In this document: positions 1-64,000 of the stretch, in pieces
Layout of the letters: each line of letters opens with the position of its first letter
Position numbering within the stretch: position 1 is the stretch's first letter
Source: Amycolatopsis pittospori
GTDB taxonomy: Bacteria; Actinomycetota; Actinomycetes; Mycobacteriales; Pseudonocardiaceae
Direction: 5' to 3'
Assembly: GCF_013870525.1 (NCBI RefSeq)
Contig: NZ_JACBXD010000006.1
Coordinates: forward strand, 62,001 to 126,000
DNA: 64,000 bases
The notes under the pieces: model-generated
The model's database searches: none
The model's input: the letters and a program-made list of their open reading frames with translations, nothing else
What the model was told of the DNA's origin: nothing
Made by a program: the position numbers and the translations under genes

Positions 1-2
1 AG

Positions 3-200
3 GAAACCCGTAAGGCCGGGACGCTCACGTACACGCTGAAGATCAAGCCGCAGGAGCGCACGCCCGGCGCGGTCATGGTTGCCGACCAGATCAAGTGCAG
101 CCTGCCGGAACACGAGCGCTCCGAGTCGATCTTCTTCGCCACCGAGACCGGCGAACTCATCCGCAACGACCCGCGCCAGACCGCGCTGTTCACCGACTAG
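3..200 (+). CDS. Phage protein of unknown function, C-terminal end
   Basis: Only the last 65 codons are inside the window; the reading frame is open from the left edge to a TAG at 198-200. The fragment ends in a charged tail (RNDPRQTALFTD) and shows no motif I recognise. The next gene starts 8 bases later behind an AGGAGA ribosome site that overlaps this stop, so both lie in the same rightward early operon. Function unknown. Confidence 0.6.
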   Translation, partial: ETRKAGTLTYTLKIKPQERTPGAVMVADQIKCSLPEHERSESIFFATETGELIRNDPRQTALFTD

Positions 201-208
201 GAGACCTC

Positions 209-1063
209 GTGCCGAACACCAACGACCAGACCGCCGCCGTGGTCGCCGACATCCAGCGCCGCGCAGACGAGGCCACCCCGCCACAGCCGTTCGAGCTGGC
301 GCCCGAGAAGTCCGTGGTCGTCCGCACGCTGCGCAACGACGAGCGCGTGGACACGACCGACCTCGAAAGCCTGCTCGACCAACCTCGGCGTCCGCGAGGC
401 ACCGCGCTGCTCACCGATCCGAGCGACTTCGCCGCCTACGTCGCCCGTCTGGCAACGACGTCGACGACCGTGTGGGCCGACCAGGACAACCTGAAGGTCA
501 CCGCCACCTTCAACGACCACGCCAACGGATTCAGCGCCGGATGGCGCGACCACCAAGCCGTGCTCAAGCTCAAGCACGACGAAGACTGGAAGGCATGGCT
601 CCGGCGAGACGGCACGCTGATGGACCAGGAGGACTTCGCCGAGCACCTGGAAGACCGCGCGCACACCATCGTCAACCCGGACACCGCGACGATGCTGGAG
701 ATCGCGTTGACCTTCCAGACGCGGCGCAACGCCTCGTTCTCCCGTGGAGCGCGGCTGAACTCCGGCGATGTCCAGCTCGCGTGGAGCGAGGAGACCACCG
801 CCAAGGCCGGAGCGAGCGGGCGGCTGGAGGTGCCCGCGGAATTCACCATCGCGGTCGCCCCGTTCTTCGGCCTGCCCGCGACCGAGGTCACCGCCCGGCT
901 GCGCTGGCGCATCCGAGAAGGACAGCTCGGTATCGGCTACCGGCTCGACCGTCCGGATCTCGTCCACCGCAAGGCGTTCGCCGACGTTCGCCAGATGCTC
1001 GCCGACACGCTGGACGCTCCGGTTCTGCTGGGCTCCGCTCCCCACATCGAACCTGTCTACTGA
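209..1063 (+). CDS. DUF2303 (YfdQ-like) phage protein
   Basis: A 284-residue soluble protein starting at GTG 209, 5 bases after AGGAGA. The layout matches the DUF2303/YfdQ family of prophage proteins: an N-terminal ADIQRRA helix, a central segment with paired Trp (KLKHDEDWKAWLRRDG) and a C-terminal beta-rich part ending IEPVY. The family is common beside replication and recombination genes in temperate phages, but its biochemical role is unknown. Here it precedes the replication-initiator-like gene by 27 bases, which fits an early DNA-metabolism role. The family call rests on recognition of layout and has not been checked by alignment. Confidence 0.65.
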   Translation: MPNTNDQTAAVVADIQRRADEATPPQPFELAPEKSVVVRTLRNDERVDTTDLESLLDQPRRPRGTALLTDPSDFAAYVARLATTSTTVWADQDNLKVTATFNDHANGFSAGWRDHQAVLKLKHDEDWKAWLRRDGTLMDQEDFAEHLEDRAHTIVNPDTATMLEIALTFQTRRNASFSRGARLNSGDVQLAWSEETTAKAGASGRLEVPAEFTIAVAPFFGLPATEVTARLRWRIREGQLGIGYRLDRPDLVHRKAFADVRQMLADTLDAPVLLGSAPHIEPVY

Positions 1064-1090
1064 CCACCCACCAACGGGGAAAGGCCCGCT

Positions 1091-1954
1091 GTGCCCCGCA
1101 TCCGCACGATCAAGCCGAGCTTCTTTCGGTCCGAGGACGTGGCGGCGCTGCCATTGCGTGCGCGCCTGACATGGATCGGTCTCTGGACGCATTGTGACGA
1201 CCAGGGCCGCACCAAGGACAACGCGAGGCTGATCAAGGGCGACATCTGGCCACTGGACGACGTGTCGCTCGCCGACATCGAAGAGGACCTGGAAACGCTG
1301 GCCGCCCACGAGCGCATTGTGCGCTACACCGTGGGCGGTCGGCGCTACCTGGCGATCGTGAATTGGCACGACCACCAGAGCATCCAGAAGCCCACGCCTT
1401 CGAAGCTGCCACCCGTCGAAGAGGGCACACCGTTGCCTGTCCGGTCCTCGGCCATGAGGGCTACTGGAGACCTACCGGAGGAAACAGCCGGTTATCCCCA
1501 AACCGCAGGTACAGAGCCTCCACCACCACTACAGGAGGACTCCGGTAGCCCTACCACGGGGAAAGGAAAGGAAGGGAAGGGAAAGGAAGGGAGGGCGCGC
1601 GGGCGCGAGGCGGGCGGCGACGTCCCGCCGTCGCGATGCTCGGCGCACCGTCTCGACGAGAACCCGCCGCCGTGCCGAGCTTGCGCCGAAGCACGCGAGG
1701 CCCGGAAGCGCTGGGACACCGCCACCGCCGCACGCATCGCCGCCCGGCGCACCGACGACCAGCGGGCACGCGCCGCCGATCGAGCGCGAGCCATCGCGGC
1801 CTGTGGCATGTGCGACGACAACGGCTACGTCGAGACCGTCTTGTGCAACCACGACCCCGGCGCACGGGAACGCGCCGCACGCGGCATGGACCTCGTCCGC
1901 GCCGCGATGAAGTCCCGCACCGACACGACGACAGCCAAGGGTGATCACCTGTAG
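1091..1954 (+). CDS. Phage replication initiator-like DNA-binding protein
   Basis: A 287-residue protein, GTG start with AACGGGGAAAGG upstream. The N-terminus (PRIRTIKPSFFRSEDVAAL, then ARLTWIGLWTHCDDQGR) is the signature of an actinophage replication/helix-turn-helix family that reads like a winged-helix initiator domain (about residues 1-105). The middle (about 106-175) is low-complexity Pro/Ser and then a GKGKEGKGKEG run encoded by a 38-base polypurine tract. The C-terminal third has a basic Arg-rich helix and two Cys pairs (CRAC, CGMC) plus CNHD, possibly a zinc module. Position between the DUF2303 gene and a resolvase-like nuclease supports a role in prophage DNA replication. An origin inside this gene, as in lambda O, is possible. 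Confidence 0.6.
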   Translation: MPRIRTIKPSFFRSEDVAALPLRARLTWIGLWTHCDDQGRTKDNARLIKGDIWPLDDVSLADIEEDLETLAAHERIVRYTVGGRRYLAIVNWHDHQSIQKPTPSKLPPVEEGTPLPVRSSAMRATGDLPEETAGYPQTAGTEPPPPLQEDSGSPTTGKGKEGKGKEGRARGREAGGDVPPSRCSAHRLDENPPPCRACAEAREARKRWDTATAARIAARRTDDQRARAADRARAIAACGMCDDNGYVETVLCNHDPGARERAARGMDLVRAAMKSRTDTTTAKGDHL

Positions 1955-2454
1955 AAAGCACCACCCGAACCCGAGCACAGATCGGGCGGGCCAACCGCGA
2001 CAAGGGCATCCGCGCCGAACGCGACGTCGCCCGGTTCCTTCGGCAGCACGGCTGGCCGGCTGCGGAGCGCAAGGTTGACAACGGCTGGCGCAGCGGCGAC
2101 CGGACCAGCGCCGACCTCGGCGATGTCCGGGGAACTCCGCGCCTGGTCTGGCAGGTCAAGGCCCGCGCCGACCTGTCCACACTCGACGTCGCCGTGATCC
2201 TCGGCCAAACCACCGAGCAGGCCGTGGCCGCCGGAGCCGACTACGGCGTGCTGGTGCAGCGCCGCGATGGCAAGAGCGATCCCGGCGACTGGTGGGCGTG
2301 GCTGCCCGCCGGAGACCTCGCCGCGCTCATCGAGACAGCCCGCGACCCTGAGATCGTGCGGGCCGCCGATCCCCGTCACACGATGCCGGTCCGGCTGGAG
2401 CTGGCCGACCTGCTGCCGCTGCTGCACGCGGCCGGATACGGGGAACCGCAATGA
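1951..2454 (+). CDS. Holliday-junction-resolvase-like nuclease, start codon unclear
   Basis: About 167 residues. The N-terminal half reads like a PD-(D/E)XK (Hjc/VRR-like) nuclease: a GRANRDKGIRAERDVARFLR helix, then GWPAAERKVDN, a SADLGDV acidic turn and a WQVKAR motif (Q-x-K in place of E-x-K). The C-terminal half (GADYGVLVQRRDG, WWAWLPAGDLAAL) completes the fold. The frame opens after TGA 1942-1944, and no ATG, GTG, TTG or CTG precedes the conserved helix. The first standard start is GTG 2194, which would delete the catalytic region. Translation may use a non-standard codon such as GTA 1951, or the start was lost. The likely role is resolving replication or recombination intermediates. Confidence 0.5.
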   Translation, partial: VESTTRTRAQIGRANRDKGIRAERDVARFLRQHGWPAAERKVDNGWRSGDRTSADLGDVRGTPRLVWQVKARADLSTLDVAVILGQTTEQAVAAGADYGVLVQRRDGKSDPGDWWAWLPAGDLAALIETARDPEIVRAADPRHTMPVRLELADLLPLLHAAGYGEPQ

Positions 2455-2555
2455 CCCACCGGCGGCCTCCGACGTCCTGGCCCGAACTCGTCTTCATCGC
2501 GATGTGCCTGCTGTGCCTCGTCGTCTTCGCGGTGCTCTGGGTGGTGCTCGGATAG
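2451..2555 (+). CDS. Small single-span membrane protein
   Basis: A 34-residue protein that starts with ATG overlapping the upstream TGA (ATGA at 2451-2454) and ends in TAG sharing its last base with the next GTG. A short polar N-terminus (MTHRRPPTSWPE) is followed by one membrane helix of about 22 residues ending LWVVLG. The tight coupling on both sides supports it as a real gene. Function unknown. Confidence 0.55.
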   Translation: MTHRRPPTSWPELVFIAMCLLCLVVFAVLWVVLG

Positions 2556-3373
2556 TGGCCGAACGTACCTGTGTCACCGGCTGCGGACGCCCCACCCACG
2601 ACATGCTGTGCGGCGGCTGCCTCGCCGAACTGCTCGGCGCTCTCCGCGAACTCGTCTCACGCGACGGCGAACGAGGTCTGATCGCCGAGCTGGGCATCAC
2701 CCTGTCCCGGCAGCACACGATGGCCGCCAGCAGCGACGCCACCGCCGCCTCGGCCAGCATGCCGATGCCCTTCCACGAAGGAGCCAGCGAAATCAGCTGG
2801 GTCCTCGCCTCCACGATCTCGACCTGGGCGCGCGAGGTGCACGAGTGCAACCCGCACCTGCTCCCGCCGACCGGGTCCACCGCGGGCACGGTCCGATGGC
2901 TACTCGGACTGCCCGGACTGCTCGCACTGCACCCGGCCGCCGACGAGCTGCACGACGAGATCACTCACGTCGTCGCTCGGGTCCGCCGGGTCATCGACCG
3001 CCCACCCGACCGGATCTACGCCGGACCGTGTGACGCGCTGGTCGACGGCGAGAGGTGCCCCGATCACCTCTACGCGCGCCCCGGCCAGCGCCGGGTGCAG
3101 TGCGGCAGCTGCTCCACCGAACACGACGTCGAAGAGCGACGGACCTGGATGATCCAGTACGCAGTCGACCTCCGGGTCACCGCGCCCGTCGCGTTGGGCT
3201 GGGCGCGGCTACTCCTGGGGAAGACCATCCCGCGCGGCACCTGGGACTCCTGGGTGAGCCGAGGTCGGATCGTCCCGCACGGCACCAACGCGCGGGGCCG
3301 CCCGGTGTTCAGGTTCGGCGACGTCCGCGACCTCGCGCTCTCCCACGCCAGTAAGCCACGCCACACCGCGTGA
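2555..3373 (+). CDS. Phage zinc-ribbon protein with C-terminal HTH-like region
   Basis: A 272-residue protein, GTG start overlapping the preceding stop (TAGTG). Cys clusters at the N-terminus (CVTGCGRPTHDMLCGGC) and in the middle (CDALVDGERC ... CGSC) look like two zinc ribbons. The C-terminal ~70 residues (LGWARLLLGKTIPRGTWDSW, then RGRIVPHGTNARGRPVFRFG) read like a winged or MerR-like DNA-binding unit. The pattern recurs in actinophage early regions. It is the last gene of this rightward operon, followed by a hairpin at 3372-3410. A DNA-binding regulator or replication accessory role is inferred. Confidence 0.6.
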   Translation: MAERTCVTGCGRPTHDMLCGGCLAELLGALRELVSRDGERGLIAELGITLSRQHTMAASSDATAASASMPMPFHEGASEISWVLASTISTWAREVHECNPHLLPPTGSTAGTVRWLLGLPGLLALHPAADELHDEITHVVARVRRVIDRPPDRIYAGPCDALVDGERCPDHLYARPGQRRVQCGSCSTEHDVEERRTWMIQYAVDLRVTAPVALGWARLLLGKTIPRGTWDSWVSRGRIVPHGTNARGRPVFRFGDVRDLALSHASKPRHTA

Positions 3374-3410
3374 TCTTGCCTTGCCAACGCCCTGACCTGC
3401 GTGCAAGATC
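3372..3410. terminator. Hairpin between convergent operons
   Basis: An 8-bp perfect inverted repeat (GATCTTGC / GCAAGATC) with a 23-base loop lies exactly between the rightward gene ending at 3373 and the leftward gene ending at 3418. The position suits a bidirectional terminator, although the loop is long and there is no clear U tract. Confidence 0.4.
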
Positions 3411-3417
3411 GGTGACA

Positions 3418-3816
3418 TCACCGTCCGGAAATGTGGCTACAGCCCCGGACAACCATCCCGTAAGTCCCGTTCAACAGGCTCTCCAACCGCTGAAGCAGGG
3501 CCGGGATCTCGCCATACCGGATCTCCAGGTGAGGTCCATAGGTGATCACCGGGAGATGCACGTTCGCGCGACCCGAGTCGAGCGTGATCGCGCACGGGCC
3601 GACCGGACGATGCGAGCCCTCCCGGTACGTCCTCGTGGTCATGATCAGCTTCAACGAGACCACGAGACCGGGCAGCGCCTCCTCAGGGCAGGAGAAGCCG
3701 GTCGTCGGGAATGTGCTCAGGTCGGCGGCCTCGCCCCGATGCAGGTAGAAGCTCTCGCGACGGACCTCGACATGCCACGCGCCCGCCTCCGGCGGCATAT
3801 CCAGGATCGCGCCCAT
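3418..3816 (-). CDS. Small phage protein of unknown function
   Basis: A 132-residue protein beginning MGAILDMPPEAGAWHVEV. The start overlaps the stop of the upstream HTH gene (3816-3818), so the two are translationally coupled. It reads as a beta-rich domain followed by an amphipathic helix (IPALLQRLESLLNG) and a Ser/His-containing tail. No family recognised. It is the last gene of the leftward transcript that begins at leader copy A (4218-4242). Confidence 0.55.
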   Translation of the reverse strand: MGAILDMPPEAGAWHVEVRRESFYLHRGEAADLSTFPTTGFSCPEEALPGLVVSLKLIMTTRTYREGSHRPVGPCAITLDSGRANVHLPVITYGPHLEIRYGEIPALLQRLESLLNGTYGMVVRGCSHISGR

Positions 3817-4217
3817 CAGCCTCGCGCCTCGGATTCCACAGTCATGACGGCAAGCGTCTTGCCCTGGTTGTCCAGCAGCTCGACCCGGTACGGTCCGCCG
3901 GCTGCGGCGCCGATGTCCTCGCCACGGAGCTTGTCCGGCAGCTCGTAGTCAGGCGCGACAGGCTTACGGTGGCTTTCCGCCCAACGGTCGGCGGTCTCGT
4001 CGTAGGCATGGATCACGAGGGCCGTAGGGAAGCCGAACCTTTCGCCCGCCGCGTACCGACGCACGGTGCTCTCCGACAGCACGATCGTGCTACCCGACCA
4101 GGCCGCAGGCAGGTGCCCGTCTTGCACGAGCTGATGGACACGCGAGCGGCTGTGACCCAGGATCTCGGCGGCTTCGGGTACCGAAACCAGCCGGGGTATC
4201 GATGGGTCTCGTATCAT
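3816..4217 (-). CDS. Helix-turn-helix (MerR/excisionase-like) DNA-binding protein
   Basis: A 133-residue protein starting at ATG 4217, seven bases after GGGAGA. Residues about 8-50 (RLVSVPEAAEILGHSRSRVH, then QLVQDGHLPAAW) form a clear excisionase/MerR-type helix-turn-helix with a wing. The C-terminal 70 residues carry a small beta region (YRVELLDNQGKTLAVMTVES). The same class includes excisionases and prophage regulators. Its 5' leader shares two sequence blocks with the leaders of the genes starting at 6753 and 6921, suggesting co-regulation. An Xis role is possible but unproven, because the integrase is outside the window. Confidence 0.65.
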   Translation of the reverse strand: MIRDPSIPRLVSVPEAAEILGHSRSRVHQLVQDGHLPAAWSGSTIVLSESTVRRYAAGERFGFPTALVIHAYDETADRWAESHRKPVAPDYELPDKLRGEDIGAAAGGPYRVELLDNQGKTLAVMTVESEARG

Positions 4218-4242
4218 CCGGGTGTCTCCCTGCCTTGTTGAC
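4218..4242 (-). promoter_or_regulatory. Bipartite start-associated leader, copy A
   Basis: On the minus strand this reads GTCAACAAGGCA directly joined to GGGAGACACCC and then the ATG at 4217. The second block contains the ribosome site. The same two blocks, separated by spacers of different length, precede the genes starting at 6753 and 6921. Confidence 0.6.
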
Positions 4243-4262
4243 GCCTTGCAGGAAGACACGAT

Positions 4263-4289
4263 AGCCCCGGCCGCCACGCGACCGGGGCT
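4263..4289 (-). terminator. Hairpin ending the leftward operon
   Basis: Inverted repeat AGCCCCGG / CCGGGGCT with an 11-base loop, located just past the stop (4318) of the last gene of the 6753-to-4318 transcript and before leader copy A. It probably separates the two leftward transcription units. Confidence 0.5.
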
Positions 4290-4317
4290 GTCGCCTGTCA
4301 CAGGATGTTCACCTCAC

Positions 4318-4692
4318 TCACTCGTGGAAGTAGGGGTTCTTTCCCGCGCGCCCCCGGCCTGCCCGGATGTTCAGACAGTTCTGGCAGTCGATGGCATCGG
4401 ACGTCTGCTCGGTCCATCCGTCCTGCGAACGTGCAGAGCACAGAGGGTTGACGGACCCGCTGCGGTAAGCAGCGTGCGTCCGCGCGCCCAGATGCGAAGC
4501 GATCCGGACGTTCGGCCCGGTCGGGTCGAGCCGCCTAACGCCGACCACCCGCTGCGTGGACGTCGACATGCCGTCCTCGAAAATCCCACGGTTGACCACG
4601 CCCAGAGCGGTGTCCTGAGCCTTCGCCGGATCGTCCACGGTCACGTGCACCGTGTGGCGAATTTCCTCGATCACGAGGACTTCGTACTTCAC
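4318..4692 (-). CDS. Cys-containing small phage protein
   Basis: A 124-residue protein, GTG start at 4692 with GTAGGAGAAGTT immediately upstream, which excludes a longer frame starting near 5118. The N-terminus is a beta strand-turn-strand (KYEVLVIEEIRHTVHVTVDD). The C-terminus has Cys residues (CSARS, CQNCLN) that could bind zinc, and a basic RAGRGRAGK stretch. It follows the ParB-like gene by 8 bases and is the last gene before a hairpin. No family recognised. Confidence 0.55.
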   Translation of the reverse strand: MKYEVLVIEEIRHTVHVTVDDPAKAQDTALGVVNRGIFEDGMSTSTQRVVGVRRLDPTGPNVRIASHLGARTHAAYRSGSVNPLCSARSQDGWTEQTSDAIDCQNCLNIRAGRGRAGKNPYFHE

Positions 4693-4700
4693 AACTTCTC

Positions 4701-5108
4701 CTACAGGGGAATGCGGATGGCCTCTTCGGCGGCGGAATTGAGCAGGTACGCGGGCAAGGTCTCCCTTCCCTCGGACAGCGCCCGGTAGATCCGGTGCCAC
4801 CCGTCGATCGGGAACAAGCCGAAGTCCTCGCCGGATGGACTCCTCAGCGGCGCGATGATGAGTGGATCGCTGAGATCGGTCTTCGTCATCGCGTACTCGA
4901 TGTCCACCTTGACCTCGATCAACTTGATCCGGCCTTCGGCTGCGGGCTTGAGCGTCAGGAACTGCTCCATCCCGGCCAGCGATGCGTGCTCGTGGAACGT
5001 CGCCACTGACTCGTGGACTTCCAACAGCTCCTGCGCGCGGTTGATGCACCACCGCCAGGCCGCGAAGTGGAACACCTGGCAGCCGCTGTGGACTGGCGAG
5101 TGCTTCAC
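4701..5108 (-). CDS. ParB/sulfiredoxin-fold-like phage protein
   Basis: A 135-residue protein. The C-terminal half contains FGLFPIDGWHRIYRALSEGR, followed by a hydrophobic strand and a short helix. This resembles the GxxR(H)...A nucleotide-binding loop of ParB N-terminal-like domains, in which a histidine/arginine pair follows a glycine (DGWHR). Such stand-alone domains are widespread in actinophages, and their substrates are unknown. Start ATG 5108 overlaps the stop of the upstream gene (ATGA). It belongs to the leftward operon of small genes. Confidence 0.55.
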   Translation of the reverse strand: MKHSPVHSGCQVFHFAAWRWCINRAQELLEVHESVATFHEHASLAGMEQFLTLKPAAEGRIKLIEVKVDIEYAMTKTDLSDPLIIAPLRSPSGEDFGLFPIDGWHRIYRALSEGRETLPAYLLNSAAEEAIRIPL

Positions 5109-5368
5109 GGCAGATCACCCCAGCCGAACATCTCGCGCGTGGCCTGGTCGCACACGTACGGCATCGGCATGCCCTCGTGCATGTGGACCAGCGTCGGCTC
5201 GCCCCAGTGACCTTCGGACCACCGGAAGTAGCTGCCGTGCCACACCAGGCCGGGCGCAGCCGGGTGCGTCGGCTCCCGGACGTCGGTCACGTGGAAGTAG
5301 TTGCTGGATATACCGATCTGGACGATGTCGCCCACGTTCACCGACACGATCGCGAGCGTCTTATCCAT
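5105..5368 (-). CDS. Small phage protein of unknown function
   Basis: An 87-residue, Trp- and His-rich protein (VWHGSYFRWSEGHWGEPTLV) starting with a beta-strand pair (LAIVSVNVGDIVQIG) that could be an SH3- or PUA-like barrel. Overlaps its neighbours by 4 and 8 bases in the leftward operon. No family recognised. Confidence 0.5.
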   Translation of the reverse strand: MDKTLAIVSVNVGDIVQIGISSNYFHVTDVREPTHPAAPGLVWHGSYFRWSEGHWGEPTLVHMHEGMPMPYVCDQATREMFGWGDLP

Positions 5369-5813
5369 CGGTGCCCGCCTCCTCGGCGAGCGGAAGGAGC
5401 GGTCCGCGGATGTTCTCGCGCAACGCTTCGTACATCGCGGTCGTGACGATCAGCATCGCCACGTCCACCGGGACACCGTGAATGTCCGCAGACTTCCTTA
5501 CCGCGCGCTTGACCAGCCTTTCCCAGCGCCCGGCCTCGATCAGCATTGCGCACATCCCGCACGCCGACCAGTCGCCTCGGCTGAGGTGATCCGGCATGTG
5601 CGGCACGATGAAATCGTTCGTGGGCAACACCGCGACAGGCTTGTCACTGAAACAGAAGTCGCAGTGCCCGCGCCAGCCGTCGGGCGCTTCGATCGGTGCC
5701 GGTTCGTGGTCGGCAGTGAAATGAGCCGGGTGGACGTACCGGTCACCGGACGCGTCCGAGAACGTGTCCAGCGCGCGGCTGCATGTGCCGCAGATGATGG
5801 ACTTCACGACCAT
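5361..5813 (-). CDS. Zinc-ribbon phage protein
   Basis: A 150-residue protein starting at ATG 5813 (MVVKSIICGTCSRAL). Cys pairs CGTC, CDFC and CGMC with nearby His residues (YVHPAHF, VPHMPDH) suggest one or two zinc-binding ribbons in the first 90 residues. The last 60 are helical (WERLVKRAVRKSAD ... AMYEALRENIRG). It lies within the overlapping leftward operon. A nucleic-acid or protein-binding role is inferred only from the zinc motifs. Confidence 0.55.
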   Translation of the reverse strand: MVVKSIICGTCSRALDTFSDASGDRYVHPAHFTADHEPAPIEAPDGWRGHCDFCFSDKPVAVLPTNDFIVPHMPDHLSRGDWSACGMCAMLIEAGRWERLVKRAVRKSADIHGVPVDVAMLIVTTAMYEALRENIRGPLLPLAEEAGTDG

Positions 5814-5977
5814 CCCTCCTCATCTGCGATCTCGAACAGGAGTGCCAAGCGATCGCCCCGCCCGCTGTTGTGGTCGTCGACGAGATCCCCAACCGGAGTG
5901 TTCGCCAGTTCCACGACTTCGGGGTCCGAGTAGTCCACTCGGGACGCAGGATTTACCCGACGTACCGGTTCAGTCAT
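5804..5977 (-). CDS. Small acidic phage protein
   Basis: A 57-residue protein starting at ATG 5977. This start overlaps the end of the upstream gene (stop at 5970) and is favoured over a longer frame, whose extra N-terminus is unstructured Arg/Ser. The sequence is acidic in its second half (DPEVVELANTPVGDLVDDHN ... FEIADEEGWS). Function unknown. Confidence 0.5.
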   Translation of the reverse strand: MTEPVRRVNPASRVDYSDPEVVELANTPVGDLVDDHNSGRGDRLALLFEIADEEGWS

Positions 5978-6176
5978 GTCGTTCCTCTTCCTTGATCGCG
6001 GCGGAGAACGCCGCCGCGAGGGCCTGCAAGACGGGCTCCGCTTCGCGCCACTGCTCAGCAGTGCCCGCGTACTGGAGAAAGCCGCCGGAGAAGATCCGGA
6101 CGAGATGGGTACGGCCGTCCGCGAAGACGACCGTCCCCTCAACCCGCACCGGGCGGCGGCACTTGCCGCTGGTCAT
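5970..6176 (-). CDS. Small phage protein of unknown function
   Basis: A 68-residue protein starting at ATG 6176 (MTSGKCRRPVRVEGTVVFAD), overlapping its upstream neighbour by 4 bases. It reads as a short beta sheet followed by a helix (REAEPVLQALAAAFSAAIKE). No family recognised. Confidence 0.5.
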   Translation of the reverse strand: MTSGKCRRPVRVEGTVVFADGRTHLVRIFSGGFLQYAGTAEQWREAEPVLQALAAAFSAAIKEEERHD

Positions 6177-6466
6177 TCGCCGACCTCCCACCAGTTCGCG
6201 TAGTGCGCGCCGTCGAAAGCCATGTGCAGGGCGGACAAACGATCGTCGAAGTCCTCGCGAGTCGCGATCGTGCCGCGCTCGAACTCCTCGAATACCTCCG
6301 CTGGCGGCTCGTACGCGCAGGTGCTGCACATGACCGGAACCGGAACCGGGTGGCGGGAGGCCGCCCGTTCGGCGGCCTCCCAAGTGCTGTGCTCCTCAGT
6401 CCAACCGCAGTAGCAAAATGCGGTCACCAAACGGCCGTCGGCCTCGACCTGCCGATAGCAACTCAC
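6173..6466 (-). CDS. Small Cys/His-rich phage protein
   Basis: A 97-residue protein with a CYCGW motif, a Trp/Glu/His stretch (EEHSTWEAAERAASRH) and CSTC, spaced like a zinc finger over about 40 residues. The C-terminal half is helical (REDFDDRLSALHMAFDGAHY). Overlaps of 4 bases on both sides place it in the leftward operon. Function unknown. Confidence 0.5.
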   Translation of the reverse strand: MSCYRQVEADGRLVTAFCYCGWTEEHSTWEAAERAASRHPVPVPVMCSTCAYEPPAEVFEEFERGTIATREDFDDRLSALHMAFDGAHYANWWEVGE

Positions 6467-6753
6467 TTGTCATCGCTCCGCGGAACGATGATGTGTCCTC
6501 GAATTTCCGCATCGACAGTGAGGACAACTGCCGCAATTCCGATGTAGTAGTCCTTGCGCTCTCGCGTGAGGTGCTCCCAACCGATTACGCCACCTCGCCC
6601 GTTCGCACAGTCGTTGCTGCCGTAGTAGGCAGCGCGGCCCACCTTGTCGGCCTCCTCCAAGGACAACTGCTCAATCGTCGTCGGCGACGACCAGTACGGC
6701 CTCGCCGGAAATGCCCGCTTGGGGTGCATGTTCCGGCCCATCCTGAGCTTCAC
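6463..6753 (-). CDS. First gene of leftward operon, unknown function
   Basis: A 96-residue protein with a GTG start at 6753, eight bases after GGGAGA of leader copy B. Mixed alpha/beta: a basic N-terminus (MKLRMGRNMHPKRAFPAR), a helix (TIEQLSLEEADKVGRAAYY) and a hydrophobic strand (YYIGIAAVVLTVDAE). It opens the leftward transcript that ends at 4318. No family recognised. Confidence 0.5.
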   Translation of the reverse strand: MKLRMGRNMHPKRAFPARPYWSSPTTIEQLSLEEADKVGRAAYYGSNDCANGRGGVIGWEHLTRERKDYYIGIAAVVLTVDAEIRGHIIVPRSDDK

Positions 6754-6790
6754 TCGGGTGTCTCCCTTGCTGGAGTCCTGCCTTGTTGAC
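6754..6790 (-). promoter_or_regulatory. Bipartite start-associated leader, copy B
   Basis: On the minus strand GTCAACAAGGCAG is followed, after an 11-base spacer, by GGGAGACACCC and then the GTG at 6753. Same two blocks as copies A (4218-4242) and C (6888-6920). Confidence 0.6.
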
Positions 6791-6831
6791 CAACTCAGAA
6801 TGCAAGTCTGCTTGGACTATCGTCCACCGTG

Positions 6832-6847
6832 TGTGATCTACTTCACA
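6832..6847. promoter_or_regulatory. CRP/GlxR-type palindrome in divergent control region
   Basis: TGTGATCTACTTCACA is an exact TGTGA-N6-TCACA palindrome, the consensus for CRP and for actinobacterial GlxR/Cmr regulators. It sits midway between the divergent starts at 6753 and 6921, so it could couple both prophage transcripts to host cAMP-type signalling. A further small dyad (TGGACTATCGTCCA, 6812-6825) lies upstream. Confidence 0.55.
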
Positions 6848-6887
6848 TCTGGTGGACACTGGTCCAGCCTCAAGGGACATTTGTGGT

Positions 6888-6920
6888 GTCAACAAGGCAG
6901 CAACCCCAGGGAGACACCCA
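6888..6920 (+). promoter_or_regulatory. Bipartite start-associated leader, copy C
   Basis: GTCAACAAGGCAG, a 7-base spacer, then GGGAGACACCC directly before GTG 6921. It is the third copy of the leader and the only one on the plus strand, forming the mirror image of copy B across the control region. Confidence 0.6.
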
Positions 6921-8051
6921 GTGGCACATGAGCTTGAACAGTTCGCCGATGGCAGTACCGCATTCGCTGCCGCCCGTGAGCCGGGCTGGCACCGGCTCGG
7001 CATCGTGGCCCCCGGTCCGATGACCGCACAGGAAGTGCTGGACCTCGCCCAGTTGTCCAACTGGAATATCCGGAAGTCGCTCGGCCTCACCGCAGTGGTG
7101 CCCGGTGAGAAGTGCCAGGAGTGCAACCGAAAGATCGGTGCCAAGCACACCTTGAAGTGCCCCGTTCCGCAGGAGCCGGACCGTGGTTCCGATGATCTGG
7201 TGGTGTCCGAAGAGGACACCGCACAGCTTCTCCCCGTGGATGGGTGGGTGAGCACCTACCGGACTACTCCCGTCACCGGGGAGCTACAGAACCTCGGCAT
7301 CGTGTCCGGTGAATACCCGATCATTCAGCCGGAAGAGTTCGCCGAGTTCATGCAGACCATTGTGGACACCTCCGGTGCAGTTTTCGACACCGGAGGATCG
7401 CTCCGCAATGGTCGGGACATCTTCCTTACCATGCAACTTCCGCAGGCCGTGACCATCGGTGGTGTCGATGAGATCGGCCTGTTCATGGCCGGTTTCAACA
7501 ACTACTCCGGACAGGGAAAGCTCAAGTGTGTCACCACCCCGGTCCGGGTGGTGTGTGCCAACACTGAAAGGGCTGCACTCCGGAACTTCCGCAGTGAGTA
7601 CACCTTCCGGCACAGCAAGGGGCTACAGGGCCGGATCGCCGAAGCCCGTGAAGCCCTCAAGATCAATTTCGAGTGGACAGAGGTGTTCAAGGCCGAAGCC
7701 GAAAGCATGATCAACACCAAGATGTCGGCTGACACCTTCGGTGACCTGATCAAGGCCGTGTGGCCGGAAAAGTTCTCGAAGCCCCTGGATGACTGGAAAA
7801 AGCCCGAGCATGACCACTGGGACTCGCTCAATGGTCTGTTCAAGAATGCCGACACCCAGGAGAACATCCGGGGCACCGTGTGGGCCGGTTACAACTCCAT
7901 CACCGAGTACCTGGACTGGGAGATCCCGATCCCCGGAGTCGGCACTGATGCCGCCGAACTGGCCAGGGCTGACCGTGCTTTCCTCGGTCAGTACAACAAG
8001 CTCAAGCACACCGCTTTTTCCAAGTCCCTCGACATCGTGGCCGCCAAGTGA
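6921..8051 (+). CDS. DUF932 phage/plasmid-like protein
   Basis: A 376-residue protein. GTG 6921 is chosen because GGGAGA of leader copy C lies just upstream and the sequence begins VAHELEQFADGSTAF, as usual for the family. Features of the DUF932 / phage-plasmid-like family include EPGWHRLG near the N-terminus, the YPIIQPEEFAEFMQTI segment, and KCVTTPVRVVCANTERAALR in the middle. An insert with two Cys pairs (CQEC ... CPVP) follows the first 60 residues. The function of the family is not established; it is frequent on plasmids and phages. A hairpin follows at 8066-8100, suggesting it may be its own transcription unit. Confidence 0.8.
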   Translation: MAHELEQFADGSTAFAAAREPGWHRLGIVAPGPMTAQEVLDLAQLSNWNIRKSLGLTAVVPGEKCQECNRKIGAKHTLKCPVPQEPDRGSDDLVVSEEDTAQLLPVDGWVSTYRTTPVTGELQNLGIVSGEYPIIQPEEFAEFMQTIVDTSGAVFDTGGSLRNGRDIFLTMQLPQAVTIGGVDEIGLFMAGFNNYSGQGKLKCVTTPVRVVCANTERAALRNFRSEYTFRHSKGLQGRIAEAREALKINFEWTEVFKAEAESMINTKMSADTFGDLIKAVWPEKFSKPLDDWKKPEHDHWDSLNGLFKNADTQENIRGTVWAGYNSITEYLDWEIPIPGVGTDAAELARADRAFLGQYNKLKHTAFSKSLDIVAAK

Positions 8052-8065
8052 CCCACCGTGCCGCT

Positions 8066-8100
8066 CAGTGCCCCTCTGCCGAACAGGCAGGGGGGCACTG
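8066..8100 (+). terminator. Hairpin after the DUF932 gene
   Basis: CAGTGCCCCTCTGCC pairs with GGCAGGGGGGCACTG around a GAACA loop, with one mismatch, starting 15 bases after the stop of the gene ending at 8051. The rest of 8101-8235 holds repeats of GGTGTATTTCCG and GTGCCCC-type words but no gene that I can see. Confidence 0.5.
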
Positions 8101-8235
8101 CCCTATCCCGGAACCTCTTGCCGCTGGTGTATTTCCGGCCGCTGAGTGCCCCGTACAGGGGTGTATCTCCGTCCCGCCGGTGTCCCCACCCCTGGTGTAT
8201 TTCCGTTGCCCTGTAGGGCAGACAGGGGGCAAGGC

Positions 8236-8628
8236 ATGCCGTACCGTGCCCCCGCACCGTGCGCCGTGCCCGGTTGTGGTGAGCCTGCCCCCGGTGGGGG
8301 CCGCTGTGCCGATCATGCACAGCAGGCCGCTACCCGCCGTCGGCTCGACCCTGCACAGCAGGGGTACCGCACAGCAGGACACCGGGCATTCCGTACCGCA
8401 GTGCTCACCCGTGACCCCGTGTGCAGGTGTGCCGATGGGTGCCCGCAGCATGAGGGCCGACCGTGTGGACAGCCGTCCACAGTGGCCGATCACTGGCCAG
8501 TCACCCGCCGATCGCTGGTCCGGCAAGGGCTCGACCCCAACCGGCCCGAGCATGGCCGGGGCTTGTGCCAGGCATGCCACAACCGGCACACCTCCCGGCA
8601 CCCCGCCACCCGTGGAGGAGCTTGGTAG
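8236..8628 (+). CDS. HNH endonuclease
   Basis: A 130-residue protein starting at ATG 8236 (MPYRAPAPCAVPGCGEPAPG). Two CxxC-type pairs at the N-terminus and a pair of Cys near the centre (CRCADGC) could hold structural zinc. The HNH core is visible as VADHWPV ... NRPEHGRGLCQACHNRHTSR, giving His, Asn and final His plus the flanking Cys pair. HNH proteins near the terminase genes are common in siphoviruses, where they assist DNA packaging. Here two other genes and a moron lie between it and TerS. Confidence 0.85.
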   Translation: MPYRAPAPCAVPGCGEPAPGGGRCADHAQQAATRRRLDPAQQGYRTAGHRAFRTAVLTRDPVCRCADGCPQHEGRPCGQPSTVADHWPVTRRSLVRQGLDPNRPEHGRGLCQACHNRHTSRHPATRGGAW

Positions 8629-8812
8629 GCAGGAGCACGCCGGACGAGGCCGGGGCACCTGGTCCATGCCGGCACTTCCCGGCCGCGCCCGTCGACGACC
8701 CCAGGGGGTTACCCCTCCCCCCAGGGGCAAAAGCCGATCGTCAGCCAGGCCCGTCCGTGTGCCGACACATTTCCGACACCCGCCGTGCACGTCGACCGGG
8801 AGGTGGTAGCCG

Positions 8813-9550
8813 GTGGCCATCAACCCGACCGCCGACCAGACCGCCCCGGTGCTCATCGACGGGGTGACCCCGTCGGCCGAGATCCGGGAGGAGCTGGCCC
8901 GCAAGGGCATTCCCGTGCTGCTGGCGTTCAGCCGGGGGAAGGACTCGCTCGCCGCTTGGCTCGCCCTTCGGGACGCGGGCGTGGAGATCCGTCCGTTTCA
9001 CCTGTACCTCGTGCCGGGTCTGGAGTTCGTGGACGAGTCTTTGGCGGACTACGAGAAGTTCTTCGGAACCACGATCCCGCAGCTTCCACACCCGAGCCTT
9101 TTCCGGTGGCTGAACAACCTCACGTTCCAAGTCCCGGAACGGCGATTGATCATCGAAGCCGCGCAGCTCCCCGAGCCGGACTACGTCGAGATCTCGCGGG
9201 TGCTGTGCAGCGAGTACTACGACCTCGACCCGGACATCACCTTCACCGCCGACGGCATCCGTGCCGCGGACTCGCCGAACCGTCGCACGGCGATGAAGGG
9301 CCACGGCCCCCTCCGGCCGCACGTGATGAAGGTGAGCCCGGTATGGGATTGGCGCATCCGGCACGTCCGGGCCGCGCTGGCTGACAACCGATGTCCACTG
9401 CCGGTCGACTACGAATTGTTCAACCGAACCTTCGACGGCCTGGACCTCCGGTTCCTGGCGCCGATCAAGGAGCGCTTTCCTCGGGACTACGAGCGCATCT
9501 TGGAGTGGTTCCCGCTGGCAGACCTGGAGCTGTTCCGTGCCGGACTCTAA
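8813..9550 (+). CDS. Phosphoadenosine-phosphosulfate-reductase-like PP-loop protein
   Basis: A 245-residue protein with GTG start. A PP-loop is present (VLLAFSRGKDSLAAWLAL, about residues 35-52; S-x-G-K-D-S), followed by a conserved SEYYDLDPD segment and GIRAADSPNRR, typical of phage members of the PAPS reductase/DndC superfamily. It has no CxxC Fe-S motif that I can see, so it is unlikely to be a true sulfonucleotide reductase. In phages such proteins are linked to DNA modification or defence evasion, but this is not settled. It overlaps the next gene by 14 bases. The 184 bases before it contain no gene that I recognise. Confidence 0.75.
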   Translation: MAINPTADQTAPVLIDGVTPSAEIREELARKGIPVLLAFSRGKDSLAAWLALRDAGVEIRPFHLYLVPGLEFVDESLADYEKFFGTTIPQLPHPSLFRWLNNLTFQVPERRLIIEAAQLPEPDYVEISRVLCSEYYDLDPDITFTADGIRAADSPNRRTAMKGHGPLRPHVMKVSPVWDWRIRHVRAALADNRCPLPVDYELFNRTFDGLDLRFLAPIKERFPRDYERILEWFPLADLELFRAGL

Positions 9551-9920
9551 CGACGACCTGATGGCCCAGCTCGCCGGAGCAGCCGCCCCGATGGGCGGAT
9601 CGAATGCTGATCTCCTGGCGCAGCTCAACGCGGACCCGGAGCCGGACCCACTGGCCGATGTCGAGTACACCGGCGATGTACCGGAGGACTCCCGTAGGGA
9701 GCTGACAGCCCTACAGCAAGGGTTCAGGGACCGCGCGAAGCGCGAAGCCGAAAGGTTCCGTCTCGCCACGGACTCCGAGTACTGGATCGCCGTGTGCTTC
9801 AAGACCCGAGAGGACAAAGAGAAGTTCCTCCGGAACGCGAAGCTGCTTCCCATCGGCGACAAGTACATGGACGGCTATGCCGTAGCCAAGGTGCTCGGCG
9901 TACCGATGGAAGACGACTAG
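9537..9920 (+). CDS. Conserved phage protein following the PAPS-reductase-like gene
   Basis: A 127-residue protein, GTG start inside the preceding gene (14-base overlap). The first 50 residues are acidic and low-complexity (DDLMAQL and DLLAQL repeats). The last 60 form a compact domain with EYWIAVCFKTREDKEKFLRN and a GDKYMDGYAVAKVLG ending. It resembles small phage proteins found before terminase genes, possibly interacting with the PP-loop protein. Function unknown. Confidence 0.6.
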   Translation: MPDSNDDLMAQLAGAAAPMGGSNADLLAQLNADPEPDPLADVEYTGDVPEDSRRELTALQQGFRDRAKREAERFRLATDSEYWIAVCFKTREDKEKFLRNAKLLPIGDKYMDGYAVAKVLGVPMEDD

Positions 9921-9939
9921 AGGAAGGAGGAGAGCACAC

Positions 9940-10047
9940 ATGCGTCGTTCGCTCGTCAACGTCAGCGGAGCCATGATCCGTGGCGCGGCCCGTCGCCTCG
10001 GCATTCGCGCGGCGGGCGCGGCCGGTGGCCGCAGCTCCGGCACCTAG
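9940..10047 (+). CDS. Very small basic phage protein
   Basis: A 35-residue Arg/Ala/Gly-rich peptide (MRRSLVNVSGAMIRGAARRL) with a very strong ribosome site, AGGAAGGAGGAG, 8 bases upstream and 19 bases after the previous stop. The strong site is the main evidence for a gene. The amphipathic basic sequence could bind nucleic acid or membrane. Function unknown. Confidence 0.5.
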   Translation: MRRSLVNVSGAMIRGAARRLGIRAAGAAGGRSSGT

Positions 10048-10099
10048 CCGCTAATGTTGGTGGTGAGGCCCACGTGCCCGCAGTGGACCTCACCACCGG

Positions 10100-10642
10100 C
10101 TATCCACGGACCATGTCGGCACCCATTTCCCTACGAATCTCTTCAATTAGAGCATTCCCAGCATTATGCATCGCGTCCGCCAAGGGTTTGGCTACTTCTT
10201 TGTATTGGGTATACCCCCTCCTAAGAGAGGCGATAAGTCTCTCGCCACTTGCTTCAAACTCGGTCAGAGCTCCCAGTACGTCATCACCGCCCAGGACGTA
10301 AAGAGGAGAATCTATCTCATCCAGACGGTTGAACAACTGCTCCAGTTCGTCGCACTTTATGGGTTCGCGGTAGACCTGATCATTCAGGTAGACCTCTGGC
10401 CGAGTATTTGGAATCGCGTGATCCACGCGGTTGATTATCGCGATGATCTCAAGGTAGATCGGCAATCGATGTTCATAGTGGAGCTTTTCTCGCTCTAGCC
10501 GCAAATCGTGCTCAAGCTCCGCCCGTTGACGGCGCCCGGCGTGGGCAGTCGTGAAAAGTGTAGTCAATGTTGCGCCAAGCATGGCGAGGACGCCACCTAC
10601 TGACGTCGCTGCTAACTGGCTCCACCACGGCGAAGTTGACAT
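10100..10642 (-). CDS. Reverse-oriented membrane-anchored moron protein 1
   Basis: A 180-residue protein starting at ATG 10642 (MSTSPWWSQLAATSVGG). A single membrane helix (about residues 9-33) is followed by a long charged helical region (RRQRAELEHDLRLEREKLHY) and a helical body. It runs opposite to the late operon between a small protein gene and TerS. Its third-position AT content is visibly higher than its neighbours, which marks it as acquired. Its architecture resembles two other reverse genes in this prophage (12778, 19202), although the sequences do not look related. A role expressed from the lysogen (exclusion, defence, envelope change) is an inference. Confidence 0.65.
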   Translation of the reverse strand: MSTSPWWSQLAATSVGGVLAMLGATLTTLFTTAHAGRRQRAELEHDLRLEREKLHYEHRLPIYLEIIAIINRVDHAIPNTRPEVYLNDQVYREPIKCDELEQLFNRLDEIDSPLYVLGGDDVLGALTEFEASGERLIASLRRGYTQYKEVAKPLADAMHNAGNALIEEIRREMGADMVRG

Positions 10643-10671
10643 ACGGCTAATCCTAGGAAAGAAGGTGACCA

Positions 10672-11130
10672 GTGGGAGCACGTGGAGCCAAGCCGAAGCC
10701 GACCGCTCTCAAGGTGCTCCACGGCGACCGCCCCGACCGGATCAACCACGCTGAGCCGATCCCGCCCGAGAATGAGGTCACCGCGCCCGAGGAGCTGTCC
10801 GACGACGCCCGCGCCGTGTGGGACCGGCTCGCGCCCGGCTTGATCGCCGTCGGCGTGCTCACTGCGTGGGACGTCGACGCTTTCGTCATCGTGTGCGAGG
10901 CGCTGGCCCGGTACCGGCAGGCAACGAAGCTCGTGAACGGCTCTGCGCTGCTGGTGCAGGGGCCGAACGGCTTCGTGAAGAACCCCGCGCTGATTGTGCA
11001 GCGCGAGGCCGAGACGACGTTCGCGCAGTACGGCGCGAGGTTCGGGCTCACCCCGTCCGATCGTTCGCAGCTGAAGGTTGACGCCCCCGGTGCCGCCAAG
11101 GGGCCGAGCGCCGAGCGCCTCCTCTCGTAA
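10672..11130 (+). CDS. Terminase small subunit, P27 family
   Basis: A 152-residue protein, GTG start with GAAGGTGA upstream. The N-terminus GARGAKPKPTALKVLHGDRP is the hallmark of the P27-type small terminase, followed by PEELSDDARAVWDRLAPGL and a helical core (ALARYRQATKLV) ending in GLTPSDRSQLKV. It recognises phage DNA for packaging and works with the TerL gene that overlaps its 3' end by 53 bases. Only 29 bases separate it from the divergent moron at 10642, so its promoter must lie inside or beyond that gene unless transcription reads through. Confidence 0.9.
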   Translation: MGARGAKPKPTALKVLHGDRPDRINHAEPIPPENEVTAPEELSDDARAVWDRLAPGLIAVGVLTAWDVDAFVIVCEALARYRQATKLVNGSALLVQGPNGFVKNPALIVQREAETTFAQYGARFGLTPSDRSQLKVDAPGAAKGPSAERLLS

Positions 11131-12781
11131 GCCCCGGCTGCCGGAGTGCGGCTTCACCCTTGATGGGCGGACCTGCCGCAAGCGCGGCGATCACTTCTGC
11201 CGACCGCGCGCCGCGCATGCCGTCGCGTTCTGCTCCGAGCTGTGTGTCCACACGAAGGACAAGTGGGCTCGCCGGCCGTTTGAACTCGCGCCGTGGCAGC
11301 GCAAGGACATCATCGAGCCGCTGTTCGGCGAGGTCACGTGGGACCCCGATTGGGAGTCCTACGTCCGCCGGTACCAGATCGGCTGGATCGAGCTGGCGCG
11401 GAAGAACGGCAAGAGCGAACTGCTGGCGTTCATCGCGCTCTACCTCCTCGTCGGCGACGGCGTGGAGGGCGCGGAGATCTACGGCTGCGCGATGGACCGG
11501 GGCCAGGCCGCGAAAGTGTTCGATGTCGCGGCGCGCATGGTGAAGCTCTCCCCGGTCCTGTCGTCACGCCTGGTTGTGAAGGACCACATCAAGCGGATCA
11601 TCGACGAACGCACCGGCAGCTACTACGAAGTCGTCGCGGCCGACGCGGCAGGAAACCTCGGACACAACCCGCACGGCGTCGTCTTCGACGAGGTGCTGAC
11701 CCAGCGGGACGCCCGGCTGTGGGACGCCATGCGGACCGGTATGGGCACCCGCGCGCAGCCCATGATGATCGCCGCCACCACGGCCGGAGATGACCCGGCC
11801 AGCTTCGCCCGCTCCGAGCACGACGAGTGCGTCCGCATCCAGGACGACCCGGACCGCGCCCGGCACCGCTTCGCCTACGTCCGCAACGTCCCCGAAGACG
11901 CCGACCCCTGGGACGAAAAGAACTGGCCGCTGGCCAACCCCGCGTTGGGCGACTTCCTCTCGATCCGCTCGCTACGGCAGGAAGCTGCCGAGGCGAAGAA
12001 CGACCCGAGCAAGGAAAACGCCTTCCGGCAGTACCGGCTCAATCAGTGGGTCCAGCAGGCTCACCGCTGGATGCCGATGCACCTGTACCGGCAGTGTGCC
12101 GGGACCGTCGCCCCGGCCCCGGACTGGTTGCGCGCCGAGCTGGCGGGCCGCCGGGCCTACGGCGGTCTCGACCTCGCGGCCAAGCTCGACATGACGGCGT
12201 GGTCGCTGCTCGTTCCTGACGGTCTCGACGGCAAGCCGTCGATGCTCTGGCGGTTCTGGCTGCCCGAATCCGCGGTGACGTTCCTCGATAGCCGGACCAA
12301 CGGCCGCGTCTCCCAGTGGGCCGACGGCGGATGGATCACCGTCACGCCCGGCGACGTCATCGACTACGACGTCATCTACGCCGACATCGCCGCCGACTGC
12401 ACCACGTTCAAGATCATGGCGGCCGGATACGACGAGTGGTCCGGCGAACCGGTCCGGCAGGCGATCCAGAAGAAGACCCGCCTCGACCTCGCGCCGATCC
12501 CGCAGACCTACCGGGGGCTCACGTTCGGCATGACCGAGCTGATGGCGCTCACGAAGTCGCGCGGCTGGAGCCATCACGCGAACCCCGTTTCGGCGTGGTG
12601 CTTCGACGCGGTCGAGGTCCGCCACCCGCCCGGAGACGCGGACCAAATTCGGCCGGACAAGCCCGACCGCCAGGCGGTTGGGAAACGCATCGACGCTGTG
12701 CCGACCGCCGCGATGGCGATCACCAGGTGGCGCGAGCTGGCGCAGAAGCACAATCGCTCGGGCCGGATGGTGGTCCGTTAG
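11078..12781 (+). CDS. Terminase large subunit
   Basis: A 567-residue packaging ATPase/nuclease of the Terminase_1 family. An N-terminal Cys/His segment (CGFTLDGRTCRKRGDHFC) precedes the ATPase. The Walker A-like motif is ARKNGKSELL (about 107-116), Walker B is GVVFDEV (200-206). The C-terminal RNase H-like nuclease begins at GGLDLAAKLDMTAW with its first Asp pair. Length and order are normal. The start is uncertain: TTG 11078 gives the longest frame and touches a GAAGG site, GTG 11090 is the alternative. The stop TAG overlaps the antisense TAA of the reverse gene at 12778 in the tetranucleotide TTAG. Confidence 0.95.
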   Translation: MTPPVPPRGRAPSASSRKPRLPECGFTLDGRTCRKRGDHFCRPRAAHAVAFCSELCVHTKDKWARRPFELAPWQRKDIIEPLFGEVTWDPDWESYVRRYQIGWIELARKNGKSELLAFIALYLLVGDGVEGAEIYGCAMDRGQAAKVFDVAARMVKLSPVLSSRLVVKDHIKRIIDERTGSYYEVVAADAAGNLGHNPHGVVFDEVLTQRDARLWDAMRTGMGTRAQPMMIAATTAGDDPASFARSEHDECVRIQDDPDRARHRFAYVRNVPEDADPWDEKNWPLANPALGDFLSIRSLRQEAAEAKNDPSKENAFRQYRLNQWVQQAHRWMPMHLYRQCAGTVAPAPDWLRAELAGRRAYGGLDLAAKLDMTAWSLLVPDGLDGKPSMLWRFWLPESAVTFLDSRTNGRVSQWADGGWITVTPGDVIDYDVIYADIAADCTTFKIMAAGYDEWSGEPVRQAIQKKTRLDLAPIPQTYRGLTFGMTELMALTKSRGWSHHANPVSAWCFDAVEVRHPPGDADQIRPDKPDRQAVGKRIDAVPTAAMAITRWRELAQKHNRSGRMVVR

Positions 12782-13290
12782 GACGGCAGGTCATCCAACG
12801 GGTCCTTGCCATTCTTTAGGTCATCGAACTGCTCAAGCGTCTTGTAGGCGAACGGCCTACGCCAAGAAAGAGGTGGCCTATGCCACGCAGCTCGGGCATA
12901 CCTCACTTGCTCATTCGCCTGGGATGCTATTTCCGGCGGCGAACTCCGAGGGGTCCTATTTTCTAGGATCCCCAGTCCGCGTCGAAGGAACTCGGTCGTC
13001 ACGTTCCAGCGCAGGAACTCAACATGGTAAGCGACGCCTAGCGAGCTATCTATAGTCGCACGGAGTGTCGAGGTCACCTTTTCTAAATCATCCTCGCTGT
13101 CGACTTCGCGAGCTAGAAGTATGGTCAAAAGCATATGTCGCTGAAAATCTCGGCGATTTCGAAAGCTCTCGACAATCCGATCCTTCCTAGCCTCCAGGCG
13201 CGGCTTGGCTGCGTACTCGATCAGCAGAGTGACAACGGCTGCGGTGATGGCACTGATCACCGCAGCCTGAACGGGCAAGGGCAACGACAT
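12778..13290 (-). CDS. Reverse-oriented membrane-anchored moron protein 2
   Basis: A 170-residue protein (MSLPLPVQAAVISAITAAVV) with one N-terminal membrane helix, then a basic juxtamembrane helix (KPRLEARKDRIVESFRNRRD) and a helical cytoplasmic domain ending in an acidic tail (LKNGKDPLDDLPS). It is inserted between TerL and the portal gene, which normally adjoin, and faces the other way. AT-richer codons than its neighbours suggest separate acquisition. Its stop overlaps the TerL stop (TTAG). The start is only 23 bases from the portal start, leaving the portal with a weak ribosome site. Function unknown; lysogenic conversion is inferred from position. Confidence 0.65.
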   Translation of the reverse strand: MSLPLPVQAAVISAITAAVVTLLIEYAAKPRLEARKDRIVESFRNRRDFQRHMLLTILLAREVDSEDDLEKVTSTLRATIDSSLGVAYHVEFLRWNVTTEFLRRGLGILENRTPRSSPPEIASQANEQVRYARAAWHRPPLSWRRPFAYKTLEQFDDLKNGKDPLDDLPS

Positions 13291-13313
13291 TCCTCATATC
13301 TATCACGCTGGGG

Positions 13314-14771
13314 GTGGCAACCCTGGCGATCGGTGACGCACCGTCCCTGGTAGATCAGCAGTGGATCAATCGCCTCGTGCGCTGGCACAACAACGAGCTG
13401 CCGGAGCTGCGAAAGCTGCTCGACTACTACGAGGGCGCTCAGAAGCTCTCGTACATGCACCCCGAGCTGGTGGATACGCTCGATGAGCGGGTGCGCCAGG
13501 TGGTCATCAACTGGCCGCGTCTGGTCGTCGATGCGCTGGAGGAGCGGATCGACCTCCAGGGCTTCCGGCTCGGCGGGCAACCCGCCAACGACATCGAGCT
13601 GGACCACGTCGCCCAGTACAACGACCTGGACGCCGGGTATCAGCAGGCGCACGTCACCGCGATGGTGATGAAGCGGGCGTACGCGATCGTCGGCAGTAAT
13701 CCCCGCGCCGCTGACGCGAAATACCCGCTGGTGACGATCGAGTCGCCGCTGGAAGTGCACGTCGAACTCGATCCGGCCACGCGCCGGGTGGTCGCCGCGA
13801 TCAAGCGGTGGCACGACAAGCTTCCCGACGACCAGGTCCGCTACTACCTCACGCTTTACCTGCCGGACTACACCGTGACGTTCGTTGTCTCGCCGGAGCG
13901 CGGCGGATACGTCGAGGTCTCCCGTGACGACCACGGCCTCGGTGAGGTCCTGGTGGTGCCGATCGTGAACCGGCCGCAGCTGTGGGCGCCGCTGGGAACG
14001 TCCGAGCTGGCCGACGTGATCCCGTTGTCGGACGCGGCCTGCAAGGTCGCCACGGACATGATGATCAGCGCGGAATTTCACGCGATGCCGCGCCGCTGGG
14101 CGCTCGGGTTCGACGAGGACGACTTCACCGATAAGGACGGCAAGAAGGTCTCGGTCTGGCAAACCATCGCGGGCAAGATCTGGTCCACGTCGAAGACCAA
14201 GAAAGACGACGGTGCGGAAGTCGGTCAGTTTGCCGAAGCGGATCTCACCAACTTCCACAACACCCTCCGGGCGCTGGCGACCCAGGTGTCCACAGTGTCC
14301 GGGATGGCGCTCCACAACCTCGGCTACTCCAGCGACAACCCGGCCAGCGCCGATGGAATCCGTGCGGCTGAGGCCCGCCACGTCAAGCGCGCCGAGCGCC
14401 GCATTAAGGGCTTCGAAACCGCATGGGAACGGATCATGCGGCTCGTCCTGCTGGTGCGCGACGGCTCCGTGCCCGATTCCGCGCGGTGGATGGAAACGGT
14501 GTGGGCGGACGCGGCGACGCCGACGTTCGCGCAGAAGTCCGACGCCGTGGTGAAGCTCTACCAGGCCGACAAGCTGGTGCCGCGCCGGATGGCCCGCCGA
14601 ACGCTGAACTTCACCCAGGCCCAGATCCTCGACATGGAACGCGAAGACCGCGAGGACGTCACCCGAGCCATGTACGACCCGGCCAGCGAGTACGGGGTCA
14701 AGCCGACGCCCGAGCCCCAGCCGGCAACCTCTGCCCGCGCTCCGGTTCCCGCGGGGGCCGGACCGCGATGA
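13314..14771 (+). CDS. Portal protein, SPP1 gp6-like
   Basis: A 485-residue portal with GTG start. The N-terminal WINRLVRWHNNELPELRKLL and YYEGAQKLSYM match the SPP1_gp6-like portal family. The mid-part has INWPRLVVDALEERIDLQGF, and the stem/crown region includes GMALHNLGYSSDNPASADGI and a helical RRIKGFETAWERIM. Residues after about 460 are Pro/Ala-rich. It forms the dodecameric ring through which DNA enters the head. The stop overlaps the start of the MuF-like gene (ATGA). No strong ribosome site is visible, perhaps because a reverse gene was inserted just upstream. Confidence 0.9.
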   Translation: MATLAIGDAPSLVDQQWINRLVRWHNNELPELRKLLDYYEGAQKLSYMHPELVDTLDERVRQVVINWPRLVVDALEERIDLQGFRLGGQPANDIELDHVAQYNDLDAGYQQAHVTAMVMKRAYAIVGSNPRAADAKYPLVTIESPLEVHVELDPATRRVVAAIKRWHDKLPDDQVRYYLTLYLPDYTVTFVVSPERGGYVEVSRDDHGLGEVLVVPIVNRPQLWAPLGTSELADVIPLSDAACKVATDMMISAEFHAMPRRWALGFDEDDFTDKDGKKVSVWQTIAGKIWSTSKTKKDDGAEVGQFAEADLTNFHNTLRALATQVSTVSGMALHNLGYSSDNPASADGIRAAEARHVKRAERRIKGFETAWERIMRLVLLVRDGSVPDSARWMETVWADAATPTFAQKSDAVVKLYQADKLVPRRMARRTLNFTQAQILDMEREDREDVTRAMYDPASEYGVKPTPEPQPATSARAPVPAGAGPR

Positions 14772-15748
14772 CTACGGCCTTCGCTCCGACGCTGGGGATC
14801 GATCACCTCGACTCCACGCAAGCGATCGTCCGGCGAGAGGTCGAGCAGGTGCAGCGCGCGTGGCGCGGCCTGGACCCGGAGGGCCTGCGGCCCACCTTCG
14901 CCGCCAAGGTTGCCCCGGTGCTGGTCTCCGCGATCAGCACCGGGCAGATCAACGCTGCCGCACTGGCTGCCCCCTACGTCTCCGACGTCCTGGCCGACGA
15001 ACCTACTGTCGCGCAACCGCCCGCTGTCATCCCGGCGGCGTTCGCCGGGGTGACGACGACCGGGCTGCCGCTGGCATCCCTGGCGGACCTGTTGTTCGTC
15101 CGGCTGCTCGCCGACATCGGCGCTGGCATGTCCACCGCCGACGCCCTGCTGAGCGGGCTGCGGCGGGCGCTGACCTATACGGCCACGGAGATCACCGACG
15201 CCGGGCGCACCGCGACCCACGTCCAGCTGATCGCCGACACCCGCGCGGCCGGATATGAACGCGTCGTCCGGCTCCCTGCGTGCGACCGCTGCATCATCCT
15301 GGCGGGACGGCTTTACCGGTACTCCCAAGGTTTCCGGCGGCATCCGCGGTGCGACTGCACGATGACTCCGGTGACCCGCGAACAGTGGCGCGAAGAGAAT
15401 CTCGCCAACCATCCGCGTGCGCTGTTCGACGCGATGACTGAGCACGACCAGAACTCGAGATTCGGTGCCGGGAACGCCGCCGCCATTAGAGCCGGAGCTG
15501 ATCTGTCCCAGGTCGTCAACGCACGCCGGGCCGCGATGCCCATAGCCGGGCGCTGGACCACCACCCAGGGCATCAGTTCGCGCGGACTCGCCGGAATCCG
15601 CATGGGCCAGCTACGCACGCAGCCCGGCCACCGCTACCGCATGTCCCAGTTCGCCCGTCCGACGGCGGGCCAGCTGATCGGCGACTTCTCCGGCGCGTCG
15701 CGCCCGGAGCTGATCGCAGCGCTACGCCGCTACGGCTATCTGCTGTGA
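14768..15748 (+). CDS. MuF/VG15-like minor head (capsid maturation) protein
   Basis: A 326-residue protein starting at ATG 14768. The N-terminal ~150 residues are helical. The MuF-type core contains LPACDRCIILAGRLYRYSQ and RRHPRCDCTMTP, the Cys-rich motif typical of phage minor head proteins of the VG15/MuF kind. Such proteins sit at the portal vertex and may be ejected or help maturation. The C-terminus ends in a small helical domain (ARPTAGQLIGDFSGASRPEL). Coupled to the portal by a 4-base overlap. Confidence 0.8.
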   Translation: MTTAFAPTLGIDHLDSTQAIVRREVEQVQRAWRGLDPEGLRPTFAAKVAPVLVSAISTGQINAAALAAPYVSDVLADEPTVAQPPAVIPAAFAGVTTTGLPLASLADLLFVRLLADIGAGMSTADALLSGLRRALTYTATEITDAGRTATHVQLIADTRAAGYERVVRLPACDRCIILAGRLYRYSQGFRRHPRCDCTMTPVTREQWREENLANHPRALFDAMTEHDQNSRFGAGNAAAIRAGADLSQVVNARRAAMPIAGRWTTTQGISSRGLAGIRMGQLRTQPGHRYRMSQFARPTAGQLIGDFSGASRPELIAALRRYGYLL

Positions 15749-15835
15749 GCCCGCGCCGCCAGGCGCACACCACCCCACCCATCCGGACAGGCGCACGCCA
15801 CCGTCCGGAACTCCCGCACGGGAAGGAACACCCCC

Positions 15836-16471
15836 ATGTCCGAGAACACCACCGACGCGCCCGCCGACGGCGGGAACACCGACACCACACAGCAGGAGAG
15901 CACCGAGCAGCAGCCGGAGCGGCCCGCCAGCGAGACCACGTCCGAGCAGGACGAGAAGGACTACCAGAAGCTCTACGAGCAGTCGGTAGCCCAGTCCCGC
16001 AAGTGGGAGTCCCGCGCCAAGGAGAACAGCGCCAAGGCGAAGAAGTGGGACGAGGCCGAGGAAGCCAACCGCACGGAGGCCGAGAAGCACGCGGCCCGAG
16101 CCGAGCAGGCCGAAGCCCGCGCCAAGGCCGCTCTGACCGCCGCCGTCAACGCGGAGATCCGGGCTGCCGCGCACGGCTGGGCCACGCCCGGCGACGCACC
16201 GCGCTACCTCGACGAGAAGGACCGCTACGTCGGCGACGACGGCGAGATCAACGTCAAGGCCATCGCCGCCGACGTCGCGGCCGTGCTCAAGGACCGCCCG
16301 CACCTCGCGGCGGCAACTGGTCGCCGCGGCCCGAGCCCCGATGCGGGCCAGGGCGCGCGAGGCGGCGTCTCGGTCGCTGACCAGATCAGCGAGGCCGAGC
16401 GCAAGGGCGACACCCGCGAGGCACTGCGGCTCAAGACTCAGCAGTTGCTCACGCAGAAGGCCCCGCGCTGA
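15836..16471 (+). CDS. Capsid scaffold protein
   Basis: A 211-residue protein, ATG 15836 with GGAAGGA upstream. Typical scaffold features: acidic Thr/Glu-rich N-terminus (about 1-40), a long Lys/Glu/Ala coiled coil (about 40-100; EEANRTEAEKHAARAEQAEA), and a basic C-terminal segment that usually binds the capsid protein. It lies directly before the major capsid gene, the normal position for a scaffold. It directs procapsid assembly and is lost during maturation. Confidence 0.85.
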   Translation: MSENTTDAPADGGNTDTTQQESTEQQPERPASETTSEQDEKDYQKLYEQSVAQSRKWESRAKENSAKAKKWDEAEEANRTEAEKHAARAEQAEARAKAALTAAVNAEIRAAAHGWATPGDAPRYLDEKDRYVGDDGEINVKAIAADVAAVLKDRPHLAAATGRRGPSPDAGQGARGGVSVADQISEAERKGDTREALRLKTQQLLTQKAPR

Positions 16472-16517
16472 CCTGTGGTCGTGGTGTTCGGCGTCGTAGC
16501 CGAACAGGAGACAACAC

Positions 16518-17507
16518 ATGCCCGGCATCACCGGCATGCTCAATACGTTCAACAGTCCCAACTACGTGGGCGAGCTGTTTGGGATCACGCCGACGGACAC
16601 GCCGCTGCTGTCCTCGATTGGCGGCCTGACCGGCGGGCAGTCCACCGACTCCACGATCTTCACATGGCAGTCCTACGACCTGCGCGCCGCTGACGCCACC
16701 AGGCAGCGGTTGGAAGGGGCGGACGCTCCGGCGCCCGAAGCCCGGACGCGGACGAACAGCTTCAACGTCGTCGAGATCCACCAGGAAGCCCTGTCCATCA
16801 GCTACACCCGCGAGGCCGCAACCGGCCAGTTCGCCACGACCGGATCGGCCGTCCCCACTGCGGCGTCCGTGCCGGGCACCAACCCCGTCGGCGACGAGCT
16901 GGTGTGGCAGACCCAGCGGCACCTGGAGCAGATCGCCCGCGACATCGAGCTGAGCTTCATCACCGGAACGTTCGCTCAGCCGACGGACAACACTCAGCCC
17001 CGCAAGTCGCGCGGGCTGCTCCAGGCGATCCAGACCAACGTCATCACCAACGCCACGGCGAAGCCGCTGACGAAGGACATGGTGATCGACCTGCTTCAGA
17101 CCACGTGGCAGAACGGCGGAATCACGGTCTCGGAAACCGCCACGCTGATCTGCAACGCCTTCCAGAAGCGGCAGCTCACCAAGGCGTTCATCGAGGATCG
17201 CGACTATCGCGAACAGACCCGCAACGTCGGCGGCGTCTCGCTCCAGACGATCGAGACCGACTTCGGGCGGCTCAACATCATGCTCAACCGCTACATGCCC
17301 GCCGACACGGTCGTGGTCGCGAGCCTGGACGAGCTTGCCCCGGTGTTCCTGCGCATCCCCGGCCGAGGGTTCCTGTTCACCGAGCCGCTGGCCAAGACCG
17401 GCGCCTCCGACCGGTTCCAGATCTACGGCGAAGTCGGCTTGCGCTACGGCAACGAACGCTCCCACGGCAAGATCACCGGCCTTACCACGGCCCCCGTGGC
17501 GGCGTGA
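16518..17507 (+). CDS. Major capsid protein, SU10-like (HK97 fold)
   Basis: A 329-residue protein beginning MPGITGMLNTFNSPNYVGEL. The TPTDTPLLSSIGGLTGGQST motif and the TFTWQ(T/S)YDL-like segment are characteristic of SU10-type major capsid proteins, an HK97-fold family. The middle has KSRGLLQAIQTNVITN and the C-terminus has NRYMPADTVVVASLDE. It is preceded by GGAGACAAC and follows the scaffold by 46 bases. It builds the icosahedral shell. Confidence 0.9.
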   Translation: MPGITGMLNTFNSPNYVGELFGITPTDTPLLSSIGGLTGGQSTDSTIFTWQSYDLRAADATRQRLEGADAPAPEARTRTNSFNVVEIHQEALSISYTREAATGQFATTGSAVPTAASVPGTNPVGDELVWQTQRHLEQIARDIELSFITGTFAQPTDNTQPRKSRGLLQAIQTNVITNATAKPLTKDMVIDLLQTTWQNGGITVSETATLICNAFQKRQLTKAFIEDRDYREQTRNVGGVSLQTIETDFGRLNIMLNRYMPADTVVVASLDELAPVFLRIPGRGFLFTEPLAKTGASDRFQIYGEVGLRYGNERSHGKITGLTTAPVAA

Positions 17508-17512
17508 TCTGC

Positions 17513-17626
17513 ATGGGCGGAACACCGAGCAAGGGCACCCCGGCCGACAAGCGGATCTCCGGGCGCGGCCAGAAACCCGGCCCGAAGAAGGGCAGCCACA
17601 ACACCAAGAAGAAGGGCACGTCGTGA
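17513..17626 (+). CDS. Small Lys/Gly-rich basic protein
   Basis: A 37-residue protein (MGGTPSKGTPADKRISGRGQ) with a Lys-rich end (KKGSHNTKKKGTS). Its stop overlaps the next GTG by three bases (CGTGA), and it begins 5 bases after the capsid stop. Tight packing supports a real gene. It may bind DNA or the capsid; function unknown. Confidence 0.55.
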   Translation: MGGTPSKGTPADKRISGRGQKPGPKKGSHNTKKKGTS

Positions 17627-17799
17627 AGTTCACCTGTGAGCAGCACCCAGGGCTGATCGTGCACGACCTCGGCGTGACGTTCGTCGACGGCGAAGCCGAA
17701 GTCGACGTCAAGACCGCCGCAGCGCTGCGTACGCTCCCGGCCGAACTCGGCGTGCGCGAGGTAGGCAAGTCCGAGGGCCGACGGACGCAGCCGGAGTAG
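17623..17799 (+). CDS. Small head protein of unknown function
   Basis: A 58-residue protein, GTG start overlapping the previous stop. It reads as a short beta domain (KFTCEQHPGLIVHDLGVTFV, then EAEVDVKTAAALRTLP). Small proteins of this kind follow the capsid gene in many actinophages and may be head decoration or joining parts. No specific family recognised. Confidence 0.55.
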   Translation: MKFTCEQHPGLIVHDLGVTFVDGEAEVDVKTAAALRTLPAELGVREVGKSEGRRTQPE

Positions 17800-17802
17800 C
17801 CG

Positions 17803-18165
17803 GTGGTCGAACTGTTCACCGCCGCGACGCTGGCCGCGTTGTCCGGCCGCCCGGTCTCGTCCGAGACCGCCGCAGCGATCCATGCGTGGGTCCTGGCGGA
17901 GATCTCGTCCGAGATCGGGCCAATCTCGGACGCCCCGCCGGCTGGAGTCACGGCTGTGGCGCTGGAGCTGGGCAAGGCGGCCGTGCCGACACCCGGCGGC
18001 GCGACGTCGACCACCATCGGCCCGTACTCCGCGACCTACACGGCCAGCAGGACCTCCGGCGACGGGCTCACCCACGACCAGCGGGCGCGGCTGCGCAAGG
18101 CCGCCGGACGTGGGAAGGCGTTCAGCATCGGCACCGTCGTGCCCGTTCCACGGTTCGGCCCATGA
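17803..18165 (+). CDS. Head-tail connector protein (adaptor)
   Basis: A 120-residue protein with GTG start. An N-terminal helical part (LFTAATLAALSGRPVSSETA) is followed by a beta hairpin (TIGPYSATYTASR) and a short helix (HDQRARLRKAAG). Position directly after the capsid genes and before the head-closure gene fits the gp6/gp15-type adaptor that binds the portal. Overlaps the next gene by 4 bases. Confidence 0.65.
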   Translation: MVELFTAATLAALSGRPVSSETAAAIHAWVLAEISSEIGPISDAPPAGVTAVALELGKAAVPTPGGATSTTIGPYSATYTASRTSGDGLTHDQRARLRKAAGRGKAFSIGTVVPVPRFGP

Positions 18166-18494
18166 CGCCCGAGGGGCTGATCGGACAGCGGCTCACGATC
18201 TCCCGTCCGGCAGGAACCAACCGCTACGGCGACCCGCTGCCCGCCACTGAACACCCGCTCGACGACTGCGTGCTGGCTCCCGGCGGATCGAGCGAGACGA
18301 CCGACCGTGCCGACCAGGTGGCCACTCAGATGACCGTCTACACAGGACTGCGCGCCGACGTGGCGGCAACCGACCGCGTGACGCTGCCCGACGGTACCCG
18401 GTGGCAGGTCGTCGGCACGCCCGAGCGTTATCCGAGCCCGTTCACAGCGGACCACGGGGTGTGCGTGATGAAGCTGGAAAGGATGACCGGCTGA
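18162..18494 (+). CDS. Head closure/connector protein
   Basis: A 110-residue beta-rich protein (QRLTISRPAGTNRYGDPLPA ... VTLPDGTRWQVVGTPERY) of the head-tail joining type, similar in layout to SPP1 gp16/HK97 gp7-like stoppers. Start ATG 18162 overlaps the preceding stop, and the stop overlaps the next start. It would seal the filled head. Confidence 0.7.
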   Translation: MTPEGLIGQRLTISRPAGTNRYGDPLPATEHPLDDCVLAPGGSSETTDRADQVATQMTVYTGLRADVAATDRVTLPDGTRWQVVGTPERYPSPFTADHGVCVMKLERMTG

Positions 18495-18811
18495 TGGCCG
18501 ACGTCGAGTTCGTGCCCGACCACCGCGGCCTCGCGCAGCTATTGCGCGGAGCCGAGATGCACGACCTGATCATGGATCGAGCCCGAGGTGGCGCACAGTT
18601 CGCCGAAGCCATCGCACCGCGCCGGACCGGCGAGTATGCGGCCGGAATCCACGCCGAAGACGGAGGACTCGGCGGACGTCGGCGGGATCGGCCGGTCGGG
18701 CTTATCGTCGCGACCGCGCCGCACTCTGCGGCAGTGGAATGGGGCAACGACCACCAGAACCACCCGCACCACGTTCTCGCCCGGACGATCGACATCGTGG
18801 AGGCGGGCTGA
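18494..18811 (+). CDS. HK97 gp10-like tail-joining protein
   Basis: A 105-residue protein. The pattern AEAIAPRRTGEYAAGIHAED followed by a basic patch and TAPHSAAVEWGNDHQNHPHH is typical of the HK97 gp10-like family (the A-P-x-R-T-G motif). It is placed correctly between head closure and tail terminator. Start ATG 18494 overlaps the upstream TGA (TGATG). Confidence 0.8.
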   Translation: MADVEFVPDHRGLAQLLRGAEMHDLIMDRARGGAQFAEAIAPRRTGEYAAGIHAEDGGLGGRRRDRPVGLIVATAPHSAAVEWGNDHQNHPHHVLARTIDIVEAG

Positions 18812-18812
18812 C

Positions 18813-19205
18813 GTGGGCATGGTGATGCCACCGTTCCCCGACGCCGAAACCGTGCTCCTGGCCCTGCTCGAACCGGTCGCTCCGACGGTGACCGCGACTC
18901 CGGCCGACCTGGCCCCACCACTGATTCGAGTGCAACGAGTCGGTGGCTCAGACGACGGCATCACCGACCACCCGCGTATGGAGATCGCCTGCTACGGCAA
19001 AGACCGCGCGCAGGCGTGGCAGCTCGCCGAGCAGGCCCGCCAACTCGTTCTCGGCAGCGTCCGAACCCGCATCGATGGCGTGCTCATCGACAACGCGCGC
19101 ACAGATAACCCGCCCACGCAGGTTCCCTACGCGACCACCGAAGATATTCGACGAGTCGTGAGCTACTTCCGACTGGCATGGCGTCGGGCGGGCAGGCAAC
19201 GTTAG
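18813..19205 (+). CDS. Tail terminator protein
   Basis: A 130-residue protein, GTG start. The sequence PPFPDAETVLLALLEPVAPT, a PPLIRVQRVGGSDD strand pair and a DHPRMEIACYGKDRAQAWQL segment match the tail-terminator (lambda gpU-like) pattern of actinophages. It caps tail-tube growth. Its stop overlaps the antisense stop of moron 3 in TTAG. Confidence 0.75.
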   Translation: MGMVMPPFPDAETVLLALLEPVAPTVTATPADLAPPLIRVQRVGGSDDGITDHPRMEIACYGKDRAQAWQLAEQARQLVLGSVRTRIDGVLIDNARTDNPPTQVPYATTEDIRRVVSYFRLAWRRAGRQR

Positions 19206-19669
19206 TCGGAATCCTCTGATGGGTACCGAGGCGTGGCCGGAGCGGAGAGTGCGTCCGACTTATTGCCCAGCAGCACACTTGCTACGTACCGCGCAGTAGG
19301 AAGAGCTGGCTCGTCGGCCCCCACGGCGAACTCCATCTTTGATCCATGCTCAATACGAGCGGGCAACCCCTCCGGCTCTACTTTCAGCACGTAAACCGGG
19401 GGGTCCCCGCCGCGAACTGTGCGAACCAGATTGACACGGACAATGTCAACAGGTGAGCGGCCACGATTGTAAACGTCCACGAAGAAGAGCGTCCGCCGCG
19501 TTCCTACCTCGCTGGGGTGGCTCTTTGTGGTCCATCCCGTCGCAACACGAAGTTCCACCAAGAGCAATGGGCCAGATCGGCGGAAGGAATGGACGTTCCA
19601 GGCAAGCGACCCGATGGCCACGATTAGCGAAAGCCCGGAAACCGCGAGAGCCCACCATGCGACGCCCAT
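19202..19669 (-). CDS. Reverse-oriented membrane-anchored moron protein 3
   Basis: A 155-residue protein, ATG 19669 with AGGAAAGGA upstream. It has an N-terminal membrane helix (MGVAWWALAVSGLSLIVAIG) followed by a beta-rich domain (GPLLLVELRVAT, RRTLFFVDVYNRGRSPVDIV) like the extracytoplasmic or cytoplasmic domain of small exclusion-type proteins. It lies between the tail terminator and major tail protein genes and faces against the late operon. Its stop overlaps the upstream gene's stop in TTAG, as for moron 2. Its codons are less GC-biased than its neighbours'. Function unknown. Confidence 0.65.
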   Translation of the reverse strand: MGVAWWALAVSGLSLIVAIGSLAWNVHSFRRSGPLLLVELRVATGWTTKSHPSEVGTRRTLFFVDVYNRGRSPVDIVRVNLVRTVRGGDPPVYVLKVEPEGLPARIEHGSKMEFAVGADEPALPTARYVASVLLGNKSDALSAPATPRYPSEDSD

Positions 19670-19737
19670 TGAAGTCCTTTCCTGTCGACCCTGAGCAGGG
19701 TAACGCCCCAGCGTCAGCAGAGGAGAAGGTTCACTGA

Positions 19738-20427
19738 TTGACCGCACCCACGACTACTACCTACGACCAGCTCAAGAAGAAGCAGAGCGACCTGATTCGT
19801 AAGGCGCTTGAAGGCTCCATCTTCATCGCTGACCACACGGCGGACCTGCCGACGGCGCTCACCTCCGGCGCAGACGGGAAGCTGCTCGCCCTGCCACCCG
19901 GATACGAAGACGTCGGCTGGGTCGACAAGGGCGACGGAGCGACCTGGAGCCGATCGGTCGACACCTCGGAGGTCGACTCCTGGGGCGCGGTCGAACCGAC
20001 CCGGACCGACATCACGAAGCAGACCGACGGCTTGAAGTTCATCGCGCAGGAGACCAAACGCCGGACCCTGGAGCTGTACGAGGGCCTGAACCTCTCCGGC
20101 GTCACCCCGGACGCGACCACGGGCGAAGTGCGCTTCGATCGCCCGGCTCGCCCGAGCACGCGGTACTTCCGTGCCTTCGGGCTGTTCGTCGACGGCGTTG
20201 GCGCTGACGCGATCTACGTTGCGAAGCTCGCGCCCAAGGCCACGGTTACCGATACCGGCGACCAGAAGTGGTCTGACGGTGATGACCCGGTCGGCTACGA
20301 CGTCACGCTGACCGCGAAGTACGACGACGACGCCAAGACCGCGATGCGTTTCTTCTTCGGCGGTCCCGGCTGGAAGGCACTGCTGGCGGACATGGGCTTC
20401 ACCGCGGCCCCGCCCTCTGGCGGCTGA
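19738..20427 (+). CDS. Major tail (tube) protein
   Basis: A 229-residue protein; TTG start with GAGGAGAAGG upstream. The N-terminus is helical (YDQLKKKQSDLIRKALEGSI), then a beta-barrel core with GWVDKGDGATWSRSVDTSEV, WGAVEPTRTDIT and a C-terminal GYDVTLTAKYDDDAKTAMRF. This is the actinophage major tail protein pattern. Position before the tail chaperones is as expected. It polymerises into the tail tube. Confidence 0.85.
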   Translation: MTAPTTTTYDQLKKKQSDLIRKALEGSIFIADHTADLPTALTSGADGKLLALPPGYEDVGWVDKGDGATWSRSVDTSEVDSWGAVEPTRTDITKQTDGLKFIAQETKRRTLELYEGLNLSGVTPDATTGEVRFDRPARPSTRYFRAFGLFVDGVGADAIYVAKLAPKATVTDTGDQKWSDGDDPVGYDVTLTAKYDDDAKTAMRFFFGGPGWKALLADMGFTAAPPSGG

Positions 20428-20516
20428 CCGGCCCTCAGACGTGGCGCGGCGTTCACGGTCGGGGTGGCCGTGGCGCCGCGTCACCCCTTCGCACCCAGCA
20501 ACCGAGGAGGCCCGCT

Positions 20517-20738
20517 ATGCCGACCCTGCGCGCACCCGACGGCAGGCCCTACCAGACCAGCGACGACGCCGAGGTCACCAACCTGACGGTCGGCCACGGC
20601 TACACCCTCGATCCCGAGGACACCGACGACGCGGAGCAACCCCGCGCCCGGCCTCGTTCCCGGCGCACCACCCCGCCGGCAGTTCCCGAGCACGCCGAGT
20701 CCGACACCCCGACCGTTGCAGGAGAGATCACGCTCTGA
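20517..20738 (+). CDS. Small tail-region protein
   Basis: A 73-residue protein, ATG 20517 after CGAGGAGG. A compact N-terminal part (MPTLRAPDGRPYQTSDDAEV) is followed by a basic/Pro-rich tail (RARPRSRRTTPPA). The stop overlaps the CTG start of the tail-assembly chaperone. Function unknown; small proteins here are common between tube and chaperone genes. Confidence 0.6.
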   Translation: MPTLRAPDGRPYQTSDDAEVTNLTVGHGYTLDPEDTDDAEQPRARPRSRRTTPPAVPEHAESDTPTVAGEITL

Positions 20739-21040
20739 GCAAGACCTACAAGTTCAACCGCTATGTAGCCGAAGCGAAGGCCGCGCCTTTCGTGCTGGAG
20801 CTGGACGACGACCAGCAGATCAGCATCACCGCGCCGGACGCCGACACCGTGATGGACATCGAGGAATCCGGTAGCTCGCGGCGCACGCTGGAGCTGCTGA
20901 CCGGCGAACACGCCGAGCAGATCTACGAGCTGGTGCGCCACCAGCCCGCCAGCGTGCTCAACGGCCTGGTCGCCGACCTGGTGGACCACTTCGGCCTGTC
21001 GGCGGCCCCGCCGGGGGGTTCACGGGCCTCGTCGCGCTGA
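20735..21040 (+). CDS. Tail assembly chaperone, short form
   Basis: A 101-residue protein. The start is CTG 20735, overlapping the previous TGA and 6 bases after AGGAGAG; no ATG or GTG is available in the frame near this point. The sequence KTYKFNRYVAEAKAAPFVLE and the helical IYELVRHQPASVLNGLVADL match the lambda gpG-like tail chaperones of actinophages. A slippery heptamer at 21013-21019 lets some ribosomes shift -1 and make the longer form. The chaperones bind the tape measure during tail assembly. Confidence 0.8.
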   Translation: MSKTYKFNRYVAEAKAAPFVLELDDDQQISITAPDADTVMDIEESGSSRRTLELLTGEHAEQIYELVRHQPASVLNGLVADLVDHFGLSAAPPGGSRASSR

Positions 21041-21483
21041 TCGAGGACTACGGCGAGGCAATCGAGTACGACCTTCAAGCCGAACTCGGCCTGGATCTCC
21101 TCACCTTCTTCCGGGCCGGACGCCCGTGGCCCCAACTACTGCGGCTGGTCGAGCGACTGCCCGACCACAGCCACTACAAGGTCGCGATCCACGACGACGA
21201 CGAACTGGCGCGGCGCATGCGCGAGATCGACGACGCCACCGGGCACCAACCGTCGACCCGCCGAACGGTCGACGCGCACATCTGGACGCCCGAACGCGCG
21301 ATCCTCACCGACGTCGCGGACATCCTGCTGACCATCCGCTCGTCACTGGAGGCGCAGCGCACCGGCAAGCGGCAGACGACCACGCCGATGCCCCGGCCCC
21401 GGCTCGCACGGGATCGCATCGAGGCGGCGGCCAGCCAACAACGTCACCGGGACCGCGTTCGGATGATGCTCGGCAGGGGGTGA
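20735..21483 (+). CDS. Tail assembly chaperone, frameshift fusion (G-T type)
   Basis: Reading shifts -1 at the heptamer G GGG GGT (21013-21019): the first 95 codons are shared with the short form, then frame continues from 21019 for 154 codons to TGA 21481. The T part contains GLVALIEDYGEAIEYDLQAE, LDLLTFFRAGRPWPQLLRLV and a basic C-terminus (RDRVRMMLGRG), typical of actinophage second chaperones. Without the shift this frame has no start codon until GTG or ATG codons far inside it, which supports the fusion. Predicted total 249 residues. Confidence 0.75.
21013..21019 (+). promoter_or_regulatory. Programmed -1 frameshift slippery site
   Basis: GGGGGGT in the form X-XXY-YYZ with the zero-frame codons GGG GGT. 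It lies 22 bases before the TGA of the short chaperone and exactly where the conserved downstream frame (GLVALIEDYGEAIEYDL) becomes open, as in lambda G/GT. Confidence 0.75.
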
Positions 21484-21490
21484 TTCCCCC

Positions 21491-24400
21491 GTGGCGTACT
21501 CCGCTGGAACCGCCTACGTCCAGATCCTCCCGACACTGCGCGGGTTCGGCACCTCAGCGGAGACGCAGATCAGCTCCGCGCTCAGCGGGGTCGGCGGCCA
21601 GGCCGGGCAGCAGGTGGGACGGCAGCTCGGCGGCGGTGTGGACACCGGGCTGTCGGGCACGCTTCGCCGGCTGCGGAGCCGCTTCGACGAGCTGCGCGAC
21701 TCCGGCTCGGATTCGATGTCGGCGCTCGCTCGCGGCACGGTGCCCGTGCTCGATCAGCTGGCGAAGGTCAGTCCGGTTCTCGGACGGGTTCGCGACGGCT
21801 TCACCTCGGGACAGGTCGCGGCGTCGGCGTTCTCCGGCGCGGCGGGCACCGTCGGCGGACGCCTCCGGACGATCTCGGACGCGACTGGACGCGTCGGTGC
21901 GGGCTTCGGCTCGATGGCCACGCTCAGCGAGTCCGCGCTGAGCCGGACCGGAGCGGCGATCAACCGTGGCCTGCTCGCACCCGTCCGAGGCGCGAGCACG
22001 ATCCTCGCCGGATACGGCCTCACGGCCGGGACCGTGTTCACCGGGGCTGGCGTCGCCGCGATGGCGATGGGCGTGAAGTTCGCGGCCAGCCAGGAACAAG
22101 CCGAGATGGCGTTCACGACCATGCTCGGTAGCGCCCAGAAGGCGCACGCATTCGTTGCGCAGCTCCAGGACTTCGCGGCGCGAACGCCCTTCGATCTGCC
22201 GAGCGTCACCACGGGCGCTCAGCGGCTCATGGCGTTCGGGTTCGCCGCCGAGGATGTGCTGCCGACCTTGACCGCGATCGGCGACGCCGTGGCGGGCATG
22301 GGCGGATCAGCCGAGCAGATCAACCAAGTCGTGCTCGCGATCGGGCAGATGTCGGCCAAGGGCAAGGTCCAGGGCGACGAGATCTTGCAGCTCACCGAGG
22401 CCGGTATCCCGGCGCTGCGCATCCTCGCGAACTCCTACGGCACCACGACCGCCGCGATGCAGGAGATGATCTCCGACGGGCTGGTGCCCAGCTCCGAGGC
22501 GATCCCCAAGCTGATGGCGGGCATCGAGCAGGGGACGCGCGGCGCGGCCGGGCAGACCCAGGCGTTCGCCGGGATGATGGCGAATCAGGCCACGACCCTG
22601 ACCGGGATCTGGTCGAACTTCACCGACAACGCCAACCGCGCGCTCGGGCAGCTCGTCAGCCCCGCCCTGCCGCTGATCAAGACCGCGCTCGGCCAGCTGA
22701 CCACCGGGCTCGGTGCGCTGCCGGACCTGATCGCCCGCTTCCAGAATGCGGCCCGTCCGGTCGGCGCGGTCGTGGGCGCGACGTTCCGCGACATCTCCGC
22801 GTTCGTGACCGGCTCACTGGTCCCGTCGCTGCGCACCCTGGGGGCGGCGGTCCAGCCGGTCGCGGTGATCGTCGGTGGCGCACTGCTCGCCGCGCTGCGG
22901 GCGGCGGGCTCGCTGCTGCGGGAAGTGGTCGGGCCAGCGCTGGTCACGATGTCCGGGTGGCTGCGCCCGTTGATGCCGCTGATCGTCGGTGTCGCGGCGG
23001 CTTTCCTTGCCTGGTACGCCGTCGCCGCAGCCGTCGGCGCGGTCACCAAGGCGATCGAGCTGGTGCGCGGCGCGATCCTCGCCGTCCGGATCGCCTGGAC
23101 GTTACTGAGCCTCGCGTTCACCGCCTCGCCGATCGGGCTGATCATCGCGCTCGTCGCGGGCCTGGTCGCCGGGATCATCTACGCCTGGAACAACTTCGAG
23201 GGCTTCCGCGCTGTCGTGCTGGCAGTCTGGTCCGCCATCCAGACCGCCGCACAGTGGGCCTACGAGAACGTCTTGCGCCCCGCGTTCGACGGCATCGTGA
23301 CCGGAGCCCGCGCGGTCGGCGAATTCTTCACCTGGCTGTGGCAGGTTGCCATCGGCCCCGCGCTGCAAGCGATCGCCGGGACCGCGTTGTGGTTGTGGCA
23401 GAACGTTTTGTCGCCGGTCTTCTCGTTCATCGGCCTCGCCGCGCGGGTCCTCGCAGCGATCGTGATCACGATCCTGGTCACGCCCTTCGTGCTCGCCTTC
23501 CGCGCCCTGGCCGCCGTCGCGCAGTGGCTCTGGAGCACGGTCCTGCAACCGATCTTCGGCTTTATCGGCGACCTCGCGACGTGGCTCTACGCCGTCGTGA
23601 TCAAGCCCGCCATCGACGGGATCGTGGCGTACTTCCGACTGTGGGCCGCGATCGGGATCTGGTTGTGGCAGAACGTCCTTCAGCCAACGCTCGGCGCCAT
23701 CGGAGACTTCTTCGGCTGGCTGTGGCGCATCGCGATCAAGCCTGCCATTGACGGGATCGTCACGGCGATCCAGTGGCTCGGCTCGGCGGCGACGTGGCTG
23801 TGGACCAACGCCGTGCAGCCTGCCCTGAACGGCATCGGCACGGTGATCACGTGGCTGTGGCGGAACGTGGCGCTGCCGACCTTCGGGCTGCTGCGCGACG
23901 GGCTGAGCGCGCTCGGCTCCGCCTTCACGTGGGTGTACCAGAACGTGATCAAGCCAGCCTGGGACGCGCTGGGAACGGCGCTGCGCTGGGTGTACGACCA
24001 TGCGATCTCGCCAGCCTTCGAGGCCACCAAGTCTGCGGTTCGCTCGGTCGGGCAAGCCTTCTCGTCTGCGGTCGACTGGATCAAGAACGTCTGGGACGGC
24101 ATCAAGAAGATCGCCGCCGTACCAGCGAACTTCGTGATCAACGAGGTCTACAACCACGGCATCCGAGCAGTGTGGAACTGGGTCGCGGACTTCCTCGGCC
24201 TGGGCAAGCTGGCCGAAGCGAAGCCGATTGCCTTTGCTGGCGGCGGAATCCTGCCCGGCTACGCGCCCGGACGCGACATCGTCCCGGCGCTGCTCTCGCC
24301 CGGCGAGTCCGTGCTGACGCCGGAAGCCACGCGCATGGTCGGTGCTCGAAATGTGCTGGCGCTTAACGCCGCAGCATCGGGCCGTCCTGCGACCGTGGTG

Positions 24401-25201
24401 GGCGCTGGTGTTCCGCGGTTCGCGGGCGGCGGGGTTGTCGGCTCGCTGCTGTCCTTTGTGGAGGGCATTGGTGAGAACGTCGTCGACTTGTTCACCGACC
24501 CCGTGGCGTGGATCAAGGGGCACATCGGCTTCGGCGACTCCCCGTGGATCTCGATGCTCGCGAAGGCACCGGGCGAGCTGATCGGCAAGGCGGTCGACTG
24601 GCTGTGGGAGAAGATCAACCCGTTCTCCTCCGGCGGCGGCGTCGGCACCTCCGGCGGCGATCTCGACGGCTGGATCAAGGCGGCGATGGGATTCACCGCC
24701 GTACCGGCGAACTGGTACGGCCCGCTGCGCACACTGATCATGCGCGAGTCCGGCGGCAACCCGAGGGCGCACAACAACTGGGACAGCAACGCCCGACGCG
24801 GCGACCCGAGCCGAGGTCTCATGCAGACGATCGGCGCGACGTTCAACGCCTACCGGGACAAGCGCCTCTCGGCGGACATCTTCGACCCGATCGCGAACAT
24901 CGTCGCCGGGATCAACTACATCAAGGCCCGGTACGGCTCGATCTTCAACGTGCAGCAGGCGGTCGGATCGACCCCGCGCGGCTACGACACCGGCGGCTGG
25001 CTCCCGCCCGGTATGTCCACTGTGTACAACGGCACCGGCAAGCCCGAAGCGGTGTTTACGGCCGAGCAGTTCGACCTGATCAGCCGCGCGGCCGACCGGC
25101 AGGACCAGCCGCACATCACCGTCTACGCCCGCACCGATGCCGACCCGGAACACATCGCGCACTCGGTGGACCGCCACCTCGCGCTCGGAGCCAGGTTGTA
25201 G
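21491..25201 (+). CDS. Tape measure protein with C-terminal lysozyme-like domain
   Basis: A 1236-residue protein, the longest phage gene, GTG start. The N-terminal ~200 residues are Gly/Ser/Ala-rich. The tape-measure core follows (QEQAEMAFTTMLGSAQKAHA, then FDLPSVTTGAQRLMAFGFAA). Hydrophobic segments occupy about residues 440-560 and 640-680. Between about 570 and 870 there are tandem Trp-rich repeats of the form WLWQNVLQPxxxxIG. The C-terminus holds a soluble-lytic-transglycosylase-like domain (LIMRESGGNPRAHNNWDSNA, Glu1086 the likely catalyst; SRGLMQTIGATFNAYRD). It sets tail length and would open peptidoglycan during DNA entry. Confidence 0.9.
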   Translation: MAYSAGTAYVQILPTLRGFGTSAETQISSALSGVGGQAGQQVGRQLGGGVDTGLSGTLRRLRSRFDELRDSGSDSMSALARGTVPVLDQLAKVSPVLGRVRDGFTSGQVAASAFSGAAGTVGGRLRTISDATGRVGAGFGSMATLSESALSRTGAAINRGLLAPVRGASTILAGYGLTAGTVFTGAGVAAMAMGVKFAASQEQAEMAFTTMLGSAQKAHAFVAQLQDFAARTPFDLPSVTTGAQRLMAFGFAAEDVLPTLTAIGDAVAGMGGSAEQINQVVLAIGQMSAKGKVQGDEILQLTEAGIPALRILANSYGTTTAAMQEMISDGLVPSSEAIPKLMAGIEQGTRGAAGQTQAFAGMMANQATTLTGIWSNFTDNANRALGQLVSPALPLIKTALGQLTTGLGALPDLIARFQNAARPVGAVVGATFRDISAFVTGSLVPSLRTLGAAVQPVAVIVGGALLAALRAAGSLLREVVGPALVTMSGWLRPLMPLIVGVAAAFLAWYAVAAAVGAVTKAIELVRGAILAVRIAWTLLSLAFTASPIGLIIALVAGLVAGIIYAWNNFEGFRAVVLAVWSAIQTAAQWAYENVLRPAFDGIVTGARAVGEFFTWLWQVAIGPALQAIAGTALWLWQNVLSPVFSFIGLAARVLAAIVITILVTPFVLAFRALAAVAQWLWSTVLQPIFGFIGDLATWLYAVVIKPAIDGIVAYFRLWAAIGIWLWQNVLQPTLGAIGDFFGWLWRIAIKPAIDGIVTAIQWLGSAATWLWTNAVQPALNGIGTVITWLWRNVALPTFGLLRDGLSALGSAFTWVYQNVIKPAWDALGTALRWVYDHAISPAFEATKSAVRSVGQAFSSAVDWIKNVWDGIKKIAAVPANFVINEVYNHGIRAVWNWVADFLGLGKLAEAKPIAFAGGGILPGYAPGRDIVPALLSPGESVLTPEATRMVGARNVLALNAAASGRPATVVGAGVPRFAGGGVVGSLLSFVEGIGENVVDLFTDPVAWIKGHIGFGDSPWISMLAKAPGELIGKAVDWLWEKINPFSSGGGVGTSGGDLDGWIKAAMGFTAVPANWYGPLRTLIMRESGGNPRAHNNWDSNARRGDPSRGLMQTIGATFNAYRDKRLSADIFDPIANIVAGINYIKARYGSIFNVQQAVGSTPRGYDTGGWLPPGMSTVYNGTGKPEAVFTAEQFDLISRAADRQDQPHITVYARTDADPEHIAHSVDRHLALGARL

Positions 25202-25210
25202 GAGGTGGCG

Positions 25211-26158
25211 ATGCCTGAAGGCGCGCACGTCTGGACGCTCGACTGGCTCACGATGCACCCCGACGGGGACGTGCGGGACTCGGCGGGCGTGCAGTGGATT
25301 TTGACGCAGGAGAAGGGGTTTTGGGGCTCACCGGGCACCAACGCGCAGTTCTCCTCCCGGCTCGCGCGCCACGGCGCCTACCGATCGCCGGGCTGGAAGA
25401 AGCAGCGCACCATCTCCCTGACCGGCCGTGCCTACGCCGACGACTACACCGTGCTGCGGCAGGCCGAGGCGAACCTGCTGGGCCTGCTGTCGGACCCAAG
25501 GTCACCGCGGACACTGACGTGCCTGTCCGAACTCGGCGCGCTGACGTGCGAAGTGTTCCTCGACGACGAAATCCTGTGCACACCACTGAAGGTTGTAAGC
25601 GAGCCAGGTTTCGAGTTCAGCCTCCAAGTCGTCGCGCCCGACCCGGCGAAGTACTCCGTCGAACAGCAGACGATGTCCTCAGGGCTGGCCCGCGATGCCC
25701 TTGACGGACTCGACTTCAGCCAGGCCGTTCAGCCCGACTCGAACCAGGGGCTGTTCTTCGGCATGGGCGCCGATGACGACGGTCTGAGCTTCGGCTCCTC
25801 GAACGCCACGGGGTTCATGCTCCTCACCAACCGGGGCAGCGCGCCAACCACACCCGTCTACACCTTGTACGGGCCGCTCACCAGGCCGATGCTCACGGCC
25901 GGGCCGTCGGCGATGCGGTACAACGGCACGCTCGCGGCAGGGGAGTTCGTAGTCATCGATCCCAACGCCCCCAGCGTCCTGCTCGGCGGCACGGCCGTGC
26001 GCCGCCAGCTGCTCAACCCGGCTCAGTTCGGCGGCTTCGCCATCCCGCCGGCCAGCCGAACCGGCGGCCCCGGCGTCCTGTCCGTCGGCCTCACCCACGG
26101 CGGACCAGCCACTGACACCGGCTACGTCACGGCGGTCTTCCGCTCCGCATGGTTCTGA
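25211..26158 (+). CDS. Distal tail (Dit-like) protein
   Basis: A 315-residue protein. ATG 25211 is preferred over GTG 25205 because TAGGAGG lies 6 bases before it. The N-terminal part (KGFWGSPGTNAQFSSRLARH, KKQRTISLTGRAYADDY) is typical of actinophage Dit/upper-baseplate proteins. The C-terminal half (GFMLLTNRGSAPTTPVYTLY, RYNGTLAAGEFVVID) is a galectin-like phage tail domain. It forms the hub joining the tube to the tail tip. Confidence 0.8.
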   Translation: MPEGAHVWTLDWLTMHPDGDVRDSAGVQWILTQEKGFWGSPGTNAQFSSRLARHGAYRSPGWKKQRTISLTGRAYADDYTVLRQAEANLLGLLSDPRSPRTLTCLSELGALTCEVFLDDEILCTPLKVVSEPGFEFSLQVVAPDPAKYSVEQQTMSSGLARDALDGLDFSQAVQPDSNQGLFFGMGADDDGLSFGSSNATGFMLLTNRGSAPTTPVYTLYGPLTRPMLTAGPSAMRYNGTLAAGEFVVIDPNAPSVLLGGTAVRRQLLNPAQFGGFAIPPASRTGGPGVLSVGLTHGGPATDTGYVTAVFRSAWF

Positions 26159-26190
26159 CCTCCTTCCCTTTGCACGAGAGGAAATCCAGC

Positions 26191-26517
26191 ATGGGCGTGT
26201 ACTCCGACGAACCCGACCCCCCGGTCTACTACCAGGCGGTCGAAGCATCCGACTGCGTGCGGTACACCGACGTGAGCCAGAGCCGATGGTTCATGGACAG
26301 GATCAATTACGCATTCGGCGGCCAAGCGTCCACCAACGTGCGACTCGCCGACGACGGCACGACGATCAGGTGGTTCGGCTACTACTGGCTGCGCCTGGGC
26401 GACTGGCTCTACAAGGGAAACACCGCGATCACCGACGAGGTGCTGCGCGCGTCCGGACTACGGCCGATCATGACGCAGTGGCCCGCGCCGCCGCCCCCAG
26501 CGGAGCCGGAGGCGTAG
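26191..26517 (+). CDS. Small tail-tip protein of unknown function
   Basis: A 108-residue protein, ATG 26191 with GAGAGGAAA upstream. Aromatic-rich (YYQAVEASDCVRYTDVSQSR, GYYWLRLGDWLYKGN) with a Pro-rich end. It lies between the Dit-like and tail-tip genes, so is likely a small virion or assembly component. No family recognised. Confidence 0.55.
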   Translation: MGVYSDEPDPPVYYQAVEASDCVRYTDVSQSRWFMDRINYAFGGQASTNVRLADDGTTIRWFGYYWLRLGDWLYKGNTAITDEVLRASGLRPIMTQWPAPPPPAEPEA

Positions 26518-26520
26518 CCG

Positions 26521-27720
26521 ATGGTTTCCCTTGGCGCGTCGGCGGTCTCGGCCGTCGACCCGTGGGCGGTCCAATCACGGATCGGGCTCACCGACGCCCG
26601 GCTCGCGCTCGCGTCCATGCTCATGCCGCGCCCGAACCTGAGCGTCATCGACTACCGCAGCGGCGTCATGGCCTCCGGCGACACCGCCGGAGTCGGCGGC
26701 AGCTCGCACATGGCGATGCGAGTCAAGCCCGCCAGCTCGGGCCTCGCGGTCACGGTCGAGATGGGCAACGCCGTCATCAACACCCCATCGATGGGCGCCT
26801 ACATGTGCGCCCTCGACGCGGTGAAGTCGCTGACCCTCGCGGCGGCCAGCTCGACCACCAACCGCGTCGACCTGGTGATCGCCAGGGTGTACGACGACCT
26901 GAACCCGGCGATCGCGTCCGCGTCAGGTCAAAGGAAGTTCGCCATCGAGGTCTGGCAGGGCGACCCCGCGACGGGCACGCCGAGCGTTCCGGTTCCGACG
27001 CCGACCGAGGGATGGACCCCGCTCGCAGCCGTCACCGTGGCCAAGGGAGCGACCGCGCTCACCGCGGCCGACATCCGGGACCTACGCGGCCCCGGCCTCA
27101 CCGCTCGCGGCGGCCTTCGCGCGCTGTATGGCGAGGACGCGAAGCCGACGTCTCCAGTCTTCAAGGAGGCAGGGGCCTATCCCGGCGAGCAAAGGTGGGT
27201 CCAGGCTCCGGGTTTCCAGCACCAGGCGTGGTACGGCGCGGGGTCTGACGCGTCGAACTCCGGTTGGCGTGGGGTCTTCAACTGCGTCCGCTACTACGCC
27301 GCCGCGCCACCAGGCGAGCAGATCTGGACCTCTGGATTCGGTGCAGCACGGGAAATCTGCCGCGTGAACATCAGCGATCCGGGTGTCCCATATTTCGTCT
27401 ATCCAACCGGACGAGCCCTCCTCACGCTCTCCACGAACTCCGCAGCCGACCTGAGGATCAACGTCGGCTCGCTGAACGGGCCGGACGTCAACTGGACCCG
27501 CTTCCACTCCTACGGCGCGAGCGTCGACAAGGTGTTCGTGCCCAACGTTTCGCCTATGCACTACGGACCTCTGACGGGCGCACAAACGCTCGTGCTCAGT
27601 TGCGGAATGCGCGACAGCGGAAGCCAATACTCCGGCTTCGGATTCCGGGGCAACGACATCAACCAGAACGTGCTCAGCGCACTGGTGTTCCCCTCGACCG
27701 TTCAACCACCGGCGGTCTGA
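26521..27720 (+). CDS. Minor tail / putative receptor-binding protein
   Basis: A 399-residue protein. The N-terminal ~210 residues (LMPRPNLSVIDYRSGVMASG, SHMAMRVKPASSGLAVTVEM, TTNRVDLVIARVYDDLNPAI) are the conserved baseplate or tail attachment part seen in actinophage minor tail proteins. The C-terminal ~190 residues (AWYGAGSDASNSGWRGVF, VNWTRFHSYGAS) look like a variable beta-rich domain. Its codons in the C-terminal part are somewhat AT-richer. Host-receptor binding is an inference from this two-part layout. Stop and next start overlap (TGATG). Confidence 0.65.
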   Translation: MVSLGASAVSAVDPWAVQSRIGLTDARLALASMLMPRPNLSVIDYRSGVMASGDTAGVGGSSHMAMRVKPASSGLAVTVEMGNAVINTPSMGAYMCALDAVKSLTLAAASSTTNRVDLVIARVYDDLNPAIASASGQRKFAIEVWQGDPATGTPSVPVPTPTEGWTPLAAVTVAKGATALTAADIRDLRGPGLTARGGLRALYGEDAKPTSPVFKEAGAYPGEQRWVQAPGFQHQAWYGAGSDASNSGWRGVFNCVRYYAAAPPGEQIWTSGFGAAREICRVNISDPGVPYFVYPTGRALLTLSTNSAADLRINVGSLNGPDVNWTRFHSYGASVDKVFVPNVSPMHYGPLTGAQTLVLSCGMRDSGSQYSGFGFRGNDINQNVLSALVFPSTVQPPAV

Positions 27721-28859
27721 TGGCCAACGAGTGGCGCGTCATGGTCGCGGAGACGACGACCGGCGTGCTGCTGGCCGACGTCACGCCCCGCGATCTTCCA
27801 TCGTTCTCACGCAAGCTCACCGACCGGGGCCAGTGGACGGTCAACGTCGTACCGGACGATGCGGCGAACGCGTCCTTGGACTTCCACGCGCTCACCGACG
27901 CCGGGCGGTTCACCTGGCTGATCCTGTGCGGCTCGGTGGTAGCGCAGGCCGGACCGACGTTCAGCTACTCCTACGACGAGGGCACACGCACGCTGTCGGT
28001 CTCCGGCACCGGGATTGCCGGCCTGTTCGACCGGCGGGTCCTGCGGAACTCAGGCCCGTACACGACGATCGTGAACCCCAGCGAAGACGTGACGATCTCG
28101 AACCGGAGCCTGCGGGGGATCGCGCGGGAGGTCGTCGCCGTGAACCTCGCGCAGGCCGGGTACCAGCTGCCGATCGATCTGCCCGCACCGGAGACCGGCA
28201 CTCATACGCGGACGTACTACGGCTACGACCTCGCGATGGTCTGGAGCCGCTTGCAAGACCTCTCCGGCGTGATCGACGGACCGGAGCTGGACTTCTGGCC
28301 CTACCTCGTGCCGGGCGAGAACCGGCTCCGCTGGCAGATGCTCATCGGAACCCCGCTGCTGGGCGACCAGCAGTCAGCGGCGGTCTGGGACTACACAGGC
28401 GCGCTCTCGGCCATCGACGTCGATGTCAACGGTGCGGCGTCACCCGCCTCCCGCGTGTGGGTCAAAGGCTCCGGCAGCGAACGGAGCATGCTCACCGGCT
28501 ACGCCGAGGACCCGACGCTCATCGGCCTGGGGTTCCCGCCGACCGACTACGTCGACGGCGACCACACCTCGGTCACCGAGCCGGGCACCTTGCAGGGCTA
28601 CGCCGCCGCGGACCTCGCGGCGTTCCGCACGCCGACCGAGACATGGAAGTGCTCCGTTCGGATCGACGGCGCGACCGGCGCGGGCATCGAGGTCTCGCCA
28701 GCCCTCGGCGGCTGGAGCCTCGGCGACGCCCCGACCTTCGGTGTGAGCGGCCATCCCTGGATACCCGACGGCCAGTACCGGCGGCGAATCCTCGGATTCA
28801 GCAGTAAGGACGAAGCCTCGGTGCAACTCGATCTCCAGCCGACACCGGCGGCCCTGTGA
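27720..28859 (+). CDS. Tail-associated (Tal/gp27-like) protein
   Basis: A 379-residue protein (MANEWRVMVAETTTGVLLAD). The motif VTPRDLPSFSRKLTDRGQWT and RFTWLILCGSVVAQAGPTFS match the hub-type tail proteins that follow Dit in actinophages. The middle contains DLSGVIDGPELDFWPYL, and the C-terminus ends with a strand pair (QYRRRILGFSSKDEASVQLD). It probably closes the tail tube. Confidence 0.7.
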   Translation: MANEWRVMVAETTTGVLLADVTPRDLPSFSRKLTDRGQWTVNVVPDDAANASLDFHALTDAGRFTWLILCGSVVAQAGPTFSYSYDEGTRTLSVSGTGIAGLFDRRVLRNSGPYTTIVNPSEDVTISNRSLRGIAREVVAVNLAQAGYQLPIDLPAPETGTHTRTYYGYDLAMVWSRLQDLSGVIDGPELDFWPYLVPGENRLRWQMLIGTPLLGDQQSAAVWDYTGALSAIDVDVNGAASPASRVWVKGSGSERSMLTGYAEDPTLIGLGFPPTDYVDGDHTSVTEPGTLQGYAAADLAAFRTPTETWKCSVRIDGATGAGIEVSPALGGWSLGDAPTFGVSGHPWIPDGQYRRRILGFSSKDEASVQLDLQPTPAAL

Positions 28860-29398
28860 TGCCCCAGCCACCCGGCAGCGGCACACTGGCCGACCAGATC
28901 CGCACGCTGGAAAGCCGGATCGACGAACTGAGCCGCACGAAGCCGACGCCCTCGGCCTGCGTGGTCCGACTCGGCGGCGACGCGAGCCTGCCCGCCGGAA
29001 TCGACACGTTCGCCCAGACCGGATGGGTCGCCGCCTACGACCCGCTGTCCCAGTTCGTCGGCGGCTCGACCGGCAACCCCTCCTACATCCTCGTGGCCCG
29101 AGCCGGGTACTACCGCGTCCACTTCCACAGCGCGGTCACTGGCCCGAACGCGGTCGCCGGGGCAAAGGTCACGCCAAACCACGCGGGCAGCGTCGCTAAC
29201 TCCCTGGCGACCGACAGCGGACAGATTCCCCAGCAGGGCTCCGACGGGGCCGTCCTCGACGCGCTGCGCTCGCGGGTCTACCTCAACGTCGGCGACAAGA
29301 TCTACTGGTCGAACTGGTGCGCCGCCACCGCGACGCTGAAGACATCGCTGTTCGGCGTCCCAACCGAAATCGTGCTCCAGTACGTGAGTTCCCAGTGA
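28859..29398 (+). CDS. Tail fibre protein with C1q-like jelly-roll domain
   Basis: A 179-residue protein, ATG 28859 overlapping the previous TGA. A short coiled coil (LADQIRTLESRIDELSRTKP) is followed by a beta-sandwich whose AGYYRVHFHSAVTGPN and VYLNVGDKIYWSNWCA segments resemble C1q/TNF-type trimeric fibre tips. The coiled coil would drive trimerisation. Likely an appendage or accessory receptor-binding protein at the tail tip. Confidence 0.6.
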   Translation: MPQPPGSGTLADQIRTLESRIDELSRTKPTPSACVVRLGGDASLPAGIDTFAQTGWVAAYDPLSQFVGGSTGNPSYILVARAGYYRVHFHSAVTGPNAVAGAKVTPNHAGSVANSLATDSGQIPQQGSDGAVLDALRSRVYLNVGDKIYWSNWCAATATLKTSLFGVPTEIVLQYVSSQ

Positions 29399-29416
29399 CG
29401 ACAGGGGGACGCTGAC

Positions 29417-29677
29417 GTGCTACCCCGGCCGCTGGTCACCGCGCTCACCATACTGATCAGCATCGCCTGGACGGGCAACGTCGTCGTCGGCTTCGTCTCG
29501 CCCGATCGACACGACCCGACCATCAACGCGATCTTCGCGATTGTCGTCGGGTCCATCTACGCCCTCGGCCACCGCAACACCGCCAAGACCAAGCGTGCCC
29601 GCCAACGGCTGGCCGAGCTGATCGCCGGAGACACCCAGGAACCCGCGCCTGACGAACAGGACAGCCCCGATGAGTGA
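29417..29677 (+). CDS. Two-span membrane protein (holin-like)
   Basis: An 86-residue protein, GTG start. Two membrane helices (about residues 7-28 and 35-50) with a short loop (SPDRHDPTIN) and an acidic charged C-terminus (TQEPAPDEQDSPDE). Size and position at the start of the lysis cassette suit a holin or accessory holin. Overlaps the next gene by 8 bases. Confidence 0.6.
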   Translation: MLPRPLVTALTILISIAWTGNVVVGFVSPDRHDPTINAIFAIVVGSIYALGHRNTAKTKRARQRLAELIAGDTQEPAPDEQDSPDE

Positions 29678-30185
29678 GCTGTGGGCATACCTCACGGAAT
29701 CCGCCGGATGGGCCGTGCTCGGGTTCGTCGTCGGATACCTCATCGGCCGTGCCGCCCGCGACGCCCACCGCGTCGCCACCGCCATCACCACGGAGGACAC
29801 CGTGACCGAACAGCATCCGCCCACGCCTCGCCGGCGTGTGCCGACCGGGCAGTTCGTCCTCGGCGTCGTCGTGGTCCTGCTCGGTGTCCTCACCGTTGTG
29901 CAGGGCATCGCGACCAACAACGCCACGCGCCGGATCACTGAGTGCCAGACGGCGTACTCCAACGGGTTCGCTGATGCTCTCGACGCCAGGGCCAGCGCGT
30001 CGACCGACGCTCAGAACGCGCTCGACGAGCTGATGAAGACGCTCAGCCGCTACCTCGCCGACTCACCGGTCCCACCGGACAAGGTTCGCGCCGCCATCGG
30101 TGACTACCTCGCCAAGCGGGTGAAGGCCGAGACCGAGCGGCAGCAGCACCCCTATCCGCCACCCCCGCGTGACCTGTGCAAGTGA
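29670..30185 (+). CDS. Membrane protein of the lysis region
   Basis: A 171-residue protein with two membrane segments (about residues 12-28 and 63-83), a Thr/Pro/Arg linker between them and a soluble helical C-terminal domain (AYSNGFADALDARASASTDA ... ADSPVPPDKVRAAIGDYLAK). Similar proteins occur beside actinophage lysins and may be spanin- or holin-associated. Function inferred from position only. Confidence 0.5.
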   Translation: MSELWAYLTESAGWAVLGFVVGYLIGRAARDAHRVATAITTEDTVTEQHPPTPRRRVPTGQFVLGVVVVLLGVLTVVQGIATNNATRRITECQTAYSNGFADALDARASASTDAQNALDELMKTLSRYLADSPVPPDKVRAAIGDYLAKRVKAETERQQHPYPPPPRDLCK

Positions 30186-30198
30186 AGGAGAGGAACGG

Positions 30199-30345
30199 AT
30201 GACCGAACCAGGATCGCCCGCCGACGAGCCGACGGCCGCCACCGCGGCCGAGGAATCGCACGAGGACATCACGAAGTTCGTCGGCGACGAAGCCGATGCC
30301 CCGGAAGACACCGGACGACCAGCAGACAAGGACGGTGACGCCTGA
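30199..30345 (+). CDS. Very small acidic protein in the lysis cassette
   Basis: A 48-residue acidic peptide (MTEPGSPADEPTAATAAEES ... DITKFVGDEADAPED) with the strong ribosome site GGAGAGGA seven bases upstream. Its TGA is immediately followed by the endolysin TTG. Translational coupling to the endolysin is likely. Function unknown. Confidence 0.5.
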   Translation: MTEPGSPADEPTAATAAEESHEDITKFVGDEADAPEDTGRPADKDGDA

Positions 30346-31002
30346 TTGGCGTGGCGCCTCGCCAACGCGCTCGTAGATCTGCGCAACGAAGTGAACACCC
30401 GCTGGCCGAATCGCGATCGAGCCAGCGACGGCACGATCGGCGACGCCGCGCACGCGAGCCGATCCAGCGACCACAACCCCTGGGTCAAGGACGCGGCGGG
30501 CGTCGGCGTCGTCCGCGCGGTCGACATCGACGTGGACGGCATCGACTCCGGCTGGCTCGCCGAGTACCTGCGCCAGCGCGGCCGCAACGGCGACAGTCGG
30601 CTGACCGGCGGCGGGTACGTGATCCTCAACCGCCGGATCACGAACAACGACTTCTCCGGCTGGCACGCCTACACCGGTAGCAACCCGCACACCAGCCACG
30701 TCCACGTGTCGTTCTCCCGAACGCGTTACGACGACCGCGGGTCGTGGGGAATCGCTGGAGGCGGGCCGGGACCGACACCGCCGTCCGGCCGACCGACGCT
30801 GAAGGCGGGCTCGATCGGCCAGGCAGTGACGGAACTCCAGGCGTTCCTCAACCGGGTCTACCCCGCGTACTCGAAGCTCGTTGTCGACGGAGTGTTCGGT
30901 GCGAAGACCACGGCCGTGGTGAAGGAGTTCCAGCGCCGGACCGGCCTCGCGGTCGACGGGATCGTGGGCGCACAGACCTGGGCGAAGCTGGGGTTCCGCT
31001 GA
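30346..31002 (+). CDS. Endolysin: M15-type peptidase plus peptidoglycan-binding domain
   Basis: A 218-residue protein, TTG start directly after the previous stop (TGATTG). The N-terminal domain (about 1-130) has the metal-ligand pattern of a D-Ala-D-Ala-type (M15) peptidase: SSDHNPW with His43, then VVRAVDIDVDG with the Asp, and HTSHVHVSF with the final His. A Gly/Pro linker (GGGPGPTPPSG) follows, then a PG_binding_1 domain (GSIGQAVTELQAFLNRVYPA, VDGIVGAQTWAKLGF). It cleaves host peptidoglycan cross-links at lysis. No signal peptide, so it needs the holin encoded next door. Confidence 0.85.
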   Translation: MAWRLANALVDLRNEVNTRWPNRDRASDGTIGDAAHASRSSDHNPWVKDAAGVGVVRAVDIDVDGIDSGWLAEYLRQRGRNGDSRLTGGGYVILNRRITNNDFSGWHAYTGSNPHTSHVHVSFSRTRYDDRGSWGIAGGGPGPTPPSGRPTLKAGSIGQAVTELQAFLNRVYPAYSKLVVDGVFGAKTTAVVKEFQRRTGLAVDGIVGAQTWAKLGFR

Positions 31003-31307
31003 TGGCCACCTCCACACCTCGGCCACGGCCGATTCTCGATTCGATCCGCAGCGGAGCATGGAAGACCATTGTCGGCACGCTCGTGGCGGCGGCCGTGTCC
31101 TTCGGTCTGCTCAACGGCCAGCAGGCGACGCTGCTCGACAACATCGTCGCCGCGCTTGCCACGCTGATCACCCTGGTGACCTCGTTCGTCGCGCAGCTGC
31201 ACGTCCTCGGTCGATCGGAGCCGAAGGTGACGCCCGTGGCGGACCCTCGCGACAACACTGGCAGCCCGCTCGTACCAGCGCTGGTCCCGCCAGACCCAGA
31301 ACCGTAG
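31002..31307 (+). CDS. Holin
   Basis: A 101-residue protein starting at ATG 31002, overlapping the endolysin stop. It has two hydrophobic helices (about residues 22-40 and 47-66), with a basic N-terminus and a polar Pro-rich tail. The motif WKTIVGTLVAAAVSFGLLNG resembles actinophage holins located just after the lysin. Last gene of the late operon; a strong terminator follows 50 bases later. Confidence 0.75.
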   Translation: MATSTPRPRPILDSIRSGAWKTIVGTLVAAAVSFGLLNGQQATLLDNIVAALATLITLVTSFVAQLHVLGRSEPKVTPVADPRDNTGSPLVPALVPPDPEP

Positions 31308-31358
31308 GTCTCGGCCTTTCCACGGCTGGGCTCCAGCCGGCCAGGCCATCCCACGCCA

Positions 31359-31395
31359 AGGCCCCCGCCTGTCCGAACCGGACGGGCGGGGGCCT
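31359..31395. terminator. Strong bidirectional terminator ending the late operon
   Basis: AGGCCCCCGCCTGTCCG pairs with CGGACGGGCGGGGGCCT around an AAC loop: a 17-bp stem with one G-T wobble, followed by CTTTGT. It lies between the holin (plus strand) and the leftward gene ending at 31406. Confidence 0.85.
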
Positions 31396-31405
31396 CTTTG
31401 TCGTG

Positions 31406-31693
31406 TCAACTGGCATTCGCGAGCGGCGAAGGCAGGAAGTGGACGGTCACCTCCTTGCCGATCAGGGAGTCCAGCACATCGCGTGCCGCCCTTGTCGACA
31501 GCACCAGCAGCATGACGGTGTCACCGTTCTGCACTCGTTCAAGCAGTGCGCGCCATCCTGGCGTGAGCTTGCCGCCCTGGCCGACGTCGGTGATCACGTG
31601 CGTGCAGCCGTACCAGCGCAGCCACCACCCCAACTCTTCCAGCACGCCAGCGGGGGTCTTCGGCGGAACCTTCGCGTAGCCATAGGTCGTCAT
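31406..31693 (-). CDS. Serine-recombinase catalytic-domain homolog lacking catalytic residues
   Basis: A 95-residue protein starting at ATG 31693. It follows the resolvase N-terminal fold nearly from end to end: YGYAKVPPKTPAGVLEEL (resolvases have YGYARVST), GCTHVITDVGQGGK (usual IFxDxxSG), PGWRALLERVQNGDTVML and a final VTVHFL strand. The catalytic Ser is Pro, the first Arg is Lys, and the usual LDRLGR block is LSTRAARD. No DNA-binding domain follows. It is therefore probably a non-catalytic derivative. It overlaps the Lsr2 gene upstream by 4 bases (ATGA), so both are co-translated. Confidence 0.6.
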   Translation of the reverse strand: MTTYGYAKVPPKTPAGVLEELGWWLRWYGCTHVITDVGQGGKLTPGWRALLERVQNGDTVMLLVLSTRAARDVLDSLIGKEVTVHFLPSPLANAS

Positions 31694-32163
31694 TCCAACC
31701 CCACGGAGGCCGGGCCTACCGGCAAGCCTTTTCCTTCGCGATATTGCTGGTAGGCGTCGAACACCTCCTGCGGCACTCGTCCGCCCATCTCGAACCCGTT
31801 CTTCTCGCCCCAAGCGCGAGCCATGTCGCGGTAACGCTTCTTCGCTGCCTCGATCTTCACCGGCCCGTTCCGGATACTCCGAAACCAGCGCGGGTCGAAC
31901 GACTCGACCTTCGGTGCCGGAGCGGACGCCGCCGGAACCGACCGGGCACCGCGCTTGGCTCGCGTCCGGCCCACGATCTTCTGCTTCCCGAGCCGACGAG
32001 CGGAGTCGAGGTACGGCTGGATGGCTGCCCGAAGCTCCTCGGCGTGCTCGCTAGTGAGGTCGCTTCGCAGCGCTTCGCCGTCGAAGCCCCACAGGATCGT
32101 CTCGTCTGCGGCCTGAGTGCGGTCGAGGTCATCGACGATCAGGGTTTGCGTGATCTCTGCCAT
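31690..32163 (-). CDS. lsr2: Lsr2-family nucleoid-associated protein (prophage-borne)
   Basis: A 157-residue Lsr2 homolog. The N-terminal dimerisation domain is clear (TQTLIVDDLDRTQAADETIL, WGFDGEALRSDLTSEHAEEL, AIQPYLDSARRLGK). A basic Pro/Ala linker follows. The C-terminal DNA-binding domain has ARAWGEKNGFEMGGRVPQEV, where the usual R-G-R hook reads G-G-R. Lsr2 binds AT-rich DNA and silences foreign genes in actinobacteria. A prophage copy might silence the phage or antagonise the host protein. Downstream and overlapping is the recombinase-like gene. Confidence 0.85.
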   Translation of the reverse strand: MAEITQTLIVDDLDRTQAADETILWGFDGEALRSDLTSEHAEELRAAIQPYLDSARRLGKQKIVGRTRAKRGARSVPAASAPAPKVESFDPRWFRSIRNGPVKIEAAKKRYRDMARAWGEKNGFEMGGRVPQEVFDAYQQYREGKGLPVGPASVGLE

Positions 32164-32175
32164 CGGAAGTTCCCC

Positions 32176-32586
32176 CTACGCGGCACGAGCGGCCAGTGAC
32201 TTACCTGTTCCGCGACTTGCGATTTTTCGCACCTGTTGACGCTCCGACTGAGCCTCTCGCGCTAGCTGCGCCAGGAACCGGCGTACCACCGTCCGCGGAA
32301 TGGCGAGACCTTGCCGGAGGTAGCCGTCCACGTACGCGTACTCCCTGAGGCCGACACGCTCAAGTGTGACCCGATCAAAGAAGTCCACGGCGTCCGAATG
32401 ACAGCGTGAACACTGCAAACGTTCAGTCAGGCAACCGACATGCGAGCCCTCTTGCTGCAAGATGTACCCGTCGTGGGTGGGGTCCCAGTTGTGCCCGCGA
32501 GCGCGGCACTTCAGGACCTGTTTCGGCACGCTTCTCAGGTAGTCGAGAACTTCACGATCGAGCCCTTTCAGGTAGCTGGCAGTCAT
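32176..32586 (-). CDS. Zinc-ribbon protein of unknown function
   Basis: A 136-residue protein. The sequence KCRARGHNWDPTHDG and CLTERLQCSRCHSDAVDFFD contain one Cys/His and three Cys residues spaced like a zinc ribbon. The C-terminal half is helical and basic (PRTVVRRFLAQLAREAQSER). The family is common in actinophages and conjugative elements near regulatory genes. It is 12 bases upstream of Lsr2 on the same strand. DNA binding is inferred. Confidence 0.55.
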   Translation of the reverse strand: MTASYLKGLDREVLDYLRSVPKQVLKCRARGHNWDPTHDGYILQQEGSHVGCLTERLQCSRCHSDAVDFFDRVTLERVGLREYAYVDGYLRQGLAIPRTVVRRFLAQLAREAQSERQQVRKIASRGTGKSLAARAA

Positions 32587-32712
32587 ACCCAGCGCGCCTC
32601 CCCTTGCGAAAGATTGTCACCTACTAGCACGACAGTGCACCTTGGCGTAGGAGTAAGGCAACTGCATCGAGACAAAACATCCCACCTATTGCGCACTGTT
32701 CACCCATATGCA

Positions 32713-32752
32713 CCAAGGCCCCGGAACCGTTCAGACGGTTCCGGGGCCTTGG
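32713..32752. terminator. Perfect bidirectional terminator
   Basis: CCAAGGCCCCGGAACCG and CGGTTCCGGGGCCTTGG form a perfect 17-bp stem with loop TTCAGA. It lies just downstream (leftward) of the DUF397 gene ending at 32780 and separates it from the 32586 unit. The remaining 32587-32712 carries no visible gene and probably the promoter of the zinc-ribbon/Lsr2 unit. Confidence 0.8.
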
Positions 32753-32779
32753 GGTGGTTGAGTGTCGAAGCAGCGTTCG

Positions 32780-33160
32780 CTAGGCGTAGGCCAACTCGTC
32801 GAATTCTCGCGCCTGCACACCTGAATGGAACGCTGCAAGCTCGGTCTCAGTGAACACCAGTTCGGCTGCGCCCCTAACCGCCCCCGTCTTCCTGAAGACG
32901 TAGTCACCGTCTGGCCGGCGAACCACAGTCACGATCCGCTCGCCACTCAGCCCGGCACGAATCTCGGCCTGATAGTGATCGAACTCCGCGGCCGTGAAGA
33001 TGAGCCTGGTGTCATCGGGGGCGCCGAAGGTCTTCTTGTCGTCGCGTAGCTCGACCCGGTCGCCCTGACGGGCTACTCGCACGCAGTCCTTGTCCGGATT
33101 GCTGGCGGTGGCCTTACGGAAGTCGGCTTCGCGAAATGGCAGCGAGGTGGGGGTGTTCAT
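32780..33160 (-). CDS. Tandem DUF397 protein
   Basis: A 126-residue protein with two DUF397-like units: residues about 8-62 (FRKATASNPDKDCVRVARQG, VELRDDKK, LIFTAAEFDHYQAEI) and 72-118 (RIVTVVRRPDGDYVFR, LVFTETELAAFHSG). DUF397 proteins are encoded beside XRE/DUF5753 regulators in actinobacteria, and the pair may work as regulator and partner, possibly in a toxin-antitoxin-like way. The gene follows the regulator by 12 bases on the same strand. Confidence 0.8.
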   Translation of the reverse strand: MNTPTSLPFREADFRKATASNPDKDCVRVARQGDRVELRDDKKTFGAPDDTRLIFTAAEFDHYQAEIRAGLSGERIVTVVRRPDGDYVFRKTGAVRGAAELVFTETELAAFHSGVQAREFDELAYA

Positions 33161-33172
33161 CGTGGATCTCTC

Positions 33173-34084
33173 CTAGTTGGGGTGTGGCGGGGAAGCCTTA
33201 GATCGACTCGCGAAGTCATCGGCAATGTCCTGCAAGAACTCCCTGGTCTCCTCGAACTTCAGTGCCGCGTTCGACAGCCGAGCCCACGCAGCCTCGTAGG
33301 CGCGCAGGGCTTTCCGGTCGTCGAGATAGCGGATCTCAGCTTCACCCTCGACGTAGGCCAGTTCGAGCGGCCCGGCCGCGCCCGGCGAAGGGACGCGGAT
33401 GAGCGCGAACGGTGCCGAGATTGGCGACCGTCGTCCGGCTGGCTGCTCGAACGGCATCACCTGAGGGTGCACGTGCGGCCGATTGGACTGCTCGATCAGG
33501 TACTCGATCTGCTCACGCATCACATCCGTGCCACCCCATACTCGGCGCACGCAGGATTCGGATAGAACGAACTGAAGTACGGGCGGCTCGTCCTTGTCGA
33601 GGATGTCTTGCCTCGCCAGCCGTGCAGCGATGCGGTCTTCCAGCGTGATGTCGTTGAACTCTGGCTCGTCGGCGTGCATCGCACGGACGTACCGCTCGGC
33701 CTGCAAGAGACCTGGGACGACCTCAAGTTCGACGGCACGTAGCTGATCAGCGTGCTTCTCCAGGTCGACGCGGAGCCGGATGTCCTCGGAGTAGGCACGG
33801 TTGTGGCCGGTCGTCCAGAACCCTCGCTTGTGGCTGTCGCGGCGTAGCTCGCGAAGCGCCTCCTTGTAACCCTCGTCCGTGAAACCGAGCTTGTCCGCGA
33901 GCAGAACAAGGTCGCCGGGAGAGATGTTGCTGCCGCCTTGAATCAAGCTGTTCATCCGGGCGGGACTGGTCTCTATCAGGCGCGCAGCCTCAGCTTGCGA
34001 GACGTTCGCCGTCTCGATCATGTGGGCGATCTCGCGCCCGAGCAGCATCTTGCGAGCCGTACGAACTGTGGCTGACATCGACAT
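33173..34084 (-). CDS. XRE-family regulator with DUF5753 domain
   Basis: A 303-residue protein. The N-terminal helix-turn-helix covers about residues 15-70 (MIETANVSQAEAARLIETSP, ARMNSLIQGGSNISPGDLVL). The remainder is a DUF5753 domain (AVELEVVPGLLQAERYVRAM, RLARQDILDKDEPPVLQFVL, HVHPQVMPFE). ATG 34084 or the third codon, ATG 34078, could start it; GGAGAGG sits better before the second. Such regulators partner with DUF397 proteins. Location at the right part of the prophage, next to a palindrome-bearing divergent promoter, makes it a candidate prophage repressor or regulator of the adjacent accessory genes. Confidence 0.85.
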   Translation of the reverse strand: MSMSATVRTARKMLLGREIAHMIETANVSQAEAARLIETSPARMNSLIQGGSNISPGDLVLLADKLGFTDEGYKEALRELRRDSHKRGFWTTGHNRAYSEDIRLRVDLEKHADQLRAVELEVVPGLLQAERYVRAMHADEPEFNDITLEDRIAARLARQDILDKDEPPVLQFVLSESCVRRVWGGTDVMREQIEYLIEQSNRPHVHPQVMPFEQPAGRRSPISAPFALIRVPSPGAAGPLELAYVEGEAEIRYLDDRKALRAYEAAWARLSNAALKFEETREFLQDIADDFASRSKASPPHPN

Positions 34085-34188
34085 GGCCTCTCCATGGAGC
34101 TTGAAGAGCGACGTTCGCGGATAGGCCGGTCCCTCCCTTCAGGGGAGAGGGTATCGCCCAACGCCACTCGAATGGACGGGTGCTCAAG

Positions 34189-34203
34189 GCTTGAATTTCA
34201 AGC
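34189..34203. promoter_or_regulatory. Operator-like palindrome upstream of the XRE gene
   Basis: GCTTGAATTTCAAGC is a perfect 7+1+7 dyad. Related half-sites flank it (CTCAAG at 34184, TTCAAG at 34212). It lies between the XRE gene (starting 34084, leftward) and the gene at 34284 (rightward), the usual place for an autoregulatory operator. A weak TTGAAT...AAGATA promoter overlaps it. Confidence 0.5.
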
Positions 34204-34283
34204 TTACGTAGTTCAAGATACGAAACCACGAGTTCAGAACACTCTAACTGGAATCGGTCACCCAGCCTACGTGAGAGGTCGTC

Positions 34284-34541
34284 ATGCCCGTATCCGCGAT
34301 CACAGCCCCCACGTCTCCCACCAGGCGGGAGGTGTCGTGCACTGACGGACTACGACGGGCGAGGCACGTGAGCACCTACCTCGGCAGTGGTTACGTCGTC
34401 CTGCTTGCTCCGCCCGCCGAAGCGGCGTTGCTGATCCCCGCCGCTGCTCGCGAGCTAGCCAAGAACCTCGTCGCACAAGCCGACGAGGCCGAAGCCAGCC
34501 AGAAGACGCCGGGAAGCGCGGTCCGTCTTCAGCACCCGTAG
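34284..34541 (+). CDS. Small protein divergent from the XRE regulator
   Basis: An 85-residue protein starting at ATG 34284 with GAGAGG upstream. The N-terminus is Thr/Ser/Arg-rich (SAITAPTSPTRREVSCTDGL); then comes a hydrophobic segment (YVVLLAPPAEAALLIP) and a helical tail (AARELAKNLVAQADEAEASQ). No family recognised. Being divergent from an XRE/DUF5753 gene is typical of small partner proteins. Confidence 0.45.
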   Translation: MPVSAITAPTSPTRREVSCTDGLRRARHVSTYLGSGYVVLLAPPAEAALLIPAAARELAKNLVAQADEAEASQKTPGSAVRLQHP

Positions 34542-34680
34542 GCCCGCTCAACCTTCCCGCGTCCCCCGGCGTGAGGGTTGAGCTTCCGGAGTCGGGCGGC
34601 GCGGCGTCGAGCCTGGCGCGGATTCAGCAGGGAGTCCAAGGATCCGCCCGCCGCCCGCACTCACTAATGAGGTGAATTCG

Positions 34681-35097
34681 ATGCCCGCGCAGAAGCACCA
34701 ACTGTTGGTCGCTTGGTTCCGTTGCCGCCAAGACGGGCTCGAACACGCCGTCGAAGATGGAGTGGCCGGACGTGCCATGCGGGACAAAATCGGCGAATTC
34801 GAAGCTCTTTGCGGACACCGCGTTCTTCCGACGTCGATCACCGTTGGACCAGGCGCAAAATGCCTTCACTGTCGCGTCTTCCTTCGTGCGCGCACAGAAC
34901 TCACCGACTTCAACACACGAATGAAGGGGCCACGATTGGGTCGGCGGCGCCGACACTTCCTTCGCTGGATCCCTTTCTCGCGATCCCCTCGGGTTCAGCC
35001 CTCCCCGCCGGTTGAACCCGAGGCCTGTCGTGACGGCCCCGGCGTGTCCCCTCGCCGCCGCCGGGGTCGTCACCCTCCAAGAGCGGCGGATGAATGA
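34681..35097 (+). CDS. Small Cys-containing protein with basic C-terminus
   Basis: A 138-residue protein; ATG 34681 is chosen since GAGGTGA precedes it by 5 bases. The N-terminal 70 residues look folded (KHQLLVAWFRCRQDGLEHAV, RDKIGEFEALCGHRV) with a CLHC motif and a single upstream Cys that could bind zinc. The last 60 residues are basic and disordered. The gene has the look of small actinobacterial proteins found near natural-product or mobile loci. Function unknown. The 140 bases before it show only a hairpin-like GC stretch. Confidence 0.45.
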   Translation: MPAQKHQLLVAWFRCRQDGLEHAVEDGVAGRAMRDKIGEFEALCGHRVLPTSITVGPGAKCLHCRVFLRARTELTDFNTRMKGPRLGRRRRHFLRWIPFSRSPRVQPSPPVEPEACRDGPGVSPRRRRGRHPPRAADE

Positions 35098-35392
35098 ACT
35101 CCCCGACGGTGCGGAATGGGCATGGCCGGGCAAGCTTCATCCTGAAGTGCTCCACCGCGTTACAAGTCCTCGTACCGAATGGCTTCGCTCTCATGGTCGA
35201 TATATCACGTTGGCGGCATGCGGGATAGTGTGCGCCTTGCGCGCGCCACCTCCAAATGCGAAATACTGCGAAAAATGTTGGCCGCCAGAAAAATCGGTCA
35301 CTCCGCAGTCATTGCCAAAACGGATTCCTCGGCGAGTTCCATCCCCCAAATCGCCACGCCGCACCCACAACAGCGGCTGGTTCGGCGACTGA
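35090..35392 (+). CDS. Small zinc-ribbon-like protein
   Basis: A 100-residue protein starting at ATG 35090, overlapping the previous gene by 8 bases. The N-terminal part (NELPDGAEWAWPGKLHPEVL) is followed by CGIVC and CEKC, four Cys that may bind zinc, and a basic Pro-rich tail. Function unknown. It precedes the small peptide gene by 184 bases; that gap shows no gene that I recognise. Confidence 0.45.
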   Translation: MNELPDGAEWAWPGKLHPEVLHRVTSPRTEWLRSHGRYITLAACGIVCALRAPPPNAKYCEKCWPPEKSVTPQSLPKRIPRRVPSPKSPRRTHNSGWFGD

Positions 35393-35576
35393 AGTACCAG
35401 ATGGACATCTATACGCGTCCAACCTGGTGTCGTCGTGAACTTTGGGAACCTCAACGAAAGGAGGCATACCCGCACTCTCGGTCAGCGGATCGACCCTACG
35501 CGCGACCCGAGAGGTGGTACCGGAGGCGGAAGGCTCCTACTTCAATTGGTATTTCCACGACAAGAGGAGAAAGCTA

Positions 35577-35735
35577 ATGGAACAGATCAATGACCCCTTG
35601 GTTCTCGCGGTCGAGCAACTGTCCGTCGTGCGCGGACGTATGGACGCCGTCCACTCCGACGGCGCGCAGGACGCTGGCGGCGACGGTCATGGCAGCAGCG
35701 GCGGCGACGGTCTGAACATCCCCGAATCCTCCTGA
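35577..35735 (+). CDS. Gly/Asp-rich small peptide, candidate modified-peptide precursor
   Basis: A 52-residue peptide starting at ATG 35577, with AGAGGAGAAA just upstream. The N-terminal 24 residues are leader-like and helical (NDPLVLAVEQLSVVRGRMDA). The C-terminal part is Gly/Asp/Ser-rich with a repeated GGDG (QDAGGDGHGSSGGDGLNIPE), unlike any structured protein. It ends 12 bases before the JmjC oxygenase gene. Small size, two-part composition and tight linkage to an oxygenase, a reductase and a kinase-like enzyme suggest a precursor peptide. This is inference; no known precursor family was recognised. Confidence 0.55.
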   Translation: MEQINDPLVLAVEQLSVVRGRMDAVHSDGAQDAGGDGHGSSGGDGLNIPESS

Positions 35736-35747
35736 GTCAGGACGAAT

Positions 35748-36962
35748 ATGGATCATCACCTTGTCCAATCGCTTGAAAAAGCGCTGGGCTGGGTTGACGC
35801 GAGCGAACTCGGCAACGGGTTCGCTCGCGGCACCCTGCCTGATCACGAACTGTGCTCGCGGCTGCTGACGCCGACTCGGCTTCTAGACGTTGTGATGCGG
35901 CGAAGCCTCGAACCACCGCAGTTTCGCGTGTTCGCACGCGGCAACGAGCTGCATCCCGATGCGTACCTCAACCGGCAAGTTACCCGTCGCGGGCAATCGC
36001 TTCCGATGGTCAACATGGATCGTCTCGGCCAGCTCTTGGCCTCGGGCTGTACGACTGTCCTGGATGCCTTGGACGCCGCCGATCCCACGATGGAGGTCGC
36101 TTGCCGCGCGTTGCAGTGGTGGTCGAAGGAAGTCGTTCAGGTCAATACCTACCTCACCACGGCAACTGCCCCAGGGTTTTCTCTTCACTGGGATGACCAT
36201 GACGTCATAGTCGTTCAGCTGGCGGGCGAAAAGTCCTGGGAGGTCAGGGGGCTATCGCGCGTTGCACCGATGTACCGCGACGCTGCCCCGAACACTGAGC
36301 CGAGCAAGGAGGTCGTCTGGGCTGGAACCATGCGGACTGGGGACGTCATGCACATCCCGCGTGGCTATTGGCATCAAGCAACCCGCGGCGACCAGCAAGC
36401 CGAGGGCTACAGCCTGCACGTCACGTTCGGGTTCGTTAAACGGACTGGCGTCGACTGGTTGAGCTGGGTCGCCGATCGGAGCCGCGAGCGAGAACCATTC
36501 CGCCATGATCTCGATCGCTGGAGCGGCGACCGCGGGTTGGCCGAGGAGCAGCGTCGGTTGGCCACCGAGGTTCTACGGTTAGTCGCCGACTATCCCGTAG
36601 CCGACTACCTGGCTGCACGTGAGCGGGAGCGAACACCTCCAAGGCAGGTGGCGACAGGCGGAGTATTCGGGCCACCCAAGGCAGTCGTATGTGTCGCGAG
36701 CTTCCCTCCGCACGTCGCCCAGCGCGACGACGTCATCGAGGTCTACGCGTGCGAGAAGCGATTCGCCTTTGCTGCCAAGGCCGGGCCAGCGTTGGCCATG
36801 CTTCTATCTGGCCATCCAGTCGAACTCGCGGAGGTGAACAGAGCTACCGGTATCGACGCGGAAGCGCTGGCCGCCACCCTGATCAAGGAGGGCGTGTGTG
36901 CCGAGTTGACAGAGGCGTTGTCCTCGGGCTGCACCGGTCTGGTCCCAGCCGTGCGCTCATAG
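35748..36962 (+). CDS. JmjC/cupin-type Fe(II)/2-oxoglutarate oxygenase
   Basis: A 404-residue protein, ATG 35748 with AGGA upstream. The double-stranded beta-helix covers about residues 130-235. The iron ligands are visible as His147-Trp-Asp149 (SLHWDDHDVIVVQLAGEKSW) and His209 in HIPRGYWHQA. These are the motifs of the cupin_4/ribosomal-oxygenase family, which hydroxylate peptides or proteins. A helical C-terminal region (about 260-400) resembles the dimerisation and winged-helix parts of those enzymes. The gene immediately follows the small peptide gene, making the peptide a likely substrate, and its end overlaps the aldo-keto reductase by 67 bases. Confidence 0.8.
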   Translation: MDHHLVQSLEKALGWVDASELGNGFARGTLPDHELCSRLLTPTRLLDVVMRRSLEPPQFRVFARGNELHPDAYLNRQVTRRGQSLPMVNMDRLGQLLASGCTTVLDALDAADPTMEVACRALQWWSKEVVQVNTYLTTATAPGFSLHWDDHDVIVVQLAGEKSWEVRGLSRVAPMYRDAAPNTEPSKEVVWAGTMRTGDVMHIPRGYWHQATRGDQQAEGYSLHVTFGFVKRTGVDWLSWVADRSREREPFRHDLDRWSGDRGLAEEQRRLATEVLRLVADYPVADYLAARERERTPPRQVATGGVFGPPKAVVCVASFPPHVAQRDDVIEVYACEKRFAFAAKAGPALAMLLSGHPVELAEVNRATGIDAEALAATLIKEGVCAELTEALSSGCTGLVPAVRS

Positions 36963-37756
36963 AACAAGCAGTCGCTCTGGGCGTACACGGCATCGACACC
37001 GCATACAACTACCGGGGCTTCACGTCTCATCGCACCCTGGCGCGGGTAGGCGCTGGCTTGCTCGAAGAATTCACCATCTCCACAAAGGTGGGCTACTTTC
37101 CGCTGGACGGATCCAAATGTCATGCGGAGCATTCGCTCGATCCCCTTCGTCTGTGGGAGGCCGTGGAGCGGTCGGCGGATGAGCTGTGCCGTGTTCCGGA
37201 CCTGGTGTTCCTTCACAATCCTGAGGTCACCTTGGCTCAACTCGGCTTCGACAGCGGCCGGGACCGGTTGCTGGCGGGATGTGCAGTCCTGGACGAAGCA
37301 GTCGCATCCGGGATGTGCGGAGCGTGGGGAATCGCCACCTGGGATCCACGACCGGTTCTCGCGGCAATCGAACACAGCGTGCCCGGCATCCAGCCGGGCG
37401 CGCTGCTCGTCCGGGCGGGGCTGTCCGTGGGCGCTCCGATCCTGACGGCTGCCGAGTCGCTGAGCCAACTTTTGGAGATTCCACCTCAACGGCGCTGGGG
37501 GATGAGTCCCTTCGGCGGAACTACGGCTGACCCGGCCTGGAACAGGGTCGACCTGAATGCTTTCCTGGCCGCCGAGGAGGAAGTTTCCACAGCGCAAGCG
37601 GCGTTTCGCCTCGCATACGAACTGCCTGATGTCGCGCGAGTTGCGGTGGGCACGAGCAGTTCGACGCACCTCCGGGATCTGTGCGCAGCAGTCGAGTTGG
37701 GCGTAGACCCGGAGGCGACTCGACGCTACCGGGACCTGATCGGATTGGCGGCCTAA
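36896..37756 (+). CDS. Aldo-keto reductase family protein
   Basis: A 286-residue protein with GTG 36896, behind AAGGAGG inside the oxygenase gene. The catalytic tetrad of aldo-keto reductases is visible: Asp34 and Tyr39 (HGIDTAYNYRG), Lys64 (ISTKVGYF) and His107 (LVFLHNPE). The usual N-terminal hairpin is short. The C-terminal NADPH-binding part contains VARVAVGTSSSTHLRDL. It would reduce a carbonyl, perhaps one generated by the oxygenase, with which it is translationally coupled. Its stop overlaps the convergent phosphotransferase stop. Confidence 0.8.
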   Translation: MCRVDRGVVLGLHRSGPSRALIEQAVALGVHGIDTAYNYRGFTSHRTLARVGAGLLEEFTISTKVGYFPLDGSKCHAEHSLDPLRLWEAVERSADELCRVPDLVFLHNPEVTLAQLGFDSGRDRLLAGCAVLDEAVASGMCGAWGIATWDPRPVLAAIEHSVPGIQPGALLVRAGLSVGAPILTAAESLSQLLEIPPQRRWGMSPFGGTTADPAWNRVDLNAFLAAEEEVSTAQAAFRLAYELPDVARVAVGTSSSTHLRDLCAAVELGVDPEATRRYRDLIGLAA

Positions 37757-38622
37757 TCCCGAAGGCTGGCTACGAGCTTGCGCGCATGGCCTTCGACCTG
37801 TTTCCGCAGTGCATCAGGTATCGAGTCGTTCAAGATCTTCGCTACTGAGAACAGCGCCATCAACAGACCTGACCGGCCGGTCAGGTCTGTTTGGCGTTCC
37901 AGCCAAACCTTGTCCGCGAGCGCTGGGACGGTGAGCGAGGCGGCCCACAAGTTGGCGGCGTCGAGCCCTCGGGGAGCAAGCCCGTGATCTTCCCAGTCGA
38001 GGATCCAGAACTCAGGCGCAGTGAGGTTTGACCAGTTGAGATCCGCATGGGCAGGAACCCATGCGTCAGATGGCAAGGACGTGTCAACTTCACCGGGGAA
38101 GGCGCGCTCGATCTCCCGCGCGAGCAGGGCTTGCGTCATCGCCTCGGTATCCGGAGTGGCAACACGAGTCGTGTGCTGCTGCGCCAGCGCGTCCAGCGAC
38201 TCGTTGAACGCGGACCACCAGCTGCCCGACAACGACAGATCGTCTTGCAGGGGGCCGCGCTGGATGGGGGTCGCCGTCACAAGCTCGACTTCGTCCGCAC
38301 GCCAGATCGTGTCATCGTCCTGGTCGTGCCAGCTCACCGAGCCACGCCACGCCGGCTTCGCGACTCCGCTCAGCAAACCGGCGGCCTCGGTGCCGTTCGC
38401 CGTCTGTCCTTGTGCGGCGGCCTTGGCCAGAGGACGGGCCTCGACCCGCACCCAAGTCTCTCGGTCGCTCCGTGCGCCGACGGTCCTGCGCTTCCTCACT
38501 GCGGTCTCGCGGTCGAGCCGAACCCCCAGCAATCCCTCGACGTGCTCAAGGACGCCATCCACGGGCTGTTTCCTCAGATCCCTGCGGGGGTTCGCTGTTG
38601 CTCTCGGAGACGCAGCCGTCAT
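37753..38622 (-). CDS. APH-like phosphotransferase family protein
   Basis: A 289-residue protein starting at ATG 38622. The kinase-like C-lobe carries the Brenner motif HADLNWSN (catalytic Asp, then Asn) and the metal-binding ILDWEDHGLAPRGLDAANLW. The N-lobe is short and divergent (VRKRRTVGARSDRETWVRVE). Related proteins phosphorylate aminoglycosides, homoserine or choline, and some act on peptides in lanthipeptide-like and thioamitide pathways. It is convergent with, and touches, the reductase gene, so it may belong to the same locus, possibly for modification or self-protection. Confidence 0.75.
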   Translation of the reverse strand: MTAASPRATANPRRDLRKQPVDGVLEHVEGLLGVRLDRETAVRKRRTVGARSDRETWVRVEARPLAKAAAQGQTANGTEAAGLLSGVAKPAWRGSVSWHDQDDDTIWRADEVELVTATPIQRGPLQDDLSLSGSWWSAFNESLDALAQQHTTRVATPDTEAMTQALLAREIERAFPGEVDTSLPSDAWVPAHADLNWSNLTAPEFWILDWEDHGLAPRGLDAANLWAASLTVPALADKVWLERQTDLTGRSGLLMALFSVAKILNDSIPDALRKQVEGHARKLVASLRD

Positions 38623-38685
38623 ACCCGAAGCGTAGCGGTGATCACAGCGCGCCGATGGACCACTACCTCGGTACGTTGACGTTGG

Positions 38686-38725
38686 AACCCCCGACGCCAC
38701 CCTCCCCCTCGTAGCGTCGGGGGTT
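38686..38725. terminator. GC hairpin upstream of the phosphotransferase
   Basis: AACCCCCGACGC and GCGTCGGGGGTT form a perfect 12-bp stem with a 16-base loop, followed by CCTCT. No plus-strand gene ends just before it, so it may insulate the accessory block from the chromosome on its right. Confidence 0.5.
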
Positions 38726-38789
38726 CCTCTATCCGTGGGCAGAACATGGGCACAGAGCCGATCCGCCCTGGTCGTCTAGTGACACATTA

Positions 38790-38818
38790 TTACAACCTGG
38801 TGAGACAACCTGTATACT
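38790..38818 (+). promoter_or_regulatory. Strong sigma70-type promoter with direct repeats
   Basis: TTACAA, 17 bases, TATACT matches the vegetative promoter pattern well. The spacer contains two direct copies of ACAACCTG (38792 and 38805), a possible operator. Downstream, a 29-codon frame (ATG 38838 to TGA 38927, MYTAKHQVSTWRILT...) and a fragment of a dispersed repeat (38881-38899) are the only items before the regulator at 39060. The 437 bases from 38623 to 39059 hold no other gene that I can support. Confidence 0.5.
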
Positions 38819-39059
38819 GATTGAGCAGGTCAAGAGCATGTACACAGCAAAACACCAGGTCAGCACGTGGCGAATCCTTACAAGGAGGCCTTCACGGACT
38901 TCCGCCTGCCCTCACCGAGATCTGTGATCGTTTCGTTACCGATTCAGGCGCACGATCCCGCCGTTTTCGCCCTCAAGAGAAGTGAGCGGAAAACAGGGAT
39001 CCGCAGGGCCTGACATCGATGTCACGGCACCCAAGTCCCGGGGTGGGGGGAGAACGGTC

Positions 39060-39977
39060 ATGCTCGCGGAGTCGCGGGGCCTGTCGATGGAGGCCGAGCA
39101 GCTGTACCGGGCCTTGCTCGACGGACGCCCGACGAAGCCGGGTGCCGCGTTGACCGAGCTGGAAGGATTCGGCCTGGTCCGGGCTGGTGCGGGCGGGGTC
39201 GAGGTGTGCCCGCCGCGTGCCGCGTTGTCGGCGTTCGCCGCGCAGCACGAGGCCGCCGCCGTCCGCGCGCGGGAAGCGGCCGAAGTACTCGGCGCCGCGT
39301 ACTCGCTGCGGACCGGACGGGACGCGGATTTCGTCGAGGTGCTGCGTAGCCGCGACGAGGTGATCGCCACGTTCGAGGCGATGCAGACCCAGGCCGCCGT
39401 GGACATCGTGGCGCTGGACCCGGGTTCGTACATGAGCCCGAAGCCGGAAGTGAGCGAAGTCCAGCCGGGCTCGATGGCGCGCGGCATCGCGTACCGCGTC
39501 GTCTACGACTCGTCGTTGCTCCAGGACGACGACGGCTTCAACCAGGTGCAGTCGAGTATCGCCCTCGGTGAGCAGGCCAGGGTGTTCCCCAGGCTGCCGC
39601 TGAAGCTGGTGATCGCCGACAGCAAGCGAGCCCTGATCGCCGTGCCGAACTCCGACGCCGGGGACGTGCTGGCGTTGCTGATCCACCCGTCGATGCTGCT
39701 GAGCGCGCTGATGGAGTTGTTCGAGTCGTTCTGGCGGATGGCGGTGCCGGTCCGCGCCGGCGGACCCGGCGACGCGGCGGCGGCCCAGGAGCCGACGCTC
39801 GCGACCCGCCGGCTCCTCGCCCTGCTCAGTGGCGGTCTGACCGACGAGGCGATCGCCCGCGAACTCGGGATCAGCGAACGCACGGTACTCCGGCGGATCA
39901 GCCGTCTGCAGCAACTCCTGGGCGCGCAGACCCGGTTTCAGCTGGGCGCGCAGGCGTCGCGTCAGGGCTGGCTCTGA
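39060..39977 (+). CDS. LuxR-type HTH transcriptional regulator
   Basis: A 305-residue protein; ATG 39060 after GGGGGGAGAA is preferred to GTG 38982. The N-terminal segment (SRGLSMEAEQLYRALLDGRP) resembles a TrmB-like winged helix. A central sensor-like domain covers about residues 80-210, and a LuxR-type HTH lies at the C-terminus (LATRRLLALLSGGLTDEAIA, RELGISERTVLRRISRL). This layout is common in Streptomyces and Amycolatopsis regulators of unknown signal. It is convergent with the PucR-type gene, overlapping it by 16 bases. Confidence 0.8.
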   Translation: MLAESRGLSMEAEQLYRALLDGRPTKPGAALTELEGFGLVRAGAGGVEVCPPRAALSAFAAQHEAAAVRAREAAEVLGAAYSLRTGRDADFVEVLRSRDEVIATFEAMQTQAAVDIVALDPGSYMSPKPEVSEVQPGSMARGIAYRVVYDSSLLQDDDGFNQVQSSIALGEQARVFPRLPLKLVIADSKRALIAVPNSDAGDVLALLIHPSMLLSALMELFESFWRMAVPVRAGGPGDAAAAQEPTLATRRLLALLSGGLTDEAIARELGISERTVLRRISRLQQLLGAQTRFQLGAQASRQGWL

Positions 39978-41245
39978 GCCGGCACGTCCGAAGTGGACTC
40001 GTCCGGTGGCCGGGTGCCGAGCAAGTGGTGTGCCCGCAGGGCCATCTGGATCTCCAGACGTTCGGCCGGATCCGCGAGGCGATCGCCGAACAGGTCGCTC
40101 AGCTGACTGACGCGGTAGCGCACGGTCTGCGGGTGGATGCCGAGATCCTGTGCGATGTCCAGCGTGCTGCCCTTGTGCTCCAGCCAGCTCAGCAGCGTTT
40201 CGCCGAGCCGGACCTGTTGTTTCACCGTCAGGTCGGCGAACGGCGCGAGCGCCTTGTTCGACACCTCGTCGAGCAGGAACCGGTCGAGCAGCAGCCAATG
40301 CGTGGACAGATGGTCCGAAGTCCGGAGCACCGCGCGGTCTTCGATCACCCCGCGGCCCGCCAGGTCGAGTGTGCGCCGGGCCCAGCGCAGTGAGGTCGCC
40401 GCGTCGGCCGGGTGGACCCGTGGCCCGATCGCGGCGCGCCAGCCCGGCAGCCTGCCGTCGAGGTCGCGCAGATCGCGGCGGGGATTCGGCGTGAGCAGGC
40501 AGGGTTCGGTGCCTTCGAGATCGAGCAGGACGTCGTCGGGGACACGCGGTGCCGGGATCTGGTGCTGTTCGTCGCGCGGATCCAGTGCGACGACGCAGAT
40601 CCACTCCGGCATCTCCCACTGCGCGGCCTTCGCCATCGTCGCGATGGTCGCGGGAGACGACGGGGGAGTGGCGAGCAGCAGTTCGAGCAGCCGGCGTCGC
40701 CGCCGTTCCAGGGTGCCGGTCGCGGACGCCTGCGACAGCGTGTAGCCCTCCACCGAATGGGACGAGATCTCGTCCACGTAAGCGAAAATGGCTTCCGCGC
40801 CGATGCAGAGGACGGCCGGGGAAAGGCGGTGGGCCTGTCCGAGCTTCGCCACGTAACGCAGGGCCGCCCGGCCACCCGCGCGGTAGGCCGCCTGCAGGGT
40901 GTTCAGGCTTCCGCCGTCGCGATGCACCCGCTTGCCGACCTCGACGAACAGCTTCACCCAATTGTCCGGTGGCGCCTTGAGATCCCCGATGCTGTCGAGG
41001 CAGCTGAGCACCGCCTGCTCGATCGCCAGCACGATGATCTTGCCGAACTCGCCGTCCAGCGGTTTGGCGTATTCGGGGACGGCCTCCTGGATCTCCTCCA
41101 GGATCCGCCGCGCGATCGGATCCGCGTGCGGCCGGAATCTGCGCGCCACCTCGGCGGGCAGGGAGCACCAGAGCCGCTGCGCCTGGCCCGCCGCTCTGGG
41201 CCGGCCGACCAGGTCGTGTTCCGAGTTCGTGGCCGTTCGAGTCAT
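39962..41245 (-). CDS. PucR/CdaR-type transcriptional regulator
   Basis: A 427-residue protein starting at ATG 41245 (MTRTATNSEHDLVGRPR). The N-terminal helical RsbRD-like domain (about 20-165; RRILEEIQEAVPEYAKPLDG) is followed by a GGDEF-like region and the C-terminal PucR HTH (LLSWLEHKGSTLDIAQDLGI, HPQTVRYRVSQLSDLFG). It is divergent from the DHA2 exporter gene across 316 bases and probably controls it and perhaps the neighbouring lipid operon. The signal is unknown. Confidence 0.85.
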   Translation of the reverse strand: MTRTATNSEHDLVGRPRAAGQAQRLWCSLPAEVARRFRPHADPIARRILEEIQEAVPEYAKPLDGEFGKIIVLAIEQAVLSCLDSIGDLKAPPDNWVKLFVEVGKRVHRDGGSLNTLQAAYRAGGRAALRYVAKLGQAHRLSPAVLCIGAEAIFAYVDEISSHSVEGYTLSQASATGTLERRRRRLLELLLATPPSSPATIATMAKAAQWEMPEWICVVALDPRDEQHQIPAPRVPDDVLLDLEGTEPCLLTPNPRRDLRDLDGRLPGWRAAIGPRVHPADAATSLRWARRTLDLAGRGVIEDRAVLRTSDHLSTHWLLLDRFLLDEVSNKALAPFADLTVKQQVRLGETLLSWLEHKGSTLDIAQDLGIHPQTVRYRVSQLSDLFGDRLADPAERLEIQMALRAHHLLGTRPPDESTSDVPAQSQP

Positions 41246-41421
41246 GGCTGTACCCCTTGCCGCACACCGTCGGACGCGCACGACATGTACTCACATCGAG
41301 ACGGAAGTTGGCAACCGTCCCACTCGCGTTCGAGTGAGGTCCTGTCGCGGCGTTATCAACGACGACTTCGGAAGTTGTCACTTCGGCACGAGTTCCGTGC
41401 GGAGGCTTTTGTGACGGAGGC

Positions 41422-41447
41422 CGTCTTTCGGTGAGTATCGAAAGACG
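41422..41447. promoter_or_regulatory. Dyad in the PucR-exporter intergenic region
   Basis: CGTCTTTCG and CGAAAGACG are separated by 8 bases, 115 bases before the exporter start. It could be the operator of the divergent PucR-type regulator or a leader hairpin. The rest of 41246-41561 contains no gene that I recognise. Confidence 0.4.
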
Positions 41448-41561
41448 CGAATTCCGGCGCGTCATGACAAAGCGGGGAGTGGGCGTTGATCGAACGGAGC
41501 GAACCCGGTTAACCTCGGCCGCCGGAAACGCGGACACCGTTTCCGGAAGGAGTTCGCGGAA

Positions 41562-42989
41562 ATGGTCCAGCGGACGACATCGGCGGTTCCGACGCTGGTC
41601 ATGGTCGCGCTCGGGGCGTTCGTCACCACCCTCGACAACACGATCGTCGCGGCGGGCGCGCCGTCGATCGCCCGCGATCTCGCCCTCGACCTGCCCGCCC
41701 TGCAATGGGTGAGCATCGGGTACATGCTGCCGTTCGCCGGGTTGCTCCCGGTGGCGGGAACGCTGGTGGACCGGTGGGGGCAGGTCGCGACCCTGCGGGC
41801 CGGGCTGCTCGCGTTCGGCGCCGGCGCGGCCGCCGGGGGGCTGGCCGCGTCGGCGTGGCTCGTCATCTCCGCCCGCGTGGTGCAGGGCGCCGCGGCCGCT
41901 TTCCTGGTTCCCGCCCTGCTCAGCCTGCTGCGGACCAACCTCGACGCGCGAAGACGGGCTTTCGGCGCGACGGTGTGGACGGCCTGCCTCGCGGTCGCGC
42001 TGGCACTGGGCCCGACGCTGGGCGGGGTGCTGAGCGAATACCTGGGCTGGGGCTGGATCTTCTTCGTCAATCTCCCGTTCGTGGCCGCGATGCTGGCCTT
42101 GCTGCCGAAGGTCACCACGGCAGGTCGTGATCCGACGGCGGGGCGGCCCGCGGTGGTCTCGATGCTGGTGGTGACCGCCGCGATGGTCCTGGTCACCGCC
42201 GCCGTGGTCGAACTGGGCGAGGGCGGCCTGCAGGCACCCGCGGTGCTGGGCGCGCTGGGAACCGGCTTCGGGATCTGGTTCGTGTTCAGGGAAAGACACG
42301 CGCGCGAGCGGCTGGTGCCCCCGGATCTGACCGGACAGCGGGTCTTCACCGGCGCGCTCACCGTGCAGTTGCTGTGGGGACTGGGGGTCTCGGGGATCTT
42401 CTTCTTCACTCCGTTGCTGCACCAGGAATCCCTCGGTCTCAGCCCGGTGCTGGCCGGATTGCCGCTGGTCGTGGTGGCCGTCGCCGTCGTCGTCGCGACC
42501 CCGCTGGTGCCGTGGGCGGTCCCGCGCTTCGGTCCACATCGGACGGTCGCGGCGGGGCTGGCCGCGGTGGCCGCCGGACTGCTGGCGGTCGCCGTGGTCA
42601 ACCACGTCCCGGAGGTACTGCCGAGAATCCCCGGGCTCGTGTTGATCGGGGCCGGATCGGCCTTGACGACGCCGCTGACCTCGCACGCGCTGGAAATCGT
42701 GGCGGAGCGGCACGCGGGGACCGCGTCCGGCCTGCTCACCGCGTCCCGCGAACTGTCGAGCGCGCTGGGCGTCGCGCTGATCGGGACCGTGCTGGCGGTG
42801 GTGCGCACGGCGAACCTCGGTCAAGGCGATGCGTCCGCTTTGGCCTCCGGCTACACGGCGGGATTGCTGACGGCGGCGGGGTTGGAACTCCTCGGCGCGT
42901 TCCTCGCGCTCAGGTTGCTGAGCACCCGGGCGGGCGAAAGTCCGTCCCGAGGTGACAACCACGGAGACCCGTTTCTCTCGCCCCGGTGA
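41562..42989 (+). CDS. DHA2-family MFS exporter
   Basis: A 475-residue protein with about 14 predicted membrane helices; ATG 41562 after GGAAGGAG. Motif D1-like FVTTLDNTIVAAGAPSIARD in helix 1 and motif C-like LGPTLGGVLSEYLGWGWIFF in helix 5 place it in the DHA2 (14-helix drug/proton antiporter) family. Such pumps export antibiotics, dyes or lipids. Located between the PucR-type regulator and the fatty-acid/PKS operon, it could export a product or precursor of that pathway, or act independently. The C-terminal 15 residues are polar. Confidence 0.9.
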   Translation: MVQRTTSAVPTLVMVALGAFVTTLDNTIVAAGAPSIARDLALDLPALQWVSIGYMLPFAGLLPVAGTLVDRWGQVATLRAGLLAFGAGAAAGGLAASAWLVISARVVQGAAAAFLVPALLSLLRTNLDARRRAFGATVWTACLAVALALGPTLGGVLSEYLGWGWIFFVNLPFVAAMLALLPKVTTAGRDPTAGRPAVVSMLVVTAAMVLVTAAVVELGEGGLQAPAVLGALGTGFGIWFVFRERHARERLVPPDLTGQRVFTGALTVQLLWGLGVSGIFFFTPLLHQESLGLSPVLAGLPLVVVAVAVVVATPLVPWAVPRFGPHRTVAAGLAAVAAGLLAVAVVNHVPEVLPRIPGLVLIGAGSALTTPLTSHALEIVAERHAGTASGLLTASRELSSALGVALIGTVLAVVRTANLGQGDASALASGYTAGLLTAAGLELLGAFLALRLLSTRAGESPSRGDNHGDPFLSPR

Positions 42990-43028
42990 GCATGTCCGCA
43001 CCGGCGTCAGCGTTTCGTCCTCCTTTCA

Positions 43029-43058
43029 TTGACACTCTTCCCGGCTGATCCATACAGT
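43029..43058 (+). promoter_or_regulatory. Promoter of the acyl-AMP ligase/PKS operon
   Basis: TTGACA followed after 18 bases by TACAGT (or 17 by ATACAG), about 100 bases before ATG 43161. The -35 is a perfect consensus, rare in this GC-rich sequence. Confidence 0.55.
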
Positions 43059-43160
43059 TCCGGCAGAAAAGAACGGCCTTCCGGAATTGAATCCGATTGT
43101 GGCAACGGTGCCATTCCGGTCGAATTCACCTGCTCCCGCTCACGTCATCAACGAGGGGCT

Positions 43161-44921
43161 ATGGAAACCATTTCCGAAACGGTCGTCACCGCCTCCGGGC
43201 CGGAGGCCGCCGGCGACGGCGAGTCGTTCGCGACCCTGCTCGAATACTGGGCCCGGCGGCTCGGCGACGAGATCGCCGTGACCTATCTCGACCACCGCAC
43301 CGGTACGGACGGCCGCGCGATCACGCTGTCGTGGCGCGAACTCGACGACCGGGCCGGCGCTGTCGCCGCGCGCCTGGCCGACTTCGCCGGTCCGGGTGAG
43401 CGCGCCGCGATCCTGGCGCCGCAGTCCGCCGACTACGTCGTCGCGTTCCTCGGCGCGATCCGGGCCGGGCTGGTCGCCGTGCCGTTGTTCGCCCCGGACC
43501 TCCCCGGGCACGCGGGCAGGCTGGCCGCCGTGCTCGCCGACTGCGCGCCGAGAGTCGTGCTCACGACCGCCGACGGGATCGACGGCGTCACCGGTTTCCT
43601 CTCCACGACGGATATCGAGCGGCCCGCCGTGCTCGCCGTCGACACCCCATCTCCGGTCGCGGCCGGTGAGCGTTCCTGGCCGCGACCGGAACCGGACGGG
43701 CTGGCGTACCTGCAGTACACGTCCGGTTCGACGCGGACCCCGGCAGGCGTCATGCTGACGCACCGCAACGCGCTCACCAACGCCCGCCAGGCCTGCGACT
43801 CCTACGGCGTCGAAACCGGGACGACGTCCACGGTCAGCTGGTTGCCGCTGTTCCACGACATGGGCCTGATCCTCGGTATCGGCGCGCCGATGGTCGCCGG
43901 AGCGTCCTCGGTCCTGATGGACCCGCTCGCGTTCCTCGCACGTCCGTCACGATGGCTGCGCGCGCTTTCGGCCAGCCCGGGCGCGATCAGCGCGGCACCC
44001 AACTTCGCCTACGCCTACAGCGCTTCCCGCGTGACCGAGGACGAGAAGAGCTACCTCGAACTGAGCCGGGTCGTTTCGCTGATCAACGGAAGCGAGCCGG
44101 TGCTGCCCGCGACCATCGCGAAGTTCCACGGCACCTTCGCCGAATGCGGGCTGCGTCCCGAAGTCCACCGGTCGTCCTACGGTCTGGCCGAGGCCACGGT
44201 GCTCGTCTCGGTCACCGACGCGGCCAAGCCGCCGCGAGAGGTCACGTTCGACCGCGACCGGCTCGCCGCCGGGGTCGCGATCCCCGCCGGTCCCGGTGCC
44301 GCGGCGACCACGCTCGTCTCCTGTGGACGTCCGGCGGGCCAGCGGGTCCGCATCGCCGATCCGGCCACCGGCGCGCTCACCGAACCGGGCAAGGTGGGCG
44401 AGATCCGGGTCAGCGGCCCGAACATCGGCGTCGGCTACTGGGGGCGGCCCGACGCCTCGTCCACCGTCTTCGGGCTGCCGCCGATCGATCCGGAGTCCGG
44501 TGAGGGCTGGCTGGCGACCGGCGACCTCGGCGTGCTCTACGACGGCGAACTGTTCATGACCGGCCGGATCAAGGACCTCGTCATCGTCGACGGCCGCAAC
44601 CACTACCCACAGGACATCGAACAGACCGTGGAGGGGCATCCGGCGGTCCGGCCGCATTCGGCGGCCGCTTTCGCGATCGCGCACGAAGACGGCGAGGCGG
44701 CGGTCGTGGTGCTGGAACAGGCCAAGGGGATCGAGGCCGACGTCGTCACGGCCACGGCCGAGATCCGGGTCGCGGTGTCGTCCGCGCACGGTCTGCGCCT
44801 GCACGACGTCGTCTTCCTCGCGCCGGGCGAAGTACCACGTACGTCCAGCGGCAAGATCAGCCGCGCGCTCTGCCGGAAGTCCTATTCGGACGGTGCGCTG
44901 ACGGTTCGGCGGCTCGGGTGA
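43161..44921 (+). CDS. fadD32: Fatty acyl-AMP ligase, FadD32-like
   Basis: A 586-residue adenylating enzyme starting at ATG 43161. Motifs seen: LAYLQYTSGSTRTPAGVMLT (AMP-binding P-loop), WLPLFHDMGLI, RSSYGLAEATVLVS and WLATGDLGVLYDGELFMTGR, plus the C-terminal SSGKISRALCR. SLIxGSEP-type and the segment after GLAEAT fit fatty acyl-AMP ligases rather than CoA ligases. It would activate a long-chain fatty acid as acyl-AMP and load it on the N-terminal carrier of the PKS encoded next. The stop overlaps the PKS GTG (GTGA). In mycobacteria the same pair is fadD32-pks13. Confidence 0.88.
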   Translation: METISETVVTASGPEAAGDGESFATLLEYWARRLGDEIAVTYLDHRTGTDGRAITLSWRELDDRAGAVAARLADFAGPGERAAILAPQSADYVVAFLGAIRAGLVAVPLFAPDLPGHAGRLAAVLADCAPRVVLTTADGIDGVTGFLSTTDIERPAVLAVDTPSPVAAGERSWPRPEPDGLAYLQYTSGSTRTPAGVMLTHRNALTNARQACDSYGVETGTTSTVSWLPLFHDMGLILGIGAPMVAGASSVLMDPLAFLARPSRWLRALSASPGAISAAPNFAYAYSASRVTEDEKSYLELSRVVSLINGSEPVLPATIAKFHGTFAECGLRPEVHRSSYGLAEATVLVSVTDAAKPPREVTFDRDRLAAGVAIPAGPGAAATTLVSCGRPAGQRVRIADPATGALTEPGKVGEIRVSGPNIGVGYWGRPDASSTVFGLPPIDPESGEGWLATGDLGVLYDGELFMTGRIKDLVIVDGRNHYPQDIEQTVEGHPAVRPHSAAAFAIAHEDGEAAVVVLEQAKGIEADVVTATAEIRVAVSSAHGLRLHDVVFLAPGEVPRTSSGKISRALCRKSYSDGALTVRRLG

Positions 44922-47900
44922 GCGCGGCGATCCGTGCCTGGCTGATCGCCCGGGTGGCGGAGCGGACCGGATTGCCCGCCGGCCACGTGGATCCGGACCG
45001 TCCGCTGCACGAAAGCGGGCTGTCCTCGCGGGAGTCGATGGCCTTGGCCGCGGACCTGGGCCGGTACCTCGGACGGCCGCTGCCGCCGACCCTGGTGTGG
45101 CAGTACCCGACGATCACCGCCCTCGCCGGACGACTGTCCACAGAGGAGCAGGAATTCGTCGCGAGCGTGGAAGCCCGCGAAGAGGAGCCGATCGCGATCG
45201 TCGGCGTCGGATGCCGCCTGCCGGGTGGGAACGAGTCCCCGGAGCGGTTCTGGCGGTTCCTGGACGGCGGCGGCGACGGTATCCGCGGCGTCCCGGAAGA
45301 CCGTTGGGAGACCTTCGCCGCCGAGCGCGACCTCGACTGGCTGCCCGGGCGCGGCGGGTTCCTCGGCGACATCGCCGGCTTCGACGCCGAGTTCTTCGGC
45401 ATCGTGCCGGGAGAGGCCGAGACGATGGACCCCCAGCAGCGGATGCTGCTCGAAGTCACGTGGGCGGCGCTCGAACACGCCGGCCTCCCGCCGTCCACCC
45501 TGCGGGGCAGCCGGACCGGCGTGTTCGTCGGCCTCTCGGCGGGGGAGTACGGCCATCTGACGATGACCGATCCCACGGCGGTCGACGTCTGGTCCGCGAC
45601 CGGGGCCGCCACCAGCATCGCCGCCAACCGGCTTTCGTACCTGTTCGACCTGCGCGGCCCCAGTCTCACCCTGGACACCGCCTGTTCGTCGTCGCTGGTG
45701 GCGGTGCACCAGGCGGTACAGAGCCTGCGCCGCGGCGAATGCGGGACGGCGCTCGCCGCCGGGGTCAACCTGCTGCTGTCGCCCGCCGTCACCGCCACCT
45801 TCCAACGCGCCGGTGTGCTCGCCGTCGACGGCCACTGCAAACCGTTCGACGCCGGTGCCGACGGGATTGCGCGCGGCGAGGGCTGCGGCGTCGTCGTGTT
45901 GAAGCCGTTGAAGGCCGCCCGCCGTGCCGGTGACCGCGTGCTCGCCGTGATCCGCGGCAGCTCGGTGAACTCCGACGGCCGGTCCAACGGTCTCGTCGCC
46001 CCCAGCCCCGACGCGCAGGTCGCGCTGTTGCGTGACGCCTACGCGGCGGCGGGTGTCGAACCGTCCTCTGTGGACTACGTCGAGGCGCACGGGACCGGGA
46101 CGGCGCTGGGTGACCCGATCGAGGCCGGCGCGCTCGGTGAGGTGCTCGGAGAGGGGCGGGAGCCCGGTCGTCCACTGCTGATCGGTTCGGTCAAGAGCAA
46201 TCTGGGCCATCTCGAAGGAGCGGCCGGGGTCGCCGGGCTGATCAAGGTCGTCCTGGCGATGGTGCACCGGCGCCTGCCCCCGAGCCTGCACTACCGCGAA
46301 CCCAGTCCCCACATCGATTTCCCCGGTCTGGGCCTGCGGGTCGTCGACACCGGGACGGACTGGCCGCGCTACTCCGGTGTCGCGCGTGCCGGGATCTCCG
46401 CGTTCGGATTCGGCGGCACCAACGCCCACGTGGTGCTCGAAGAGTGGCCCGCGGCGTCGTTTCCCGCCCGGGGAAAGGACGTCGGAGGACCGCAGGTGTT
46501 CGCGCTGTCGGCGCGCTCGTCCGAAGTGCTCCGCACCCGGGCCGCCGACCTGGCCGACTGGCTCGAAGACCCGGCTCACAGTGTGGTGCCGTTGGACGTC
46601 GTCGCCGCGACGCTGGCGCGCGGCCGGGATCACCTGCCGGTCCGCGGCGCGGTGGTCGCCGAGGACCGGGACCGCGCCGCCACCGCGCTACGCGAGCTCG
46701 CCGCCGGACGCGTCGGCGGCGACGTCGTCGCCGGTGAGACCGGGCCCGCACCCGAGGTCGTGTTCGTCTTCTCCGGCTACGGCTCCCAATGGCCCGGGAT
46801 GGGCCGCCTGCTGCTGCGCACCGAATCCGCGTTCCGCGCCGAGGTCGAGGCGCTCGACCCGGTGTTCCGCGCCGAAGCCGGCTTCTCGCTGCTCGAGGTC
46901 TTCTCCGGCGAGCGCGACCTGCCGGATCTCGGGACGACGCAACTCGCGCTGTTCGGTATGCAACTCGCTCTCGCCGGGTTGTGGCGGGCGCACGGCGTCG
47001 TTCCGGCGGCGGTGCTCGGCCATTCGATGGGTGAGGTCGCGGCCGCCGTCGTCGCCGGGGCGCTCGATGTCGCCGGCGGCCTGCGGGTGATGGCGACTCG
47101 GGCCCGGCTGCTCGCGGAGGTCGACGCGACCGGTGACGGCGCGATGGCCGTGGTCGAACTCTCCCCGGCCGAACTGGCGGATCTGGAAGCGGAATTCCCG
47201 GGGATCACCGTCGCGGTCTACGCGTCGCCGGTGCAGTGCACGGTCAGCGGCGGCGCGGACCAGGTCGAAGCGCTGGTCTCGCACGTCGAAAGCCTCGGCA
47301 GGCTGGCCAGGCGGCTGCCTGTCCGGGGTGCCGGGCACTCCGAAGCCGTCGACGCCGTCCTCGGCCGGTTCCGTGCCGACCTCGACGGCCTTTCCCCGAA
47401 GACCGCCGAAATTCCTTGCTACAGCAGCGTTCTCGACGATCCACAGCGGACACCGGCGTTCGATGTCGACTACTGGGCGGCCAATCTGCGCCGTCCGGTG
47501 CGGTTCAGCCAGGCGCTGACCGCGGCACAGGCGGACGGGTACGGCGTGTTCGTCGAGATCTCGCCCCATCCGGTGGCGCTGGCCGCCATCGAGCAGAGCA
47601 CCCGGGCGCTCGCGCTGCCGTCGGCGAGCCGCAAGATCGACGAGCGGACCGCGTTCCTCGCCACACTCGCCCGGCTGCACATCCTCGGGCTGCCCGGAGT
47701 GCTCGACGCGCGCGGCCCCCGGCCGGTACCGGTCGAACTGCCCGGCCCGCGCTGGCGGCACGAACGGTTCTGGCCGCGACGCCAGGCACCCCGGTCCGGG
47801 GGCACGCATCCGTTGCTGGGTGTGCACATCGAGCAGCCGACCGGCGGAGGGCACCTCTGGCGGGCGGACGTCGGGACCGCGGGACTGCCGTGGCTGGCCG

Positions 47901-50900
47901 ATCACGCGGCGATGGGCGTCCCGCTGTTCCCCGCCGCCGGGTGCCTCGAACTGGCGCTCGCGGCGGCCAAGGCGGTTCTGCGGCCCGGCGGCGGGCAGCT
48001 GCGCGTCGGCGGCCTCGAACTGCACCGCGTACTCCCGCTCGCCGCGCACACCGAGGTCACCACCAGCCTGAGCACCGGTTCTGCGCAAGGACAGGTGGAC
48101 GTCTACGCCCGCTCCGCCCACGGCGGCTGGATCCGGCACGCCACCGCTCGCGTCCGCGACGGGGACACCCCGCTGGTGCCGTTCGGCGCGACCGGCGGGG
48201 ACACCCGCCCGGTCGACCTCTACCGGGTCCTGGCCGGGATGGGACAGACCTACGGCCCGGCTTTCCGTGGGTTGCACGGGGTGCTGGCCTCACCCGGGCG
48301 CGCCTCGGCGTCGATCACGATGCCGGCCGATCACCCGGCGTACGTCCTGCATCCGGTGATCGCCGACGCCTGCCTGCACGCGCTGGCGGCGGCCACCGGG
48401 GACGCGCTCGGCGAGACGGACGGCGCGTTCCTGCCGCTGACGCTCGGCGAGGTCGTGCTGGCCGGGGATCCGCGTCGCGGTGTCCGGGTCGACGCCGTCC
48501 TCGACTCACTCGACCCGGCGGGAGACGGCCTGGTCGGCAGCGTCCAGCTGGTCGACGCCGCCGACGCCGTCCTGGTCGAGTTCCGCGAGGTCTACTGCCG
48601 CCGGTTCCAGCGTTCGGCGTTGCCGGTCCCGATGGAGGACCTGCTGTTCGAGACCGTCTGGACGCAGGCGGACCTGCCCGCCGCCGGACCGCGGGCGCAC
48701 AGCTGGGTCGTGCTGTACGACGCCGAGCACCAAGGAGCGCCGTGGCTGACGGCGTTGGGCGACCGGCTCACCGAGACCGGCGACGAGCTGGCGACGGTGC
48801 CGCTCGGCGACCGGGTGGAGCTCGCGAAACTCTTGCGATCCCGTGAAGTGACGGGCGTGCTCGTGTGCACCGCGACGGCCGACGAGCCGGACCCGATGCG
48901 GGCCGGGCGGACGGTCGCCACGCTTGCCGGCGTCGTCGCCGAGCTGGCCGAGGCGGCGTCTGTGCCACGGTTGTGGCTGCTCAGCGCGGGCGCGTCGGCC
49001 GTCGAACCCGGCGAGACCGGCGACCCCGACCAGGCCTGGCCGCGTGGGCTGATCCGGGTCCTCGCGTTCGAACATCCCGAACTGCGGGCGAGTCAGGTCG
49101 ACTTCGACGCCGAGCCGGATCCGGCCCGGCTGTGGGTCGACCGGCTGGTGGCGGAGATCCGCGCGGACGCCCCGGACGACGAAATCGCCTGGCGTGAAGG
49201 GATCCGCTACACGCGGCGGCTCGCCCGTCCGCAACTCGGCGAACGCGGCCACGAAACCGTTGTGCGCGAAGGCGCTTACGTGATCACCGGTGGCCTTGGC
49301 GGTCTCGGGCTGGTCGCGGCGGAGTGGCTGGCCGGGCGCGGTGCGACGCGGCTGGTGCTCTCCGGCCGTCGTGGCGCGGGCCCGGATACCGAACCCGCAC
49401 TGGTGGCTCTGCGTGAACTGGGTGCCGACGTCCGGATCGTGACGGGCGACATCGCCGGGCCGGGTACGGCCGAGGCGCTGGTCGCGGCGGCCACCGAAGA
49501 CGGGATGCCGTTGCGTGGCGTGCTGCACGCGGCCGGTGTCCTGTCCGACGGCGCCGCCATCACCGTCGACACCGACGCGGTCGACACCGTCTGGCGGGCG
49601 AAGGCGTTGGGCGCGTGGCGGTTGCACGAGGCGACCGCCGGCCACGACCTCGACTGGTGGCTGACGTATTCGTCCGCGGCCGCGTTGTTCGGCTCACCCG
49701 GCCAGGCCGCTTACGCCACCGCGAACGCCTGGGTGGACGCGCTCGTCGCCTCGCGCCGGGCGAGCGGTCTGCCCGCGGCCACCATCGCGTGGGGTGCCTG
49801 GGGCGAGGCCGGAGCGGCCGTCGGCAGCCGGAACCCGGTGCTCGAACCGCTCGGCACCGAAGAGGCGCTGGCGGCACTGGACGCCGTGCTGTCGCGTGAC
49901 CGCGGGTCGACCGGGATCGCCCGCGTCGACGCCGGGACCGTATTGGCGCTGTTCCCTCGTCTGGCCGAACGTCCGTTCTTCGAAGTCCTGGTACCGCGCG
50001 AGGAACCGGATCCCGCATCGTCGGCTTGGGACGGATTGGACGCACTCCGGGCGGTCCTGCCCGAAGCCGCGCGCGAGATGCTGGCCGATTACCTGGCCGG
50101 GCTCGTCGCCGGGATGATCGGCCTCGCCGCGGACGAGGTCGACCGGCACCGGCCGCTCACCCAGATCGGCCTCGACTCGCTCGCCGCGATGCGGGCACGA
50201 GGCGTCGTGGAACGTGATTTCGGCCTGGCACTCCCGGTTCCGTTGCTGCTGCGTGGCGCCAGCCTCGCCGAACTCGCCGACCACCTCGCCGACCAGGCCG
50301 GTTTCGGCGGGGAAACCACCCGGACCCCGCGGCCGGACGTCGTGGTCGGGCCGCGCGATCCGGCCGAACGCTGGGTCGCCCGGCACTGGCAGGCCGAACT
50401 GGGCGGTGCGGATCCGGGTGTCCACGACGACTTCTTCGATGCCGGTGGCGACACCGAAGGCGCGGAACGGCTGCGGTCGGCGTTCGCCGGTCAGCTCGGC
50501 GCCGTCCCGGACGTCGACCGGCTCTTCGCGACGCCGACGATCGCCGCGATGGCCGACCTGCTGCGCGCCGAGATCGAGGGACGCGGGAGCTGTCCGGTCC
50601 GGCCGTTGCGCGAGGGCGGCGTCGATCCGGTGTTCCTGTTCCACCCGGCGGGCGGCCCGACGAGCGTCTACGACGGACTCGTCCGGCTCCTCCCGGAGGG
50701 CAGGCCGGTCTACGGGCTCGAACGGATCGACGAAGAGGACACCGTCGAAGGCAAGGCCGACTGCTACCTCGAACTGATCCGGGAGATCCAGCCGCAGGGG
50801 CCGTACCGGCTGGGCGGCTGGTCGTTCGGCGGCTGCCTCGCCTACGAGACCGCGCGAAGGCTGACCGCGGCGGGGGAGCGGGTCGACCTCGTGTTCATGA

Positions 50901-51415
50901 TCGACAGCATTCTTCCCCTGCCCTCGGACGGGACACCGGTGGGCGAGATCCTGCTGGACCGGTTCGACCGGTTCGCCGAGCATGTCGAGCAGACCTACGG
51001 CGTGCCGCTGGACATCCCGCGCGAGGACCTCGTCCGGCTCGGCGAGGACGAGCAGATCCGGCTGGTGATCAGCAGGCTGGCCGCGCAGGTGCCCGGAATG
51101 GGCCAGGGTGTCCTTCGGCATCAGTACGAGTCCTATGTGGACGCACGGGTGGCCGAACGGTACACCCCGGAACCGTACGACGGACCGGTGCTGCTGATGC
51201 GAGCGCAGGAGCCGCATCCGCTGACCACCACCCTCGACCCGCGGTACCTGCGCACCGACGACGCCCTCGGCTGGGACGCCTACTGCGGCGCCCTGGACGT
51301 CGTGCGGGTTCCGGGTGACCACCTGTCGATGATCGATCCGCCGCATGTCGAGGTGGTCGCCGCAGCGCTCGCGGACCGGCTCGCGGCAAGCGGGGAAAGG
51401 GTGACGCGGACATGA
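44918..51415 (+). CDS. Pks13-like condensing polyketide synthase with added DH and KR
   Basis: A 2165-residue protein. Domain order: N-terminal ACP (Ser37 in ESGLSSRES), KS (about 88-510; Cys256 in DTACSSS, later [12 protein letters not shown]), AT (about 605-900; Ser703 in GHSMGE; the specificity region reads GAGHS), DH (about 960-1230; His in [11 protein letters not shown] and Asp in DACLH), KR (about 1445-1640; GGLGGLGLV, Tyr in [12 protein letters not shown]), ACP (Ser1754, IGLDSL), a second carrier with Thr1846 in GGDTEG instead of Ser, and TE (Ser1969, GGWSFGG). Pks13 of mycolate makers is ACP-KS-AT-ACP-TE, about 1730 residues. The extra DH and KR would reduce and possibly dehydrate the alpha-branched beta-keto acid. 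Confidence 0.88.
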
Positions 51416-53001
51416 CCCTCGAAGACATCCCGCTGGACCCGACGACCGCGTTCCGGATCGCGGATCTCGCCGCCCGCCAGGACGAGGCCGTCCGGATCGC
51501 GGAGAAACGGGCCGTCGACCGCCAGCACGCCAAGGGCAAGCTGACCGCTCGCGAACGCATCGACCTGTTGCTGGACCCGGGTTCCTTCGTCGAACTCGAC
51601 CAGTTCGCCCGGCACCGCTGCACCGAATTCGGGATGGACGCCAACCGGCCTTACGGCGACGGCGTCGTGACCGGGCACGGCACCGTCGACGGCAGGCAGA
51701 TCTGCGTGTTCTCGCAGGACTTCACCGTGTTCGGCGGCAGCATGGGGGAGGTCTTCGGCGAGAAGGTCCTCAAGGTGATGGACCTGGCGATGACGCTGGG
51801 CTGCCCGGTGGTCGGCATCAACGATTCCGGCGGCGCCCGGATCCAGGAAGGCGTCGTCTCGCTGGCGTACTACGCCGAACTCGGCAGGCGCAACGCCCTC
51901 GCTTCCGGCGTCATCCCGCAGATCTCGCTGATCATGGGGCCGTGCGCGGGTGGCGCGGTCTACTCGCCGGCGATCACCGACTTCACCGTGATGGTCGACG
52001 AGATCGCGCATATGTTCGTCACCGGGCCGGACGTCGTGCACGCCGTCAGCGGCGAGCGGGTCACCGCCCAGCAACTCGGCGGTGCGGCGATCAACAGCGA
52101 AGTCTCCGGGAACGCCCATCACCGCGCCGTCGACGAACAGGACGCCATCGACTGGGTGCGGACCCTGCTCGGCTACCTGCCGTCCAACAACCTGGACGCC
52201 GCACCGGAGTACGCCGACGACACCGATCCGGAGCTCACCGCCGCCGACCTCGAACTGGACCGGCTGGTGCCCGACTCGCTGAACCAGGCCTACGACATGA
52301 CCGAGGTGATCGCCCACCTCGTCGACGACGGCGATTTCACCGAGGTGCACAGCGCGTTCGCGCCCAACATGATCTGCGCGTTCGGCCGGGTCCAGGGCCG
52401 CACGGTCGGTGTCGTGGCCAACCAGCCACGGCACCAGGCGGGCGTGATCGACATCGACGCCTCGGAGAAGGCCGCGCGGTTCGTGCGGTTCTGCGACGCC
52501 TTCAACATCCCGCTGCTCACGCTCGCCGACGTCCCCGGCTATCTGCCCGGCGCGGCACAGGAACGGCACGGGATCATCCGGCGCGGCGCCAAACTGATCT
52601 ACGCCTACTCCGAAGCGACCGTGCCGAAGGTGACCGTCGTGACGCGCAAGGCCTACGGCGGCGGCTACGCGGTGATGGGATCGAAGCATCTCGGCGCGGA
52701 CGTCAACATGGCCTGGCCCACCGCGGAGATCGCGGTGATGGGCGCGGAAGGCGCGGTGCGGGTGCTGCACCGGCGCGAACTGGCCGCGCTGCCCCCGGAA
52801 CAACGGGTCGCGGAGCGAAGACGGCTCACCGAGGCCTACCGCAAACGGCATTCGAATCCCTACCTCGCCGCCGAACGCGGCTACGTCGACCAGGTCATCG
52901 CGCCGTCGCAGACCCGCCTGCAGGTGGCGCGGGCCCTGCGCGCGCTGCGCACCAAACGGCAGACCCTCCCGGCCAAGAAGCACGGAAACATCCCTTTGTG
53001 A
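51412..53001 (+). CDS. Acyl-CoA carboxylase carboxyltransferase (beta) subunit
   Basis: A 529-residue carboxyltransferase whose start overlaps the PKS stop (ATGA). Typical sites: [57 protein letters not shown] and [20 protein letters not shown], with the usual C-terminus KKHGNIPL. This matches the PccB/AccD5/AccD4 group of actinobacterial acyl-CoA carboxylases. With a separate biotinylated alpha subunit (not in this window) it would make the carboxyacyl-CoA extender used by the AT of the PKS, as AccD4 does for Pks13. The sequence looks closer to PccB/AccD5 than to the longer AccD4. Confidence 0.85.
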
Positions 53002-53014
53002 CCAAGGAGAAGTG

Positions 53015-54001
53015 ATGAACCGAACGCGGCGCTGGGGCCTGCTGGTGCTGTCCATGGCCGCCCTGCTCGGGACGAGTCTGACGTCGGTCCCGGCGGCCGC
53101 GGTGACGCCGACCGCCGACAACGGCGCGAAAGTGGTCGAGGAGACCTGGCTGGACGCGCGCACGGTCGACCTCAAGATCAACTCGCCCGCCCTCGGCACC
53201 ACCGGCATGGTCCGCCTGCTGGTCCCGGCAGGCTGGGCGGCGCAGCCCACGCGGACCTGGCCGACGCTGTACCTGCTGCACGGCTGCTGCGAACCGGTGG
53301 ACTACCGGTCGTGGGACCAGTTCACCGACGTCAAGGCGTTCACCGCGAACAAGGACGCGCTCGTCGTCATGCCGACCGGCGGTCCGGCGGGCATGTACAC
53401 GAAATGGTGGAACTTCGGTCTCAAGAGCACTCCGGACTGGGACACCTTCCACACCTTGGAGGTGCGGCAGCTCGTGGAGCGCGGATACCGGGCGGGCACC
53501 AAACGCGCGATCGCCGGGCTGTCGATCGGCGGGTACGGCGCGCTCGCGTACGCCTTCAAGCACAAGGGGATGTTCGGCGCGGCGGCGTCCTACAGCGGTG
53601 TGCCCAACACGCTCTACCCGGGAATTCCCCTGTTCATCCAAGGGATCCTGGCCCGCGCGGGCATCTTCAACTACCTCGAACTCTGGGGCGACAGCTGGGG
53701 GATGTGGCCGCTCTGGTCGGCGAACAACCCGTACGACCACGTCGACGACCTGCGCGGTACCGCGCTCTACATCTCCTGCGGTAACGGGAAGACCGGTCCG
53801 CTCGACCCGCCAGGGCAGTCCGACATCCTCGAACCGTCCGCGCTTTCGGCGTCGACGAGTTTCACGGACCGCCTGAAGACCAAGGGAATCCCGGTGACCA
53901 CCGACTACTACGGCGTCGGCACCCACAGCTGGCCCTACTGGCAACGGGCGCTGCGCAACTCCTGGCCGGTCCTCGCCAGTGCCCTCGCACTCCCCGCCTG
54001 A
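53015..54001 (+). CDS. Secreted antigen-85-like esterase/acyltransferase
   Basis: A 328-residue protein. ATG 53015 is favoured by AAGGAGA just upstream. A signal peptide (about 1-31; MNRTRRWGLLVLSMAALLGT ... AAA) precedes an esterase-D/antigen-85 fold. Catalytic elements: Ser in GLSIGGYGALAYAF, an Asp/Glu in LDPPGQSDILEPSAL region, and His in VGTHSWPYWQRAL, which is almost the antigen 85 motif. Antigen 85 proteins transfer mycolates to trehalose and arabinogalactan outside the membrane. Here it directly follows the PKS-carboxylase genes and likely transfers or hydrolyses their product. Confidence 0.85.
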   Translation: MNRTRRWGLLVLSMAALLGTSLTSVPAAAVTPTADNGAKVVEETWLDARTVDLKINSPALGTTGMVRLLVPAGWAAQPTRTWPTLYLLHGCCEPVDYRSWDQFTDVKAFTANKDALVVMPTGGPAGMYTKWWNFGLKSTPDWDTFHTLEVRQLVERGYRAGTKRAIAGLSIGGYGALAYAFKHKGMFGAAASYSGVPNTLYPGIPLFIQGILARAGIFNYLELWGDSWGMWPLWSANNPYDHVDDLRGTALYISCGNGKTGPLDPPGQSDILEPSALSASTSFTDRLKTKGIPVTTDYYGVGTHSWPYWQRALRNSWPVLASALALPA

Positions 54002-54031
54002 TCCGATTCCCTTTCCCCGATGGAGGTTCCG

Positions 54032-55246
54032 GTGAAACCTGCCCGATTACTCTGCGCGACCCTGGCCCTTTGCGCGGCTTCGCTGGGCGTCGTCACGGCG
54101 ACGTCGTCAGCCGCAGCCGAGCCGTCGGCCGCGGCCGTGGGACTGCCCGGTCCCTTCGACGATTCGTTCTACAAGGCGCCGTCGCCGCTGCCTGCCGGGA
54201 ACCCCGGCGACGTCATCCGGTGGCGGCCGGCGGTGCCGCTGATGAACATCGCGAACGCGGACGCCTGGCAGGTCATGTACCTGTCGACCAACGCGCTCGG
54301 CAATCGCAACGCGGTCACCGGCACCATCTTCACGCCGAAGGGGGTCGACCTCGGGAAGGCACCGATCGTCGGCTTCGCCGTCGGCACGCAGGGCCCGGCG
54401 TTCAAATGCACACCGTCCAAGGCGATCCAGCGCGGCACACTGTACGACCAGCCCGCGATCAACGACTCGATCTCGAGCGGCTACGCGGTCGCCGTCACCG
54501 ACTACGAGGGCTACTCGGCGACGACGGTGCCCACCTACATCACCGGTCGGTCGATGGGACCCGCCGTCCTCGACTCCGTCCGGGCCGCGCAGAACTTCTC
54601 GCCCGCGAAGCTGTCCAAGAGCGCCAAGGTGATCGTCCAGGGCTACTCGCAGGGCGGCGGCGGCGCGATGTGGGCGGGGGAGAAGCAGCCCACCTACGCA
54701 CCCGAGTTGAACCTGGTCGGCGTCGTCGCGGGCGGTGTCCCGGCCGACCTGACCGAGGTGGCCAAGGGACTCGACGGCTACATCGGCTTCGGATTCCTGG
54801 CCTTCGCCGCCGTCGGCCTCGACGCCGCGTACCCGGACCTGAAGCTGGACTCGTACCTCAACGAAACCGGCCGTAAGGAACTGGGCGACGCCAAGAAGAA
54901 CGCGTGCGTCGCCGAACTGCTACTGAACTACCCGTTCAAGAAGATCAGCGACTACACGACGTCCAACCCGCTGAACACGCCGCAATGGCAGGCCCGGCTG
55001 GCACAGAACAAACTGGGCGCGAACCCGCCGCGGGTCCCGGTGTTCCAGTACCACGCGACGACGGACGAGATCGTCAACACCCCGCAGGCGGAGGCCCTGC
55101 ACAAGGCGTACTGCGCCGCCGGAGTCCGTGAGCAGTGGAAGACCTACATCGCCGAACACGCGACCGGCATCGTCGCGGGGAACGCCGATTCGCACCAGTG
55201 GATCGTGAAGCGTTTCGCCGGCGAACCGGCCCCCACCAACTGCTGA
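54032..55246 (+). CDS. Secreted LIP-family lipase
   Basis: A 404-residue protein. GTG 54032 is chosen since GGAGG lies 5 bases upstream. Signal peptide about residues 1-30 (KPARLLCATLALCAASLGVV). The alpha/beta-hydrolase has VIVQGYSQGGGGAMWAGEKQ with the nucleophile Ser, TDYEGYSATTVPTY after the oxyanion strand, HATTDEIVNTPQAEALH with the Asp, and a His in ADSHQWIVKRF. This is the secretory (LIP) lipase family common in actinobacteria. It may hydrolyse an extracellular ester made with the PKS product. A long hairpin follows. Confidence 0.85.
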   Translation: MKPARLLCATLALCAASLGVVTATSSAAAEPSAAAVGLPGPFDDSFYKAPSPLPAGNPGDVIRWRPAVPLMNIANADAWQVMYLSTNALGNRNAVTGTIFTPKGVDLGKAPIVGFAVGTQGPAFKCTPSKAIQRGTLYDQPAINDSISSGYAVAVTDYEGYSATTVPTYITGRSMGPAVLDSVRAAQNFSPAKLSKSAKVIVQGYSQGGGGAMWAGEKQPTYAPELNLVGVVAGGVPADLTEVAKGLDGYIGFGFLAFAAVGLDAAYPDLKLDSYLNETGRKELGDAKKNACVAELLLNYPFKKISDYTTSNPLNTPQWQARLAQNKLGANPPRVPVFQYHATTDEIVNTPQAEALHKAYCAAGVREQWKTYIAEHATGIVAGNADSHQWIVKRFAGEPAPTNC

Positions 55247-55253
55247 CCCCCGC

Positions 55254-55314
55254 GCATTTAGTCCTCTACTTGCGAACTGCTCGAAGACCGATGCGCAAGT
55301 AGAGGACTAAATGC
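55254..55314. terminator. 21-bp perfect hairpin between convergent genes
   Basis: GCATTTAGTCCTCTACTTGCG and its exact complement are separated by 19 bases. It follows the lipase gene and contains the last codons and stop of the threonine dehydratase gene on the other strand, so it can terminate both transcripts. Confidence 0.75.
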
Positions 55315-56272
55315 GGCCGGTGATGAGTTCGGCGAAGCGCTCAGGGCTGACGTTCCCGCCGCTGATGATCACGCCTACCCGACCCGAAGCGGGAACCGCG
55401 CCGCTGAGCAGCGCGGCGAGACCGGTCGCCCCGCTCGGCTCGATGACGAGCTTGAGGCGTTCGAACGCGAACCGCATCGCGTCCCTGACCTGATCGTCGG
55501 TGACCAGCGCGATGTCGTCGACGAGCTTCCGGTTGATCGAAAAGGTCAACTCGCCGGGGATCGCGGCGGCCTGCCCGTCGGCGATCGTCCGCGGCACCGG
55601 GATGGAGACGCGTTCGCCCGTCTCCAGTGAGCGTTTGGTGTCGTCGCCCGCTTCGGGTTCGACACCTACGACGCGGATGCCGGGCTGCACGGCCTTCGCG
55701 GCGGTCGAGCTGCCGGCGATGAGACCGCCGCCACCGACCGGGAGGACCAGGGTGTCCAGTGAGCCCGACTCCTCCAGCAGTTCCAGCGCCGCGGTGCCCT
55801 GGCCGGCGATCACGTGCGGGTGCTCGTACGGCGGGATCAGCGCGAGACCTCGTTCGGCCGCCAGTGCCTCGCCGATCGCGACGCGGTCGCCGGTGTACCG
55901 GTCGTAGGTGACGATCTCGGCGCCGTAGCCCGCGGTGGCGTCCTTTTTGGACTGCGGGGTGTCCTCCGGGATCAGGATGACCGCGCTGCTCCCGAGTTCC
56001 CGCGCGGCGAGCGCGACGGCCTGCGCGTGGTTGCCCGAGGAGTAGGCCGCGATGCCCTTGGCCAGCTGCTCCGGCGAGAGCCGCGAGGCGGCGTTGTAGG
56101 CGCCGCGGAACTTGAAGGCGCCGACGCGCTGGAGGTTCTCGCATTTGATCAGGACCTCGGCGCCGACGAGGTCGTCGAGGGTGCGGGAACGCACGACCGG
56201 GGTCCGGTGGGCGACACCGGCCAGGCGGGCGGCGGCGTCACGGATGTCGTCGATGGTCACGGGGGCGGTCAT
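55307..56272 (-). CDS. Threonine/serine dehydratase family PLP enzyme
   Basis: A 321-residue fold-type II PLP enzyme. The Lys is in VGAFKFRGAYNAASRL, followed by AYSSGNHAQAVALAARELG and a glycine-rich phosphate loop VLPVGGGGLIAGSSTA. There is no C-terminal ACT regulatory domain, so it is the short, catabolic type. It deaminates threonine, serine or a hydroxy-amino acid to a keto acid and ammonia. It overlaps the upstream YheO-like regulator gene (ATGA), and the RidA gene before that removes the reactive enamine such enzymes release, which supports a coherent catabolic operon. Confidence 0.88.
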   Translation of the reverse strand: MTAPVTIDDIRDAAARLAGVAHRTPVVRSRTLDDLVGAEVLIKCENLQRVGAFKFRGAYNAASRLSPEQLAKGIAAYSSGNHAQAVALAARELGSSAVILIPEDTPQSKKDATAGYGAEIVTYDRYTGDRVAIGEALAAERGLALIPPYEHPHVIAGQGTAALELLEESGSLDTLVLPVGGGGLIAGSSTAAKAVQPGIRVVGVEPEAGDDTKRSLETGERVSIPVPRTIADGQAAAIPGELTFSINRKLVDDIALVTDDQVRDAMRFAFERLKLVIEPSGATGLAALLSGAVPASGRVGVIISGGNVSPERFAELITGRI

Positions 56273-56913
56273 GATGCTCCTTGATCACGGATGTCGGCGA
56301 GATAGTTGTAAGCGGAGGCGCGGGAGATCCCGATGCGGGCCGCGACCTGGGGGACGGCACGCCGCATGGCGAAGACGCCTCGCGCGTGCAAGCTGCGGAA
56401 CAGGTCGAGACGTTCTTCGCGGCTGAGCGCGGCCCAGGGTTTGTTCAGGCGGAGTTGGTGTTCGTCGACGATCGAGTCCACGACGGCGTCGACGTCGTCG
56501 GCGAAGGTGGTGGTCGGCGTTTCGGCGGCGGTGCCGACGTCGGCGAGTTCGCCGACCAGGGTCCGCAGTTGCCCCAGCGCGGTGACGTCGAGGTTCACGC
56601 ACAGGGCGCCGAACACCGAGCCGTCGCTGTCGCGCAGCAGCATGGTGGAGGATTTCACCAGCTTCCCGGATGCCGTCCGGGTGACGTAGTTCAGCTGGTC
56701 TTCGGCCTCGTCACCGCGGGCGAGCAGGCCCATGCCGATCTCGCTCATCGACCCGCCCACGCTGCGATCGGTGACCGATCCGGCGATCGCCACCACCGAC
56801 TTCTCCGGGCGGCGGAAGTCGTGCACGACGACCTCGCAGAACGAGCCGAGGGTGGCCGCGATGCCGTCGGCGACCGGGGCGAGCGCGGCGAGGATCGTGT
56901 CCTGCTCAGACAT
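56269..56913 (-). CDS. YheO-like PAS-HTH transcriptional regulator
   Basis: A 214-residue protein. The N-terminal half is a YheO-like PAS domain (LGSFCEVVVHDFRRPEKSVV, SMSEIGMGLLARGD, SSTMLLRDSDGSVFGALCVN). The C-terminal HTH is RAVPQVAARIGISRASAYNY. Family members such as DauR sense amino acids and regulate catabolic operons. Gene order RidA, this regulator, dehydratase, with overlaps of 8 and 4 bases, indicates an autoregulated amino-acid deaminase operon. Confidence 0.85.
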   Translation of the reverse strand: MSEQDTILAALAPVADGIAATLGSFCEVVVHDFRRPEKSVVAIAGSVTDRSVGGSMSEIGMGLLARGDEAEDQLNYVTRTASGKLVKSSTMLLRDSDGSVFGALCVNLDVTALGQLRTLVGELADVGTAAETPTTTFADDVDAVVDSIVDEHQLRLNKPWAALSREERLDLFRSLHARGVFAMRRAVPQVAARIGISRASAYNYLADIRDQGAS

Positions 56914-57259
56914 CGCGCACTCGGGCCAGGGCTTCGACCTCGACGGCGCCGCCGTAGGGCAGCGACGCCACGCCGACGCAGGTGCGGGCCGGCCGGGGCT
57001 CGGCGAAGAACTCCTCGTAGACGCGGTTGAGGCCGTCGCGGTCGACGATGTCGATCAGGTAGACGACGACCTTCACCACGTCGGTCCGGTCCGCGCCCAC
57101 CGACCGCAGCGCGGTGTCGAGGTTGGCGAACGCCTGCGGGCATTCGGTGTCGAATCCTCCCGGGACCAGTTCGCCGGTCTCGGTCACGCCGAGGCGTCCG
57201 GACACGGTGACGAGGTCGCCACTGCGGAAGGCGGGGGGATACGGATGCTCGTTGGTCAC
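56906..57259 (-). CDS. ridA: RidA-family enamine/imine deaminase
   Basis: A 117-residue protein starting at GTG 57259 (VTNEHPYPPAFRSGDLVTVS). RidA signatures: SGRLGVTETGELVPGGFDTE, QAFANLDTALRSVGADRTDV and PARTCVGVASLPYGGAVEVE with the conserved Arg and the terminal Glu. It hydrolyses 2-aminoacrylate and related enamines released by PLP dehydratases. First gene of the operon; a short dyad (TGGACGAAAAGTCCA) precedes it. Confidence 0.88.
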   Translation of the reverse strand: MTNEHPYPPAFRSGDLVTVSGRLGVTETGELVPGGFDTECPQAFANLDTALRSVGADRTDVVKVVVYLIDIVDRDGLNRVYEEFFAEPRPARTCVGVASLPYGGAVEVEALARVRDV

Positions 57260-57279
57260 GAGACCAACTGTATAAGCAT

Positions 57280-57294
57280 TGGACGAAAAGTCCA
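57280..57294. promoter_or_regulatory. Small dyad upstream of the RidA operon
   Basis: TGGACGAAAAGTCCA is a 5+5+5 inverted repeat 21 bases before the RidA start, overlapping the likely promoter (TATACA in the minus strand). Candidate operator of the YheO-like regulator. Confidence 0.4.
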
Positions 57295-57341
57295 GGCCGA
57301 CGAGAAGTGATCCACCGCTCACTCAGCGAGAAAGGAATTGA

Positions 57342-57353
57342 TATACCGTATAC
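57342..57353. promoter_or_regulatory. GntR operator copy 1
   Basis: TATACCGTATAC, 20 bases before the GntR gene start. A near-identical word on the opposite strand (GTACACGGTATA, 60010-60021) lies in the divergent promoter of the aminotransferase and transporter genes. FadR-type regulators bind short dyads of this kind. Confidence 0.55.
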
Positions 57354-57372
57354 AGCTAGAGAGGGGGTCTCG

Positions 57373-58104
57373 ATGACCACACTGCAGTTCGACGACGGCC
57401 GCATCGTCGCGCCGCCGAGTATGGCCGACCTGGCCACCCAGGCGCTGCGCGCGATGATCCTTTCCGGCGAGCTCCCGCCCGGTACGCGGTTGGTCGAGGC
57501 GAAACTCACCGAACGCCTCGGGGTGTCCCGTCCGCCGCTGCGCGAAGCGTTGCAGGTCCTGGCTTTCGAGGGGCTCGTGGTGCCGCATCCGCGGCGTGGC
57601 GTCATCGTCCGTCCCCTCACTCGCCATGACGTCTACGAGATCGTCACCCTGCGCGAAGAACTCGAAGCCTTCGCCGTCCGGATCGGGATCCCGGTCCGCT
57701 CGCCGGAGCGGCTGCAGGCCTGCCGGGACGCGCTGGCCGCCTTCGAGCAGGCCGGCCGCGACGGCGACGAAGGCGTCTTCACTCAGCGCAAGTACGAATT
57801 CCACCAGTCGATCGTCGCGCTGGCCGGGCACGAGCGGGTCACCGAGGCGTATCGCGCACTCTCGCTGCAGATGCAGCTCTGCATGGCGCTCAACCGGAGT
57901 GCCCGCCGCGACGGCGAGTCTTTGCTGCAGAACGTCGAGCGCCACCGGGAACTGCTCACGATCATCGAGGGCGGCGACCCCGAGGCGGTACTGAAGGCCC
58001 TGGCCGACCACGGGCACGCCAGCTTCCTCGACGCGATCGTCGACCAGCTCGACGGTGGCACTCCCGACTCCGAACGCTGGCTGGCCGAACGCCGCGCCCA
58101 CTAG
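57373..58104 (+). CDS. FadR-type GntR regulator
   Basis: A 243-residue protein. ATG 57373 is used because GAGAGGGGG precedes it. The winged helix (about 13-80; LPPGTRLVEAKLTERLGVSR, PPLREALQVLAFEGLVVPHP) is followed by an FCD ligand domain with the metal-binding His residues (EFHQSIVALAGHERV, RHRELLTIIEGGD, LADHGHASFLDAI). It probably senses a small carboxylate and represses its own gene and the glyoxylate/hydroxyacid genes from 58550 to 64000, judging by the shared palindrome. Confidence 0.88.
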   Translation: MTTLQFDDGRIVAPPSMADLATQALRAMILSGELPPGTRLVEAKLTERLGVSRPPLREALQVLAFEGLVVPHPRRGVIVRPLTRHDVYEIVTLREELEAFAVRIGIPVRSPERLQACRDALAAFEQAGRDGDEGVFTQRKYEFHQSIVALAGHERVTEAYRALSLQMQLCMALNRSARRDGESLLQNVERHRELLTIIEGGDPEAVLKALADHGHASFLDAIVDQLDGGTPDSERWLAERRAH

Positions 58105-58236
58105 ATGTCGTTCGTGGCGGTCGTGGTTATCGAGTAAGGCGGAGGTGGCCGGTCGGGCTCGTGAGCGATAAGGGTCGTTCTATTGAGCAGAAAGGCGAAG
58201 GTGGCGTGTTCTGTCGGTCGCCCGCACGCCGGCCTC

Positions 58237-58297
58237 GGGTGTTGCGAAAGCCACTTTCGCAACGTTGAAGGTTGCGAAAGTGGCTTTCGCAACACCC
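58237..58297. repeat. 27-bp perfect inverted repeat with internal dyads
   Basis: The arms 58237-58263 and 58271-58297 are exact complements around a 7-base loop (GTTGAAG). Each arm also contains its own dyad (GTTGCGAAAG ... CTTTCGCAAC), so several alternative foldings exist. It lies in the 445 bases between the convergent GntR and transporter genes, which hold no gene. Probably a terminator built from an intergenic repeat unit. Confidence 0.7.
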
Positions 58298-58393
58298 GGG
58301 ACTCCGCCGCCCACGAGGACCACAAGACCCGCGTTGAAGGGGCCTTTCCCTCACTGTACGAGCGAAAAGTCCCCTTCGCTCCGCTGAGCACCG

Positions 58394-58448
58394 GTCCGTG
58401 AAGGCCTCCTTGAGGGACCCAGAGTCCCTCAAGGAGTCCTTCACGGAC
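58394..58448. repeat. 25-bp inverted repeat (24/25), dispersed repeat family
   Basis: GTCCGTGAAGGCCTCCTTGA... and its complement surround CCAGA. The 19 bases at 38881-38899 match one arm exactly, so this is a repeated intergenic unit. A further imperfect inverted repeat (GAAGGGGCCTTT / AAAAGTCCCCTTC, 58336-58378) lies just before it. Confidence 0.65.
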
Positions 58449-58549
58449 TCGGCACCCGACACGACACCTTTGCCTTACCCCTCAATAACCCTCTTTGTCA
58501 CTCATGACCCCTGCTGCCCCGGATCGCTACTCGCGGCCGACGGTACCTG

Positions 58550-59935
58550 TCAGCCCCAGCCCGGCAGGATGAACAGCAGCCAGGTGGTGATCGGGGCGAT
58601 CGCGCACATGCTGAAGCCCCAGATCATCAAGCCCCGGAACACCTTGTCGTTCTGGCCCGAGGGGGCGTTGGCCACGACGAGCGCGCCGCTGGTCGAGAAC
58701 GGTGACGAGTCGACGACCGACGACGAGATCGCCAGCGCGATGATCATGCTGACCGCGCCGACCTCGCCCGCCAGCAGGAACGGCACCGCCAGCGGGATGA
58801 GCGCGCCGAGGATCCCCGTCGTCGACGCGAACGCCGAAACCACCGCGCCGATCGCGCAGATCAGGATCGCGGCGAGCAGCGGCGAACCGATCTGGGTGAC
58901 CAGGTTGCCGAGCCAGTCGATCGTGCCGACCCGCTCCATCAGCGACACGAAGGTGACGATTCCGCAGATCAGCAGCACGGTCGGCCAGGCGACCTGGCCG
59001 ACGGCCGCCTTCGCCGAACCCGGCGAGACCAGCGACAGCACGGTCGCCACGGTGAGCGCCGTGAAGCCGACGTCGAGCTTGAACACCAGCGCGCCGACCG
59101 CGAGCGCGGCCAGGCCGATGAGGGTGAATACGTGGTCGCGGTTGAGGGGAAGGGATTCTTCGGGTTCGTCGTCGGTCCCTCCGGCGGGCGGCGTGGGCTC
59201 GGGGGCGCCGGTGGTCTCGGGGCCGGTGCCGCCGGTCATCGTGGCGCCGGCCGACGAACCGCTCAGGGCGAGCGCGGTCGCGGGCTGGGCCGTCACGGCG
59301 ACGACGCCGGGGCTGGCGGCCGACGTACGGCGGATCAGTTCTCGGCCGCCGAAAAGGAAGAACACGATGACGGACAGCAGAAGGTTGAAGACGAAGGAAG
59401 ACGCGAACAGCAGTCCGGGATTGCTCGGCAGATTGTCCCGCGCCACCACGCCGTTGACGATGCTGCCGAAGATGCTGATGGGGGAGAAGCCGCCCGCGCT
59501 GGCGCCGTTGATGATCAGCAGGCCCATCAGCATCGGGTTGATGGTGTAGCGGCGCGCGAAACCCATCCCGATGGGGGCGATGATCGCCACCGCCGCCGGG
59601 ACCACCGCGCCGACCGCGGTCAGCGTCGCGGTGACCACGAACATCACCCAGGGGATCAGGGCGATCCTGCCGCCGACGGCGCGGACCACCAGATGGACGA
59701 GCCGGTCGACGGTGCCGTTGCCCTTGGCTATCGCGAAAAGCAGCGTCACCCCGACCAGGATGACGAAGAGATCCCCGGGGAAGCCCGAGACGATGTCGTC
59801 GGTGCTCTCCCCGGCGAACGCCGTTCCGATCACGAACGCGGCGACGAACGCCAGCGCTCCCATATGGACCGGGAGCACGGTCGCGATCAGGAAGACCAGG
59901 GCGAGCGCCACGACGGTGACGAGTTGTATGGACAT
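58550..59935 (-). CDS. MatC-like carboxylate transporter
   Basis: A 461-residue membrane protein with about 11-12 helices. The N-terminal half is the dicarboxylate-carrier MatC type (GFPGDLFVILVGVTLLFAIA, TAVGAVVPAAVAIIAPIGMG, LLIINGASAGGFSPISIFGS). A hydrophilic Pro/Gly/Thr-rich loop of about 60 residues (around 210-270) separates the halves. The C-terminal half ends with SSSVVDSSPFSTSGALVVAN. It probably imports a C2-C4 carboxylate. It is divergent from the aminotransferase and shares its GntR operator region, which links the substrate to glyoxylate or hydroxyacid metabolism. Confidence 0.8.
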   Translation of the reverse strand: MSIQLVTVVALALVFLIATVLPVHMGALAFVAAFVIGTAFAGESTDDIVSGFPGDLFVILVGVTLLFAIAKGNGTVDRLVHLVVRAVGGRIALIPWVMFVVTATLTAVGAVVPAAVAIIAPIGMGFARRYTINPMLMGLLIINGASAGGFSPISIFGSIVNGVVARDNLPSNPGLLFASSFVFNLLLSVIVFFLFGGRELIRRTSAASPGVVAVTAQPATALALSGSSAGATMTGGTGPETTGAPEPTPPAGGTDDEPEESLPLNRDHVFTLIGLAALAVGALVFKLDVGFTALTVATVLSLVSPGSAKAAVGQVAWPTVLLICGIVTFVSLMERVGTIDWLGNLVTQIGSPLLAAILICAIGAVVSAFASTTGILGALIPLAVPFLLAGEVGAVSMIIALAISSSVVDSSPFSTSGALVVANAPSGQNDKVFRGLMIWGFSMCAIAPITTWLLFILPGWG

Positions 59936-60009
59936 CTGAATCCTCTGCGGTCGGCGCTGACACGTTCAGGGACTTGAAGTTGTGGCCTGTACCCCCTCGA
60001 CGAGGTTCG

Positions 60010-60021
60010 GTACACGGTATA
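60010..60021. promoter_or_regulatory. GntR operator copy 2
   Basis: GTACACGGTATA matches the complement of the GntR-upstream site (GTATACGGTATA) at 11 of 12 positions. It lies between the transporter start (59935, leftward) and aminotransferase start (60088, rightward). Confidence 0.5.
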
Positions 60022-60087
60022 CCTTTCATGGAGCGAGACCAAGGTTTCGCTCTGTGGAACCTTTGAGAGCCCAGCGTGGAGGCGCAT

Positions 60088-61254
60088 ATGACATACGCAG
60101 CCGGTCGTCACTTCCTGCAGATCCCGGGACCGACGAACGTCCCCGACGTGGTGCTCCGGGCGATGTCGGCGGCCACCATCGACCACCGCGGTCCCGAGTT
60201 CCAGGAGCTGGGGAAGCAGCTGCTGAACGACATCAAGCCCGTCTTCGGCACCACGAACCCCGTGGTCATCTACCCCGCGACCGGCACCGGCGCGTGGGAG
60301 GCGGCCCTGACGAACACCCTCAGCCCGGGCGACACCGTCCTCTCCTTCGAGACCGGCCACTTCGCCACGCTCTGGCAGGAGATGGCGCGCGGTCTCGGAC
60401 TGCACGTCGACTTCGTGCCGGGGGACTGGCGGCACGGTGCGAACCCCGAGGTCGTCGCCGAAAAACTCGCCGCCGACACCGCCCACCGGATCAAGGCCGT
60501 CTGCGTGGTCCACAACGAGACGTCCACCGGCGTCACCAGCCGGATCCCGGAGATCCGCGCCGCGATCGACTCGGCGGGGCACCCCGCGTTGCTGCTGGTC
60601 GACACGATCTCGTCGCTGGGCTCGATCGACTACCGGCACGACGAGTGGGGCGTCGACGTCACCGTCGCCGGCTCGCAGAAAGGCCTCATGCTCCCGCCCG
60701 GCATGAGTTTCAACGCCATCAGCGACAAGGCCCTCAACGCCGCCAAGACCGCGTGCCTGCCGAAGGTCTTCTGGGACTGGGGCCCGATGCTCACCGCCAA
60801 CGAGCGCGGATTCTTCCCGTACACCCCCAGCACCAACCTCATGTACGGCTTGCGGGAAGCCTTGCGGCTGCTTTACGAGGAGGGCTTGGAGAACGTCTTC
60901 GCGCGCCACGCGCGCCATGCCGCCGCCACCCGCGCCGCGGTGCGCGGCTGGGGGCTCGAGGTCCTCTGCCAGGACGAACGCGAGCATTCCGGCGCGCTGA
61001 CCGCGGTCCTGGTTCCGGAAGGGATCGACGCCGACAAGGTCCGCGCCGTCATCCTCGACCGGTTCGACATGTCCTTGGGCGCGGGCCTGGGCAAACTCGC
61101 CGGGAAGATCTTCCGGATCGGGCATCTCGGTGCCTTCAACGACCTCACGCTCGCCGGCACCCTCGCCGGTGTCCAAATGGGACTCACCCTCGCCGGAGTC
61201 CCCGCCGATCCACGTGGTCTGCAGGATGCCTTGGAGCACTTGCAGAACGACTAG
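60088..61254 (+). CDS. Serine/alanine-glyoxylate aminotransferase
   Basis: A 388-residue class V aminotransferase. ATG 60088 follows GTGGAGGC. The sequence has the AGT/SGAT signatures: LQIPGPTNVPDVVLRAMSAA, TIDHRGPEFQELG, IYPATGTGAWEAALTNTLSP and the PLP Lys in VTVAGSQKGLMLPPGMSF, then GKLAGKIFRIGHLGAFNDLT. It transfers an amino group from serine or alanine to glyoxylate, giving glycine and hydroxypyruvate or pyruvate. The FAD/Fe-S hydroxyacid dehydrogenase gene follows 28 bases later, consistent with glycolate/glyoxylate conversion. Confidence 0.9.
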   Translation: MTYAAGRHFLQIPGPTNVPDVVLRAMSAATIDHRGPEFQELGKQLLNDIKPVFGTTNPVVIYPATGTGAWEAALTNTLSPGDTVLSFETGHFATLWQEMARGLGLHVDFVPGDWRHGANPEVVAEKLAADTAHRIKAVCVVHNETSTGVTSRIPEIRAAIDSAGHPALLLVDTISSLGSIDYRHDEWGVDVTVAGSQKGLMLPPGMSFNAISDKALNAAKTACLPKVFWDWGPMLTANERGFFPYTPSTNLMYGLREALRLLYEEGLENVFARHARHAAATRAAVRGWGLEVLCQDEREHSGALTAVLVPEGIDADKVRAVILDRFDMSLGAGLGKLAGKIFRIGHLGAFNDLTLAGTLAGVQMGLTLAGVPADPRGLQDALEHLQND

Positions 61255-61282
61255 GCCGGACCGCCGCGAGAGGAGCCGATCG

Positions 61283-64000
61283 ATGACCGCCGAACTGACC
61301 CGACCCACCCACCAGGGGATCGCCACCGACCCGCTCGAAGACGCGTTGCGCGCGCGGATCAAGGGGGAAGTCGCCTTCGACGACTACACCCGCCACCTGT
61401 TCTCCCGCGACGCGAGCATGTACTCGATCACGCCGCGGGGCGTGGTGTTCCCCCGCGATCACGACGATGCCGCCGCCGCCGTCGCCACCGCGGCGGAGTT
61501 CGGAGTCCCGGTCGTGCCGCGCGGGGCGGGCACCAGCCTGGCCGGGCAGACCGTCGGGCCAGGCCTGGTCCTCGACCTGTCCCGGCATATGAACCGGATC
61601 ATCGACCTCGATCCGGTCGCCCGCACCGCCGTCGTCGAACCCGGTGTCGTGCAGGACCAGCTCAACAAGGCGGCGGCCGAGCACGGGCTGATGTTCGGTC
61701 CGGACACCTCCACCAGCAACCGCGCCACCATCGGCGGGATGGTCGGCAACAACTCGGCCGGGTCCGGGTCGCTGACGTTCGGGATGACCATCGACCACAT
61801 CCGCGCGCTGGACGTCGTGCTGGCCGATGGCTCCAGTGCCCGGCTGGAGCCGGTGAGCGAAGCCGAACGCGAACGTCGAGCGAGCGCCGACACGCTCGAA
61901 GGCCGTATCTACCGCGAACTTCCCGAACTGGTCACCGCGCACGAGGACGCGATCGCCAAAGGCATGCCGGTCTTCTGGCGCCGTGCCTGCGGCTACCGCC
62001 TCGACCGGCTTTCGGGTTACGGCGACGAGAATCCCTTCGACCTGGCCAAATTCGTCGTCGGCGCGGAGGGCACGCTCGTACTGGCCACCCGCATCGAAGT
62101 CGACCTCGTGCCCAAACCGAAGAAGACCGTTTACGCGGTCGGGCATTTCGAGACCACGCACGACGCGATCTCGGCGACGCTCGACGCGCTCAGCCGCGGG
62201 CCTCACCAGGTCGAACTGATGGACAAGACGATCCTCGACCTGTCCAGGGAAAAGATCGAATACGCGGACCTCGGCAACTATCTCGTCGGGGACCCGGCCG
62301 CGCTGCTGTTCGTGTCCTTCTCCGGCGACGACGAGGCCGAACTGGTCACGAAGGTCGACGAGGTCGCCGCGCTGTGGGAGCGCAACGGGCACGGCTATCA
62401 CACGCTCAAGCTCGTCACGGCCGCCCAGCAAGTGGCGCTGCTCAAGGTGCGCAAGTCCAGTCTCGGGCTGCTGATGGCCGCCGGTGAAGGCACCAAACGG
62501 CCACTGGCGTTCATCGAGGACACCGCCGTCGCGCCCGAGCATCTCGCCGAATACACCCAGCGGTTCAAGGAGGTCCTCGACGAACACCGCCTCGAAGCCG
62601 GGTTCTACGGGCACTGTTCGGTCGGCTGCCTGCACATCCGGCCGTTCGTCGACCTCACCGACCCCGAGCAGGTCGACACGATGCGCGTGGTCGCGGAGAA
62701 GATCAAGGACCTCGTCGCCGAGTACGGCGGTGTCAACTCGTCCGAACACGGCGACGGCCTGGCCCGTTCGGAGTTCAACCGCGAGATCTTCGGTGACGAA
62801 CTGTACGAAGCCATGCGTCAGGTCAAGAAGCTCTTCGATCCCGCGGGCACGATGAACCCCGGCAAGATCGTCGACGCGCCGCCCATGACCGAAAACCTGC
62901 GCGACCGCGACGCCCTGCCGCCGGCCCCGCCGCTGCGGACCATGCTGTCGTTCGAGGTCATCGGCGGAGGCGGGATGCGAGACGCCGCCGACCGCTGTAT
63001 GAACATCGGGCTCTGCCGCAAGACCACCGGCGGCGTGATGTGCCCGTCCTACCAGGTCACCTTGCAGGAAGAGCATTCCACCCGCGGCCGCGCCAACGCC
63101 TTGGTCAAGGCCCTGTCCGAGCCGGATCCGAAGGCCGCGCTCGGCGGGGAACGCCTGCACGAGATCCTCGACCTTTGCCTGATGTGCAAGGCATGCAAGA
63201 GCGAATGCCCGATGAGCGTCGACATGGCCTCGCTCAAGGCGGAAACCCTGCACCAGCACCACGAGGAACACGGCACGCCGCTGCGATCGCGGATCTTCGG
63301 GTCCATCCGGTTCCTCAACCGGCTGGGATCGGCCACCGCCCCACTGTCCAATGTGCCCGGTCGGATCGGGGTGGTGCGCAGGCTCATGGAGCGCACCGTG
63401 GGGATCAAGGCCGAACGCCCGCTGCCGAAGTTCGTCCGGGACAACCTGGTGCGCTGGAACCGGCGGCGGACCTCGGCGCCGGGAAGCGCGGGCACGGTCA
63501 ACTGGCTGGCCGACTCGTTCACCACCTTCACCGAACCGCAGATCGGCAAGGCGGCGATCGAACTGCTCGAAAGCGCGGGCTGGGCGGTGGAACTCGCCTC
63601 GGGTGGCTGCTGCGGACGGTCGAGCCTGTCCAAGGGGCTGCTCGACGACGCCAAGAAGAAGGCGACCGGCCTGGTCACCTCGCTGGCCCACGGCACCGAA
63701 CCGGGATCGCCGATCGTCGGCTGCGAGCCGTCGTGCGTGTTCACCTTGCGCGACGAGACCTTGGCGCTGCTGCCCGACGTGCCGGAGGCCAAGGAGGTCA
63801 AGGAACGTGTCCGCCAAGTCGAGGAGCTGCTCGTCGAAGCCATCGACGACGGGAGGCTGAAGCTGCCCGGACGGTCCTGGCTCAGCGGACGGCGCGTGAT
63901 CTTCCACGGCCACTGTCACCAGAAGGCGGAGGTCGGCACGGCCGCGACGATGGCGCTCCTGCGCCGTATTCCCGGCCTGGAGGTCGCGGAGATCGACTCC
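61283..64000 (+). CDS. FAD-linked hydroxyacid dehydrogenase fused to Fe-S/CCG domains, truncated
   Basis: At least 906 residues, open to the window end. ATG 61283 follows AGAGGAG. The N-terminal FAD-binding domain has VVPRGAGTSLAGQTVGPGLV and NRATIGGMVGNNSAGSGSLT. The GlcD/D-lactate-type cap domain follows (EHGDGLARSEFNREIFGDEL, KLFDPAGTMNPGKI). Next is a ferredoxin-like part with CMNIGLCRKTTGG and CLMCKACKSECP. Last are CCG-type motifs (GGCCGRSS, GCEPSCVF, GHCHQKA). This is the GlcD-GlcF type fusion, seen in D-2-hydroxyglutarate, D-lactate or glycolate dehydrogenases. With the aminotransferase it suggests glycolate or related hydroxyacid oxidation. Confidence 0.88.
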   Translation, partial: MTAELTRPTHQGIATDPLEDALRARIKGEVAFDDYTRHLFSRDASMYSITPRGVVFPRDHDDAAAAVATAAEFGVPVVPRGAGTSLAGQTVGPGLVLDLSRHMNRIIDLDPVARTAVVEPGVVQDQLNKAAAEHGLMFGPDTSTSNRATIGGMVGNNSAGSGSLTFGMTIDHIRALDVVLADGSSARLEPVSEAERERRASADTLEGRIYRELPELVTAHEDAIAKGMPVFWRRACGYRLDRLSGYGDENPFDLAKFVVGAEGTLVLATRIEVDLVPKPKKTVYAVGHFETTHDAISATLDALSRGPHQVELMDKTILDLSREKIEYADLGNYLVGDPAALLFVSFSGDDEAELVTKVDEVAALWERNGHGYHTLKLVTAAQQVALLKVRKSSLGLLMAAGEGTKRPLAFIEDTAVAPEHLAEYTQRFKEVLDEHRLEAGFYGHCSVGCLHIRPFVDLTDPEQVDTMRVVAEKIKDLVAEYGGVNSSEHGDGLARSEFNREIFGDELYEAMRQVKKLFDPAGTMNPGKIVDAPPMTENLRDRDALPPAPPLRTMLSFEVIGGGGMRDAADRCMNIGLCRKTTGGVMCPSYQVTLQEEHSTRGRANALVKALSEPDPKAALGGERLHEILDLCLMCKACKSECPMSVDMASLKAETLHQHHEEHGTPLRSRIFGSIRFLNRLGSATAPLSNVPGRIGVVRRLMERTVGIKAERPLPKFVRDNLVRWNRRRTSAPGSAGTVNWLADSFTTFTEPQIGKAAIELLESAGWAVELASGGCCGRSSLSKGLLDDAKKKATGLVTSLAHGTEPGSPIVGCEPSCVFTLRDETLALLPDVPEAKEVKERVRQVEELLVEAIDDGRLKLPGRSWLSGRRVIFHGHCHQKAEVGTAATMALLRRIPGLEVAEIDS

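Follow-up and report, generated by a model that had tools for sequence, protein, structure and literature searches.

Mycolic acids are the hallmark of one actinobacterial group. This raises the question what a mycolate-style operon does in Amycolatopsis pittospori, whose genus was defined as lacking mycolic acids (PMC8037709). The operon lies in a stretch of 64,000 nucleotides of contig NZ_JACBXD010000006.1, here called the window. Family placement, domain order, catalytic motifs and gene linkage are established by comparing sequences; on this basis we lean towards the view that the operon codes for lipid condensation of the Pks13 type, in which the reduction takes place in cis and is followed by export and extracellular transfer. 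In the ORF list, five frames, all on the plus strand and all with coding-like third-position GC, span 43029-55246, exactly the interval originally given. With the exporter gene upstream, the genes are:

41562..42989, plus strand: MFS exporter, nearest the DHA2/EmrB type (Pfam MFS_1, 153.5 bits)
43029..44921, plus strand: fatty acyl-AMP ligase (FAAL), 630 aa (Pfam AMP-binding, 211 bits)
44918..51415, plus strand: reducing Pks13-family synthase, 2165 aa (best NCBIfam model mycolic_Pks13; KS-AT tree)
51412..53001, plus strand: acyl-CoA carboxylase carboxyltransferase subunit (AccD), 529 aa (Pfam Carboxyl_trans, 638 bits)
53012..54001, plus strand: secreted mycolyltransferase-like esterase (EST) of the antigen 85 superfamily, 329 aa (Esterase PF00756)
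54020..55246, plus strand: secreted LIP-family lipase (LIP), 408 aa (Pfam LIP, 194 bits)

The order acyl-AMP ligase, PKS, carboxyltransferase, esterase and lipase, as claimed in the original prediction, is confirmed by the ORF coordinates and by Pfam. The synthase frame overlaps those of FAAL and AccD by 4 bases each, gaps of 10 and 18 bases precede EST and LIP, and the unit probably also takes in the MFS gene, a homologue of which occurs at 52 of 80 related loci. Translation of the FAAL probably begins later than the first start codon of its frame, at an ATG near 43161 that by eye matches the lengths of homologues. FAAL is present at all 77 related loci that hold both KS and TE, so the linkage of these genes is not due to chance. 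EST occurs at 62 of these 77 loci (it was not found at the other 15) and AccD at 48, and among the 30 such loci from Amycolatopsis there are 25 with AccD, 28 with EST and 15 with LIP, which makes LIP the variable member of the operon.

The synthase has the domain order ACP-KS-AT-DH-psiKR-KR-ACP-(degenerate ACP)-TE, with the following segments:

44918..45157, plus strand: N-terminal ACP with the GLSS serine (one of three PP-binding stretches)
45185..46294, plus strand: KS domain, DTACSSS (Pfam, motif, PDB)
46760..47674, plus strand: AT domain, GHSMG and GAGH (Pfam, motifs)
47807..48619, plus strand: DH domain, two motifs of 10 and 11 residues present (PKS_DH_N and PS-DH)
48680..49237, plus strand: DH-KR linker or structural pseudo-KR, a presumptive name (position, and a PDB alignment to MAS reaching residue 1450)
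49271..49804, plus strand: KR domain with NADPH motif, Lys, Ser, Tyr and Asn (Pfam KR, 186 bits; motifs)
50087..50287, plus strand: ACP, GLDSL (best PP-binding stretch)
50360..50587, plus strand: degenerate second post-KR carrier (PP-binding stretch, phmmer map)
50600..51397, plus strand: TE domain of the Pks13 type (157 bits with Pks13-TE in the PDB, 102 bits with the next other protein)

The Pfam matches are ketoacyl-synt, Acyl_transf_1, PKS_DH_N, PS-DH, KR, three PP-binding stretches and Thioesterase, and no ER domain was found by Pfam. There are thus three carriers, one ahead of the KS and two after the KR, which corrects the first reading; the DH and KR claimed between AT and ACP do carry the expected catalytic residues in the motif check. 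In a set of 124 synthases, distinct in sequence, though some are closely related and a species can be represented from two collections, the N-terminal serine motif and the DSL motif of the ACP that follows the KR here are present throughout (124/124 each). A serine motif stands at the aligned place of the degenerate carrier, where a Thr replaces the serine here (GGDTEGA), in 2 of the 124. Among 90 reducing synthases, the KR residues are almost always retained (Lys 90, Tyr 89, Ser 89, NADPH motif 90) and the DH residues frequently lost (His 77).

A KS tree had been proposed as a check of kinship with Pks13, and the KS groups with Pks13 both alone (93/87) and together with the AT, where the clade of Pks13 and Pks13-like enzymes stands apart from modular PKS (100/99); in neither tree does it group with ordinary modular or iterative PKS. 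The AT motif points in the same direction: all 12 true Pks13 have GASH or GAGH, and none of 14 distinct modular ATs does (YASH 7, HAFH 4, IAFH 2, TAGH 1). Within the window synthase's own clade of 28 rows, however, the motif varies, with GAGH in 18 and other variants in 10. Against the PDB, the KS scores 506 bits with Pks13, which we take to be its best single-domain match, and 381 bits with MAS; the top row, 7zma, reaches 624 bits but across two matched stretches, and single KS constructs that we take to come from that source reach 318 and 312 bits. The full-length protein matches MAS best (965 bits, Pks13 918), aligned through the DH to residue 1450, but unlike MAS it has an N-terminal ACP and a TE, lacks an ER by Pfam and has a KS nearer to Pks13. 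A modular or MAS-type parent of the KS is disfavoured by the KS tree, the KS-AT tree and the PDB scores.

Of the "reducing Pks13" that had been predicted, the placement in the Pks13 family and the reductive domains stand, whereas true Pks13 identity is rejected, since mycolic_Pks13, the best NCBIfam model, gives 1341 bits against a cut-off of 2100 and DH and KR interrupt the AT-ACP order; the enzyme represents one branch within a Pks13-like family that is widespread. The Pks13/FadD32/AccD4 locus shares with this operon a FAAL, a synthase with N-terminal ACP, KS, AT, ACP and TE, and a carboxyltransferase, as well as the KS-AT clade, the AT motif and the TE type. The differences are the DH-psiKR-KR segment inside the synthase, the linked MFS gene and the genus without known mycolates. 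The sister of the Pks13-like clade is a FAAL-loaded two-module PKS, and therefore KS grouping alone is no proof of mycolate-type chemistry. The N-terminal ACP is likewise not exclusive to Pks13-like enzymes, as it also precedes the KS in such a two-module PKS (L215), and part of the resemblance to Pks13 may reflect FAAL loading.

The FAAL itself has the AMP-binding and DIP2-like AMP domains in Pfam, and FAAL models score best, led in NCBIfam by PRK12476 (fatty acyl-AMP ligase, 569 bits), which together with the fold supports the class; identity with FadD32 was rejected (517 bits against a cut-off of 975). The window AccD belongs to an operon clade of 13 rows (94/94), with two AccD4 rows outside and the deeper order without support. 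The tree, though its base is poorly supported, does not place it with AccD4; AccD4 identity was not adopted, and this sets the operon apart from the Pks13/FadD32/AccD4 locus. At most, then, we infer a long alpha branch, because the AccD lies outside the AccD4 group and the FAAL under the FadD32 cut-off. One AccD aspartate, considered as a substrate marker, was rejected for specificity since nearly all types share it and it fails to tell them apart.

Signal peptides were recognized by eye on EST and LIP. EST matches the mycolyltransferases PS1 (166 bits), Cmt1 (79) and Ag85A (76) in the PDB ahead of the best other esterase (51.5), and its Ser 171, Glu 274 and His 305 (ORF numbering), which we take to be the Ag85 catalytic triad, are invariant in 23 of 23 aligned sequences; the antigen-85-like character that the original prediction gave to this enzyme is thereby supported. 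LIP matches lipase A (146 bits, PDB). As in this operon, PF00756 esterases lie nearby in one mycolate locus (L076), where a cutinase stands between the FAAL and two of them; in another (L075) a cutinase lies upstream of the FAAL, and cutinases flank 22 of 80 related loci. The exporter, whose best NCBIfam model is TIGR00711 (166.8 bits, under its cut-off of 230.2), resembles drug-efflux MFS proteins, not MmpL3, which counts against the pathway proposed here. An MMPL-like gene occurs at 19 of 80 related loci (one member Pfam-checked), and none was seen in the examined part of the window. MMPL-family matches occur at 8 places in the genome. The genome encodes an Emb-type arabinosyltransferase, which makes an arabinan acceptor plausible.

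In the pathway towards which we lean, FAAL would adenylate a fatty acid, which would then be loaded onto the N-terminal ACP, while the operon carboxyltransferase and biotinylated subunits of the host would supply a carboxylated acyl-CoA that the AT puts on the C-terminal ACP. The KS would couple both chains in one decarboxylative Claisen step and the KR would reduce the beta-keto group, after which the DH, with its motifs intact, would probably give a 2-alkyl-2-enoyl acid; otherwise the product would remain 2-alkyl-3-hydroxy. The TE could pass the acid to a small acceptor, which may be a sugar; export of the acylated product would fall to the MFS protein, EST would transfer the acyl group to a putative extracellular acceptor and LIP might remodel the ester. 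The product may thus be an undescribed branched, exported lipid. CmrA, which we take to be the reductase of the study cited next, would carry out the same beta-keto reduction as the KR here, but as a separate protein instead of a cis domain. Losing that separate reductase is reported to lead to beta-oxo-mycolic acid analogues (PMC2568869).

The foremost alternative, which we regard as rather unlikely, is that the AT uses methylmalonyl-CoA or malonyl-CoA and that a 2-methyl-3-hydroxy or 2-methyl-2-enoyl fatty acid is secreted in the form of a glucolipsin-like glycolipid. The AccD scores 738 bits with a paralogue of its own genome (L204), presumably housekeeping-like (PccB/AccD5), against 564 and 568 bits with two complete mycolate-locus AccD, and the exporter is DHA2-like. 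Glucolypsin of Streptomyces and Nocardia is described as two glucose units with iso-branched chains that carry 2-methyl and 3-hydroxyl groups (PMC4365757). A mass that matches glucolipsin A is reported only from Actinokineospora spheciospongiae EG49 and a Rhodococcus grown together (PMC7918646), and L108 and L133 of this Actinokineospora strain are both reducing loci. The glucolipsin paper is cited in a metabolomics study of A. keratiniphila (PMC10221244), a species that has the loci L085 and L127 and for which CRISPR is reported (PMC10020181). However, the AT motif GAGH is neither YASH nor HAFH, the AccD aspartate does not discriminate, and no glycosyltransferase was found in the operon by Pfam, though a PMT_2-type cluster occurs at 7 of 94 related loci.

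Less probable still is a secondary metabolite that is secreted as an antibiotic, surfactant or signal; its lipid part would be made here, and EST and LIP would be tailoring or resistance hydrolases, not wall transferases. The frequency of the MFS homologue would fit, as would the patchy distribution (26 of 36 genomes of the genus) and the several diverged versions of the family within one genus. Yet EST is mycolyltransferase-like and recurrent tailoring genes are few: the commonest neighbour families are PKS, FAAL, MFS, EST, AccD and a PucR-like regulator, and all others are found at 24 of 94 loci or fewer (LIP 24, MMPL-like 23, cutinase 22). That true mycolates are made and were missed by chemotaxonomy is very improbable, despite the arabinan machinery and the Pks13-like genes, since the definition of the genus agrees with the genome (97% complete, 192 contigs), in which the search found no Pks13 above the curated cut-off; the 14 of 121 genomes of the order that have one all belong to another family (f8) and none to its own (f1), and the likely non-mycolate genus of the original prediction holds to this extent. 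A decayed or non-functional relic, suggested by the degenerate carrier, is the least credible reading, as this degeneracy is nearly family-wide, no other examined motif is damaged, the reading frames are uninterrupted and the operon has been kept in different genera.

Relatives of the operon are also present in other Pseudonocardiaceae, Actinopolyspora and Streptomyces; L147, from a record named Rhodococcus rhodnii, is not counted as evidence for a mycolate genus, since its genome is 12.4 Mb in size and has no Pks13 over the cut-off. The genome under study carries a second Pks13-like operon (contig C53), which, like those of Streptomyces, shares the FAAL, the ACP-KS-AT-ACP-TE order and the KS superclade but is without DH or KR. 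In trees built from hand-picked samples (91 KS, 58 and 46 KS-AT, 64 KR and 32 AccD rows), all 45 KRs sampled fall in a single clade, whereas the reducing synthases fail to form one (AU p 0.015, somewhat flattering since the groups were defined with the KS tree already in view), and therefore non-reducing forms have probably lost the KR repeatedly. Six rows (L189, L187, L186, L177, L190 and L192) were first scored as reducing by ORF length; a KR was later seen in the genomes of L187, L190 and L186 and, via L060, in that of L189, the KS of L192 is identical to that of the reducing L133, and L177 is reducing by length only. L136, with no KR detected, was used neither for testing the reducing clade nor for counting changes, and L113 is absent from the KS tree. 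A nesting of true Pks13 inside the reducing family was not established (AU p 0.398 for KS, 0.059 for KS-AT).

Our literature search on the origin of the mycolate condensation system found no account. As a tentative scenario, which we hold possible though doubtful, reducing, FAAL-loaded synthases of the Pks13 type would be ancestral and would have spread with an extracellular acyltransferase through Pseudonocardiaceae and Streptomyces, making "proto-mycolates", and the Pks13 of mycolic acid synthesis would be a stripped-down descendant without DH and KR, with a separate enzyme taking over the reduction. The conserved reducing and non-reducing Pks13-like operons outside the mycolate genera suggest a class of alpha-branched lipids that has stayed hidden, and they make it testable in harmless soil bacteria where the mycolate locus came from.

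All five open reading frames of the original prediction (43029-55246) lie where it had placed them, and each has coding-like third-position GC. Neighbouring genes overlap or are separated by near-zero gaps, and an MFS exporter gene lies upstream of the five. The source genome comprises 8.4 Mb in 192 contigs.

Operon genes as assigned with Pfam
FAAL-like AMP ligase
type I PKS with KS, AT, DH, KR, three carrier stretches and TE
carboxyltransferase (AccD)
PF00756 esterase (EST)
LIP lipase

A PucR-type regulator gene (39962-41281, minus strand), whose blastp cluster is present in 45 of 94 related loci, is a candidate operon regulator.

The synthase has mycolic_Pks13 as its top NCBIfam model, at 1341 bits, below the curated cut-off of 2100. 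Against the PDB the full-length protein favours MAS structures (965 bits; Pks13, 918), but the individual domains favour Pks13: the KS alone scores 506 bits with Pks13, 465 with CurL, 432 with DEBS and 381 with MAS (a two-KS construct reaches 624 bits, summed across two stretches), and the TE is closest to Pks13-TE (157 bits; runner-up, 102). The assignment to the Pks13 family held in both trees, away from modular rows: in the KS tree (91 rows) 77 Pks13 and Pks13-like rows split from 14 modular or iterative rows with support of 93/87, the 12 true Pks13 forming a single clade (100/100), and the corresponding split in the KS-AT tree (58 rows) is supported at 100/99. The synthase carries GAGH as its AT motif. 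All 12 true Pks13 show either GASH or GAGH, the synthase's own clade has GAGH in 18 of 28 members and variants in 10, and distinct modular ATs have YASH, HAFH, IAFH or TAGH (14/14). A control counts against the Pks13 reading: a FAAL-loaded two-module PKS with an N-terminal ACP (L215; FAAL and PKS at 7088-19001), from a genome that also encodes true Pks13, forms the sister group of the Pks13-like clade (100/99 for the two joined, 83/86 for its position outside); its AT motif, VAPH, is unlike that of the window synthase.

The DH and KR catalytic motifs, predicted to be intact, are so in the window synthase. A KR is present in 90 of the 124 distinct synthases compared, all of which contain KS and TE. 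In these 90 the NADPH motif (90/90) and the catalytic Lys (90/90), Tyr (89/90) and Ser (89/90) are near-invariant, whereas the DH His is retained in 77; judged by these residues, ketoreduction appears to be constant and dehydration to vary. A serine motif is found at the aligned place of the second C-terminal carrier in 2 of the 124. An LxD motif without the A-type Trp marks a B-type KR; the window KR has VLSD and lacks this Trp, which suggests the B-type. Eight reducing forms from Streptomyces and Actinacidiphila (L128, L129, L130, L134, L138, L140, L142, L143) keep the KR but have no His at the aligned DH position, and a Solirubrobacteraceae bin (L136) has a Pks13-like synthase with a DH and no detected KR.

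In the KR tree, which also included 17 modular and two FAAL-loaded KRs, the 45 sampled Pks13-like KRs form a single clade (98/95). Forcing the 33 reducing rows of the KS-AT tree together was rejected (AU p 0.015; the KS tree had already been inspected when the group was chosen), and KR presence requires three changes on that tree, so that a KR gained once and lost repeatedly would be the simplest reading. True Pks13 may branch within the reducing lineages: keeping the others together without it gave p 0.059 (KS-AT) and 0.398 (KS). The window's genome carries a second operon (contig C53, 5260-12229) of FAAL, a Pks13-like synthase without DH or KR (ACP-KS-AT-ACP-TE) and MFS; its FAAL extends past the contig end, and counterparts occur in further genomes of the genus. 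Eight Streptomyces loci (L145, L149, L150, L153, L156, L157, L159, L160) have AccD, FAAL, a non-reducing Pks13-like PKS and a mycolyltransferase-like esterase, with a cutinase nearby.

TE relatives of at least 58% identity occur in 26 of the 36 genomes from the genus (the window's genome included), the closest named loci being in the A. azurea, thailandensis, keratiniphila and orientalis group (about 90% TE identity). A scan of genome contigs gave 182 relatives. The best 80 come from Amycolatopsis, Actinokineospora, Saccharopolyspora, Actinopolyspora, Kibdelosporangium, Saccharothrix, Kutzneria, Herbihabitans, Actinosynnema, Lentzea, Bailinhaonella, Streptomyces and Actinacidiphila, together with the Solirubrobacteraceae bin and a record titled Rhodococcus. 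That record (L147, Rhodococcus rhodnii NRRL B-16535; 12.4 Mb, many modular PKS, no Pks13 above cut-off) is probably mislabelled and near Kibdelosporangium. KS and TE occur together in 77 of these best 80, accompanied by FAAL in 77, KR in 68, EST in 62 and AccD in 48; across the 80, MFS is found in 52, cutinase in 22, LIP in 19 and an MMPL-like gene in 19 (searches by phmmer or blastp, the queries being taken from the window or from clusters, which divergent genes may escape and whose matches possibly lie outside the same operon; Pfam confirmed cutinase on two members and MMPL on one). In both mycolate loci examined a cutinase lies upstream of FAAL, and in one of them (L076) two PF00756 esterases lie on the far side of that cutinase, so the type of gene set, not the synthase alone, is common to mycolate loci and Pks13-like operons. 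Adjoining one Pks13-like operon (L126, 1915-4174) are a ferredoxin-type reductase (cluster in 5 loci, 5 genera) and a fatty acid desaturase (4 loci, 4 genera). A PMT_2-type glycosyltransferase near another (L116, 13640-15238; cluster in 7 of 94 loci, 6 genera) possibly hints at a sugar acceptor.

According to a review (PMC8037709), the genus Amycolatopsis was defined as lacking mycolic acids. Across 121 genomes of the order, Pks13 exceeded the cut-off in 14, all from one other family and none from Pseudonocardiaceae; the window's genome encodes an Emb-type arabinosyltransferase (604 bits). The accessible parts of the literature searched, in which subscription journals were mostly outside coverage (PMC12159101, PMC7413640, PMC8037709, PMC4365757, PMC7918646, PMC10221244 included), described neither a reducing Pks13 nor any Pks13-like operon in Amycolatopsis, which is weak evidence of absence.

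The same enzymes could instead yield a 2-methyl product, the AT taking methylmalonyl-CoA (or malonyl-CoA). The window AccD scores higher with its own-genome paralogue L204 (738 bits) than with two complete mycolate-locus AccDs (564 and 568), and it shares a clade of 13 rows (94/94) with AccDs from the operons of other Pseudonocardiaceae; grouping with the AccD4 pair was not seen in this tree, whose base is poorly supported. These scores and the tree would fit either extender and strengthen the methylmalonyl alternative, as does a glucolipsin-like mass reported from co-culture with Actinokineospora spheciospongiae EG49 (PMC7918646), which carries two such Pks13-like loci; we still consider this alternative rather unlikely. 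The operon is judged real and its family rightly named, and the chemistry originally predicted, an alpha-alkyl beta-hydroxy or alpha,beta-unsaturated acid reduced in cis and passed to an extracellular acceptor, would be plausible.
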